From positions 3,437,615 to 3,501,614 of the forward strand of contig OY811983.1 of assembly GCA_963681505.1 (NCBI GenBank): a stretch of DNA of 64,000 nucleotides. Direction: 5' to 3'. Within the stretch, counting starts at the first letter, position 1. Each line of letters opens with the position of its first letter. The notes below the pieces were generated by a model. It had not been told where the DNA came from. It saw only the letters and a program-made list of their open reading frames with translations, and ran no database searches. This DNA comes from Eunapius fragilis (taxonomy: Eukaryota; Porifera; Demospongiae; Spongillida; Spongillidae). The position numbers and the translations under genes are program-made. This document shows, piece after piece, positions 1-64,000 of this stretch.

Positions 1-135
1 TCATCGTTACCACCACCACAATCATTACCACCATCATCATTACCACCACCACCATCACCCCCACCACCACCACCACCACCACCATTATCATCACCACCAC
101 CACCATCACCACCATAATCATCACATGCACCATCA
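1..135. repeat. CAC/CAT trinucleotide microsatellite
   Basis: Simple imperfect repeat of CAC, CAT and ATC trinucleotides starting at the window edge. Short open frames across it are low-complexity artefacts. Confidence 0.9.
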
Positions 136-1574
136 CCATCAACTATACTTGCATTGGTGATGCCAGCATTGCCCCCATCAAACTCACAATTTCTAGCACA
201 GTCATCTCTCGCACCACAATCATATTTTCCATCTTCAATCTCACTATCAATATGGTTTCCTTCAATCTCAACTATCTCATTATCACAAGCTCCTGCATTA
301 TTATCATCAATTGTGCCATTATCAACCTCTCATTAGCATAATTATTAGCCACTTCATAACTCCTAACAACACTTCTGCCTCCTTGTTCTTGAACACCAGT
401 TGAGTCTACTGAATTATATACCAAATTGTACGTACATGAGTCAATGAGCACTGAAATTACCTTGAACTTGCTGACCAAATTCATTTTCGTTATGCACTGT
501 AAATGAACATTTCGCACATATATGTAATTGCTAATAATCTATTGCTCGATAACTCATATCGAGAAATTGGCGGTCAAAAGGATTACGCGGTATTCGGTCA
601 TTGCGTAATTCGGTGTCCATAGAAAATGTATTGACGCATTCATAAAACTGCAGCTTACTGCAGAACAAAACAAAATATTGACTAGGTGCTCTCGGATTTG
701 TAATGTGGGGACTATTTGGCATATTTTGAGTAGTTTTTCGCACCTTAGGTACTTATATCCGCACTTCCACATTAATTATGCAAGGTTTCCAATGTCCATT
801 CATTTTATCTCATTTCGTTATTCAGTCATCAATAGTTTCCCAACCAAGTGATAATTTCCTTAGGTGCTAACGGATTATATGAGAGCAGTCAGTGTACTTA
901 TTTATCATCATTTTTTCAGAGCTTAGGGCCTTCAAATCGCACTTCCGTTGAATGGTTAGTGAGATACACCCGCATACAAGACGATCATCACGTGCCCCTT
1001 ATCATCAGTCGGCCGTGCCCAGACCTAGCTGTTTTTTGATGTTGTAGTTAAATGACCAATAATTATTGCTATGTACTGACTTAGCATCATGACCACATGT
1101 AGGAGTGGCTAGGTGGCACTAATTGGGAAAGACGGAGGTTGCGATTACACAAAGGAGTTTGCCACTCAGAGAATCGACATGGGCATACAACCAGACTTAT
1201 TACGGAAGGATCTTGTAAGTCTCAGAGTACTAGTTAAGTAGCATGAATGCAAAACGTATATTGGATGGTAGTGACTATTCGTAATACGCTAAAAGGTTAT
1301 ATACCGGAGCGGTAATACATGTAAGAGCATACACGTAGAGGTAACGTCTGGTACAAACGGCGGGAGCATCAAATATACAAGAGCTGCCATATTTCTATAC
1401 GACTGACGGTACGCACTTAATTGACCTTTCCCATAGAAAATGAAAAAATGCATCATAAAAGATTCAATACTTCTAACTTTGCAAAAGCTAGTCCGACTTT
1501 AAGTTTAGGTGCATTAGATTTGTGCCAACTGCAGCATTTGAAAACTACCATGTTTTCTCGTACAATGTCCCATG
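136..1574. other. Gene-free stretch
   Basis: AT-rich DNA with only short open frames and no convincing exon. Around 1,150-1,190 a short plus-strand reading (YTKEFATQ then IQPD) loosely resembles the middle of the RAG1-type zinc module found elsewhere in the window. It is too short and diverged to call. Confidence 0.5.
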
Positions 1575-1795
1575 TGTGAACATACATGTACATGTATATG
1601 TACATGTATGTATAGATGTATATATGTATGTGTGTGCGTTTATGACTATGTATGTGTGTGTGTGTGTGACAGTGGTTATGGCTATGTGTGTACATGTGTG
1701 TTTTATGTGCACGTATGTGTGCATGTGTTTTATTTGTATGTGTGTACGTATATGTATATGTGTGTATATGTACATGTATGTGTATATATGAATTA
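1575..1795. repeat. TGTA/TG microsatellite
   Basis: Imperfect repeat built from TGTA, TACATG and TG units. All six frames stay open because of the composition (Met/Cys/Val/Tyr or His/Thr/Ile strings), so no coding call is justified. Confidence 0.9.
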
Positions 1796-1923
1796 GTGTT
1801 ATCTATGGCAACACCTCACCATATTAAAATGTCTCCCGTGATCCTCCACTTCACTATACCAACTGCCTCATTCCAGGCCAGGTATGTGTAAAAGTCCGTA
1901 CTTCCCTTCAGTACCTTATCGCT

Positions 1924-1924
<1 letters not shown>

Positions 1925-1995
<71 letters not shown>
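1925..1995. repeat. (TG)n dinucleotide microsatellite
   Basis: About 70 bases of pure TG repeat. Confidence 0.97.
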
Positions 1996-1997
<2 letters not shown>

Positions 1998-2461
1998 ACC
2001 CCTTATACCTACTTCACGAGCCTGAAATTAATTGTAGTGTAATTGGGGGAAGGAGGCTAGGGACACATTTTCCTGTCTAGCCACCCAGCTTTGCCATATT
2101 GGGTCTCCAAAATCAAAATGCAGCTTTGTGTATGAAACATACAGTAGGTTTAACCTCACCTTGACTAGGTCTCTTGTAAGAGCAATTATGGCCCGGACTC
2201 TCGTAGCTTAAAATTTTTTTACTGTAGGTGTATAATCCATGTTCATGTATCTTAACTGTAGTAAGCCATATTACAGTACCTTAATTATGATTATGAAAGT
2301 ACAAATTTATTTACATATCTTGTGAAACACACTGCTGTTTTTCCTCTCTTCTCCTCCACCTCTTTCTCCTTCCCTCCTCCCATCCTCCTCCTCCCTCCCC
2401 CTCCTCTCCTCCTCCCCCTTCTACTTATACCCATCCTCACACTTCTCCCTCTCCTGCCCCG

Positions 2462-3480
2462 AAGATGTGTGGTCGTGAGCTCATCACTGTTGCCATGGCA
2501 GCTCTACAGGGGATGAGCCTGTCCTCTGCAGTGCAGAGTTTATTAATTACCATCATTTGGAGGTATGTCTCCATTGGCGCTACATGTATGTGTCCATTGG
2601 TCCTACACATATCATGGGTGTACACAGGGGGGGGGTCATTGGGTTCGAACAACCCCCCATCCTATCCCCAAAGCGAGATCGCCTTCATCATTGATTCTAT
2701 TCAGTTTTATTAAGAACAAAATATATTGTATGATGCGTGTATGTTATTGTAAGTTCACCCATTAACCAAATTCAACCCCCCCCCCCCCCCCCCTCTCTTC
2801 CTGAAGGCTGCGTATCCTACATGTATTGGTCTTCACTCATTGGTCCTCACTCATAGTGTTTTAAACTCTCCTCTAATCCCTGACCCTGTGGAGTCATTTT
2901 AGTTACAAGAGGTGTGGTTTTAGTTAAGGGAGATGAAATGTCCACCCCCTCCCCCCATTGGGAGCACACACATCTCCTACACTTTACCTGTGTCCCTACC
3001 TGAGCAGATGTTGGCACATTGTCACTGCAGTAAGAATGGTGGAGCCACCTATGTGCTCCTAGATAATAACAATGTGGAGAACATTGCTCAAGAGATGGTC
3101 AGGCTTTTGTTTGTGCTGTACCGTTCCCCTCTTCCCCATCAGTCCCTCCTCCCCATCACTGTGAATTGATGGGGAGGAGGCAGCAGTGATGAGAAGACAT
3201 CCAGTCAGATTTTCTGGTAAGCTCTCTAAGCTCCTCCCCCCCCCCCCCCCCCCCCCCTCTTCCCATCAGATTGGTCAAAAAAACTCCTGATGATTGAGTG
3301 GAGGTATACCCAGGTGGTCTGCCAGCAGCTCTGGTTCCAGGCTCAGTGGGCTACCTACATGACTGCCTGGTATGGACCAGGGACTGAACCCATCATACCA
3401 AACAATATGATGTAGCTCATGGACTGTGCCAGTCACCCTTCCAACCTCCACCAGGAGAACTACTACTCAAATGTAAAGCG
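2462..3480 (+). pseudogene. Unrecognised coding-like relic
   Basis: Three separated plus-strand segments read like protein. At 2,465-2,565 there is an amphipathic stretch (MCGRELITVAMAALQG). At 3,001-3,110 there is a segment with HCHCSKNGG and VENIAQEMVRLL. At 3,297-3,410 there is a tryptophan-rich segment (QVVCQQLWFQAQWA, then WYGPGTEP) ending at a TAG. Stops, a poly-C run (about 3,235-3,257) and frame changes separate them. I do not recognise the family. The three may be exons of one decayed gene or mobile element, and the joins are not established. Confidence 0.3.
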
Positions 3481-4022
3481 TTGTGTTTTCATCATATAAT
3501 GCTTGCTAGCAGACTGTAAAGTTGTTCAGTGGTGTTTTGTATTGTGCTGACATACGTTTGTATGTTTGTGTACCAAATGTATCAGATGTGGACAGTTGAA
3601 GAAGGGCTGGTAGTTGTATTAGCTGCTGTCTGAAACTCACAGGTCTTTGTGGTTTCATAAGTACTGCCTCTTTAATTAGGAGTGGTGACATGTGGAAGAA
3701 TTGTTATTGGTTGTGGGTTTTATGTAAACTTTTCAATTAAGAGGTCAGATAATTCGTTGTTTTTCTTGCTCTTAGCTCTGCATTGGCAGACTTATATGTA
3801 AGGCACTCACTCTGCAATGGCTGCAAAGTACATGTAGGTTCTGCATTGTGACATAACTCACTGAGGTCAGATCTCGCACCTCATTGTGTCGAAGCCTCCT
3901 GATGGGCAATTCATGGCATGCTCCACAGTATAGATGGAGCCACATATGCAATGTGATGGTAATAACGGAGGTTGCCAGCCATAGTGTAAGCAGATAGCAT
4001 CTCTAAAAGCACTCTAGGTTCT

Positions 4023-4144
4023 CAGGGCCATACCCAGAGGGGGTTCTGTAACCAAGGAAACCAATAAAATTGCTAGTAAAATCAGATTTTACTAGCAATT
4101 TTATTGGTTTCCTTGGTTACAGAACCCCCTCTGGGTACGGCCGT
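4023..4144. mobile_element. Short foldback (MITE-like) element
   Basis: Near-perfect palindrome: two arms of about 58 bases meet at about 4,081 with almost no loop. The termini read CAGGGCCATACCCAG on the left and, in reverse complement, ACGGCCGTACCCAG on the right. A possible short duplication, GGTTCT, flanks it (4,017-4,022 and 4,145-4,150). The CAGGG-type end resembles hAT-derived MITEs, but the duplication is shorter than the 8 bp expected, so the class is open. Confidence 0.75.
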
Positions 4145-4635
4145 GGTTCTTTTCCTCAAATTGTTGGATCCCACGCTCAGGAGGCAACGAAGTTGCACAA
4201 GTGATGCATGGTATCCTCAAGAGGTATGAAGAGCTCACTACTGTGAGGTATAGTTAGAGCAAGGTATGTCCATTTACCAGATTGTAGTACATGTTTTTTA
4301 TTTTAAACACATACACCAGCATCTTTGCCATTGTGTATGTGAGTGATGAGTGCCAGCCTTCATGCCATCGATCACCATGGCATCCTGTTTTGTGTTACTG
4401 GCCATTGAACAGTGTTTAGTAAGAAACATGCAGGTACATGTATGTGAGCACTGTCCATGTGTGTGGGTGGTATGTATAGTATGCAAGCACTTATATTGTT
4501 TTTCCAGCTGTGGGTCGTGTGTATGTTTGCATGTGTATGTGATAGATAGCTAAACCACCCATTTGAGCGCAGCCATTCCTATTCTCAACAAAAATCTTTA
4601 TGTATGGTTGGAATTAGCCCTGGATCCAGGATTTG

Positions 4636-5300
4636 GCAAGGGGGGGGGTGGGGGGGGGGGGGGGCACATTGACAATAAATATATGTGAAGCCAGTGGCAG
4701 ATCAAGAATTAAATTAAAGGGGGATTGGAGGGACAGAGACACCAAAGGGAGATGTGCTCGGGTTGCAGACCTAATTCCCCCCCCCCCCCCCCCCCCTCCC
4801 CTCTGTCCGCCAGTGTCTGCATAGGAAATAAGTAGTCTGCCATACACATGATTGTGCATGGGGGGGGCGGGGCAGCTTTGGGCTATTCCATTATTTAACC
4901 ATACACACCTACAGATGACAATAATTGCAAACGTAACCCCCAGGACAATATATAAAACCACCTTTTGTGTTAAGTTTTTTAATACCCCCAGACAAGCTTC
5001 TATTTGGTTACATCTCCCCTGGACAAGCTTATGTTATACCTGCTAACCCCTACCACTCCCACCCCCCCCCCCCCCCCCCAAGTACAAGCTTATGTTTTAT
5101 CTGCTAGCACCCCGGGACAGGCATTTATACTACCCCCCTCAGGACAAATTTGCAACCCTGGACAACGACATCGACATGTTTCTAAACACAACCCCCCACC
5201 ATGGACACCATTGTTGTCATCTGTAGGAGTGTACAGTTAAATAATGAAATAATCCAATTGGTACCAGAGGGGCGGGATATGAATTTGGGGGGGGGGGGGG
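4636..5300. repeat. Cluster of poly-G / poly-C runs
   Basis: At least four homopolymer runs occur here (about 4,640-4,663, 4,779-4,797, 5,061-5,080 and 5,288-5,300). Proline- and glycine-rich frames across them are artefacts. No gene is seen between 3,480 and 6,520. Confidence 0.85.
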
Positions 5301-5382
5301 TGCATGCACATGGCTAGATCGCTGAAATCAACCTTAGCCTTAGTTTGGTAATGTAAAACTGATGGCCTTTCCTAACTCCCCA

Positions 5383-5646
5383 GTATTGCAACGTCCAATA
5401 CCCCACTGGGTTCAAACCTACCATAACTTTCAGTAGGAGTAATCAGATCGCTTCAAATTCAGTTTGCAAATAGAGAGGTCCCTACATGCACATTTTCCCG
5501 CTTTATATAGCGGGACACAACTTGCCGTGATAGGTACAGGAACCTCTCTACCCACAAACCGAATTTTAAAAGTGATTTGATTATAGGAGAACCGAAAAGT
5601 ATTTGGCGGGTTTGAACCTAGTGGGGTATCACACATTGCGATACCC
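5383..5646. mobile_element. Inverted-repeat (MITE-like) element
   Basis: About 36-base imperfect inverted repeats bound this stretch. The left arm (5,383-5,418) contains ATACCCCACTGGGTTCAAAC and the right arm (5,609-5,645) is its near reverse complement. The interior is AT-rich without coding capacity. It looks like a non-autonomous DNA transposon of unknown superfamily. Confidence 0.6.
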
Positions 5647-5779
5647 CAAAATGTATTTCACCATACAGAAATGGTGACTATGGAGTGTTGAGAATAAGAA
5701 GTCATTAGCCTTAACCGTTTGGAAGTTATAGTTATTCAAACGCAAGGGAATATTGAGGGGCAATTTTTTTGGAAACTGT

Positions 5780-6070
5780 CCCATGTATATAAATATGTGT
5801 GCATACATGTATGTGTTTTGAAAATGTATGTATCAGTGTGTGTTTTATGTGTATGTGTACATGTATGTGTGCATGTTTTATGTATGTGTGTACATGTATG
5901 TATTTGTGTATGTTTTCACATGTATGTGTATTATGTACACATGTGTACTTGTATGTATGTGTGTGTTTTATGTATGTCTGTACATGTACATGCATATGTG
6001 TATAAATACATATGTGTACATGTATGTATTATGTGTGTGTTTTATGTATATGTGCGTGCATGTGTATACA
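5780..6070. repeat. TGTA/TGTG-rich microsatellite
   Basis: Same TG/TGTA/ACATG composition as 1,575-1,795, interrupted by GTTTTATGTG units. Long open frames in several frames are compositional. Confidence 0.85.
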
Positions 6071-6526
6071 ATTGATCGTTTGAAGTAATAATAGCACCAT
6101 AAACAAACATGCATGTACAAAATAAAATTCTATGTTCTTGACCTTCATGTTTTCTCAGCCTTGTAGCGTCTCACTGATGAAGAACCACGTGTGTAGCTAT
6201 GTTAGTGATTCAGTGTCAGCGCTCTATTTGACATGCTCCCGCCTGAAAGAGTGCTGCAAGATGTAAAATAGGTCACAGTCAAGTTGAACGGAGTATTGGA
6301 GTTAGTGATACATTAGTGTGGGCCTATTGCTTTCTGGCCACTTAATTATATGTAATCTTTTGTTTTAAGTAATGAATTACTTCCGAACGTGATAAACAGA
6401 TCTTGTTAGGACTGATATTTGTTTTATGGGACACAAATATAAGGCATAGTCTCCCTGTCTGAAGTAATCTCTGTGGATGCTATCACAGCCTCACCCGTCC
6501 ACCAAAGGGTATACTGTCAAAGAAAC

Positions 6527-6950
6527 TAGAGGACCCACCAGTTCTCATTGTTTTTGAAAGCATCATCACCTGCTGACAAGGCTCGGCTGCTCTCTGTGTC
6601 AGCACCTCATGCTGCATCCTGGCTACTGGTCACACCTCCTAGTCTTGACCTGAACTTTGAACACAATGAACTGTAATTCTCCATCCAATGGTGGCTAGGG
6701 ATGGAGATGGCTAGAGGCTCCTCATGTTCTTTGTGCCCTGGCGCTACTACCTGTAAACAGGGTGGTGATGTTGTCACTGCATGGCCACAACCATCTGCGT
6801 AACGTGTATGTTGAGTTCTGCCATCGTGCCCATCTTCCAGGAGTGAGAGTAGAGTCAGGCAGTACCATTACACCAGACCTAAGCCGTACCCAGCCAGCGG
6901 ATGTACTTGTCCTCGATTGGGAGAGAGGGAATACATCCACTGGCCGGGCG
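6527..6950 (+). pseudogene. LINE-like reverse transcriptase C-terminal relic
   Basis: The plus strand reads SSPADKARLLSVSAPHAASW at about 6,556-6,615. After a stop and frame change comes LHGHNHLRNVYVEFCHRAHL, ending with PADVLVLDWERG near 6,940. This order (ADKARLLS..HAS.WL, a cysteine cluster, RHNxLRD-like, PADVLV.W) matches, from memory, the region downstream of the reverse transcriptase in invertebrate non-LTR-like elements. The fragment is frame-broken and lacks the polymerase domain. Family identity is moderately sure. Confidence 0.5.
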
Positions 6951-6956
6951 GCTTAA

Positions 6957-7219
6957 GTCTGGTGTACTGCCAAGATGGACATGGTGGCAGAACGCAGATG
7001 GTTGTACAACAATGGTTGTACAATTTTACAACGGTAGCAGAAGGAAGGAGGGTGAGTGTTAACTATGTAATTGCTGGTGTTAACAGCAAAGACAGTGTAC
7101 AAATGAGCTGCAAACTCTTGGCAGGTATATGAGCTCCTTGTTTTCTTTTCCCTAGCCTCCACCAAGAAGCGGCCACACACTCTGCAACGCTCTTTGACTT
7201 TCGTTATGTGGTGCTCCAT
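6957..7219 (-). pseudogene. RAG1-N-terminal-like zinc module relic
   Basis: From a Met at 7,219 the minus strand reads MEHHITKVKERCRVCGRFLV, then YTCQEFAAHLYTVFAVNTS and PPSFCYRC. It parallels exon 1 of the plus-strand gene at 8,737 (MEYHIQQVPMYCRVCG; AFSIDTSGDDARIQPESFCICC). The CxxC pairs and hydrophobic spacing are kept. The frame stays open for almost 90 codons, but no RING or downstream exon follows. It is either a decayed second copy in opposite orientation or a lone first exon. Confidence 0.6.
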
Positions 7220-8736
7220 CCAAAGCAACACCTATTATTCATATGAAACAAATGTCCTAGTTCTGAACATTGTATATATGCTCTCCCACGTGTGTTGTTG
7301 AGTGTTTATAATCATGGATCCTGTTCTGTGGGTTAGTTAAATCGTACACAAAGCTTGAAGTAGACCCACCGAAGTTACATGGGCGTAAATACTGGCTGCG
7401 TGTAACTATTAATCAAATCAACTGCTCTTGCGCGTTGATACATTTTTTTTTTACTAGACTGGTAGGGTGTGTGCGGGAGCTATTTATTTGAGCGGAATTA
7501 CTTAGAACATGTGGCTCGCCAAACAGACATGTATAATGCAAGGTACGAACATTACAGCTTTTGGCTTACACAGTATCGTCACATCAGACAAGAGTGTAAC
7601 CTACCAGGCCACCCATACCTACACACCATCACATGTACACAGACCATCACCTACACACTATGATGACATACCAGTACACCTCACACATGTGGATACTCAG
7701 CAGCAAAAATATGACCAAATGGCTGGATGTTATATTATTACATGTACAGGCATCTGTATTGCTACACACTCAACAGGTCAGTTTTTTTAAAGTGGGAAGG
7801 AAAAGTTTACATAATCACCCACAACTACCTATATACATAGTTCTTATCTAAAAGACCAAGCCTCCTGTCTGCTTTCAGCAAGTCCATCAATACCAGCAAC
7901 TATCCACATTCACACATACAGTTCTTACACCACCAAATACAAATGCCAAGCACACCACAAATCTACATGCATGCATCACATGAAGTCTGCAGAGCCTTGT
8001 AGCTACATGTACTTGATGACCACACAAAGGCTGCAATGTCCCTTCTATTTGAGTTGTTGCTGAAGCTTTTTGTCATGCTGGCTGTATCACATTGACCATA
8101 CAGCCATCTAGGGAGCATTTCATGCGGAGTAGGAAAAATAAATAAAAAGAACTGTTAGTGTTCTTAGCCTATCCTGTTGATCACTACCCCTTTATGTTGG
8201 GCAGATGACCTCTGATAGGGGTAGGCTAAGAACACATGTAAGGCAGAATTATGGGTACATGTATGCACGGTTGTTTGCGGCTGGAAACTGTGCTAATAAT
8301 TAGACTATTACGGTATTGGTTTCGAAATGGTGAAATGACTGCTAATTAAAGACACCCAATGTTTTCAAGCTGTCCATAACTCAGAAGAACCAGCTAATGT
8401 ATAAATGATAACAACTGAGAGCACTAGACACAATTTCTTGACATGTTCATTTTATGCGCATACCTCAAATTGCACCATAATAGTATGCGCAGGCCGTTTT
8501 TATAAGAGCACGCGGCACATTATTACGAGGGGTGGTTACGAAACTCGGCAGCGTGGACTCTGTGTACTGATCTATGAGGTAAGCATATAATACAAATGAC
8601 CAGAAGGCGTGTGACAATCGGAATAAACAAGCCTAAAGCGCTGACGTACTCTCTATCCCACAAACAAGACTAGCGTATTTTATGAATATTTGATAAAGTT
8701 CATGCGTACGCATTGTACATGAACATGATTATAGGA
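7220..8736. other. Intergenic, with a small imperfect hairpin
   Basis: No convincing gene. An imperfect hairpin lies at 8,158-8,235, with TGTTCTTAGCCTA on the left and its reverse complement on the right. The region separates the minus-strand zinc-module relic from the plus-strand RAG1-like gene, so a promoter could sit here, but no element is identifiable. Confidence 0.5.
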
Positions 8737-11700
8737 ATGGAGTACCACATCCAGCAAGTGCCTATGTATTGCAGAGTGTGTGGGCTGAGGCTAAAGAAGA
8801 CCAGAGAGAAGCCAAACACTTGGTACCATTGCAAGGTTTTCTCAGCAGAGCTGAAAATTGCCTTTAGCATTGACACCTCGGGTGATGATGCCCGCATACA
8901 ACCAGAAAGTTTCTGCATCTGTTGCAAGCATTCTATGCAGAGAATTATCAACGCAATCACAAAGGGGTTGCACTACAAGTGTGCTGTCATCCCATTTCAG
9001 TGGCTTAAGCATGAGGAGAAGGAATGCAAGGTAGAACTATTGCTTTAAAATCATATACATGTATTTGAAATAACAGTGTTCATGCAGGTGTGTGAGCACT
9101 TCAAAATGTGTGCACATGGACATGTTAGGAGGTCGACAGTGTCTAGTGGACGACAAGCAGGCATCACTCCTAACTTGCTCATTACCCATCTGTGGAAGAT
9201 TGCCCCTCCTCCAATTGTTCTACATGAACCTTGTCCACTAACGGCAGCCAAGAACAGCATGTCAATCTTGAAGGAGCTGAAATGTGTATTATGTTCCAAT
9301 ATTCTCTCACAGCCACTGGAACTTGCATGCAGTTCACTCGTATGCACCAAGTGCATAGTTGATATGATAGCAGCCTCTGGTTCTGTGAACTGTCCTTTCT
9401 GCTCAGATGATGGCCCCCTTGTTCCATCTCATATCAGACCAGCATCGAATGCTATACTTCTGCTGCTATCAGAAGTTTTGGTTCATTGTACAAGTTGTGG
9501 TCGGGATGTTAAAGCTGTAGAATATGATGCACACGAATGTGTACCATCGCTTACACCTGGAGAAGAAAGACAAGCAGCGGAACTTCTGAAGAGGGCTGTA
9601 TCCAGCAGTCCTGAAACAGGTGCCATACAGCTTTCTACAGGATTAGGAGGACAAGTTAAGTGTATTTAGTGATGGTATGGTACTATTAGTACTACATATT
9701 AACAATTTATCATTTAGCCAATCACATTCATACAACTTACTAAAGCCAGGCAACAAACCTCAGCTGCCTGTGCAAAGACAGTAAAGACAAGGTGCTCTGA
9801 AATGCAGTCTATACGCAGCATTATCAGTGGAGGAGATTCATCTGCCCTCATCCAGAGAGAAGTACTCACCCTCACTGATAAAGAGCGCCAATCTTTGTTG
9901 GATGAAGCAGGCATCTCATCTTCAAGAGAAATTGGGGCTGCTGAGGTATTGGCTATAAAGGCTGGGCTTGCCATGCCTTGGAATAAATTGCGACTACTAA
10001 GACGGTATAGCTTTGCAATACAAAATAGTGCAGGTGGTTTAACTCACTGTCTTTTTCAGGTGGCTGAAATCATCAGGGATTCGTCTTGCTGGGGAGGAGA
10101 GGATGCGACACATTTCAACCCAGATTGTGGGTGATAACTTGAAAGGCGAGATTGCCCCCTTTTCATTTCCACTTCCTTCTGGTGGCGAGGAGATAAGAGG
10201 AGCCCCTTTGGTGTACATTCCACATCTTGTGGACAAGGTTGCACAACTCTTAGATGGGAATGAAAGGTAAGAGAAGTCACGACAAATGGATTAATACTCT
10301 GATTAGATATGTTTTTAGGGCTGGCAGGCTTACCTGGCATGAAGGTTATATACCTCCTAGCGAGGTGTGGCTAAAGATAGGAGGAGATAAGGGTGGTGGA
10401 ACATTCAAGATGAATTTTCAGATTGTCAATGTTGCCACACCAAACTCAGTGCATAACACGTGTGTGTTTAGCTGCTTTGCGGCTAGTGATAGCATCACCA
10501 ATTTGCATATGGCACTTGACCGCTTTAAAGACCAGGTTGAACATCTGCATGGAATGAAATGGAGGTAGGAAATAAGGCTTACAAGTAAAAATGCATTTCA
10601 TTAATATTTTATTAATTTGCAGGCAGTACACGACCAAGGTATTTGTGTGTGGTGACTATGAGTTTCTGTCCAAGATGTATGGCATATCTGGAGCCAGTGG
10701 TATGTGAAGTGGGCTCAATACAAATTTAACTGATGTAAAATCATGAACATGCAATAGGATGCTACCCTTGTCCATACTGCATCATCAAGAGTGAGAAGAT
10801 GGCAATCTCTTTATCAGTCCGAGGACCTTGAGAGTATGCATGCTGATCACCAGCACTTTATCTCAGCAGGGGGAATCAAAAAAGATGCACAGATGTTTTA
10901 TAACTGTATCTCACCTCCTTTTTTTGACATTCCAGTCTTGCAGGTAAATTCACCCAGCATATTGCTCAATGCATGTGCATGAATTACATCATGAAAAATA
11001 GGTTTGCCCACCTGGCCTCCACATAATGCTGGGCATATTTACCAAGCTATTCCATTTGCTGGAAGCCTTATGCTGTCAGCTGGACCTGGAGTTAGCATCA
11101 CTTACAACGGAGTTTGATTCATCCAACTTTTCTAAGTACAGTGAAGCACTTCAAATCCTTCCATCTCTCCAAGCGGAGCTTGAAGAGGCCTGGCAGTCAC
11201 AGCAAGAACTACAGGAAATGGCAACCTATATGGCATTAATGAATAGTAACAGAAATCCTCTAGCCAATGCTCTTCTGAAACAAGCTGCAAACAAAATGAA
11301 ATCCGTCAAGTCACTTGTAAGTTGCAATAAATATTTAAATGAGTAATTAATTAAAACATCTGCACCACTAGGAAGCCAAGGTTGTCAAATGCCAAGCTAC
11401 AGTGAAAAAAGGGTTTTGTGAAAAAGAAGGGCCATTTGTCAAGACACTTGACAATGCTTTGCAATCCTTTGGAGTTCAAAGGCAGCAATACTTCAGTGGA
11501 GCATTTATTGGCAACCATGTCCATAAGGCACTGAAGGTAGAATTTTTTATTATGCAGATAAAATTCATATTACATGGCTACTTTTCTCAGCTACCCAATG
11601 TCAAGACCCTTTGTACATCAATCTCACAAATGGCACAACAACAACTGCCCCATCGATCTGATGAGGTAGTGGGAAAAGTTTCACAGTTTATTACAGCATT

Positions 11701-12174
11701 TTCTTTATTTGGTAACTGTCATAATATTTGTGATCGTAACTTTATTGATGAGGCACATGCTCAAGCACTAGACAAGGTAAGTAACGACTTTTGTGCGATT
11801 TGTTTATAAAATTTGTCCACTACGTAAATAAACAGGCTATTCTAGAGTTCTTTCTCTTCTATCGGGATACATTTCCAGAGGCAACAGTACTAGTTCCAAT
11901 TAAAATGCACCTTTTGGAAGATCATGCTGTACAGTGGGCTAATGCAAACCATGTTGGCTTTGGCCTACTTGGTGAACAAGGTGCAGAGTCTATACATGCC
12001 AAGTTTAATCGGCTTGCCCTGGCATTTGCGCCCATCAAAGACAGAGTGAAGAACCTACAGTGTATTTTAAAAGAACATCTCTTAAGCATTGAGCCACAAT
12101 TGCTAGCTGCCATCCCACCTCCCGCAAAGAGAATAAAGAACAATACTTCCAGTAGCTCTGCAGAACCTCAATAA
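8737..12174 (+). CDS. RAG1 N-terminus-like plus transposase-like gene (N-RAG-TP type)
   Basis: Eleven exons with GT-AG introns: 8737-9030, 9088-9659, 9750-10004, 10060-10266, 10319-10564, 10623-10699, 10758-10943, 11002-11316, 11372-11536, 11591-11776, 11836-12174. The start is the Met aligned with MEHH/MEAH in the relic copies. Exon 1 has CRVCG and SFCICC. The exon 1/2 join gives CKVCEHFKMC. Exon 2 has a RING (CVLCSNILSQPLELACSSL, ending CPFC) and CTSCGRD. This order matches the RAG1 N-terminal half: zinc dimer, then RING. Exons 4-11 look like a divergent DDE transposase-type domain: VFVCGDYEFL, SGASG, CYPCPYC, VCPPGLHIMLG and EQGAESIHAKFN. RAG1's second catalytic Asp has no obvious match at GLHIMLG. 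Exon 7 needs a one-base net shift near 10,815-10,835, where the CPYC frame meets TGA. Known parallel: transposons joining a RAG1 N-terminus to another transposase, reported in molluscs as N-RAG-TP. The copy is probably inactive or recently decayed; a sequencing error is possible. Confidence 0.75.
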
Positions 12175-15100
12175 ATTTGTATTTTAACAATATACACGTC
12201 TGAATGCGGCTGCTGGGTCATGCATGTTACATGCACAGAGCAGTTGTTCTTTGAACTCATTTGTACTATCTCAAATAACCTCCGAAAAATATTGTCTATA
12301 ATATCATCCCGTCTTTTATTCTTTAGAGACACCTCCCCCACATGACAAAAATGGCGGATTTTCGAACGCTCAACGTATAGTTCAGAAAAGGCGTCATCGT
12401 TAGTATTTAGCAAAAACGGATACAACATACAGTGTACTTTACCGCTGTATTTGTTGTTTGGCCTGTCTCACTCCCTGAATGCCATACTCCTTTTTTGTAT
12501 ACACTATATCGAAACACGCCGTGCGTAAGTCGATTGGTTGCAACAATCCATGCTAACAGTTAGCAACGTAAGGCCGGGCGATTTATGCTTTGCTATAACA
12601 GTCAGAGGTGTTTACCACTTCTAGTATGTTTTTTTAGGTATATTGTGCATTTGGTGTCTTGGTGCAAAGCACATTCTAAGTGACATCGGTTGTCTGGTTC
12701 GTTGCTATGGGACAACGTAAATATTTCAATATTTCGGGCGTAGGGTCAACTTTCCACGCGTTCAATGGGAGCAAACCACCGTGTATGAAGGGAACTGCAT
12801 ATGTGTTATCTTGTTGTTACATGTAGTACATATGAGTTGGTGTATGGGGTGCATGCCATATTGTTGCCCCTTGGCAATAAGTGATATAACCTCAGAGTTG
12901 CCTTAGCAACGAATTTTTAAAATTCCCCCTCTAAGGTTTGAATCAAAGAAACCCCATGTGTGGGACTGGTAGTGTTCACTGTTATGCTCACTGTTCTAGT
13001 GTGTGATGTGTAGTGTGTGTGTGTGTGTATGTGTGTGTGTGTGTGTGTGTGTGAATTTAAACTCATGTTGGTCTAATGATCTGTAGGCTAGGTGGTTGGC
13101 CAGCTATACGCTAGGGTGCTGGTGTGCCTGTGGGGTAACCTTGTGTGTACATGCTGTTATTAAGGGATAACAAGTGACACAATCCATCATCGAGAAAAAA
13201 CATCAGTGGGGGGGGGGGGGGGGGGGGGGGGAGAGACAAATGTTAAGTTGAAACTTTTAGGAGGACTTTATACCAAGCGAGCCAATTCTGTGCATGGGTT
13301 GTGTAACTTGTTATCCGTTCATTGCCAAGAGGGGGCAAAATATGGGAGGTGTGGGGCACTCCTGCCCCATCAATGAAACTATGCTGGTGTGTAGGGTCAT
13401 TGGGAATGTGCACACTGTTGCTAGTGTGTACTGGTATGTGGTTGGTGGAGAATATGAGTTGTGTGTGTATGCTGATGGGGCCATATAGTTGTGTATGCTG
13501 GGAGTGTACGCTCATGTTGGGGGTGAAAAATGTTATTTGATGTGTTGGGTGAGTAATATAGAATTCTGAGTGTGACTGTGTTTTGAGCCATGGGCACCCC
13601 CCCCCCCCCCCTTTTGAGACTCCATGGCGCCCCACCCCCAATCCCTTGTAATAAATGCTTGTTAAATAATTTAACCCCTGTCCCAGTATTGATTTCTACT
13701 TACATGCGCCTCCCCCCTGCCCACCTCCCTTCATAGGCGGCGCTGACGCTACGGCAAATACGGCGAACGCCGTAGCACTTTTTATGTTACACCCCTGCTC
13801 ATATATTGAAGACCCTCTTTCCACCCCCCCCCACCCCCCCCCCCCAGTCCGCCGTATCACTTTTTTTTATTGCTCCGCCGCCACTGCCCTATAATTGGTG
13901 CCCCTCCCCTCACCTCTGCCCCCCCCCCCCCCCCCCCCCCCTTCTAGAAAAGCTGGGGGCACCCATGGGAGTGCACACTTGTTAGTATCTGTGGGTTATG
14001 TGTGTGATGGTGAGTATAATACTGTGCAGGACAACATTAACTCACCTGTATGCTTGATCACATGGTGGCCATGTTGCCTGAAGTCATACTAGCTGATGTT
14101 TCCCAGGAGATGTAGCCAGTATGCTAAAACCCAAGCACCATACAATGGTAGATGTAAAGAGCATAGCATACATGTATATACAAATTTATGCACCCCAAGA
14201 AGCCACAAGACACATAAGCAAAAGGATACTCAAGCATTAAATAATTTGAGACTCACCGTTCCTTTCATATACATGTAGCACGGACCACCCCTATTTAATA
14301 GGCCCATACGAATATGCGCTCCTAACTTTTAATACGGCTATTTTCAGACAGTACAATACGAACAGGTTGATATCAAAGGATGAGGTCATGATTGTGGCAG
14401 TTCCTGAATTATGGGGGGAGCAAATTGATTGGCTGGAAGGAGTACAGTATGCGATCGCAGTCCCCGGCCCCCATAGGTGTCAGCGCGTTAAGTTACAACT
14501 AGCGAATGTGGCGTGTACTAAATGTATGCATAGTACTGATGCATATCCGCCACTTCTGTAACAGTAACAATGTGCCATTCTGCACTTAGTAACAATCCGC
14601 AATTGTACATAACCCACCTTTACAAAAATGTGGTTGGCCGTCTATGTGCTAATTGATGCGCATCCACCCCTCGTCGGATGGGGTGGGGCTGGCCTGGATA
14701 CATGCACGAGTTTATTAACGAAATGCTGCTTATTGTAGTTATTGAAGCTAACGGGAGTCACAGCCCTTTGCGGCTGGACAAAAGGGTCCATAATTAGACA
14801 ATACCGTAAACCAATAAAACTCATTGCGGCTAGATGCGCCATGGCCTCATTAAAATGGCGTTTTTTGATAGAGCTGTATCTTGTTCATTTTACCATCAAA
14901 TACCTGTTGATCCCTCCCATACAACTGGTGTATCGTCGTAGTAGAGACTATACCATATGCGCACTCTTCATATCGCAATCCTTAATAACGCGCAGCCAAT
15001 TTATATATGGATATCGAAAGGAAGAGGGGGTACTTCACGCTGATAATACCAAGCACAGACAAATTCTCAGGAACGTCAGCATGCCGCATTGTCAACTATA

Positions 15101-15223
15101 CACATTTAGGTATACAGAAACACCATTTAGGTCCAGCCATACTTTTTTTTCACCACACAATAAAGGGTTTTGCTTTTCTATGAATAATGCGGTATTAGTA
15201 GCTTTATTCAGTCACATAGCTTA
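12175..15223. other. Gene-free stretch with microsatellites and poly-C/poly-G
   Basis: Contains a GT repeat (about 13,012-13,053) and poly-G (13,207-13,231). It also holds poly-C runs (13,598-13,611, about 13,822-13,846 and 13,920-13,941) and a CGCCGTA-rich patch near 13,740-13,880. Open frames here are short or low-complexity. No gene is recognised. Confidence 0.6.
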
Positions 15224-15322
15224 GATGGAACACCACATATACCAGCTCCAGAAACATAGCAGAGCTTGGGGAAAACATCTGGTGGCTAGAAAAAGGAGAG
15301 AATTCATGAGAGGGGGTTTATA
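15224..15322 (+). pseudogene. RAG1-N-terminal-like zinc module relic (short)
   Basis: The plus strand reads MEHHIYQLQKHSRAWGKHLV and then ARKRREF before a stop at 15,320. Aligned with MEHHITKVKERCRVCGRFLV at 6,957-7,219, both zinc cysteines of CRVCG are lost (SRAWG). It is a decayed fragment of the same first exon. Confidence 0.5.
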
Positions 15323-15324
15323 AT

Positions 15325-16625
15325 GGGTACATGAGGGCATGGGGTCCAGCTGCTTACTGTGGGAACATGGGGCAGACCAGCTGCTTATAGTAGGTACTTT
15401 GGGGCATGTGCAGGGGGTCCAGCTACTTAGTGAGTACATAGGGGCAGAGAGTAAAGTGAGTACACAGGGGCAGGGGTCTAGCTGCTCACAGTGGGTACAT
15501 GGGGGCAGGGGGTCCAGCTGCTTACAGTGGGTACATGGGGGGCAGGGGGTCCAGCTGCTTACAGTGGGTACATGTGGGCAGGGGGGCCAGTTGCTTACAG
15601 TGGGTACATGGGGGCAAGGGGGCCTGGGTACATGGGGGAGGGGGTCCAGCTGCTTACAGTGTGTACATGGGGGCAGGGGGATCTAGTTGCTTACAGTGAG
15701 TACATGAGGGGCAGGGGTCCAGCGGCTTACTGTGGTTACATGGGGGGCAGGGATCCAGCTGCTTACAGTGGGTACATGGGGGCAGAGGGTCCAGCTGCTT
15801 ACAGTGGGTACATGGGGCAAGGGGGCATGGGTACATGGGGGAGGGGGTCCAGCTGCTTACAGTTGGTACATGAGGTAGGCATATGTGGGGGCAGGGGTCC
15901 AGCTGCTAACAGTGGGTACATGGGGGCAAGGGGTCTAGCTGCTTACAGTGGGTACATGGGGGCAAGGGGGTGTGGGTACATGGGGGAGGGGTCCAACTGC
16001 TTAAAGTGGACTCATGGTGTAGGGGTTCCAGTTGCTTACAGTGGGTACATGACGGCAGGGGGTCCAGCTGCATACATGTACATGGGGCAGGGGTCCAGCT
16101 GCTTACAGTGGGTACATGGGAGGGGGTCCAACTGCTTATAGAGGGTACATGTGGGCAGGGGATCCAGCTGCTCACAGTGGGTACATGAGAGCAGGGGGTA
16201 GCAGTGGGTGTATGGGGTAGCGGTGGGTGTATGGGGTAGCGGTGGGTGTATGGGGTAGCGGTGGGTGTATGGGGGCAGGGAGTCCAGCTGCTTACATGAA
16301 GGCCGGGGTCAGCTGCTTACAGTAGACATGTGGGGGAGGAGGTCCAGCTGCTAACAGTGGGTATATACATGGGGCAGGAGGTCCAGCTGTTTATAGTGGG
16401 CACATGGGGACAGGGGATTACAGTGTGGGTACATGGGGGCAGAGTGTAACAGTGGGTACATGGGGCAGGGGGCAGTCAGGGGGTCCAACTGCTTGCAGTG
16501 GGTACATGAAGGCTGGGGGGTCCAATACATGTACATGGGGCAGGGGGTGCAGCTACTTACAGTGGGTAGGTGGGCTGGGTGTCCAGCTGACAGTGGGTAC
16601 ATAAGGGCAGGGGGGTCCAGCTGAT
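15325..16625 (+). repeat. Minisatellite (VNTR), about 36-bp unit
   Basis: Roughly 30 imperfect copies of a unit like GGGTACATGGGGGCAGGGGG followed by TCCAGCTGCTTACAGT. Some copies are truncated (a run of GGTGTATGGGGTAGC units at 16,200-16,270). Strongly G-rich on the plus strand. Long frames across it on both strands are repeat artefacts. Confidence 0.95.
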
Positions 16626-17328
16626 TTTCACGTCAACACGTATATGTACTGGGCTAGTTTACACGGCTCAAACCACGGTACACTTCACATGCGTATACCA
16701 TCGCGAAGAAAAAGTATGGCTACAGTTCCATACTATATGTTGTAAGTTCCTTCTGTCTCCTTTTGTTATTCGCTTCCAACTGGGGCGCAGAATTTGTCTA
16801 CTTGGTCCAAAAAGTACGTTGAAGTCGATGCGTTCGTCGAAAAATGGCCGCTCGTAGGAAGTGTTGGAAAGAAAACTAGGCCATGTGACTTTGGCTACAA
16901 ATAGAACAATGATACTTCATTCATTGTATGGCTTTAAAATGGTGACAAGTTCAAACATGTTAACATGTAGTGCAAGGTTTCTAAGGTTGTCGGTTGTCAA
17001 GGGTGGTTGCTAGGGCATTACGCCACTTTTTCAATATTTCAAGAGGTATGCCTTTTGTCCACAAATTGTATGGCCGCATAGGGCTGTGGAGTGTTGAATA
17101 TTATAATTACCTGCGATAGTAATTAAATTTTTGTCTTGATTTTTGTATAACGTTGCATACTTACAACGCAATGAAAAATAAAATTCGAATTCAGCCCAAT
17201 TTTTAGTATTTTTTGAGTTTATTTAGAATTCAATTTGAAATAAAAATGCAAGATGACCGCCGATGTATGGGCCATTTCTCCATATGAGGACATACAACAG
17301 CCCAGTTTTTTATAGCATTATGCATTAC
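16626..17328. other. Gene-free stretch
   Basis: No repeat or exon recognised. If the minus-strand gene starting at 17,610 continues, its next exon should lie here or further left, but none was identified. Confidence 0.4.
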
Positions 17329-17610
17329 CTTTCTTTGCCTTCCAACGACGGAGGGTTCTCTCCGGAATCGATGTACTAGGGTCAAAAGCGTATCGTTTCC
17401 TCTTTCGTTGCGTGGTCCCTATAGTTGTAAATGAAATCACATAAATGAAAGCTATTTACATGCATATATACCTGAAGCTGATTGTACATGTGAGAAGTCT
17501 AAGCCTTGCATTAAAGCAGTACGTGATGGTACAGGGATAGTAGGATCCCTAGCATACCCCCTATACCGTGTTCGTTTGCGGCCTTGCGATGTCTGATCGA
17601 TATCAGTCAT
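17329..17610 (-). CDS. Orphan first two exons of an unrecognised basic protein
   Basis: The Met codon is at 17,610. Exon 1 (17472-17610, 46 codons plus one base) reads MTDIDQTSQGRKRTRYRGYA, then RDPTIPVPSRTAL. Exon 2 (17329-17418) follows a good acceptor (CTATAG) and continues in phase as TTQRKRKRYAFDPSTSIPER, then TLRRWKAKK, before a GTAATG donor. The two exons echo one another (RKRxRY followed by a DPxxxIP motif). It is strongly basic, perhaps DNA-binding. No downstream exon was found. It may be the 5' end of a gene or of a mobile element. Function unknown. Confidence 0.4.
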
Positions 17611-17708
17611 TTGCGATGCAGCTACCAAAATTATGGTACATAATTATGGTTTTCGTATTTCTAATATTTCCACGTGCTTTTTTTTTGCATCTCTTTCCTT
17701 GCTCAATA

Positions 17709-17808
17709 ATGTCATCCAACTCTCGATCCAAACGATCTACGAAGCCTCCGCTGCGCATCACCAAAGACAATGCGGCAAAGGAGTCCTGCAGTGCCCCTCT
17801 TGAGCCAC
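17709..17808 (+). CDS. Possible divergent first exon
   Basis: An ATG-started segment (MSSNSRSKRSTKPPLRITKD) ends at a good donor (CCAC/GTAAGT). It starts only about 100 bases from the minus-strand Met at 17,610, so the two could share a bidirectional promoter. A longer open frame runs through the ATG from 17,568. No second exon was found, and a competing minus-strand frame is open here. Confidence 0.25.
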
Positions 17809-17819
17809 GTAAGTGAGCC

Positions 17820-20100
17820 ACAGCCGTATTTATATAGTCAAGTAGCAATATTTAGTGTAATGTACGTATAAAACATGCAAACTTAGTTGTCAAAACCACA
17901 GAGAGAGCTGAGGTTCACTTTAAAAGGACTATCTGTACATTTACATGCCCACGTACAAATGAATGGCATATACAATATAGCATAATATATTCATATGTGT
18001 GGTGTAGTGATACATGTACATGTATCTGCGATCGTAGCCATATATAACCACGTCAAGCGCAGCAGTAAAATACACATGTATACTAAATGCGCTGTTTTAA
18101 ATTATCGCAATTTATTGCTAATCAGCGTGTGCTAACACTCGCTCATATGCAAGATACCCATTGATTAAGCCATTCACGCGCAGTGCGTCATTACATCATT
18201 GATCATGCATTCTACATGTATTGTCTGTTCGGTGTATGGACCATTATATAAATACCTGAACTTAGAATGGTGTAACATTCTATGTGTGGAAGACAACAAA
18301 GTCTACAAATGTTTGACCACAACTTTATCAACGGACGATAAGGACTGAGTTTACTAATAACATGTATATAGGAAGCGGTGGAGTAGTTGAGCCATCTACT
18401 GCATGTAGTTACATGGAAGGTGGTGCATCAGTATATTTTCCATATTTAATTTGTTGTCTTCTATTCCAGACAGCCAAAATTTGCACGTCAGTAGATGGCT
18501 TCATTAACCCTTGAAGTGCGGAAGGCCCCTTTTGTGCCCATGCAACAACTTTGCCACTCAGAGCTGAACACATACGTTGGTAAAGGTTACAGATACATGC
18601 ATATGGCCTGCCAGCCGGCGGGCTAGATAAATTAGTTCACATCCGTCTGTTGTTTTTCTTTGGGAACTGTGTGCGGTGTTCCACATGCAGGGCTTCAATG
18701 GAAGCTATACGAAAGTTATTTCTCTATTCTCAGTACATGTACTCATATGCTTCCATTGAAGCCCCCAAAGAAAAACCACAGACGGATGTGTACTAATTTA
18801 TCTTGCTCTCCAGCTGGCAGGCCATGCATCAATCTGTAATCTTTACCAAGTTGAACGTATTACACGTATATATGTAAATTCAGCTCTGAGTGGCTGCTGC
18901 AAATGATGAAACCAGGCGGTAGCCTCGCAACTGCATGTGTGAGACTATGTAACATCAAAGTTGTTGCATGGGCACATAAAGGACCTTAGCCTCGTAGAGC
19001 GAACCTGATTCAGAAATGAGATCATGCAGAAGGAAGTACGTGTGGTTCTTTTTATTAGAGAACCAATTCTCTTGTGCTAACTGTTACAACATGGCCCATC
19101 AGTTGGTGAAGAGACACAACCAGCCATGCTGTTTAAGGAGGTAATAGTGTTGAGTGTTCCATGAAAGGAATTGAACACCAAAACAGGTAGTAGGTCCTAT
19201 GTAGGATTGGCTCCGTAGGCGTGGTTTTCAATCGAGCGTTTATATAGGTCCGCACATTAAACCTAAATCTCATCTAAATAGGCATCATCTGCACCGTCGG
19301 CCATTTGCATCCTCTCCTGATAGAGGTTGAACGTAGGCAAGATTCTATTCCCTCAAGTTAAGATGCTGTGATATCATAAAACTCATTGCAATGAACTGAG
19401 GGAAATCCACCTCAATCCATAGTGCATGTGTTCTAGTTTTAAAGAGTGGCCTGATACACTTGTAGGTGGGTGTAAATGTGACTGCCAACCAGCAAAGGGC
19501 ATCAAACAATCTCGTTTTGCACTCAGTGAAGTGAAAAGCCATCTTCTTGAAAAGGCTTCCATCATATGTGTAGAGTACTAGATTTTAGTTAATACAAGTA
19601 GGCTTGCAGTAGTGATAGTGACCGGTGATTGGGATACGTGGCAGAATGTTCATCGTTAGTATTAATTTGTTAGTAGTTGAGTGCATTACAGTTAATCTAT
19701 TCAGAGATAATATATCGGAAGTTTCGTTAGAAACTTCCATATAGGATTTGACCACGACTATGAATGTCATTAAAAAAACGCGACCCGTCTGTAACAACAC
19801 TCCCGACGATCGGATCGTGTAGCTTGTTTTAGCAATCGATCTAGAAGTCAAAAATGAGTAGTTTCGTTTTTGTTTCATGTCGCTGAACCGCGTGGTTGTT
19901 GAGAACAAGAGTGTACTGCCCGTCCTCGTACCCAGTCTCGGAACAAGGGGCGGGTCGTCTTCTTATTCTTCTTCTTCTCCTTCTTCTTGGCAACGCATAA
20001 CTCAGGACAGGAACATTTCTAAGCGATGAAAATTTCACCAATAGCTTCAGAATCGGCCGGAGGACTCGCTTTTATATAATATATGAAAAAAAAAAAAGAA
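17820..20100. other. Intergenic with a large degenerate foldback
   Basis: No gene. A degenerate inverted repeat spans about 18,510-18,990. Left-arm features (TTGCCACTCAGAGCTGAA; CACATCCGTCTGTTG; GGCTTCAATGGAAGC) recur in reverse complement on the right around a centre near 18,735. It looks like an old foldback transposon. Confidence 0.5.
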
Positions 20101-20101
20101 A

Positions 20102-20387
20102 ACAAGTAAATAAAAACATTCTCTACGAGAAAGTTGGTGGGATATAGGATTTGATTATGACATTGGTGGTGTAAAAAGCAAGGAAACAAGGTCTTATCAG
20201 AAGGGAAAATGTCATAGTCCTATATTTAGCACACAAACAACACATGCCCTAGAAATGTGCTAAATATAGGACTATGACATTTTCCCTTCTGATAAGATCT
20301 TGTTTCCTTGCTTTTTACACCACCAATGTCATAATCAAATCCTATATCCCACCAACTTTCTCGTAGAGAATGTTTTTATTTACTTGT
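20102..20387. mobile_element. Near-perfect 132-bp-arm foldback element
   Basis: Arms 20,102-20,233 and 20,256-20,387 are reverse complements with essentially one mismatch, around a 22-base loop. No coding capacity. It could be a MITE or foldback transposon. If transcribed it would give a long double-stranded hairpin. Confidence 0.85.
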
Positions 20388-20564
20388 ATTATCTCTGATC
20401 TATTTACTCAGCACTCGGGTACTAATTAAGACCTATACTATACTTCGGTCTTCACCTGCTCATGATATAAAAGCAACCCTCAATTTCTAGAAGGTATATC
20501 GCCGATTAAAGATGATGAACCGTTGTTGGTGTTGGTACTAATGAGAGTATTTAATGCTTCAGAA

Positions 20565-20658
20565 AACTCTCAGCAGTTGTATGTGCCCCTGTTCTTGTCA
20601 CCAAGAAGCGACCACGCACTCTGCAGTGCTCAATACCCTTCGTTGCGTGTGCCTCCAT
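20565..20658 (-). pseudogene. RAG1-N-terminal-like zinc module relic (short)
   Basis: The minus strand from 20,658 reads MEAHATKGIEHCRVRGRFLV, then TRTGAHTTAE. It aligns with MEHHITKVKERCRVCGRFLV at 6,957-7,219. The second zinc cysteine of CRVCG is Arg here. It is a decayed first-exon fragment with no downstream module. Confidence 0.5.
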
Positions 20659-20824
20659 TCATTTAAACCTACGCAAATTGATTCATAAAATACTATTGCC
20701 CTGATCAACGGTCAAAAAAAAGATGCTACTTCTGTATGCTATTTATGTGTTCTTCAAGCTGTGCTGATGACATTTTAATTGCTTACCAATTTCCTTTGGT
20801 TGGTTCCAGCAGCAGAAGCGCTGA

Positions 20825-21467
20825 AGTGGGTCTGGCTCATAGGTCGAACTTTTTTGTTCTGTGGATCCTAGATTTTGGAGAACCAATCAAATTGCAGCCC
20901 GTAGTGACGTCACGGTGCTACTAGTGTAATTGCATTCCATAGCTAGCTATAATGAGTTCGAGGAGCCTTCTCCTCGAGGGTGACAGTTTTTAAGGCTTTA
21001 CTACCTCAGCTCGAGTCTGAGCAAATAAGCCTTCATCGTGGGCAGGAGCGTTACAAGGACAAGGGCGCGCCCGCGACTGCGCACGGCTAGAAACTCGATG
21101 AGAACGTGATAGGCGAGGGGAAGCCAGGCCGCCTGCCCCTATCATCCCGACAAACCTCAGCCTCAACGTCCCTTTCTATCTTTTGGAGCAGCTGCTTCCT
21201 GCGTGCTTTCTGGAACTAGATTGTTTAAGGTATACTGTTTCTCATGCCACAGTCATAAAAGGACATGTGCCTGTTGGGGGCTTCCTAATTTTTACTAGGT
21301 GCGCGGTGGCGCACACGTTCTCTCTTTGTTTTGAGCCCGACAATTAGTTATGACGACACGACAATTAGTATATGAGGACACAAAACGACACCCCATTTAT
21401 GTGACGCGACACAAAGATTGCGTAACACTCTAGAACAAAAAAGTTCGACCTATGAGCCAGACCCACT
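20825..21467. mobile_element. Non-autonomous element with perfect 36-bp inverted ends
   Basis: 20,825-20,860 (AGTGGGTCTGGCTCATAGGT onward) is an exact reverse complement of 21,432-21,467. The 643-bp unit has no transposase-like reading. The exact ends suggest a recent non-autonomous DNA transposon. No clear target duplication was seen, so the true ends may lie a little further out. Confidence 0.7.
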
Positions 21468-21864
21468 TTCCACGTAGCGGTGATGTAATCTGTTGGGAAT
21501 CTGGGTTTGGGTACGAGACTAGTTCTGTCCCGCCAGATTTGCATAGCTGGAAACGGGCTGTGCAGAACTATACAGGTAATAAATCAGCCCTAGTGCATTG
21601 ATGGTTTCGTGTATAGCTATATGGTTGAGTATTTTGAAACACCTTGCATTTTCTCATTATGTCGTAAGACATGTAAGATATGTGGCTCGCAAAACAGATT
21701 TTGCTGTGATGCGCCTAGAATGGACATCCATGAATTACTGCATCGTTATTTATCCAGCCGCAAACAGCCATGTGCCCCGCGCCCGATAAAACTAAAGTGA
21801 CCGCCCCCATTAGGCATGATGTCATGTAGTACGCGCCCTCTGTTATTGTAGTCATGACCACGTG

Positions 21865-23097
21865 ATGCAACTTAAACGTTGTTTTCGGTCAAAGAAGTGT
21901 GTCTTCGTTCTGATAATTGCGCTGTTACTTAGCGTCATTCTGTTTGTCAATTTGGACTTTCTGATTGACGAGGTTTCGTATAGCGTAAGTAAGCAGGTGT
22001 ATCATTTTACGGACCAGAAAACTCCTCCGCTTACCTCCGTTTCCGGACCATACCTGGTGTTGCGCTCGGTGTACCACGACTCAAGGCGGCGCTATGGTTA
22101 CAATGGTGCACACGTCTTCATGATCGAAGTAGCCAAGGACATCCTCAACCACCATTTAATAGTGGGTTGCAAGGTTGGTGAGCATTACTCGTCGAAGTTC
22201 AAAGTGCATCCTCTCAATATCAACGGGTGGGTGGGGAGGTATCTCGACGAAAGACCATCTTTTACCCACACAATGGCGACAGTCGACTGCTTCAACCTAC
22301 CGCTTGATCTCGCGAACGGCAGTAATGCGATGATCTACTACAAGACCGCACGTAGAGGCATCGTGCTGGAGGTAGCCTCGGAAAGACCCTTACTTCTTCC
22401 TCAGACCACTGCAACCACGAACCGCACACAACCACCCAGCATAGCGGCCTGTCTAGCTGTAGTATACGGACGTCCGCCTTTCGTCGACAGCTGGCTGCGC
22501 TACCAGAGGTCCATAGGCGTGAGCCACGTGCACGTGATCGCCGAGACTTCGTTCGTCTTGGAGGGGGGCCTACGCGAGGCCTTCTTCGCCGATTCCGTCA
22601 GGAATGGGTTTATTTCCGTGGATGTCTGGCAACCGTTGCTGGTCAGTGGTGTGCAGATTCACTACCACTCACAGCTTTTGGCGTACCACGATTGCATCTA
22701 CCGTTTTGCCTCTCAATATGAGTACATGCTGTTTGCAGACCAAGATGACTTCTTTGTACCCTTGGCCCCTAACAGTGCTTCCTCCTTGGGATATTATGTT
22801 GATATGTGGTGTCACAGGGGGTCGTGTGCCTTTGACTGGGTTGAGATGTATCCTGATTGTGGGCTGAATGGTAATGACAGGGCTGATGGTAACCTGACCG
22901 CACTCTTGGTTTCATCTAAGCAGAAGAAGACACCATTCAAGAAATGTATTCATAGGCTGCAAGCGGTTGTGGAGGTGGGTATCCATGACGCTAGAGAGCT
23001 TGTCCATGGCTTTGAAGCTGTGGATGTGCCTGGTCGTGAGGGGTATATGGCACATCTCAGGAAGTATCGACTTCCTTCTGACGGAAAGTGCACCTAG
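21865..23097 (+). CDS. Glycosyltransferase family 92 (DUF23-type) membrane protein
   Basis: Intact single-exon frame of 410 residues from the ATG at 21,865. It is predicted to transfer a sugar, in this family usually galactose, to a glycan in the Golgi. The N-terminus is a type II anchor: basic residues (KRCFRSKK), then a hydrophobic helix (VFVLIIALLLSVILFVNLDF, about residues 13-32). The catalytic region has family hallmarks: VYGRPPFVDSWLRYQRSIGV (about 197-216), LLAYHDCIYRFAS (about 272) and FADQDDFF (about 289), a DxD-type metal/nucleotide-sugar site. Later Cys residues and HGFEAVD fit the C-terminal part. It is intronless, unlike its neighbours, which may reflect retroposition or the habit of this family. 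The exact acceptor cannot be read. Confidence 0.85.
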   Translation: MQLKRCFRSKKCVFVLIIALLLSVILFVNLDFLIDEVSYSVSKQVYHFTDQKTPPLTSVSGPYLVLRSVYHDSRRRYGYNGAHVFMIEVAKDILNHHLIVGCKVGEHYSSKFKVHPLNINGWVGRYLDERPSFTHTMATVDCFNLPLDLANGSNAMIYYKTARRGIVLEVASERPLLLPQTTATTNRTQPPSIAACLAVVYGRPPFVDSWLRYQRSIGVSHVHVIAETSFVLEGGLREAFFADSVRNGFISVDVWQPLLVSGVQIHYHSQLLAYHDCIYRFASQYEYMLFADQDDFFVPLAPNSASSLGYYVDMWCHRGSCAFDWVEMYPDCGLNGNDRADGNLTALLVSSKQKKTPFKKCIHRLQAVVEVGIHDARELVHGFEAVDVPGREGYMAHLRKYRLPSDGKCT

Positions 23098-26000
23098 AGG
23101 TTACAGAGGGGAGGAGGGGAGGGGGGGGGATCAAGCCACATTTGTTGAATGTGTTTTTCATTGAACATTACCATTTCAAACATGAAATCCAGTAGAGAAA
23201 CAGACTCAAAAAGGTTGCATGTATGAATGCCTGAACACCAGCTTTGAAAATAGCTAGGGCATAGTAACAGCCACCTCGCCTTTTTCATCTCATTCAGATT
23301 GTATTAACTCACAATATTTAGGAACTGTTTTTTTTTTTAAAGCTTTACACATATAACTTCTATTGGTATGTATTTGCACTCGTGGCAAACTAATACATGT
23401 AGCTGTCACAAGCTCAACAGCCATATCGGCATCACCCTAGCCTTTGGGACTAGTCACTGCTTTGTATTCTGATATCTACCACTACAACCATCAGTATAGG
23501 TAAGATGCTCTATCTGTTTATGTATATATACTCCACTGTATTGGATAAAACTTATAATACTCATTTTAAAAATGGTACTGTATTTTTAAAATGGCTCTAC
23601 ATGGTGAGGACAAATATAGCAGCTGCATAGTGTCATTTGAGGTCAGACAACAGCAGAACATACATGTAGCGTTGCTATAGGCAGGTAAATGTTACTGGAA
23701 AAACACTATAAAGGTCTGTGTTTTTAAATATATGCTATGGTTGTAGTTAATTAATGGCTAGTTATGATTGGTGTATTAATATTAGAAAATGACCAATAAT
23801 TACTTGCACTACTCACTCCTTATTGATATGCCTTATACGATAAATTGAAATACTATGGGTCTTTGAAGAGGAAGAGGAAGATAACGAGATGGTCAAGGAG
23901 GAGATGAGATGTTAACTTTACATTAAAAGTATAAGTCCCTGTTCACCTTCAGATGATTTCTTGGTTGATGCTGTTAATTTGTACAACATGTCTGTACCCC
24001 ATGAGAGTGCAGTTAACACTGACAGTCTGGCCTCTTTTCCTTTTCGACAGCACACTATCAGCCACATTAGAAAATGTTCAATGTTTAACTCCCTTCTCTC
24101 CCAAAGCCCTACTGCTGACAAGGCTCGTCTTTCAGTGTCTTCTCTGTATGCCTCTGCATGGCTTTCTGGGGACCTCCCTATGCGTTGTGCCCAGAACACC
24201 CTTGTCACCGTGCCGTAACATTTAAGTGAGGTGGTGATGCCATATCCTGGCTGGCCACAAGGACCAAAACACCTCCAAGTCCAAGGTGTTCTCCGCCTCT
24301 ATGACCGCCTTAATATGACTCTTGTGAAAGCCAATGCCCGGGCCCTCCTCTTATGGGGTGGATGCTCACTCCTGGAGGGTGATAGTTCCTCACCATAAAC
24401 TTGTAGCCAATGTGAATATGTATTAATTGTACATGTATAATGGTGTATATTGAGGTGCACCAGTTGCCAAAAGTATTACTTCAAGTAACAAACTAAAGCT
24501 CATGAACATAGCAACCAAATATGGGTCTATTAGGCGATACAAAAAAATTCGACTTTTTTTGGTTGATATGTGAATGGTTCCTATGGATTGTGCAATCAAA
24601 ATGTATGAAGTGATTAGTATCAATCTGGTTCACGTGAAATAATAGTTGAAATAGAATGTGACTAACAATGGACAGGTTACATGGTTGTGTGCAAGCATAG
24701 CACACATTAGCTGTGACAGTGGGCATTACTGGTTTTTATATAAGAAGCTGCTTTGTAGCTCAGTTGCTGGCGATGCCACCGCGCTACGAAAGAGTCAGCT
24801 GACATGCTCATGCTTCTGAGCACGTGAAGATGGCTGAACTAGAGGCAGCATTCGATCATTCAGAGGAAACAAAGATATACATTCATATGCTCAAGAGTTG
24901 GTGCAAACCTTGCGCATAAAGACAAGGTCTCTACAGTTGTCATGCCAAGTTGGCCTTTAACAAGAAAAGCCACTGTAATTTTATTGTGTAACCAGTTTAC
25001 TTAATTATTATTTCAAAAACATTGCTTCAGATTATCAACTGCTCAACTTGATTCATTTTCTGACAATACTATTGAAAATGCATTTTAAAAATTAATTATT
25101 GCTAAAATTACATATATGAAATCAAGTTGTAGGCACTATGTCCATATACATAAATAAAAAATTGGTAGATTTTTACTGCATTGGTTTAAACGAACTGAAA
25201 ACACAAGTGACAATTTTGATTAATTATTTAACAATTTCAGTTACTTAAGTTCTTCAACAACTCTTGTAATTAGTATGATTAGAATTATATGAAAATCTGA
25301 AAGCACTGCATCAATATAAACTACAATGTAGCATTTGCAGGTTGGGTTAGTTATAAGTTCCTGTTTGCTTTTTTCACAATTACTATTTCCTCAGCTTCTC
25401 ATTTCAACCGTTCTTTTATTCTGTCGGTTTAAGTAAATAATATGTGTATTATTATATGTATGTTATGTTGCAGTTACTATGTTTTGTAATATCAAGATAT
25501 TACAACACATGATAACTGCAACACCTAATAATACACATTTTTTTAATAAACGTACTTAATTAGAATACAACTATAAAACATTGTCTGGGAGTAGGACCTG
25601 TTAAGGATGGCACTGGCGTTGGCCCTAACCAAAGTCAAACTTAGAGGCCATGTAGGCTGCTCAACATCTGAGATATTTCGCCATTGGTCCGAACAGCAAG
25701 TCGTAATGCTAATTGGGACAATGCTTGTCTTGCCTCTGCACCCCAAGATCCATACGTCTCAACAACATTATATGTGGATGCGTTACCATCCTAACTCTGA
25801 ACACATAGATTTTTATGTTCTTAAGCAAGAACCAGCAGCCCCAGCCATCCAGAGGAACCAATCATCACTGGAAGGGCACTTGCAAAAGACAGAATAATGA
25901 ATTCTTGAATTCGTTGTACAATGTACCCATTTCCTCCAGTAGTTATGTATTTAAGCATAAGACCACCTTAGTATTTTAGGAACTGTTTCCAAATCATTAA

Positions 26001-26174
26001 ATTGTGAATTTTTGTCTACCCTTTGCCAACCTATGCAATGGAGCACACTAACCTGGACTGCTGAGGATATGAGGACTCAAAACGTTTAAACAAGATGAAA
26101 TGGTTATCCATTGTTACAAATATACAGTTGCCCACAGTTATCAATATGTATATACATAACAAAACACTTTTTTT
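23098..26174. other. Intergenic with a LINE-like relic and a hairpin
   Basis: At 23,950-24,400 (plus) a fragment reads SPTADKARLSVSSLYASAWL. It matches the SSPADKARLLSVSAPHAASW segment at 6.5 kb, so it is a second, more decayed LINE-like C-terminal relic. At 25,442-25,538 there is an imperfect palindrome (GTTGCAGTTA against TAACTGCAAC, centre near 25,493). The rest is AT-rich without recognisable genes; the 96-codon frame at 25,607 is unsupported. Confidence 0.5.
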
Positions 26175-29100
26175 TTAGTACGTACAGCTGCTTAATTTAT
26201 ACATAACTGACATCATAGTGGGGCGTGTGTTAAAATCATTAATTGTACATTCACTAATTAGACGCACCATATCTGGTGCACGTGATGTGAGGCTTTGAAG
26301 CAGTGGTTCTCTCCTCTGCGCGTCTGGGAACTGTCTACTCATCATTTCTAATACAAGGACACCAAAACTGAAGGTGTCCATCTTGGGAGACTGCTGTGAA
26401 GGGTTAAGGCTCTCTGGGGCTGCATACACACTGCTGCCAGGTGCGACTGTTGATAACTGACGCAAAAAGTTGGCTGACCCATAATCGGATAACTTGGCTC
26501 TCCAATTTCCTGCTGCATGAGGTTCCAGCAACACATTAGCACTGCTCACATCTCTGTGGACAATGGGAACTGGTTTCATGGAGTGTAAATAATTCAAAGC
26601 CCTACAAATATCCTTAGCTACAGGTACGACCTGCAGACTTAGTAGTCTTCCATTTTCTATGACTGTTCTTAAACTAGTGGGCATCAGCTCTGTGAGGATG
26701 ATACACTCCCTATCCACAGTGGCTCCAATGAACAGCAGAAGGTTAGGATGATGAACCATGGCAGCCATGTTCATTTCTCTCTTGAATAACTCAATGTTGT
26801 ATGGAGATATGATTGTGCGGTGTAGGAGTTTGGCAGCAACATCAAGGCCACGAAACTTTGCTGCTTTCACCACACACCATCCCCCTGAGCCCAAGACCTG
26901 GTCAGTTAGATCTATTTCCTCCCTCTGTATGGTCCATGATGGCATTCCTTCAGCTTCCCTAACTCTTTCTTTGGCCATCTTGGCTTCCTTTTCAGCTGAA
27001 GTAGCAGTTTCTTCAGCTTCTCTAGCTATCTTTCTAGCTATCTCAGCTTCCATCTCAGCTGCGATAGCTCTTTCTTCAGCTGCAATAGCTCTTTCTTCAG
27101 CTTCAATAGCCCTTATGTCAGATGCAGTAGCTTCCCTTTCAGCTGTTGCTGCCCTCTCATTAGCCATCTCAGCTTCCTTTTCAGCTGCAGTAGCTCTTTC
27201 CTCATCCCTGAGAATCAGTTTACCCTGGAAAATATCATGACAGTACCTTTTCAGAAACACAAGAGGAATACTTTGCTGATAACTGACCTCTGATATTTCA
27301 TTCAATATTATGGTGCAAAATGAACAGGTAATCTCCAAAGAAGTGCTGATTTGAGCAAAACGATATTATAGATTAAAATTAACTCACTTCGTTTGCATTC
27401 AAAACACCAACGAGAGCAGTAGAGCATAATACCCAGTACCAACACACCTGCACACATGGTAGTGAGTCCTATGGGATGAGCACAGTACACAAGTATGTTA
27501 ATAAGCTAAAATGGTTATGTGCGACTTGTTTATAGATTTTAAGGTGATACCTTTATGAGCATTTTCTAGGTCATTTTTCAAGAGAGTGACATTTTGTCTG
27601 AGCTGGTTATGCCCTACGCTGCAGTGTTGAAGTTCTTTATTCAGAAATGTGACATTGTAAAGATGTGTGGTTCTTTCTCCCTGCAGTTTCTTTTCATACA
27701 TCTCCATAGCTTTGTCCTGGTTTTTTCTGAACTGGTTATACTCTTCACTGCAGTGTTGAAGTTCTTTATTCAGAACTGTCACATTGTGAAGATGTGCGGC
27801 TCTTTCACTTTGCAGTTTCTTTTCATACACCTCCATAGCTTGGTCCTGGTTTTTTCTGAACTGGTTATGCTCTTCACTGCAGTTTTGAAGTTTCTTAGTT
27901 AGAAGTTCGACATTGTGGTCATGTGTGGTTATTTCATTCTGTAGAATGTTTTCATACTCCTCCACAATCTGTTCAAGGCTTTCAACTGTGTACTGTAAAA
28001 AAGTGACTTAACACTCCAAAAGGTGGAGTAATGCATGCTCCTAACAATATTGGAGTGATGCGCACTGTCAAGTGTTTGTCCCTCATTAATTTGAGTGTAT
28101 CTATAACATCTGCATGCAATATTGAAGTATTTCCTGACTGAATAAGAAATTTATGTGCAAGGAGTAATGCAACTAGTGTGGGGGGGGGGGATGGACTTAG
28201 GTTGGGTTGAGCCAACAACTAATCACACTCTGTTCACCGATGTAGAAACACACCATTCCGTTTCATTTGTACGCATTACATATAATAAACATGCATTTGT
28301 GGGGTTACTGCATTCTGTGCTATTTCAACTCTGCAAACTAAATATCTGGAGTTCAAATATCAAAATTACACTGGCTTTGCTCCTAAAAGGATTCACTTAG
28401 TAGCATATGGAGAGATGCTTGCTCCAGCCACACCAGAGTGCAGGACACCCAGTATAATTGTCATAAATAACATGAGTGCAGAGTTTAATTGACAATTCAA
28501 ATGAGCATTTAAAACCTGACTGCTGGTCAATGAGTTGCAAAGTTATGTTAAGAATGTTTGATATTATTGCACAGTTGGAAGAACCATTTCATTCTGGCAG
28601 ATAGAAGACATTTTATAATGAATTAATTCTAATTTAGCAAAATGTTCAAGTTTTTATTCAAGCGTTATATTCAATACGTACTTCACAATAACCAAGTAGG
28701 GGGCTTTACTATGTGGAGACTGACTCCAATTATTTAGTTGCATATTTATGATTTGCAGAAATTTTCAAGGCTTTTTCCATAATGGTACTATTAACTAAGT
28801 CATGTGGTGGCTGACTCCAATTATTTAGTCCTCATACCGGCATACACTTTAGCTCCTTGGTTAATTTGCTCATCATAGTTGCAAGTCACCATTGATGCGA
28901 GCTTCTCTATCCCAATATGACCACCGCAAAACATGTGAAATTCAAAGTCATTATCAGTCATATTATCATGCAGGAAATAACTTAGATGGCAAATAATGTA
29001 AAGTTCACTATCCAGAATGACGAAATCCTACGAGTTTCATAAAATTATTTTTTGATTGGTTAAATGTTTCCAAATGTGGTATTATATAGTGGACACCATG

Positions 29101-32100
29101 CTCTGATGGATTTATAATGAACTCAAAACAGCACTGCATGGTAGGAAATTTGTCTCTCATTACAGACATGGACAGGTCAGATTTACCTAATATTACTGCC
29201 TTTGTTCTAACCCACCCTAAAAAGTATCCCGTCACATTTGATTGCAATGGAGCATGCTACATCTGATACATGTATTCATGCTCCACTGTCTGTTGTATAT
29301 AGGTGTACGTACCAACTTCAAAATCTCCTTTCTGACCCGAGCATTCTTTGCAACACCTAATGCTGTCCGTCGATACTGTGTCAGTCAAGCCATATATATT
29401 AATGTTGTACATTTCATATTTGAACTTGAAGCATGCTTACCTTATCTCGAATCTTAGTGTTTGGCTTTGCAGAAAGAAATTGTCGCACAATATCAACATT
29501 CCCAACATTTGCAGCCACATGCAGAGGTGTTTTTCCATCCTATGATTGCAATTGGACAAACCACTTATAACATAGCTAAATGATAATGAAATGTACAGCA
29601 TGCATGACATGTACATGTAGTTTATCATATCTTAATGTTTGGCTTGTTCAGGAGCTTAGTAGTGGCATCATGTACATGATGCATGATAAGATTTTGGCAG
29701 AGTATTCATGAAAATACTGTGTACCAATTCAGTGTTCAATTCTTACATGAGCTGCATCACAGCAACTACACTCATCCTACACCATGAAATAGCGGATAAA
29801 ACGATAGAGACAGTTTTTGAGATAGTAGTTTTGAAGTCACACATTCAATGACATCAAGTTTGCAAGAAGATCAGGAAGAAATATGGAAGAGGGCATTTCA
29901 GACAAAATAAACAAGCTCCTTAATTTCTGAGAATATTACATTGTGGGTTTGACAAGAGTAAAAAATCCGAATCAGCCCCAGGTTTTGTGAAACATACATG
30001 TAAGGTTATTATGTTCACCTTGTATCCAGCTGAGTAAGAGTAAATGAGTGGAATGCCTCAGAAGAGAACACAGTGCTACTAAGAGGCAGTAGTACGAGGA
30101 CAACTATTAAGGTATCAGAGGAGTTCGTCTCTGATTGGCTTGTGATACAGACATAACTTGAACTGCAGATGATGCGGTCCACCAAAAGCATAATATCATG
30201 GCATTGGGACCGAACTGGGAAGAGCAATATACGTCCAGTAACATCTAAGCCGCATACCTGTGCATGCTCTGTATGAATTAAATTACATGATTCATTTAAT
30301 TTTTGTATATTGATACCAGCACATTACATATGCATCATATTGTACCTGCGCACAGTCACTTTCCATGATACCGAGGCCTATGCTTTACATTAGATGTTGA
30401 GAAGTAAACTACTATTGCAGAGACAGACTCACTGTCATGACTTTTGGGTGTCACACACTCACTTATAACTGGGCCCCAAACCTGCTGCACCTTGAACAAT
30501 CAATTGATTATTGGCCTGAAGTTAAGACTGTGGACTGTAACCTCAAATGTGCCAAATATAATACTCGCGTACAATCAAAATGGCCAAATGTTTTTTTGTC
30601 ACTCGATTTCAAATTCTTTCTCACAAATCCAATATTAAGTGTCTTCTGGTGATACGCTGCATATTTGTTTCTGCACTGATTTGGTTGGTATGGAGAATTG
30701 TTAATTGTAATTGTATATGGCTTCGCATGAATATCCTGTGGTTGTGATTACACAAACTGAATGTCACTGCAACAGATTCGATGACTGAATATCGCTATCA
30801 ACTGGCTCAGCTGGCTGCACGATCTGCACCTATGGGCTTAACCATGGCTCTGGTAAAGCTATTTGGTCGGAAGGCATGGCTCTCATCCTTGCTTTCTTGT
30901 GTGAAAGCTGACAGTAGTTAGCACCTCTTGCACACTTGCTTCCTCTTAATGGACATGTGTCAGTCAGTGGTGGCTAAGGCATTAATTGGTATATACAAAT
31001 TCTAATTGATAAGGCCATTAAATTTCATTCAGAAGTTGACAAGTAAGCGACCAGCTACATGGTATGTGATGTAATTATACGTTCAGTACACATGCGCAAG
31101 TGATAAGCCTGAACCAATTGTCATGTAACATAGGAGTGTATGGGCATGTTTGCATGAGTGTGTGGGTATGGAATATGGGTATGGAATATGAATATGGGTA
31201 TGGGAGTAGTTACATTATGATTACTGTCTGTACTGTTATATTCGTTACACGCATTTGTGGACTCACAATGTCTTGACTGTTAACATCCACACCTGCTGAA
31301 ATCAGTGCCTGAGTTACTTCCCAAGTAAAAATGGCAAGCTTGTGACAACCTTGCCACATGGTTGCTGCAACCTTGTTTACAACCTTGTAAGATAAACATG
31401 GTTGTTTAATAGTTGTGGAAGGTTGCAGACAGGTTGTAGGATTTATGACAAGCTTGTCTTATGGTTGTAGAAGGTAGTAGTTGGTTGTAGAATTGTTTAA
31501 GGCAGTTCATGACAAGCTTACTATATGGTTGTAGAAGGTTGTAGGGGATTGTAAGATTAATTAATGCTGTTTATGACAAGATTGTACTGTAGAAGTTTAT
31601 CATCATTGAATGCATGCATGGATGCATGACCAAGGGAGGCAACAGATTCGAAGATGTTAATTTACATGTAATTCTTAATTTACTACAGATATACTTAGAT
31701 GTCGCTCTATTTAAATCATAAATACATGATCAAATTGCCATGCAATGTGAAGTGATTACATACTGTCATGCACAATGTTTGTACTTTACATAACATTACA
31801 AAAGAACATGAATGTTGTTCAAATTATGCACAAGTATATGTTCAAGTAAACATGTATAAATCTATTCAACTTCTTTTGAGTTGGGAAATATACTTGCATA
31901 GATGTGATCTTCTTTATACTGCATCAATATGCACTTGTCCTTGATACATTTTATAGGTATGCACTTCTTGAGTCCAGTCACTGAACTACATATTTAAAAT
32001 GAAAGTGTTACCATTTTAAATATAATGTATACTATAGCTATGTTAAACGTACGGCAGATTTAGCTTTGTAATGTGTTGGTCAATGGAGCAATCTGTGACA

Positions 32101-35100
32101 GAATCGTTACTCAGAATTTCTCCAGTTGGAATAAAAGGGAAGACAATTGCATATGCATCATGATTCTCACATAGGACAACCAATAATAACTCTCCATAAC
32201 ATGTCATGCCATCTTGATCGCAGAATACGATTCCAGAATTATTACGAAGAAGGCCTTTGTGTAACTTTCTTTTAGTTTTCACTATTCTGCCAGTGCTTCT
32301 GAAATGTATTTTGGAGTACAACACAACAGGATAATCAGCTGGGATTGCAAAACCACCTTTGGTAAATACAGCAATGTGCTCTTGGGTAAGCTCAGTGCCA
32401 CATGGTTTTCCATGCATACAGATATCAGCTGATATGAAATTGCAATGGCTGCATTGGATAAAACAGATGCAGCAATGAAAAGCACATATCAAACAATACT
32501 ATACCTTTTACTCCTTCCATAAGAGTTAGACATTTTCCAAAACAGTTCTTCCTCTTTGCTTCCAGTAGCAATTTTTTTACCAAGCAGTGGTAACGTTGAT
32601 ATTACTCCAATACGATTAGCAATCTGATTTATAAACAAGTGGTAAAAATTAACTTATCATAACACATATGAGATGTATACCTGCTTTTCAACACATGTTG
32701 TTCCATGAAATAGCTTCAACATTTCACCATTTGCAGACTCAAACGGAAAACATGAATGAGCCCAAAGTGGACCCAATGACTTCACTACATCTGGAAGATG
32801 TATAAGTCCATGGAGATTCATTGAACTGTATCTTTCACCTATCACAAATATACATGTAGAAATACACATACATGTATTTATGATAAATGCGAGGAATAAA
32901 CTGAATGCATGAAAACGGTTAATTACCATACAGAACCGGAAAAAGATAGGTGTAGTGCATTAATAGTTCTCCACTTTTTGAGATGTCTTCTTCCTCCACA
33001 GTGTCTTTCAACAATAAATATATGCCTTCCACAAATAAGAGATGATGTTGGTAATAGTCGCTATGCAAAAATCTTTGCAGTACTACAGGGCTGTAGTGTA
33101 GTAACCACGTTCTTAGTTCGTATGCTGCGCAGTGCAAACACATACATGCATGTAAACACACCTATCTGCATGCAGGCATTACACACAAACATGTATATAT
33201 ATACACTTGTACCTTTCCAATAATTCAAGGTTCCTTCAATACTTCTTGGTGCTCTTAATATTTCATCAGGTGGAGTAATGGCACACAATAATCTATCTAT
33301 TTCTTTAATGTGACATCGGAGATACCATGGTTGCTTAGAATGGGTTGAATCAAACCAAAGATGCAGTAGAAGTCGAGTTATTCCAAGACACCCAATGTGC
33401 ATGTAATCAAAGCTGACACCCTTAATAATATTAAACCGTGGAATGGTTGCCAACCATGAAGGCCCTTTAATACCACGGACCTATATGCAAGTAACACATA
33501 GATACAATTAACTGTATATATATATGTTGTGTATATGAATATCAAATCTACCCACAGGAGATCCAGAAAGTACAGCATCAGCTGCATTTTGCCAGTACTG
33601 CTCACAGGTTCTCATTGGTCCTGTTGGATCTTCAAGTTGATATGGAAAGGTCATCACTTGTCCATTATTTGCTGTTTTAACTACTGCTCCTTAAAAAAGT
33701 AGTAATTAAATTTAGGATAACTGTACTCATTATTGAAATTATGTGAATTTATAAAAATACTTGCCTTTTTGAGTGCAACGCAGGCATGCATAATAACCAT
33801 TAAATTGCACCATATTTGTGAGCAGAGCTCTTGCTGGTAAATCACATGTACAAGCTAAAAGCACTGCTTGACTTCTGAAATGGATGTGACTATCTCCGTT
33901 TAATGTAACTTCAACACCTACGCATATAGATATGACACACAAATTACTGTAGTCTAGTATATATATGCACGCACATGCATGTATACATACCTTCAGAGTA
34001 TAACTTTGCCAAAGTGTCACCTAAATATCTTAATACAAAAGTCATCTCTGGTTTTCCTTTTCCATACCAGAGACCTGCTACCAGTCTGTTCTCTATTAAG
34101 TGCCTGCATGCAAGAAAAATATGTTTTCAATCAATCTGAACAATTTAGATGCATAAATAATTAAACCATATATGGTATAAGCACATGTATACTGATCGAA
34201 TTAAATAATGATAATAAAATACCTGCATGCATGCATGGGCGGAATTATAATATGTCAGTGTACCTTTTTTTAATAGGAAGCTCATTTATTTGAAGGTAGA
34301 TTGGCCACAATGAGAAGGATGACGATTTAAACACTGGAACACCATCTGCATTTAGGGTGAATGATACGTTATTTTTGTTGCTTAGAAATCCATCCTTAAT
34401 CAGTGCGCGATACAAAGCACCATCATACACATCACAGTAATGACTTCTTTTTTCACAACGGAAATGATACATCTGATGTATATCTTCCCAACATCCTGTA
34501 CAAAAAAATTATCATGATTATTATAATGCACACTATAGCTATATAGATCATGATTATACATGCAGATATAAGTAATACATTCATACACATCGCATGTATA
34601 CAGATCTTGCTAGCACACAAATATGATGCACATGCATGTACATCAGTCTTACTTTGTAATACATTTTGCAATTGCAACTCCAATGGAAGCTCTACAAACG
34701 TTGATCTCGATCCTTTAGATAGTAGTGTGGCTTTACATTTAGGGCAGTGCTGTGCATCTTTGGAAATATCTTGCATACAGTTATTACAAAAATAATGAAA
34801 CTCAAGAGGAAAGTTCATTGCCATAAAAGGCTTATTGAACATATATACAGATGAGGGCAAGTCTATTTTTGGCATGAAAATGTGAAGAAGTTTAAGAAGG
34901 TCTGATATAGCTTCCTGTGTTAAATTGTGTCGCATGATGTATTGCATTAAGAGTACATTGGATTCTGATGGTTCAGAACTCAATGAATCAACTTGTTCAT
35001 CACGACACACACCTGGAATAAATTCTGTCTCCCTGGGTAATTCGTCATCGGCTAAACACTCTGAGAAATTGCTTGGATTGGAATAATCATTTGGTAAAAA

Positions 35101-38100
35101 TTCTGGCTCTTCGGGTAAATCACGTAAAATCGGTACAAAATGCTGCTCAAGCATTACATCATGCTGCTCAAGCATTACATCATTTTCAGGGACATTGAAT
35201 GGCTCATCTGTCACGGTTGTATAGGCTTCTTGCTTATCATTCTGTTCTACGTGTTCCGCACACTCACAGTCTGCATTTACAGTAGTTTGCTGACCAGCTT
35301 CCCCAATAGCCATGTCACAACGCCGTTTCTTCTTTATCCTGTAGCGTGTAGTTCTGCTTGTCGCAAGTTTTGACAGAGGGTCTGAAAACTGAAATTGGAT
35401 TGAGTTGTGTACTCGTCTACTTGCACCCGCCATTTCAAAAAAAAAAGAACAACTTATTAACGAGCACGTGATGCTTCACATGTTTTATTTTAAATTGGCA
35501 TGGTTGAAAGCAGAGCCATAGTTCCGATGACATCGCTCCCGTGTCCGAGTTTTCTGTTAGTAAGATGGCTTGACGACGAAATGTTGAGCGTCATTTCTGA
35601 GAAAACCGTCCGACAAGGTGGCCAAACGTACGTGGGAGCTATATCACAGTTCAAATGGTGTGGGAAAAAGCTTTATGATGGTGAAGTGCTCGCAAAATCT
35701 GGTAAGAATACGTAAGAATGTGTGACTGAAAGAGAAATGATGATGTATCTATGTATGAAGTACTGTACGAATTGGTTTAGGCGATTGTGTAGTTTACGGT
35801 CCCTAAGTACAGGTAAGTTAATATCGCGCAAGGCGATGGAAGAGCGGTCTGCTGACCTTTTCCTCCTTGCTAGAGCGACTGGCTTATTGTACAAGCTAGT
35901 CATTTTAGGATCGGGCCAAGATAACTAACGCTTTACTCCTTTTGATACTCGTAGTGCTAGTGGATATGTCCGCCAGCACTTCTTGTTTTACAAGTAGTTA
36001 AGCATTAGTTGTCTCGGCCCAATCCTAAATGCATGGACTTGTACAATAAGCCAGTATCGTTAAATGCAAGTATAGGTCCTTTCTATCAACACTTTTTTTG
36101 CTGTACACCTGGGTGAAATTCGATCAGGACAATTAATAGACACTACGATGGATCATGCCTGCATGGATTGAATGAATATGATGTCATGTCAAAAATGAAT
36201 AACAATGAAATAAATATACTGTAAGATAAAATACACTCTGTGAACTAGGTCCTAGAGCTGGTTTATCTATATTTCAATTAAGGTGATCGTCGAGATCTAG
36301 AGAAGAAAATTGATCAGCTAATTGCTATGGAGATCACACGTGATGAACTTCTTGAAAGTGCTGCAACAGAAGTTCATTCTACGACACCTACAAAGTTGGA
36401 TCCAATTGAGAGACCATCAAAGAAGAAAAAAAAAATCTCCCAACATGAGCGCATACTAGCCCACAAAGACATTTTTCATCACCACATGATGGGAAAGCAG
36501 CGTGGTGAGAAAAATAAGTGTATACATGTACTTGTTTGTGAATGCACATTACAAAACAACTTTCAAGTGCAAGTGTAAAGCATGCATGGTATAATGATGG
36601 AATAATGTCTTTTTATAGTTACTCGTAGTGTTGTGTACCAATCGAATGATATGAGAGGGACCACACTCAATCATGGCGATGTTTCTGTGAGTTGATTTTT
36701 ACATGTTAATGTAATTGTAATCTGATTTCCATGCATTTAGGTGCAACTCCTAGATACTGTGGATGATGTTAACTCTTTTACAACCACTGCGGATGAGGTA
36801 ATAATTTGTTGTAATTACACAAGCTAATCATTAACTACATGTCATTCTTTTGCAGGCACACCACCAGACTGATCAGTCACCATTCTCATTTCCAGCTGGA
36901 TCACCTGCCCTAGTTGGTCGTAGTCAGCCTTCTGTGAGATCACCTTCACCAGTTGTCAGTTCCAATGCCTCTCTTGGTCGTAGTCAGTCGTCTGTGAGAT
37001 CACCTTCACCAGTTGTCCGTTCCAATGCCTCTCTTGGTCGTAGTCAGTCTTCTGTGAGATCACCTTTACCAGTTGTCCGTTCCAACGCCTCTCTTGGTCG
37101 TAGTCAGTCCTCTGTAAGATCACTTTCACCAGGTGTCCGTTCCAATGCCTCTCTTGGTCATAGTCAGTCTTCTGTGAGATCACCTTCACCAGTTGTCCGT
37201 TCCAATTCCTCTCTTGGTCGTAGTCAGTCTTCTGTGAGATCACCTTTACCAGTAGTCCGATCCAATGCCTCTCTTGGTCGTAGTCAGTCGTCTGTGAGAT
37301 CACCTTCACCAGTAGTCCGATCCAATGCCTCTCTTGGTTGTAGTCAGTCGTCTGTGAGATCACCTTCACCAGTTGTCCGTTCTAATTCCTCTCTTGGTCG
37401 TAGTCAGTCTTCTGTGAGATCACCTTCACCAGTAGTCCGATCCAATGCCTCTCTTGGTCGTAGTCAGTCGTCTGTGAGATCACCTTCACCAGTTGTCCGT
37501 TCCAATTCCTCTCTTGGTCGTAGTCAGTCTTCTGTGAGATCACCTTCACCAGCTGTCCATTCCAATGCCTCTCTTGGTCGTAGTCAGTCGTCTATGATAT
37601 CACCTTCACCAGTTATCCGTTCCAATGTCTCTCTTGGTCGTAGTCAGTGGTCTGTGAGATCACCTTCACCAGTTGTCCGTTCCAATGCCTCTCTTCGTCG
37701 TAGTCAGTCTTCTGTGAGATCACCTTCACCAGTTGTCTGTTCCAATGCCTCCATTGGTCGCAGTCAGTCACCTATTGGTGGTGTGAAAAGACATGTGCAG
37801 GTATGTGAAAATTTTGTTGCATTTACACAAGTCAAATAAGGTAATACTTGTAGGTTGAATTAGTAGAGGGCTATGGGGTGTATCTTTCTAAACGCCAGCT
37901 GGAAGAAGCGATAGACCAGAGCAATAACTCGCCTACTAAGCTGATAAGAAATCTCCTTACTGTATTTTTTACGCCATCTGTCTTGGCTTCGTCAAGTTGT
38001 GGGGGTACAAGAAAATTTCCATGCCTCAACAGAGATGTAATAGCTGCTTGTATACGTAAGTTTACTAATTGTATGCACTTCTTTCATTTATATAGTCCTT

Positions 38101-41100
38101 ATTACCTACAGGCTTTGTGCAGTCACAACATAAGATCAATAGAAGCCTATTAGTGGATGCCATAAATGATAAGTGTGCGAATTATAGACGAAAACGGAAT
38201 ACCAACACAAGTGTGAATGACAAGTCACGCAACGCAGTCGTCAATGAATGTTTGTAGTTGGACTCCACTGCACCACAGCATTTAGTATGCAGAGCTGTGC
38301 AGAGTCTGCATACCAACCATATGCAGACGGATATCATAGAAGTGTTCATATGCAGACGTCTGCATACGAACACTTCAACAATACTCATCTGCACATGGTT
38401 GGTATGCAGACTCTGCACAACTCTGCATACTAAATGCTGTGGCACAGTGCTCCTTTGCATTTTGCATTTTTCTTATTTGCTTTTTGCATTTAGCTGTTTT
38501 GCATTTTTTTGTGCTTTTTTTCACCTGGTGCTGTGACATTGTATGACTATTTAACATTCTCAGACAACGTTGTTTTGGATATTAATTAACAACCTTGTTT
38601 TGGCTCACAACAACTTAACAACAGGTTGTAACAAGGTTGGAACAGTTTCAAATACTTAGTAGTGACAAGCAAAAACAAGCTTGTTTACATGGTTTAAACA
38701 ACCTTGTTACATGGTTCAAACAACCTTGTTACAGGGTTCAAACAACCTTGTAAACAAGGTTGCTGCAAGCTTGCCACAAGCAAGCCATTTTTACTTGGGT
38801 TGGGCAGATGATTTTTTGACAGCCAAATGTAATGGGGTCAGACGATTCTGCAACATGATCATAATAATTTGCATTGAAACCTTAGCTTGATAAACAGGAA
38901 ACAACCACATGTTATCTGCATTAATGTAGCGGTGCAGAAACATAGTGTTTTAATGTAGAGGTGTTCACATTACCTGAAGCTAAAACTGCACAGCAGCTAG
39001 AGCAAAGGAACCTATTAAGGAACAACCAACTTCCATTGACTGATGCAGACAAACTATGCATGCTAGAAAGATAATTTAAACACTGTTGGATAGAGAATTT
39101 AACGGAGATTACAACCATATTAACCATAGCAAATGTTGCATGAATTCTGGTACTGAAAACTCACTTTTCGGCAAACATACCTCAATGTATGGGAAAGGTA
39201 CCGAATAAGGAACAACCACATCAAAGGTTTGTTATATAAACACACAGCTGCATGGGGTTTGCCTTGGGGAGGGGGGCGGGTGCTACCTGTTTAAAAATGA
39301 AATCTTCAACTGCATTGTAGTCTAATTATGGCCGATAAGCATAAAGGCTATTCTCCTGAGGTCGCTATGAAAGCCATAGTATTCTTGAACTTAAGGGGTG
39401 TGGGGGTGACGATAGAAGAGGTGTTCGAAGCTGCAAAGGCACTAGAGCCTGAGGAAGGCTGTTCGTTTAATTTTATTGTGCTTGACATCAGCGTTGAAAG
39501 TAGAAACAGTGCATCCAGCACTAGTTAAAACATCTGTAAACTTAGTGGGTTAATCAGATTCATTGATCTGCGCATGATCTTAAAACAGTAAACCCATAAT
39601 GTTGATTAAGATTTTTAATGAGATTTAGTGTTCCTTAATACGGGTGTGTTCCACATTCGGTTCCTTTGCTCTACATGTATATGGTGTCTGCACAATGCAG
39701 ACACACACCTACATACAATGCCACCAGAACATTCTACATGGCCACAAGAACATGCCACATAGCCTCACCTCAGCTTTGAGATTGCCATCTGCGCTGGAAC
39801 CCAGCAGTGTGACCACCACTTCTTTACTTCCAGCATCAGAGGCATAATGCAAAGCACTCCAGCCATACTGTGGTTGTGAGACACAATATTAAGGATTTTT
39901 GAATCAATGCCCTACAATTGCAAGGCAAAAGGTACGTTGCATGGTGCCAAATTGACAGAAAATCAAGAAGCTTGAGAGTGGTCATCAAGAAAAGTTGTGG
40001 ATTAGTCACTGCAATCATTAAGCTCTACAAATATAGAATACTCATATGTTTGAGGCTTGTTATTACATTTCCTGGGGAATTGGGTGCACTCACACATGTG
40101 GCTTTTTTTTGATTACCTGGAGATATTCTGCGTTTGTAGAGGAATGCTGCAATGCAAAATCTGCACTTTAGGCTTATAGCCATTTAGTTACTTATGTATA
40201 TTTTTCAATGGTATCCAATAAGCATCATACATTATAGTGTTGGTTTAGGTACTAAACTTGGTTCAATGTTTTGGCAAATGCGAGCAATATGCAAAATCCC
40301 CAGCCTAAAGCCTGGGGTTTACCCCCTGGGAAAGCCTCACTTCCATTCAACCCTGAGCCTAGGGAAAGCCTCACTCCCATTCAAACCTAAAGCCCTTAAA
40401 GTCTGGGAAAACCCTCACTTACATTCAACTAATCCCATCATCCTATCTAACACACTGTCCCCAAAGATATTGACATCTGATATGGTTCCAGGTCACACAT
40501 GTATATAAAGGATGGTAGGGTGGGCAGCAATCACTCAGTCCAAAGCTAAGGCTGCCAGCTGCATTGTTTACCCACCCATCACTCCACCTGTGCATTGACT
40601 GTACTTGTACACGTTTGCTGTGGTCTTACTTGCACATCAATGGTAGGGGGCACCCTTCGGGCTTCTACCCTGACCTAACCACCTTACCTTGACCAGCGTC
40701 AAGGGGTGGGGCTGACTTAATGGGGACCAGCGTTTCCCTTGGTTCCAGTCAGGCTCAGGGCAGAGGGTCAGCACCCTTATGCACACTCGACTGGCCGGCT
40801 GCTGCCTAACTCCTTTTGGGCAAACAATAAATTATGCCAATCGCTGGGAATCACGATTGGAGTGCATATAGTATACCAAGCATGAGGGAGCATTCAGACA
40901 GCATTAACAGTTGTTTAGTATTTCATCTGAACCTTTGAGGGCCATCGCATGCAGTACTAATATAATCATTGTCTCCAGGTGAGGGTAAAAACTTCCTCTT
41001 CTACCTCCTATCTAGTCCTGAATGCATATGGTTGCCTTTTTAACATAAAAACAAAATGTGGTAAAGACAATTACTTATAATCAACAATATGTTAGAATTA

Positions 41101-41514
41101 ATCATGCGGCACTGCTTTGGTTTGAAAAGCTGCATGTACATGTATTACCATGGTTGGGCTGTTATTGCTGGCAATGGTTTCATTATTATTAAATATTCTT
41201 GCTGACTACTGAGAGGAGTATGGACTTGTACTACTTCTAGATACTTCTAGATGCCAGATTTTTCTATATAAGTGGAACATTGTATGAATTAGTATTATTT
41301 AAGAAACTGGTTTAATAAAATTAAACCATGTTATATTAGTGGTGGAAACATCTCTCCTACAAATCTACATGTAAACATACACCACATGCAGACATGCACA
41401 TGTGCAGAATGCAACACTGACCGTGTCAACGGCATTAATATTCACGCCTTTGTTCAATAATTTACTAACTGCTTGGCTATTTCCAGCTTTAGACATTTTC
41501 CGAAGTTCCTCCTC
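26175..41514 (-). CDS. Ankyrin repeat - coiled coil - transmembrane - protein kinase gene, split by a transposon
   Basis: Minus-strand exons in phase: 41422-41514, 39769-39867, 38800-38847 plus 31267-31319 (one exon split by the transposon), 29441-29539, 27551-27992, 27388-27468, 27247-27287, 26175-27224. The three 99-base exons each encode one 33-residue ankyrin repeat (e.g. DGKTPLHVAANVGNVDIVRQ; YGWSALHYASDAGSKEVVV). The 442-base exon is coiled coil with 42-residue internal repeats (NQFRKNQDQAMEVYEKKLQ). The 81-base exon holds a membrane helix (MCAGVLVLGIMLYCS). The last exon has a second coiled coil (AEERAIAAEERAIAAE) and a kinase domain: GSGGWCVV loop, VAAKLL lysine, HRDVSSANVLLE catalytic loop, LSDYG in place of DFG, YAAPES and RPTM. 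It resembles the TKL-type kinases expanded in sponges. Catalysis is plausible. 5' exons beyond 41,514 were not found. The insertion should disrupt the product unless it is spliced out or polymorphic. Confidence 0.7.
28853..29247 (-). pseudogene. Unrecognised coding-like segment in an intron
   Basis: The minus strand is open from 29,247 (GYFLGWVRTKAVILGKSD, then HYIIPHLETFNQSKNNFMKL) to about 29,010. The reading continues in another frame (VILDSELYIICHLSYFLHD, then FHMFCGGHIGIEKLASMV) to about 28,853. The two join if one extra base near 29,025 is ignored. The amino-acid texture is protein-like, not compositional. It lies between the last ankyrin exon and the coiled-coil exon, whose phases already match without it. 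It may be a decayed insertion or an alternative exon. Confidence 0.35.
32043..35433 (-). CDS. CMC/CACTA-type DDE transposase
   Basis: Ten exons: 34653-35433, 34264-34495, 33991-34103, 33765-33917, 33556-33689, 33213-33480, 32927-33124, 32681-32838, 32505-32623, 32043-32448. Together they give 2,562 bases, 853 residues, no internal stop. All introns are GT-AG except a probable GC donor after 33,765. A basic N-terminus (RIKKKRRCD) is followed by an acidic stretch and a zinc ribbon (CNNC..CPKC, about residues 227-245). The catalytic core shows LNADGVPVFKSS (Asp about 311), SFDYMHIGCLG (Asp about 496) and FPFESANGEMLKLFHGT (Glu about 660). This spacing and DG..F/DYMH/FE motif set match the Transposase_21/EnSpm-CACTA lineage. 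EGTLNYWKAYELRTWLLHYS and MNLHGLIHLPDVV are further family landmarks. It should cut and paste this element. It begins about 70 bases from the BEN gene, so a shared promoter is likely. Confidence 0.8.
35434..35499. promoter_or_regulatory. Probable bidirectional promoter of the transposon
   Basis: Only 66 bases separate the two divergent start codons (35,433 minus and 35,500 plus). They include CACGTG at 35,464-35,469 (an E-box-like palindrome). Promoter function is inferred from geometry; no TATA box is evident. Confidence 0.4.
35500..38257 (+). CDS. BEN-domain protein with 20-residue tandem repeats (transposon second gene)
   Basis: Seven exons: 35500-35701, 36283-36504, 36619-36686, 36741-36797, 36856-37800, 37854-38055, 38112-38257. 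They total 1,842 bases, 613 residues, no internal stop. Exon 1 encodes a small domain (LLVRWLDDEMLSVISEK, then FKWCGKKLYDGEVLAKSG). Exon 2 has a heptad-like helix (DLEKKIDQLIAMEITRDELL) and a KKKKK patch. Exon 5 is mostly tandem SLGRSQSSVRSPSPVVRSNA units, Ser/Arg-rich and probably disordered. Exons 6-7 encode a BEN-like domain from about residue 500 (YLSKRQLEEAIDQSNNSPTK; LIRNLLTVFFTPSVLASSS), ending in a basic tail. BEN domains bind DNA and mediate protein contacts. By analogy with CACTA accessory proteins it may bind the element's ends with the transposase; that role is inference. Confidence 0.75.
36895..37780 (+). repeat. 60-bp coding minisatellite in the BEN gene
   Basis: About 14-15 copies of a 60-base unit (starting TCTCTTGGTCGTAGTCAGTC) encode SLGRSQSSVRSPSPVVRSNA variants. 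Length is an exact multiple of three, so the frame is kept. The neat open frame on the minus strand is a shadow of this repeat. Confidence 0.95.
38273..38442. repeat. 170-bp near-perfect hairpin after the BEN stop codon
   Basis: Arms of about 85 bases (CCACAGCATTTAGTATGCAG on the left, its reverse complement on the right) meet near 38,357. It begins 15 bases after the BEN gene stop, inside the transposon. It could be a nested MITE, a 3'-end structure, or a small-RNA source. Confidence 0.8.
38999..39672. mobile_element. Inverted-repeat element with a small open frame
   Basis: The left end AGAGCAAAGGAACC (38,999) is repeated in reverse complement at the right end (GGTTCCTTTGCTCT, to 39,672). 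Internal GGAACAACC/TTCCTTAATACGGG motifs also mirror. A 66-codon plus-strand frame at 39,328-39,528 (MADKHKGYSPEVAMKAIVFL) lies inside; it is unrecognised. The element sits in an intron of the ankyrin-kinase gene. Confidence 0.5.
39868..41421. other. Intron of the ankyrin-kinase gene
   Basis: Holds degenerate tandem units around 40,295-40,440 (CTCACTTCCATTCAA, with GGGAAAGCCT spacers) and a GC-richer patch at 40,640-40,830 of repeat-like character. No gene is recognised. Confidence 0.5.
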
Positions 41515-41554
41515 CTTACAAAAGAAGCAGTCAATTAAAAAAAAACTCATTAAT

Positions 41555-41610
41555 CAATCAAACAACCAACCAACCAACCAACCAACCAATCAACCAACCA
41601 ACCAACCCAG
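41555..41610. repeat. (CCAA)n microsatellite
   Basis: Short run of AACCAACC/ATCA tetranucleotides directly upstream (on the minus strand) of the first recognised ankyrin exon. Confidence 0.9.
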
Positions 41611-41807
41611 ATGGAAATATTTGGTGCAACAGTTGCTAGGCTAATGTAATAGCTGCTCTCTGCACCGGAATTCTTATAAGTTAATATACAGCAGAAACTT
41701 CCCTGAAAAATCCATGCAATTAATAAAAGCTCCCTTCTCCCCTAAACCTGTTTGATTAAAGCGCAGAAAGCTATTTGAACCCACTGCCCATGCCTATGGT
41801 GAAAATG

Positions 41808-43895
41808 CTCCTTCTGTTTGTCAGGGTGTATTATTTAGGGTCCCCTATGAGTACCATGTACTAGCTGTAACCCTATGCCTTTCAAGGTGTACCCTGTTGG
41901 TCTGCACCCCCTGCAGAAAAATAGGGTACACTTTGAAGGGCATAGGGTTACTGGGTGTGCCATGTAGGTGCCCTATGTTTCCCAGGGTGTTCCTATGCCT
42001 GTCATGTAGGTGTACCTATATGCATTTGTGTAAAAACCCTATGTTATTCCATATCCTACAGCCAAGGTGTACCTCCTCCAAAAATTTGACCATTCCAAAA
42101 TAGTTGGCCCCACTTTAATTCTTTTGCCACAGTGACTCATGTCATTTTGTCAATCCATTCGACTACTGCAGTAAAATATAGTGTTCAATCCCTAGTTGTA
42201 TTCGGTGAGATATGCTCCCATAGGGGTAGGGCTCTACACTAATCCAATGTGTAACTGATAAGGTATTATTCTTCTAAACAAAGTAATACCAGGAATCCAG
42301 CAGTACATGTACAAAGTAGTGTTTACTGATGAATGGTGATGAAATTTACTTGCACAGGCACAGCTATATGTTGTGTCAATCAGACCCTATGACATACAGG
42401 ACAGATTGCAATCAGATAGTAATACAGCCAAAAAGGGCTTTACAAGTAACTGTTTGAAAAAGGGCTTTACAAGTAACTGTTTGATTTTTGTCATGGACAA
42501 ATTAATTACCCTCCCCCTCCTAATGAATCCCCACCCTCTTTTCTGGATCCACCACTGTACACAATGGTCCTGTGCTCTTTTTAACTTACCAAGTGAATAC
42601 GTTAAGGTCATGTGCTGAAACTACAAAAATGGGCAAAGTGTTCTGCTGGAAAATGGACTATATTTTACAAGGAATGTAACCTTAAAATCTTCTTCTTAAT
42701 CTTACCACGAGTCCATTTATACCATACAGGTCCTTTGCTCCTTTAACTGCTCTTTTATCCCAAGGTGTGTAAATGTTTCATTACAGAAATTAGTATTAAT
42801 GGGCGAGTCCCATGTGCAGGTGGGACCCAACGTCTTAAATAAGGCGCAGTACATGAGAGGCTCAATACATGAATTGGTTTGCTCAACAGCAGTACTCTCA
42901 TGTGATTCAAACAAAGTTGTCTAAGGCCTAAATAAAATGATAGTGCTTGGAGGATTTGGCACAATAAACTGGGGGAGGAATTGGATGTAGACTTTCCCAT
43001 ACATGTACCTGCCCACACTATATCTGTGCTGATTTTCTGGGCAGATACAATCCCACAAGTAAACATATTCACATCATGTGCACGCTACAAACAAGCATGG
43101 AATGAGGAGATACAAAATTTTGGTATGAAAGGGTACAATAGGTATGACCCTGATGAAATACACATTAAACAACATGGACAAGAGTGCATCTAGGTGACAG
43201 GAATAAAGGCAAGACTAGACAACAGGCATACACAGGGTACTATACACACTGTTGGGGTCATAAGGATATGCCTAAACACAACTGGCATAGGGGGGGATGA
43301 GCATAAAGGTACACCCTGACCAACAATATATGAAAGGCACAGGTATTCCTTTGCTGTAACAGGCATAGGAGAACACTATCGCAAAGTATCACATAATAAG
43401 CCCACCTCCCTCTTTGGAAAAAAGACTCGTGTTTAAACTTGCATATCTCAGTAACCGCAAACTATTTCTGTATACCTTTTCTCAAAATCATGTACACTTT
43501 ATTTCCAGGAATGGAAATGTCGAAAAAGTTCATGGAAGCGTTCACATTTACGTAAGATCATTTAAACACAAACCTTTGTATTTTTAAAATTGGGGACAGA
43601 GGGAGGGGGCTAATATGCAATACTTTACGGACATGTAATGGGGAACACCAACATAACCAGAATAGGGGAACATGTACCTACAGTACGGTAAGAGTACATG
43701 ACAAATTCTATGTGACAGGCATAGATAGGGGTGGGGGTGTGCACCAGGGTGCAACTGCTTGAATATAGGGCAAACCCTTAAGGGTACACCTTGACAACTT
43801 GCTAGGCATAAGGACCGGTACACATCACAGGGGGGGGGGGGGCACCTACATGACAAATGCACCATAGGGGTGCTCCCTGACAGACAATGGGAGCA
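41808..43895. mobile_element. About 2.1-kb inverted-repeat element with subterminal repeats
   Basis: The left end (TTTGTCAGGGTGTA, 41,818 on) and right end (GTGCTCCCTGACAGAC, near 43,870) are inverted. Subterminal zones (41,820-42,080 and 43,190-43,890) hold many copies of a CCTATG..AGGGTGTACC motif, direct on the left and reverse-complemented on the right. No transposase is readable. It is probably a non-autonomous DNA transposon. Boundaries are approximate. Confidence 0.55.
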
Positions 43896-44286
43896 CCGAC
43901 TGGTCAAGAGTGCATAGAGATAGAGGCATCGGAATAAACCTATTAGACATGGTAGGCGAACTACAGCAGTGTGCTAGGGCAATTTACCGCTCGTTTGCAC
44001 AGGCCCTTACCATGGATTTCATGCCTGCGTCCGATAAACAAATTCCTATATCGAGAAGGAAGAAAGTATATGAAGTTCCAACCAAGAGCGGTTTTAATGA
44101 AGCCTACCTTTGTACAAACAGGCGACGAAAAGGACAACGGTAAAGGTTAAACTGGAGTGAAGCATCGATATCAACAGTGAGTACAGTAGCTAGCTATAAG
44201 CGTATATATAAAAGTACATTGACGTTAATTAACGTTTGCGTATTGTAATGTACGTACGAGCGGGTGTTTTTGAAATTCGAAATGGT
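43896..44286. other. Short unrecognised stretch
   Basis: A 77-codon plus-strand frame at 43,910-44,143 (with SRRKKVYEVPTKSGFNEAYL) is the only coding-like feature. It has no recognisable domain and no supporting exon structure. Confidence 0.3.
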
Positions 44287-44564
44287 CAGGGGCGGATACA
44301 GGAATTCTAAAAGGGGGGGGTCCGACATGAATAACTAATAAGGGGGAGGGTGCGGGAGGGGGATGTGCCCCCTCCCGCGCGAAGCGCGGAAGCTTTTGGG
44401 GGTCCGTGACACAGACTGTCTGACGCCTGAAGCTGTTTGTGGCCATGTGCACCTGATATTACGATTAAGGCACGCAATGAGGGTTAACTGTACACGTCAC
44501 GTGGTATAGGCGGAGGGGGGGGGGGGGGGGGGTCCGGACCCCCCCCCCCCTGCGTCCGCCCTTG
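44287..44564. mobile_element. 278-bp MITE with GGGGCGGA-type ends
   Basis: Left end CAGGGGCGGATACAGG; right end, in reverse complement, CAAGGGCGGACGCAGG. ATGGT is duplicated on both sides (44,282-44,286 and 44,565-44,569). A poly-G/poly-C palindrome (about 44,516-44,550) lies inside. It is a typical non-autonomous DNA transposon; the superfamily is not determined. Confidence 0.7.
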
Positions 44565-44569
44565 ATGGT

Positions 44570-45566
44570 CTTGTCTCCAGTACGTTCCTGTTTGGAGACA
44601 GTAGTTAGGGCTTATCCTTCTCTATCCATACAACGTAAGCTCTGGAAGTGGTATTTGGACGTCCTTCGCGGTCTAAAAGTTTCGTCTTAGTTGTATTTCG
44701 ATACGCGAGAAGAGCTAGAGAGGCGATCGAGACTCAAGTTTAGTAACTTACGGAATGTAAGGTTGAGTATAACCTTACGCCTAACGTTCAGGTTAATAAC
44801 CTTACGGAATGTAAAGTTATTAATCTATGGTCCGTGCCACTATAACATGTAGGCTTTTTCATAAATCTCCTAGGCCAACATTTAAAATCCAGAAGCATGT
44901 ACTCAGGAGATGGATGTATTCTTTGCTGTAGGCCTAGAATAGCTCATATTATATTTATAATAATTATACCATTAAATAATAACAACCTGAATACATAATA
45001 ATGTAAGACAACATTACTATATGATACTATGCCTAACTGAAAGCATGCGAGTAACAAAAAAAAAAACTATGATGTCATGGGACATACCTATCTCTATAGA
45101 TAGATCTAGCTCAGTAGTGCCCTTGTGTTACATCTAACAGGGGTTGCATTCATCTTCCATATAAATCCATCAAGATTTTAGACTTAGGCTCTGGAAGGCT
45201 GAATGAAAGACGTGAGGCTAAACACGCGAAGGTTTGTCTGGCTTCAGAACCCCATAGCACTCAACAGCTAGGGGAATGCAAGTCCAACCGAGAGTGTGGC
45301 ATTTGGCAAGGTGCTATCTTTGCTCAGCCACTTATCTCATTTCTGTGTTGCAATTAGGAATCATGCTTATGGAAATAATTAGGGACCTAATGTAACATTT
45401 CACAGTAACTTGCAAAAAAAAAAAAAAAAAAAAACGCAAAGTTCAGGCCATTTTAATACCATGAGCCCTGCTGTAGATGCATTTTAATCTCCAAGTAATA
45501 CATTCGTAGGGATGGGGGTGGAGAAGGGCATTTCACACATGATCAGAAGATGGGGAGTGGAAGGTC
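44570..45566. other. Intergenic region between two minus-strand genes
   Basis: Separates the 3' end of the SKI2-type gene from upstream sequence of the ankyrin-kinase gene. A short direct repeat (CCTTACGGAATGTAA, at about 44,748 and 44,801) is visible. No exon is recognised. Confidence 0.5.
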
Positions 45567-48500
45567 TCATTTCGTGTACAAACTAGCAGCAAACACTATG
45601 TCTCTCTTTATAAGCGCAGACGCATCCATCATTTTCTGACGCAAGTTTGGCTCTCCAATTACGTGGGCAGCATTGCGAACATCTTTACAAGTTTCATCCA
45701 AACGTTGAATGCAGCGAACAATGATACCTGTAAAGATAAATACTCAAGGTCAACAAACATAACACGCATACATACATGCATGTCAATACAAGCATATAAT
45801 CAATCTGACGCAAACAAACAAGATAGAAAACCCAGAACAGAACATTTTACATTTGTGAAAATAAATAAATAAAAACCTTGATGACTTTACTCTCGGCTCT
45901 ACTAACTTAGAAATTGTGCCAAAAGCCTTTTCCTTCTATATTTGTTTGTTCCATATAGCCCAAGTACTTATAGAGTAGAACTAAACATATTCATGACCAA
46001 CTCAATTGTACGTTAACCACATTAATTTTGCCATTTTCAAGGATCCACTTTTAATGTTGCAATGATTACCTAGATCATGGACCACCCTCACCTCCAATGG
46101 AAGAATCAGCTGCTTGCTACACATTTGGTGTGGACATCATTACTGCGCATGCATACAATTGCCCAGACATTAACAAAATTGATCAGAAAATGTCCGATAT
46201 TTGACCTTTATCCACTACACTGAAGGGTGGTCAGTATCAGCGCAAATATTGTGCAACAATGCAATGGTGAGAGACGACAAGCGTTCCCATGGATCCAAAT
46301 TGCTGGAGGTGTTACAGGTATAAATGGTTAGTTATCAGGCCGGCTTAGATAAGAATCCGTTTTACAAATTCTATCTTCTGAGGCCATTGGATGTCAGGAA
46401 AGATGCCCTCAACCAAACTTGCAACATGTATTATATATTTTCATTGGTAAATCATTCATTGAATTGGTGCATTTGTGTTCATGATCCCCGATGTTCAGTC
46501 ATCCCTGAGCTAACACCTATGCCAGGACCTTTTTGGAGTGTTTTATAGGTCACCAATGCCAAAGAGGCGGTGTCCATGACTATGGTATCCTGACCACTGT
46601 GTGATTGTCATAAATAAGGTGTCAAATACTGGTGCAAGAATGCAAGCACAGGCAAGCATAGGCAAGCACATGCAAGCTTAGCTTTGATGGACCAATGGGA
46701 TTTGTAGAGTTCACCTGACAGGAGTCGTGGACAAATCCCATTGGTGGAGTGGACTTTTCAGTTGTTATGTATTTATACCCTTGCACAGTGTATTGATTCG
46801 GTTGGTCTGCACTATTATTAGATTGTGTAGCGTCCAAAGAGATTGTGATTACCCGATTATCCTTCGGGATAGCGAGGCAGTTGGGTTGTTAGGATACTAC
46901 ATTTGGCGAAGAGGGCAAAACACTGGCAATGGTGGCACTATTCGGCAGCATTGCAGAATTCGACTCTTCCCAAGAGGAATGGTCAGCGTATGCAGAGAGG
47001 TTAGCGCAGTACTTCATGGCGAATGGCATCGCAGACGACGACAAGAAAAGAGCGATTTTCCTCAGCGTACATGGAGCGTCAACCTACAAACTACTGAGAG
47101 GCCTGGTAGCGCCTCAGAAACCTGCGGAAAAGACTTTCATGGAACTAGTCGCGGTCCTCGGTGGACATTTTGATCCAGTTCCTTCAGTAACAGTTTCCAA
47201 ATACAAGTTTAACACTAGGGATCGACAGAAGCCAGAAAGCGTGGCAGCTTTTGTGGCAGAGTTAAGACAGTTGGCGGCTCATTGCAACTTTGCGGCGACT
47301 CTGGACGAGATGCTTCGAGACAGGCTAGTGTGCAGCATTAACGACAACTGCATCCAACACAGGTTATTGGCCGAACCCAACCTGACATTCAAGAAAGCTT
47401 TGGAGCTAGCGCTAGCTCTAGAGTCAGCGGAATGTGATGCAGCGAATCTGACTTCAAAGCCACTACAAAACCCGTGTGATGCAGTGAATGCGGTTGAACA
47501 GAAAGCAGCAAGAACGGTTCGTGTTATCGCTGTGGAGGAAAGCATTCGCAAGAAATCTGCAAGTTCAAACAAGCAGACTGCTTCAACTGCGGGAAGACTG
47601 GACACATAGCCAAAGCTTGCAGATTGAAAGCGAAAGCGAAGGCGGGAAAGTTTGGAACAAAGAAGCCCGACAAGGCAAAGGCTAATGTGGTGTCAGCGGA
47701 TGCGGAAGAGTCTGAGATAGGTATATTAGTCGTTGAGCCTGTTAAAAAGTCCAAACCTATCACGGCGATGGTACGTTTGGAAGGAAAAGTTCTAGAAATG
47801 GAAGTTGACACTGGAGCGGCGATCTCTTTTGTCAGCGAAAGGACGTTTATGAAGCTATGGGGAAATAAACGTTTGCCGCAGCCTTCGACAATACAACTGA
47901 AGACGTTTACAGGAGAACGGATCCGGGTTCTGGGGGCGATGGAGGTAGTTGTCGAGCACAACAGCCAGAAGAAGAAGTTGGAGTTATTTGTGGTGCAAGG
48001 TCATGGCCCAAGTCATCTGGGAAGGAGCTGGTTGGAGAACCTAAAATTGGATTGGGCACAGCTGAATATGGTTCATGCGGAAACAAAGCCAAAACTAGCA
48101 GAAGTCCTGAACCGACACCAGGAAGTGTTCAATGAACAACTCGGTGTAATGAAAGGGGTGAAAGTATACCGGTAAATAGTAGTGGATGAAAAGGAGAGTC
48201 CACAGTTCTTCCAACCTCGCACAGTTCCACTAGCGTGGAAAGCAAAAGTGGAAAAAGAACTGGACAGGTTGGTGAGCACGGGCGTAATTGAGCCAGTAAA
48301 ATTCTCAGACTGGGCTGCGCCAATCGTTCCAGTCATCAAGCCTGACGGTTCAGTTAGGATTTGCGGTGATTACAAATTGACTGTGAATAAAGTAGCAAAG
48401 CTGGAAGCGTATCCACTTCCACACGTGGATGATCTCTTCGCATTGCTCGCTGGCGAGGTAGCGTTTTCAAAGTTGGATCTCGCTAATGCATATCAGCAGT

Positions 48501-51500
48501 TGGAGCTAGATGACGATTCAAAGAAGTTTGTCACTGTGAACACGCACAAGGGTCTGTTTCAGTATAACCGCCTTCCGTTTGGAGTATCTTCGGCTCCTGC
48601 GATATTCCAGCGTACGATGGACTCGCTGTTACAGGGAATTAAGCATGTATGCACTTACATCGACGACATCTTGGTGACAGGCGAGAATGAGAGCGAACAC
48701 TTGAAAAATTTGGACGAGGTATTGAAGCGACTCAAGGAGGCGGGAGTAACACTAAAAAGATCTAAATGTTATTTTCTGCAGCCTGAGGTTGAATATTTGG
48801 GCCACAAAATATCAAAAGCGGGGTTAAGTCCCACAGACGCGAAGGTGAGAGCTATTTTAGAGGCACCAGCACCAGAGAACGTCTTCCAATTGCGTTCATT
48901 CCTGGGACTCTTAAATTACTACGGAAGATTCCTTCCAAGTTTGTCCTCCATGCTAGCTCCACTCCACACCCTGCTGACTAAAAGGAAATCTTGGTCATGG
49001 GAAAAGCCGCAGCAGGTAGCGTTTGAAAAGGCCAAGAAATTGTTGACATCCTCAAAGATTTAGCCCAATATGACAGCAAAAAGGACCTAGTACTTGCCTG
49101 CGATGCTTCACCATACGGAGTGGGAGCAGTATTGTCACATAGGGATGCTGATGGGACAGAGCAGCCTATAGCTTTTGTGTCAAGAACTCTGGCAACGGCA
49201 GAACGAAACTACTCTCAGCTGGATAAAGAGGGGTTGGCTATTGTATTTGCTGTCAAACGCTTTCACAACTACCTGATGGGAAGATCTTTTGTTATTTGTT
49301 CAGACCACAAACCATTGCTGCACTTGTTTGGAGAAAAGCAAGGCATTCCAGCAATGGCATCAGCAAGATTAGCGATGGGCACTGATTTTGAGTGCCTACC
49401 AGTATACCATTGAGTGCAAGGCAGGAAAGCAGAATGCTAATGCAGACTCATTGAGCAGACTACCCCTTCCAGATATACCTGTGGAAGTTCCTGTGCCAGA
49501 AGAGACAGTCTTTCTAATGGACACCCTTCAAGACCCTGTCAGCGTGGCTCAGATCCGACGCTGGACAGATAAAGACCCAATATTGGTGGAAGTGCGTAAC
49601 CTACTGAAGGATGGTTGGCACACAGACTCTGAAAATGATGATTTGAATCCTTACAGCAGATGCAAGGATGAACTCAGCATCCAGGAGGGCTGCATCATGC
49701 GGGCCATCAGGATTATTGTTCCTAAACCAGGGCAACAATTAATACTACAGGAGCTTCATGCGGGCCATCAAGGCATTTCCAAGATGAAAAGCTTGGCCAG
49801 AAGTTTCGTGTGGTGGCCAAATCTGGATTCAGACATCGAGAAAACAGCAGAGTTGCCTTACATGTCAAGAAAATCAGAAAATACCAGCTAAAGCACCTCT
49901 CCACCCCTGGGAATGGCCTGATGTTCCATGGTTTCGTCTACATGCAGACTACGCGGGTCCTTTCTGTGGAAAAATGTTTCTTCTAGTGATTGATGCACAC
50001 TCGAAGTGGCTGGATGTCCACTGTGTTCAGTCAGCTACATCAGCAGTCACCATTGATAAGTTGAGGTCTTCCTTTGCTACCCATGGCATTCCCCACACAC
50101 TGGTCACAGACAACGGTTCAGTCTTTACAAGTGCTGAATTTGAACATTTCTTGAGACAAAATGGTGTACGACATGTTAGAACAGCACCATATCATCCATC
50201 TTCAAATGGATTAGTGGAAAGGGCAGTCCAGACTTTCAAAAATGCAATCAAGAAGTCTGAAAAAAGGGAGTCATTAGAATGCAGGCTAGCAAAATTCCTG
50301 TTCAGTTACAGAACGACACCTCACACAACTACTGGCAAAACCCCAGCAGAGCTTCTCATGGGCAGGTGTTTAGGAACTCGTCTGCACAAGTTGCTACCAG
50401 AAGAAGAAGTGAGAAGGAGAGTACTTGAAAAGCAAAACATGCAAAAGAAAGCACATGACAAGAATGTTAAGCAGCGCAACTTCTTGGTTGGGGATTCTGT
50501 AATGGTGAGGAACTTTGGAAGCGGTTCCAAATGGATTGCAGGGAAAGTGTCTAGCAGCAGGGGTCCTGTATCTCTTCAAGTGCTACTGAATGATGGCAGG
50601 AGTGTTCATAGACATTTTGATTATGTTCGTAGTGCATCTAGTTTTCTGGTGAATCCAGGAAAACCGGCATCAGTCTCAGAGCAGGAAAATTCATGGGCTG
50701 ACACTCGGACTACGAGCATGGAAGAAGCAATACCTCGCGAACAAAGAGTTAATGTTCAACCGGATGAAGAACCAGAACCTCCACCTCACATTGAAGAGCA
50801 AGCAGAGGAACCAGGGGCAGCCAAGCTTCCAGTCCTTAGGTGTTCAGCAAGAGAGCGACATCCCCCTGTTAGATTGTAAAAAGGGAGGAAATATGGTATC
50901 CTGACCACCGTGTGGTTGTCATAAATAAGGTGTCAAATACTGGTGCAAGAATGCAAGCACAGGCAAGCATAGGCAAGCACATGCAAGCTTAGCTTTGATG
51001 GACCAATGGGATTTGTAGAGTTCACCTGACAGGAGTCGTGGACAATCCCATTGGTGGACTTTTCAGTTGTTATGTATTTATACCCTTGCACAGTGTATTG
51101 ATTCGGTTGGTCTGCACTATTATTAGATTGTGTAGCATCCAAAGAGATTGTGATTACCCGATTATCCTTCGGGATAGCAAGGCAGTTGGGTTGTTAGGAT
51201 ACTACAATGACAACAAGCCATCCAGTATATTTCTCTTCTTCATAAGCAACACAGTGCCTACCTAGCATACCTTGCAATGATCCATAATAGTAATGCATGC
51301 GGAATTAATTGTGTTATTATAGCCATTATAACTGCGCAGGGATTTATTCTAAAATTAGATTGACGTGCTATTTTAGTAGCAAATGTTGAAGGATGCTCAG
51401 AACAAGCATGTACTTCTATTTCCCAGGCCTACATATGAAGATAATAATAATCGTTACATCATGTGGGTCTGAGGGAAGACTACCCTTTGCTTCTCAGCAT

Positions 51501-54500
51501 TCATTGTTTCAATCATCGTCTCGAATTGGTAGTGAACGATGCTATTTCAAATACCTTCTACAAAGATGTGATTGATACTCTAACTTCACTGTATTATTTC
51601 TACAAAGCCAGTATGAATATTAAAGGATAGAGGGAGGTGCTGGTCAAAGTGTTGGAAACGGCATATCAGAAGCCAAAGTAATGCCACAGGATTCAGCAGG
51701 CCACAAAAGCAATGCTTACATCCTACAGTGTGGCGTAACCCATACATAAAATAAGAACTGTTTAACTCAAAGAAAGCTGTGATTTTGAAGATGCCTGATG
51801 TGGATCCATATGGCCCTAGGATGACCAATAGTCCCACGTGCAAAAGAACTTACTCATAACTACATTCAAGTTTGAAAATTGCTATATTCTTAGCAAGACA
51901 ATATCGATAAAACCTGCAGCAAATTCTTTTTGGGTACTGAAATGCTCCCACATTTTTCAGGTCGATGTTAACAAAACTCCGCCATTGTCACTTATGGGTT
52001 GGATACCATGTACATTTAGAATTGGCTACATTGGCCACAATCCAAGGTGTCAGTGTCACTTACCAGGTGACAAACAACCTTTCCCTCTTTCCTGTACTGC
52101 ATATACCATCATACAGGTATACCACAGCTTTATACCACTTATGATAATAGTGGGCACAACAATTTCATATGGAGCTCTACACAATCAACGGCAATACAGT
52201 AAATACATGTACATATGTATAAAAATTGTGCTCTAAATACTTTATAATGGTTGATTAGCAAAGTTGCTATACAAAAATGCAATTTGATTAGCTATACAGC
52301 CACTAGATTCATGATAAGGGTTTGCACGTTCACAGTTTCCATGGTGCAACACGCACAAAACTTGATTTTTGGTCGAAGTCCATCAATGGGTACAATGGGC
52401 AACCAATTTAGCATAGCCTTTCAGTCGTTCAAGTCATTTATTCTGATGCAATGATTACAGGATATGGGAGGCACTACATGCTGCCTAGTTGTAGCAAGCA
52501 GGAGCAGTGTTCAGGCAAGGAAAGTGTGGTGCCGAAGGCCCCAAGTACGGCGCCGTGAGGCCAGATGGTTAGCAAGATGGCGCTAAAGGTGCCGCCCCTA
52601 AAGATTTTTTTTCAATGAAGTGTCAGGAGGTAGGGATGGGTGAAATTTGAGAGCAGATTTGTTGGCAGGGTGGGAAGTAGACCCTAACCAGGTGTCAGTT
52701 GCTTCTGGGCAACTTAACCTAACTACTTCAATATCCTAATAGCGTAATATATATATTTAAAATTATATATATTTTAACAACTTCGAGGAAGTTGGTAGCA
52801 GTTGGTAGGTCAATGGAATCAGTGCTAGCGGGTACAACAGTTCATTGGTTCACTGAAAATCAAAACGTAATACATATATTACACGTTTTGGAGTGGTAAG
52901 CAAGCGAAAGCTGAGCCGAGTTGTGTGTGATGCACCAAATGCACTTAGAGCCTGAATGGATTTCATTCAGAAGTTATTCATGACAAACATAGCGAAAATC
53001 TGGTACAAAATTAGTGCATTTTATTGCATAGTAAATGAATAAGTGTCGCCTGTGCACGACAACCAACCTAGAATCACTAAGTAGCACACTACAGCTCAAG
53101 GTGTTGGATACCTTCAAACGCTAGTCCATCAGATCCTTAACCCTATTTTGTCTTGTACATAAGGTTGTCCTGTATACAGTACAACCAAAGTTGTCCTGAG
53201 TGTTTTTTCTAATTTGACACATCTGCTGGGAGCATTATTGTGTGAAATAATATTTTTGTTATAATAAGTGTGGCCTGCATGGCAGAAATTTGATGTGGAA
53301 ATCTGTTATTGTTAATGCCATGGGATAGGGTGGAAAAGGTGCTAATGCAAGGCAATAGGAGGGAAGATGCCATTTAATGAAGATTATAAACAGCTGGTAA
53401 GGCAAATGAAAATCAAGGTACCTTTCTCTATTTTGAAATCCAACCCTATTTACCATTAACAGTTACATCAAGTCCACAGACAAAGTGAATTAAACATATG
53501 GAACTTTACTTGTTGACATTGATTGCAAATACAGTATGTGTATATAGCACATGCAGAATGCCTTACCTTCAGAAACGTCTGTTAGCTTGATGATGTCAAT
53601 AAATTCCTAAACACAGAACCAATAGACATACATGTAGTAAATTATAACATGTTCCTAATTTAGCATTTCAACACCACATCAATAAGAAACATGGGGAAAT
53701 TTGGGGGCTTTGTGGATATTGATAATTCCCTCCATTTGTTTTTTCAACTACCTGCCTGAATAGCCATGTTTTTTATTTTTTATTTTTATAGCACAAGATG
53801 AATAAAGTCTGCCCCAATTCACTTGTGGTTATAAATTGTTTTCGCATTTCAAGAGCCTTGCACTGCATATTAATTCTACTTTGAGAGTTGATTGCATGTA
53901 TTAAAACTTTGGACCTCAATCGAAAAATGATGTTTCATGTAACGATCAAGGAGGAATACGTTGTTTTAAAAAATCTGTACCTTTTACAAGTTAATGCTAG
54001 AACCACTCACAGTGTAGCTATGCAATAAAGGTTTGAAACAATGGTACATGTATGTCTGTTTGAGATACAACAAAACGGAATATGCCTCATAATGTCATAC
54101 ATGTACAGGCAGTGAAATATCCTATCAAAACCAAGCAGTTCAGATTGGAGGGAATTAATTTGCACCAAAATGTCCCTGCATTTCTCAAGGATATAGAACT
54201 ATAAGTTCACGACTGTGTCATGGTAGAAACAATCAAAATCTGGAACATGCTCAGAAGACAATAGATAATTCATAACAATTTGTATTAAACAGTCATTGTG
54301 TAGAAAATATTCAACTAACGATTTCATACATTGTCAAAAAATGAGAGGACCTTGCTAATAGTGTACATGTAGGAGCGAATAATATTTTGTGTCCATTTTT
54401 TGACACCCTTTGTCTATAGTTTATCAATACATACATACCATTCCACGTGCCCATTCATAAACAACTTCAACCAATCCAAATTTAAACTGTGCTTGATACT

Positions 54501-57500
54501 CCTCTACAGATGTCCTCATACCACAGCTCCTCTCTGCATCAGCTATTCGTGCGGCTACTCTTAGTACAGAATCCTTTCCCTGAAAATTACAGAGCACACA
54601 AGTACAAAGTTATGATATACAATGTACATGTCCCCCAAAAATCATATGTACATGTACATGTACATGTAACCCAGTGCACAAATGGCTGTTTGATTATAAC
54701 CACTAGGCAAGCTAATCTGATAGTTCACAATTAACACTTGACGATACATGTACTTGTTAAAGTTTAATCTCCAATCATCCTTATTTAAGGAGCATGGTCC
54801 TTATATAATATAAGGACAACGTTGAAGTATAAAAACAATGGCTCAGCTTGGTAGCTAGAATTATCATTGATTGAAAGTAGAATTGGGCACATTAATAAAG
54901 TAATTTTATCACAGCCATCTGTCAAATCCTTATAAGGAAATCAAAGGCGTCAAGTTGGAATCTGTAACATTTTTAAAAAAGCAGTACCATAGAATTGCAT
55001 ATTTCGTCTACTGCAAGTTGAAAGCAGCAATGTCTATGGTACAAGCTGTGCTTACTGAGGTCAGAGATGACTACCAAATCAATGAAATATTTTTAATTAA
55101 CGAAACTCTTTCAGAGCAAGACAAAACATCAATTGCTGATAATGTAAACCACACGCCTGATTTCAACGAAAACAACTAAAGTAATGCTCAATCATCCAGC
55201 TTTATGAAAATATAATCTTATAGCAGTTTGTCATTCATCATTCTGTCAATATGCTGCGTCAAAGTTATTGTTACAAAAATTGTGTCAAAGTTATTGTTAC
55301 AAAAAGACCAATTCCACCACAAAAATAGGTGAACACATTGTTAACATCAGTATAAACTAGCTTTCTTGATATAATTTATATCATCAATGTTGATAAAGGG
55401 GTGATCTTTGTACAATCGGAAAATGAAATAATATATTTCAAAAAAAGCATGACGCTAACCACTTAAATGAGGATGACAAGCTGGAGATTAAACATTAAAT
55501 GCCAAATCACCTTCTGTAGCTTCTTTGTAATGTTCGGTTCACTGCATACACTCTGGTGATAAAGAATGACATACGTGTAATGTAGATGTGGTAATTTATG
55601 AAGGAGGCTGCAACTATGAAAGACATTATTGGTTCAACAATCAAGATAAAAGTACAGATTGTAAGGTATGTAAATGAACACCTGAAAATAGATAAGACAA
55701 GATACCAATAATTAATCTGTACATAACAGATTACAATTTCATGAGTTACATAGTAAAAATTCATTAACACACACCAGAGATTGATTAAATCATTAAAAAT
55801 GCTTGTCTTGAAATTATTGTGGGAAATAGCGATCAATTGTGTTTTACCACAGTAATCATGATCACCATAAGAATTAATCACTATTTACTGCAATAATTTA
55901 CATATGGATACATGTGCAGATTTTACAAAAAAAAAAACTCATACATGTACATGCATTTTGGCTCAATATCAGTATTACATCAGTATTACATCATTCATGT
56001 ACCTGCTCAAATACAAAACAAGACAACAACGCTACAATCTCTTGAGGGTCATATTCATCCAACACGTTCTGAAAAATGAGCTCAGTCAGAATGACCTCAT
56101 GATAGTGAATTTCACAGGCAACACGTCCCTTCAGCATCACAGTTCCTCTATCACTGATAAATCCAAGGCACTTTAGGACCTGCATGAATGGCCCGCCCAT
56201 AATTGAATGCAATTTAAAGCTCACTCCCTCACCTCCACCCGTTGCCTGTACTCTGGCACTAGCAACAAGCTTTCTTCAGATGAAAGAAACTGCAGCTGGT
56301 GTAGCCGATCATGTAACTCCGATTTTCCCTTAGCTATAGCAAACTGAACAAGACCATATTTCATGATGCAAAAATCTATGCTGTACACACATGGAAGTAC
56401 TCACATGCTCGGAAAAGTGAGGACAATGGGTGCAGTTGTAGTGCTGCATGGTGCCCTCCAACTTATTCATCTCCTCCTTCAGTTCCACAAACTCCATGTT
56501 GTTGATTCTAAGGTCATTTACAGGGTCTAATAAGGACAACCGGCTAGGCCCAGAGTCTATCATCTTCAGCAAGGCATGGACACAGTTGGCAATGGCTGGG
56601 CCTGGTGCATCATTCCTGTGTTTGAGGGTATTAATTATTATGGTCCAAATACACACACATACTTCAATAAGTATGTATGATTTAACCCCCCCCCCCCCCC
56701 CCCCCCCAATACCAATTACAGACAGGTACATCGATTAAATTCATTTCTTCCCAAAACATATCCTACTCCCTCCCCTCCCCCCCCCAACCTGAATCGAGGT
56801 ATCTGCCTTTTCTTGTAATCATCTATCATCTTTGAAGGCTCCACACTTAGCACAGCACCAGAAATGTTCACAATGAGCTGCCCACTGATATCCACAACAG
56901 TATGCTTCACAACCCCATCAGGATGAAACAGCTCGGTCATGGCTTCATAAGGCTTGACTGAAGAGAGGCTGTTGGCACCCACTAAAACCTTTGCTGCCTC
57001 TGTAGACTCATCAGCTTCTTTGCAGAGGGTCAGGACAGTGAAGGGTGAAGCAGAGCTGCGAGTGTTCAACTCAAGGATGACTGCAAGTGTGTACCTGTAT
57101 GAGCTCAGGTACAGTGCAACAACCCTTCCTGGAATGAGGGATTTCATTACTTGAGGGCTGCCAAGCAGCAGAATCTGAAATGATAAAAATTAATCACATT
57201 TTCATTACATGAGCATACATGTACAAGTACAATAATGCGTAATGCAGTATTGGCACGTTAGTACATGTACATGCACATTTAAATATAGAATTTACATGTA
57301 CGCACATGTACCTGCATTTTGTTACGCAATTGAGTGATTCTTGAACAAGCTTTGTAGTAGTGGTCAATTTCAGGAGCACAAATGGGGCAGTCAAGGTCCC
57401 GGAAGTTATCAATGTCCCTCTTAAGTGTCTCAAGATCTTTGTGTCTATCTGTCTCACTACGAAGAAAATCGGCTTCTGCAAAGCTCCTTTTCATCATATC

Positions 57501-58289
57501 CTCCACCCTGCACAAAGCAAATCCTGTAATCACATAGTACATACACGTGTGAACACAGTACATGTACTCTAAAATGCACCGAACAATACACAATGATTGC
57601 ATGTGCATGTGTGCATGTTAAGAAACCACTGTTGTTTTCTTGTAGTGCAGCATATAATATTGTGTATACATGTACATGCATCACAAACATAACAACTTGC
57701 ACTCTAATAAGTCATTATCAGCACAGATATTGAAGCATTACACACATCACGGTACATATCATGTGCCTACAGATTGCAAGTACATGCATTTCTTTTTAAA
57801 ACTGACTGCAGGGATAACAGCTCACCTCAGGGTCTTGACACGTATTAGGTTCAAAAGCATACTGTAGGTGAGCCTAAACTGAGACTGGAGACTGGTTTGG
57901 TGGCCCTGGAGAATTATGTTAGATGAACAAGTACATACATAACATGCATGTGCATATATGTAATACTATATACTTATACTACATACAATATAAACAAAAC
58001 TACAATACAAGGCATTAAGAAAGACAGAATGAAAGTAGATTAACATTTCCTTTCACAATAAATGACAAATCTAGACAACAGAAATTCTTTATCATGATTA
58101 GCTAAAGCTGAATACAAAGTACAGGTAGTTAGTTGGGTCAATACAAGCAAATGGGACACAATTAACTCACAAGGATCATCCTGTGCAGGTCACTGGATTC
58201 AGGCACATCACCCTTACACAGTAGTATGACTGTACCGGTAGTGTCAAGCCCTCTTCTCCCAGCTCTTCCAGCCATCTGCACATACTCTC
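45567..58289 (-). CDS. SKIC2: SKI2-type RNA helicase (SKIC2/SKIV2L), C-terminal part
   Basis: Eleven phase-consistent exons: 58171-58289, 57836-57905, 57312-57507, 56789-57174, 56405-56615, 56233-56328, 56003-56179, 55511-55552, 54439-54579, 53567-53606, 45567-45727. SKI2 is the DExH helicase of the Ski complex, which feeds RNA to the cytoplasmic exosome. The first exon carries motif VI ([16 protein letters not shown]) and [12 protein letters not shown]. Then come [17 protein letters not shown] and [15 protein letters not shown], typical of SKI2 rather than MTR4. The arch/beta-barrel region follows ([35 protein letters not shown]). The C-terminal helical domain ends with [26 protein letters not shown] and [13 protein letters not shown] then stop. 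Motifs I-V are not in the window. The last intron (7.8 kb) contains an antisense Gypsy element; splice sites are intact, so function may persist. A 14-codon exon (55511-55552) is inferred from phase and homology. Confidence 0.85.
46581..46901 (+). repeat. 5' LTR of the Gypsy element
   Basis: 321 bases, starting TATGGTATCC and ending GGATACTACA (short inverted termini). It includes GCAAGCATAGGCAAGC repeats and a TATTTATAC promoter-like box. It is followed by TTTGGCGAAGAGGG, a likely primer binding site. Confidence 0.93.
46929..47609 (+). CDS. gag: Gag (capsid region) of the Gypsy element
   Basis: Frame of 226 codons starting [20 protein letters not shown]. It has the helical texture of Ty3/Gypsy capsids (e.g. 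[18 protein letters not shown] and a [14 protein letters not shown] segment). The two zinc knuckles (CYRCGG and [14 protein letters not shown], about 47,521-47,615) are not in this frame. They lie in the overlapping pol frame, which opens near 47,493. This may be a ribosomal frameshift site or a damaging indel. Confidence 0.8.
   Translation: MVALFGSIAEFDSSQEEWSAYAERLAQYFMANGIADDDKKRAIFLSVHGASTYKLLRGLVAPQKPAEKTFMELVAVLGGHFDPVPSVTVSKYKFNTRDRQKPESVAAFVAELRQLAAHCNFAATLDEMLRDRLVCSINDNCIQHRLLAEPNLTFKKALELALALESAECDAANLTSKPLQNPCDAVNAVEQKAARTVRVIAVEESIRKKSASSNKQTASTAGRLDT
47493..50879 (+). pseudogene. pol: Pol of the Gypsy element (broken)
   Basis: Domains in order: zinc knuckles, aspartic protease (VDTGAAISF, about 47,806), reverse transcriptase (YIDD at 48,656-48,667), RNase H ([12 protein letters not shown], about 49,103), integrase zinc domain ([13 protein letters not shown]) and integrase core (DAHSKW, TDNGSVF), ending at 50,879. 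The frame is broken by a TAA at 48,173-48,175 between protease and RT, and by apparent small indels near 49,060, near 49,375 and near 49,855. Each segment between breaks is well conserved, so the damage is young or partly sequencing error. Confidence 0.88.
50892..51206 (+). repeat. 3' LTR of the Gypsy element
   Basis: 315 bases, nearly identical to the 5' LTR, preceded by a purine-rich tract. It lacks a GGAGT and one A relative to the 5' copy. Confidence 0.93.
51212..53566. other. SKI2 intron remainder
   Basis: AT-rich intron DNA. Small palindromes appear at about 52,745-52,785 (ATATATATTTAAAATTATAT) and 52,862-52,893 (AAACGTAATACATATATTAC). No exon is recognised. Confidence 0.5.
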
Positions 58290-60090
58290 CTATAGTACAC
58301 AAGCGACACATAAGTGAAAGCATTAGTTATACCACAGATAGATAGACATGTAGATGTGTTTACTGATATAAAATATATGTTTTCATAGGTTGAGTGTAGC
58401 GAATTAGATGGAAACTATGCTCCCTTAGGAATCCGGTACATGGGTAATGCAGCGTGACTCATCCATGTGGAGATATTTAAGGGGGAATAAGTAGCCTCAT
58501 AATTAGTCTAAAGAATTAATACTGTAACTCTTTTCGCAGCAGTACTGGAACTGATTCTGGAGGAAATGTGGTGTTTGCGTGACAATATTAAGGCATCACA
58601 GTTAGAGGCAGCTCTACAGGTGGCAGGAAGCAGCAGGCATAATCCGTAAACATTTAAGCAGAAGGGAAATGAGAACCAGCATGCCTTCAACGACAATGTC
58701 AAAGACAAGCTGGAACTCCTACAGGAGTCATGGACCATTGAAAGCGCTAACTCATACTCAATCCTAAAACCCCAAGGCCGCAGGGCACCAGTCACTGACA
58801 TATTGGTATGGACCGAGTGTTCTGCAGGAATGGCAGCCATCCTGGCCTGCCTGGTGTTATCTGCGTTATCTGCAGAAGGCTCAGGAGCTCTTTGCTCACT
58901 CATGAAGGATATCCAACGTGGCTCACAAATATGAAAGATCGGCCTGGGTAACCTACGAACAGGTGTTCCAAAGGGGTGGCCTCAGGTGCATCCTCAATTG
59001 GTCGCAGGAGGACCAAGCTAGGTACTTGAACATTTCAATAACACGATGAAAATTGTGACTAGTTTTTCTATTGAAAGTTTGCACGTTGCAAAAAAGGAAG
59101 CTATATATTGCGTCATTATTGCATGCATTTATTATTAATCTTTGATGATATGAATTTGAGGTCTGGTGCAAACTTGCAAATAAGGGCAATGCCTATGCCC
59201 TTCGCCCCCCACTGGATGTATTTAGTAGGGAAAGAAATGGATCATAGCGATACAGGTTAGACAACTGAAGGCAACTAAGAAACATCATCTGTCCACTAAT
59301 GATAGACTAGCATCATTATATGTTCCTAGATTACAGGGGCGGCGGAAGGTGTTTTTCAGTGGGAGGTAAAACTGTGAATATGTAATAACATGGGCGTGGA
59401 AGATAAGATAGTGCATCGTTGCTCATGGACAGCTCGTTGTGATAGTCATCACTAGCCATCACTAGCCTTGGGACTCAACTGATTGTGGACTCTGCGGGTC
59501 CCCAGCCTGCATGGGCCTTGTTAACTAACTAATGGGAAACCAAAAAACATGGCAGCGAGTGTTGAACACTGCAACCCCTATATATGATGCACATGTCTAT
59601 TCATTTGATACTGCTGTCAGGTGCACCCTTATCATCTTAAAAAGACTAACATGCCTTAAGAAGTGTTTTCTGCATTTAAATTTAAAAGCGGTATCGTTCT
59701 TCCAACCGTTCTATGTTGAGTGATTCTAATTAAAAAGCACCCAATCTTTGGTTGGCAGGAATTTCGACTTCAGATACATGCAGCTTGACAACCAGAAGTC
59801 CAGACATTAAATTTCCGTATCTCCTGGATGATGCACAAGGCTTTTAAAATGGGTGTTCTGGTCACCAGACCCATATAGTGCACATGAGAGATCAATGGAA
59901 TAGGTTTAAGATTTGGTTACCAAATTGCATTTCTAATTGTATTTTATGTTAGAATGAAGACTGCTGCTTAATTGAAGGAATTCAATGAAGTTTTCCAGAG
60001 TGACATCAGTGGAAATAATGCCTTACAGGTGTCAATGATAAGGAAAGAATTGGTGATGTACACACATATAAACAAGAACATCACGCAACA
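58290..60090. other. Upstream of the first SKI2 exon in view; one weak coding relic
   Basis: At 58,555-58,900 the plus strand shows a broken protein-like reading (RDNIKASQLEAALQV, then NQHAFNDNVKDKLELLQESW) resembling mobile-element tails, but I cannot name it. Upstream SKI2 exons (helicase motifs I-V) are not found here. Confidence 0.4.
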
Positions 60091-62735
60091 GCCAACATGG
60101 TGGCACTTTTTGATTCAGGAAATGAATTCACCGTGAACGCATTACGAAGGTCACTTAAGCACTTCCTAATGGCAAGGGCTACATTGAAGAAGAAGAATCT
60201 TACACATAATTGGGATGCTATTATCCAAAGCAATTTGCTCTGCCTATGCATCTACTGACACAACACACATATCTACTGTAGTAAACCTTTCTCCTGACCA
60301 GCAATTTTTTATTCCCATTGTCTACAAATCTAAAAAGTGGTTGTAATAGATGTGCTGTCAGTTCTTAGTGTTTCAGAGAAAGAATGTCTGGTTGAAATAT
60401 TGCTAAGGCTTATATGAAAGAGTATATTGACTTTCTTGTAGTTGACAGTCTAAAGGTGGAGTCGCTGATTGGGAGATTTTCTGGAGAAGCATGGCTGTGT
60501 AGTTAACTTGGAAGAGGGAGTGCTCCAGTTGAAGGGAATCAGTATACCCCTTTCAGAACACAAGAAGCAGCTACAAAGACAGAATGGCACCTGCACCATT
60601 GAGCCTTGTGGAAACAGTGACCATTCCACCATTTAGTGAGTTGGAAACAATGGCAAGTGCTGCCATAACAGGTGCGGATAGTGTGTGGCTGGTGTCAGGG
60701 TTAGATCTCAGCTTATCTGTAATTGTTGCAGCTGCAGTGGTGTCTTGTGAGAGCCAAGTCAAATTCCCATCAGAATGATCAACCCTTCAACAAGTGAGGT
60801 CACCATTTACAAAGGCACAAGAGTAGCTATGGCTGAAGAGATGGAGTGGATGCTTGCCTCTATAACAGAAGTAGAGGGTGCTTCCAACAAAAAATCAACT
60901 ATAACAGCACAGAAGCAGCAGATCTTATGGCAGATGGTGGAACAATGCGAGGAGGAACTGGCTACTGAACAAAAGGAACAGCTGTACCATCTGCTACTGG
61001 CCTATGCAGACATATTTGCGGATGGGAATGATGAGTTGGGGCGGACAAAGTGTGTTCAACATGTCATTAATACAGGAGATCATCCACCTATCAGGCAGCC
61101 CTATAGGCGCATACCAGCAAGCAGAGGGGAGCAGGCCCACCAGCTGGTTCAAGAGATGCTACAGAAGGACGTGATCCAGCCATCTTCAAGTCCATGGGCA
61201 TCACCTGTGGTACTCATCTAGATGGATGGGTCATACCGTTTCTGTGTTGACTATAGGAAATTGAACAGGATAACACGTAAGGATGCCTACCCCCTCCTCA
61301 AAGTGGATGACACCCTGGATGCTTTGGAAGGCACAAAGTGGTTCTCCACACTGGATCTCTTATGGGGTTATTGGCAGGTTGAGGTGAGCGAAAAGGATAG
61401 AGAGAAAACGGCATTTGTGAGGCGAGATGGTTTGTTCGAATTTAAGGTGATGCCGTTTGGGTTCTGTAACGCCCCTGCCACTTTCCAACGATTAACGGAT
61501 TTGGTCTTAGCAGGTATCCATTGGAGCAGCTGCCTTGTCTACATCGACGGCATTGTGATCATGGCACGGACGTTCCAGCAGCACCTGGTTAATTTGACGC
61601 TGGTGTTGGATAGGTTACGCGGAGCTGGGTTGAAATTGAAGCCCACCAAATGCTCTCTCTGTCACAAGGAAGTCCTTTTCTTAGGTCACAGAATAACGAG
61701 AGAAGGAATAGCTACCAACCCGGCCAAGACAGCTGTAGTGCAGAAATGGGCTGTTCCCCAAACGACACAGGAACTCCAAGGGTTCCTGGGACTGGTCGGT
61801 TATTACAGAAAATATGTGAGTGGCTTTGCTGGCATCGCTAAACCTCTGTATCGGTTGATAGAAAAAGGGCGTGAATTTAAGTGGACGTCGGAATGTGGTG
61901 CAGCATTTGATGAGCTGAAGGCACGCCTCATGACAGCTCCCTTTCTAGCATTTCCCAACTTTTCAAGAACATTCATCCTCGACACAGATGCCAGTGACGT
62001 GGAATTAGGAGCCGTACTCTCTCAGGAGCATGAAGGAAACAAATGTATGGTAGCCTACGCTAGCCATGTACTGACCAAAGCCGAGAAAAGACACGGTGCC
62101 ACCCGGAAGGAGTTACTCGCAGTGGTAACGTTTGTAAAACATTTTCGAGCATATCTCATAGGCCGGCACTTTATCTTGCAAGTCAAATCAGACTCATTAA
62201 TTAATTGTGTATGGACTTGCAACTTTGGATACTGCTGGTAGGTATAAGAATTTGTGCATTAAATACATACACTCTGCACCAATTGTTTAGGGATATATCT
62301 TTGCCAGCCGCAGTTTTAAAGTGTTCCTCTTGAACTGATCATGGCTCTCTACAGTGGCTCTACAATTTCCGAGAACCGGAAGGACAAATGGCGAGATGGT
62401 TGGAGCTCCTCCAAGAATTTGACTTCGAGGTCATCCACCGGAGTGGGCGTTGCCACACCAATGCGGATGCCCTCTCTCACTATAAAGACGAAGGCGAAGG
62501 CAACAGCCCATGTGTTACAGCAACGTTACTAGCTGCTAAGGACTCGGGGTTTTCAATGAACATACAGCAGCTGCAGTAAGAGGATGACGCCATCGGTCCC
62601 ATACACCAGGCACTAAGCCAGGGAGCACGGCCAAACCTAGCAGACATCAAGGGGAAACCCAGAGAGTTTGCTGTGTTGGTTCAACAATGGGACCAGTTGG
62701 TTTTACAGAACCTCCTCGCATTACAAATATAAATA
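60091..62735 (+). pseudogene. Decayed second Gypsy pol (protease to RNase H), integrase missing
   Basis: Order: protease start (VALFDSGNEFTVNAL, about 60,100), protease C-terminus (FLEKHGCVVNLEEGVLQLKG, about 60,480), linker (INPSTSEVTIYKGTRVA), RT and RNase H (ILDTDASDVELGAVLSQEH). A connection region (EVIHRSGRCHTNADALSHY) follows. Breaks: frame changes around 60,480-60,775; an in-frame TAG at 61,219-61,221 just before the RT core; the RT catalytic motif reads YIDG instead of YIDD (61,540-61,551); and about 140 extra bases near 62,200-62,340. After DDAIGPIHQALSQG the element stops near 62,735 without integrase or LTR. It belongs to a different Gypsy lineage from the 46.6-kb copy. Confidence 0.85.
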
Positions 62736-63299
62736 AGGTATCTGTTTAATGCATACATTTTCCTCTTTCATTTGATATTAAATTGCTGCATTTGATGCAA
62801 TTTGAAAAAAAAAAGTTAAAGCACCTAACCCAGCCCTCTACAATGAAGTGATTGTGGATTGGGCGATGCAGTACACATGGTGTAGACACTGCCTGGGTGA
62901 GCAACCACACCACCCAAACATGCCAGGACATCCCCGTCTTCCCTTTTGCCTTCCCGATAGTGTCGGCGACATCAATGGTGAATGCGATGCAGACTCAGCC
63001 GCCTCCTTCCCCAGTGCAAAGCGGAGAACTCTATTGGAACTTTATTGAGAACCGTTGCTACTACCGGCAACGCAAACACAATCACGTGTACATCGTGTGC
63101 TACAGCCCCCACCCGGCGGAGTCGTGCACCCACAACCAGCGCAGCAACCCCTACCCACACAGGGGCAACATACTGGCCAGGCCGTTATGAACACAAACGA
63201 GGCAACGTAGTTTCGGTTGTCGTCAGCATGGTGATCCTGTGGAAACGGCCAGTGCTGTTTATCATGCATGCTCTCATGTAAAGATTTATGTCATTTGAA
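62736..63299. other. Unassigned stretch between two element relics
   Basis: A 112-codon plus frame (62,852-63,190; TTQTCQDIPVFPFAFP, then YWNFIENRCYYRQRKHNH) is open but unrecognised. TNEVIVDWAMQY-like wording at about 62,840-62,880 (with a frame break) could be the pre-catalytic part of the Merlin-like transposase that follows. Confidence 0.3.
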
Positions 63300-63797
63300 T
63301 GAAGCGATGGACCTGGAAGTACATGCAGAAATAGAAGAAAGCAAGTTTGGTAAACGTAAACACAAGTGTGGAAGGATGGTTGATGGACACTGGGTTTTTG
63401 GAGGAATGGAAGAATTTCAGGAAGTGTTTTCTGCTCAAAGTTGACCATAGGGATGCTGCGACATTGCTACCAATAATTCTACCAATAATACAGTATTATA
63501 TACGACTGGGCAGCATAGTGTACAGTGATGAATGGGCAGCATACAACAGCCTCTACTGGCCTAGCTCATCAGACTGTGAATCACTCCCTCCACTTTGTTG
63601 ACCCTGTAACAGGTGTGCACACACAGGGAACGGAAGCCATGTGGAGTACAATGAAGCGGACCATGCGTGAGGAGAGAACGATGCATTCACGCCTTTTTGA
63701 AACTTACCTTCCTGAGCTAATGTGGAGAAGATTGTTTGGTGGACCTTCAGTATTTGCCCATCTTATACAACACATAGCGGAACAGTACCCTGTTTAG
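63300..63797 (+). pseudogene. Merlin / IS1016-ISXO2-like transposase, frameshifted
   Basis: Three reading frames in succession give an ISXO2-type DDE domain. The first is EIEESKFGKRKHKCGRMVDG, then HWVFGGMEEF. The second is CFLLKVDHRDAATLLPII, then GSIVYSDEWAAYNSL. The third is HFVDPVTGVHTQGTEAMW, then YLPELMWRRLF, ending at a stop at 63,797. The usual first catalytic Asp (IDES) is Glu here. The second Asp (YSDEW) and the Glu (TEAMW) remain. Two frameshifts make it a pseudogene. Confidence 0.75.
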
Positions 63798-64000
63798 GTT
63801 TAATGTTTAGGTATAATGACGCAGATTGAGATGAAGAATGTACGATGTCATTGAGGTGTGAATAAGCTGTTGATTTGATTAATTTAAATACTGTACCATA
63901 TAAGTACAAATGCGAGGAGGGGGGTGGGGGGGGATCTACACAAGAACCTTAACAGCTCTGCAATTGTGTAAATATGGCCTAAGTGTGAGGCAGTATAATA
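63798..64000. other. Window end, no gene seen
   Basis: AT-rich with a G-run at 63,917-63,933. The 3' terminal repeat of the Merlin-like element is not identified. Confidence 0.5.

Follow-up and report, generated by a model that had tools for sequence, protein, structure and literature searches.

A candidate autonomous TRC-type CACTA/EnSpm transposon in an ankyrin exon of Eunapius fragilis

A transposable element carrying two divergent genes interrupts an ankyrin exon in the window (the whole 64,000-nt stretch of Eunapius fragilis DNA that was analysed; Table 1). The two ends of the element are exact reverse complements of each other, with TT outside each. The original prediction had described an intact two-gene DNA transposon within a coding ankyrin exon, bounded over 7,480 bp by exact 16-bp terminal inverted repeats and a TT duplication, and this description holds at the sequence level; its further statement, that stops are absent from both genes, is correct after splicing (11 and 7 exons) but not for the unspliced genes. 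The exon structures of both genes are models predicted from sequence, with one GC-AG intron in gene 1. The subterminal motifs CAACCTTG and CAAGGTTG have no occurrences in the element interior, and the nested MITE is foreign to the original element.

Table 1 Features of the element and its host exon (window positions)
Feature	Position	Strand	Remarks
Whole element, TRC-type (CCC-ended) CACTA/EnSpm transposon	31320..38799	.	7,480 bp
Left terminal inverted repeat	31320..31335	+	16 bp, CCCAAGTAAAAATGGC
Right terminal inverted repeat	38784..38799	-	16 bp
Target-site duplication TT, left copy	31318..31319	.	single TT in empty paralog
Target-site duplication TT, right copy	38800..38801	.	single TT in empty paralog
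Left subterminal region, short repeated motifs	31336..31579		CAACCTTG x3, GGTTGTAG x5, first 260 bp
Right subterminal region, short repeated motifs	38540..38783		CAACCTTG x4, CAAGGTTG x2, last 260 bp
Gene 1, transposase	31862..35433	-	882 aa, 11 exons; Transposase_21 (PF02992) E=1.5e-13
Gene 1 exons 1-4	34653-35433, 34264-34495, 33991-34103, 33765-33917	-	
Gene 1 exons 5-8	33556-33689, 33213-33480, 32927-33124, 32681-32838	-	
Gene 1 exons 9-11	32512-32623, 32053-32428, 31862-31985	-	
Gene 1 C-terminal domain, exons 10-11	31862..32428	-	residues ~716-881; fold of homologue BAH-like
Gene 2	35500..38257	+	613 aa, 7 exons; divergently oriented to gene 1, starts 66 bp apart
Gene 2 exons 1-4	35500-35701, 36283-36504, 36619-36686, 36741-36797	+	
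Gene 2 exons 5-7	36856-37800, 37854-38055, 38112-38257	+	
Tandem array in gene 2	36898..37800	+	60-bp (20-aa) unit, Ser/Arg/Pro-rich
BEN-like C-terminal domain, gene 2 exons 6-7	37854..38257	+	marginal statistics
Palindrome, gene 2 intron 1	35878..36055	.	arms 87 nt, 76% complementary
Nested foldback MITE	38266..38449	.	184 bp, CACTG..CAGTG, 3-bp duplication CTC
Interrupted ankyrin exon, 3' half	31267..31319	-	53 nt incl. TT
Interrupted ankyrin exon, 5' half	38800..38847	-	48 nt incl. TT
Upstream sister ankyrin exon	39769..39867	-	99 nt, single repeat
Downstream sister ankyrin exon	29441..29539	-	99 nt, single repeat
Protein-kinase ORF, downstream	26175..27365	-	same strand; Pkinase E=1.2e-32

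Joined through their common TT, the 48-nt and 53-nt host pieces give an open, phase 0 exon of 99 nt with an AG acceptor and a GT donor, whose 33 codons match Pfam Ank (E=2.2e-07); this agrees with the predicted reconstruction, and two of the expected sister 99-base exons were located. An uninterrupted exon in a paralogous gene 83 kb away (G000:C13:3385475-3385573) is identical to the rejoined exon at 98 of 99 nt and contains a single TT. This exon is a natural empty site, which confirms the reconstruction and provides a contiguous ankyrin exon in this genome. The downstream kinase ORF is probably part of the same host gene as the ankyrin exons. The host gene may be broken by the insertion, or the insertion may be bypassed through skipping of the exon, which would remove a single ankyrin repeat of exactly 33 aa without shifting the frame; the paralog, in which this exon is intact, may compensate for the loss of function. 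The pre-insertion site also contains TTACTTGGG, a 9-bp match to the element's own end that was reached by 3 of 2000 shuffles. Targeting of self-sequence was rejected because the nine other sites share 3-6 bp with the element end, lengths reached by 355-2000 of 2000 shuffles, and given ten sites examined the 9-bp match is a mild coincidence.

Both terminal inverted repeats start with CCC, as does one end of each of four other element families in the same genome, and gene 1 matches Transposase_21 at 50.9 bits (cut-off 28.6). Together with the 2-bp duplications described below, these features place the element in the animal TRC (CCC-ended) branch of CACTA/EnSpm, an already known kind of transposon; the original prediction gave no family name. 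The CACTA/CACTR ends of plant-type (En/Spm) elements are absent. The predicted gene 1 protein has D311, D401, C420/C423, H636/H640 and E660, in agreement with the D..D-C(2)C..H(3-4)H..E transposase motif of the CMC(T) clade (PMC12730594); the ends of that clade are described there as 5'-CA..TG-3' 'in most cases', whereas those of the present element are CCC..GGG. A confident structure model of a gene 1 relative resembles RAG1/ProtoRAG/Transib. These catalytic motifs and this fold suggest that gene 1 encodes a RAG1-like DDE transposase that would cut at the CCC ends, open varied target sites with a cut staggered by 2 bp and join the element there; the 2-bp duplications themselves are observed.

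The most interesting feature of the element is the C-terminal tail of gene 1. In the confident model of the relative this region resembles BAH chromatin-reader domains. It was in this homologue, and not in the protein encoded in the window, that the fold was observed; the latter has a divergent C-terminus that scores 45.7 bits against the homologue profile. Pfam BAH had no match in the 844-aa model of window gene 1 or in five homologues, no Pfam family matched its C-terminal 174 residues including exon 11, and a profile search of the PDB returned no BAH chain up to E=1. Such a domain would probably dock the transposition complex on chromatin, and transposons with their own BAH reader may thus select integration sites via histone marks. 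We tentatively propose, as a reading somewhat less likely than its opposite, that animal CCC-ended CACTA transposases combine a RAG1 fold with their own BAH reader and may pick sites by histone marks, that a BEN protein recognises the ends of the elements, and that this family is a recent, perhaps live, example.

The C-terminus of gene 2 is probably a BEN domain, although statistically marginal: the domain scored 16.1 bits (E=0.013) against a Pfam cut-off of 23.2, the whole protein scored 12.3 bits (E=0.2), and a search of the PDB with the domain up to E=10 returned two NACC1 sequences only. Structure prediction for gene 2 was unsuccessful (pLDDT 34), and its 60-bp array differs in length among element copies. 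The gene 2 protein is probably DNA-binding, with the subterminal repeats as a plausible target, and may be an accessory factor able to act in trans. The literature searched contained no report of a transposase with a BAH domain, nor of a CACTA element that codes for a BEN protein, in both cases weak evidence of absence.

A search of the 219-Mb genome of the same animal with the 16-bp end, as proposed in the original prediction, gave 37 exact matches; allowing up to 2 mismatches there were 112+95 matches, relative to 66+69 for the backwards-read pattern, more than expected by chance. Among 30 retrieved end loci, exact ends formed 10 convergent pairs spanning 4,160-9,180 bp; 16 of the 37 exact ends stayed unpaired (9 at retrieved loci, 7 outside the 30). 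Flanks of 2 bp were identical in all ten pairs, as in the TRC branch, and varied in sequence, whereas flanks of 3 bp, the duplication length of plant-type elements, were identical in 0 of 10 and the 5-bp duplication of RAG1/Transib was likewise absent; TA/TA flanks an 11th copy, in which one end is mismatched. With a contiguous ankyrin exon present and the ends shared by the paired copies, neither of the contrary outcomes named in the original prediction was seen in this genome. Both genes are open in 4 of the 11 copies examined and at least one is broken in the other 7. Two copies (L033 and L034) are identical across 7,632 bp, yet their flanks are unrelated and their 2-bp duplications differ, and a third, on another contig, has 2 substitutions relative to the window copy when the 60-bp array is left out. 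With the empty paralog, these copies support recent movement better than the original prediction could, and indicate that transposition was very recent. Codon differences in open copies of gene 1 (10-exon model; nonsynonymous/synonymous) were 7/5 in L035, 3/2 in L033, 1/0 in L032 and none in L037; being few and mostly nonsynonymous, they do not demonstrate purifying selection.

We estimate a probability of roughly 0.92 that the element is an autonomous cut-and-paste transposon of the TRC branch, very recently inserted into a symmetric 99-nt ankyrin exon. An older family, with copies that look young through homogenisation by gene conversion or segmental duplication, is highly improbable: copy duplication does occur, as common flanks in the C6 group (7.09-7.22 Mb; L023/L025 and L024/L026) indicate, but the identical L033 and L034 lie in unrelated flanks with different duplications, and a paralog that differs by just 2.3% in its flanks (substitutions at 19/826 aligned bases) lacks the window insertion. 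It is also rather unlikely that the window copy is a non-autonomous passenger, a good substrate that depends for its movement on proteins from other loci of the genome. L033 and L034 have multiplied despite stops at codons 46 and 548 of gene 2, which makes it likely that gene 2 is supplied in trans or is dispensable, and a stretch of 43 bp at 31747, on the downstream side of the gene 1 stop codon, is present in the 10 other copies and missing from the window copy alone; both genes of the window copy are nevertheless open, their introns have AG acceptors and GT donors (GC in one case), and the catalytic motifs are complete.

The spread of L033 and L034 indicates that gene 2 is not needed in cis, and also fits gene 2 being a captured cargo gene or host-acting factor outside the transposition machinery, as does the only outside homologue found, which spans 29% of the query. 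This is the less probable reading, since gene 2 relatives with 57-68% identity accompany divergent members of the family (L036 and the one at C16:2.376 Mb, where the relative lies beside a 1-mismatch end) and a DNA-binding partner of subterminal repeats follows the En/Spm plan. Near-identical full-length open copies, an empty site and a clean 2-bp rule make the family a good start for a cell-testable animal CACTA-type transposon. Should the BAH-like tail prove to be a chromatin reader, gene 1 would encode a transposase of RAG1 fold that carries its own epigenetic targeting, with implications for transposon site choice and for the way in which RAG-like recombinases came to be coupled to chromatin reading; in V(D)J recombination, RAG2 contributes a PHD reader.

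Among known systems, SmTRC1 and further animal TRC elements are described with a CCC core at their ends (Tribolium CCCTAGTAGCACC.., Aedes CCCAGTCAAC), 2-bp duplications (in 7 of 14 SmTRC1 copies), Transposase_21, several alternatively spliced transcripts and a tandem-repeat region (DeMarco 2006, PMC1636069). The present element shares the CCC core, 2-bp duplications, Transposase_21 and tandem-repeat region, and differs from SmTRC1/TRC as described in its 16-bp ends, two divergent genes, probable BEN partner and the open genes of several copies. The Hydra element Spongebob (EnSpm-4N1_HM) likewise has CCC-starting ends (CCCAGCCAACATTGAC), a 2-bp duplication and a TRC/CACTA assignment, but according to its description no exact transposase was found because of stops or frameshifts (PMC4298943); in the present family both genes are open in four copies. 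With plant CACTA (En/Spm, TnpD + TnpA) the element shares a Transposase_21 transposase, subterminal repeats and an accessory-protein plan, TnpA being the accessory DNA-binding partner of the subterminal repeats. Plant elements have CACTA ends and 3-bp target-site duplications, in contrast to CCC ends and 2 bp here. The transposase resembles RAG1/ProtoRAG/Transib in overall fold (relative's model) and in its D..D-C2C..H3H..E layout, but at about 10-13% identity and with an extra BAH-like C-terminus, and the target-site duplication of RAG1/Transib is 5 bp rather than the 2 bp of the present element.

The 7,480-bp element is real: a transposon of a familiar type, very young and, judged by its sequence, intact. 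As originally predicted, its terminal 16 bases are exact inverted copies of each other and are flanked on both outer sides by TT; inverted similarity extends, more weakly, to ~71 bp (70%). Collapsing the TT duplication restored a 99-nt exon, bounded by AG and GT, open and in phase 0, whose product (NRLTPLHLAVKKSSAQVTQALISAGVDVNSQDI) is an ankyrin repeat (Pfam Ank, E=2.2e-07), and the sister exons of equal length that the original prediction had claimed are present on both sides (Table).

Features of the window, G000:C13:3437615-3501614
Feature	Position	Length	Remarks
Large inverted repeat	20155-20370		By eye
Glycosyltransferase family 92 ORF	21820-23097	425 aa	Single exon
Kinase ORF	26175-27365		Host-gene strand, downstream
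ORF	27498-28007		Host-gene strand, downstream; coiled-coil by eye, no Pfam match
Sister ankyrin exon	29441-29539	99 nt	One repeat
Element ends	31320-31335, 38784-38799	16 bases each	
Gene 1	35433..31862	882 aa	Minus strand, 11 exons
Foldback MITE	38266-38449	184 bp	Just past gene 2 stop; CACTG..CAGTG; 3-bp duplication CTC
Sister ankyrin exon	39769-39867	99 nt	One repeat
Reverse-transcriptase ORF cluster	46893-50879		RVT_1 E=4e-31; Ty3/gypsy type by our reading
Reverse-transcriptase ORF cluster	60751-62241		RVT_1 E=4e-30; Ty3/gypsy type by our reading

A genome search with the rejoined exon returned four matches, namely its two halves, an 81% match at C13:3321927-3322015 (same contig) and a contiguous 99% match at C13:3385475-3385573 (L072). 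Alignment of L072 with the window, both flanks included, gave 94% over 859 columns with 33 gap columns and 19 substitutions; the L072 exon is open, shares 98 of 99 nt with the rejoined exon and has a single TT at the position of the element. L072 is a natural empty site of the insertion, bearing out the proposed reconstruction, and the insertion is thus later than the host-gene duplication, unless the paralog lost an element without trace. The host might skip the interrupted exon in frame, since it is symmetric and codes for precisely one repeat. The downstream same-strand ORFs point to an ankyrin-kinase as the host gene, in which they would be united in a single transcript. Among 27 relatives of the neighbouring glycosyltransferase ORF the one that bears a name, Em1323g1a, has an identifier in the style of Ephydatia muelleri, and the host animal is probably a sponge. 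The pre-insertion target (31311-31319 plus 38802-38810) contains TTACTTGGG, a stretch of 9 bp that also occurs in the end of the element itself; such a match was seen at none of nine other insertion sites.

Searching the genome (219 Mb, 24 contigs) with the 16-mer end, as had been proposed, revealed 37 exact occurrences: ten convergent pairs take up 20, one pairs with an end bearing a single mismatch (L040), and the other 16 were left unpaired (nine from end loci that were retrieved, seven from others). All ten exact pairs have a 2-bp target duplication (CT, AA, AA, TA, TA, TT, TG, AC, TA and TT in contig reading) and none a common 3 bp; that of L040 is TA. The 11 copies span 4,160-9,180 bp. 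Substitutions relative to the window copy, counted with the 60-bp array left out, number 2 (L037), 5 (L032), 25 (L033, L034), 29 (L039, L040), 47 (L035), 74 (L031), 303 (L038) and 612 (L036). L033 and L034 are identical across their full 7,632 bp and differ in flanks and duplications, which, together with L037, upholds the predicted recent transposition.

Both genes were predicted to be open, and under the splice models they are; this holds, with splice sites intact, for 4 of 11 copies (window, L032, L035, L037). L033 and L034 likewise keep gene 1 open; in each of the other five copies at least one gene is disrupted by stops, changes of frame or loss of splice sites. The window copy lacks 43 bp at 31747, downstream of the gene 1 stop, that all ten other copies have. 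L036 retains the MITE pre-insertion site, and L031 reads CTC-AG-CTC there, resembling an excision footprint. L035 has both genes open despite a 2.1-kb insertion in gene 2 intron 1 (~36046, window terms) that is bounded by GGGTAGCG..CGCTACCC and seems to have duplicated TA. End loci L023/L025 and L024/L026 have the same flanks at different places, a segmental duplication at G000:C6 7.09-7.22 Mb that includes a degraded copy. The copy L001/L002 lies inside part of an LTR-element integrase (Integrase_p58_C, E=3.1e-12); L027/L028 lies inside a 231-codon open frame with no Pfam match in its first 120 residues.

Gene 2, divergent from gene 1, was modelled with 7 exons (613 aa) and carries a 20-aa Ser/Arg/Pro-rich array of differing length among copies. 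With the array mostly excluded from the query, searching the protein collection gave a single relative, P0121 (57% identity, 29% coverage). The C-terminal 99 residues matched only two NACC1 sequences in PDB (E=0.017, 0.026), NACC1 being a BEN-domain protein, and fell under the cut-off for Pfam BEN (E=0.013); we term this region BEN-like rather than BEN. Within 260 bp of the ends, CAACCTTG is found 3 times at one terminus and 4 times at the other; the interior has none. TnpA of En/Spm binds such subterminal repeats, and by this analogy they are putative binding sites through which the gene 2 protein would bind the element ends. Codons 46 and 548 of gene 2 are stops in L033/L034; this copy multiplied even with gene 2 disabled, so gene 2 is either trans-acting or dispensable.

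The gene 1 model, with a GC-AG intron 4, supersedes a 10-exon model (844 aa) without the last exon, which matched Pfam Transposase_21 (E=1.5e-13) and, barely above the cut-off of 33.1, DUF1258 (33.4 bits). A search with residues 200-760, scoring limited to the 7,997 candidates that had the most words in common with it, found 228 relatives, the best 120 at 35-47% identity; acorn worms, sea anemone, coral, molluscs, fish, amphioxus, sea cucumber and brittle star are named among the matches listed. In an alignment of 50 sequences picked from those 120, both putative catalytic Asp, the C2C and H3H pairs and Glu are invariant (D311, D401, C420/C423, H636/H640 and E660 in the window protein). The element would move by DDE cut-and-paste, and a BAH-like tail of gene 1, predicted from a homologue's modelled fold and a part that a specialist might not anticipate, may dock on chromatin.

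Four other families of the genome, found via transposase similarity, start with CCC at the single end seen (CCCAGTGAAAAATTCT, CCCAAGGAAAAGTGTC, CCCAGCAAAAAGTTC, CCCTAGAAAAAAATC), read where between-copy homology stops. DeMarco et al. 2006 (PMC1636069) described, within the CACTA superfamily, animal TRC elements with CCC-starting ends, 2-bp duplications and Transposase_21, and the window element shares all three features compared; PMC4298943 places a CCCAGCCAACATTGAC-ended element of Hydra, likewise with 2-bp duplications, in the TRC/CACTA group. The gene 1 motif layout is that of the CMCT-clade transposases as set out in PMC12730594, by which D311, D401 and E660 would be the catalytic residues.
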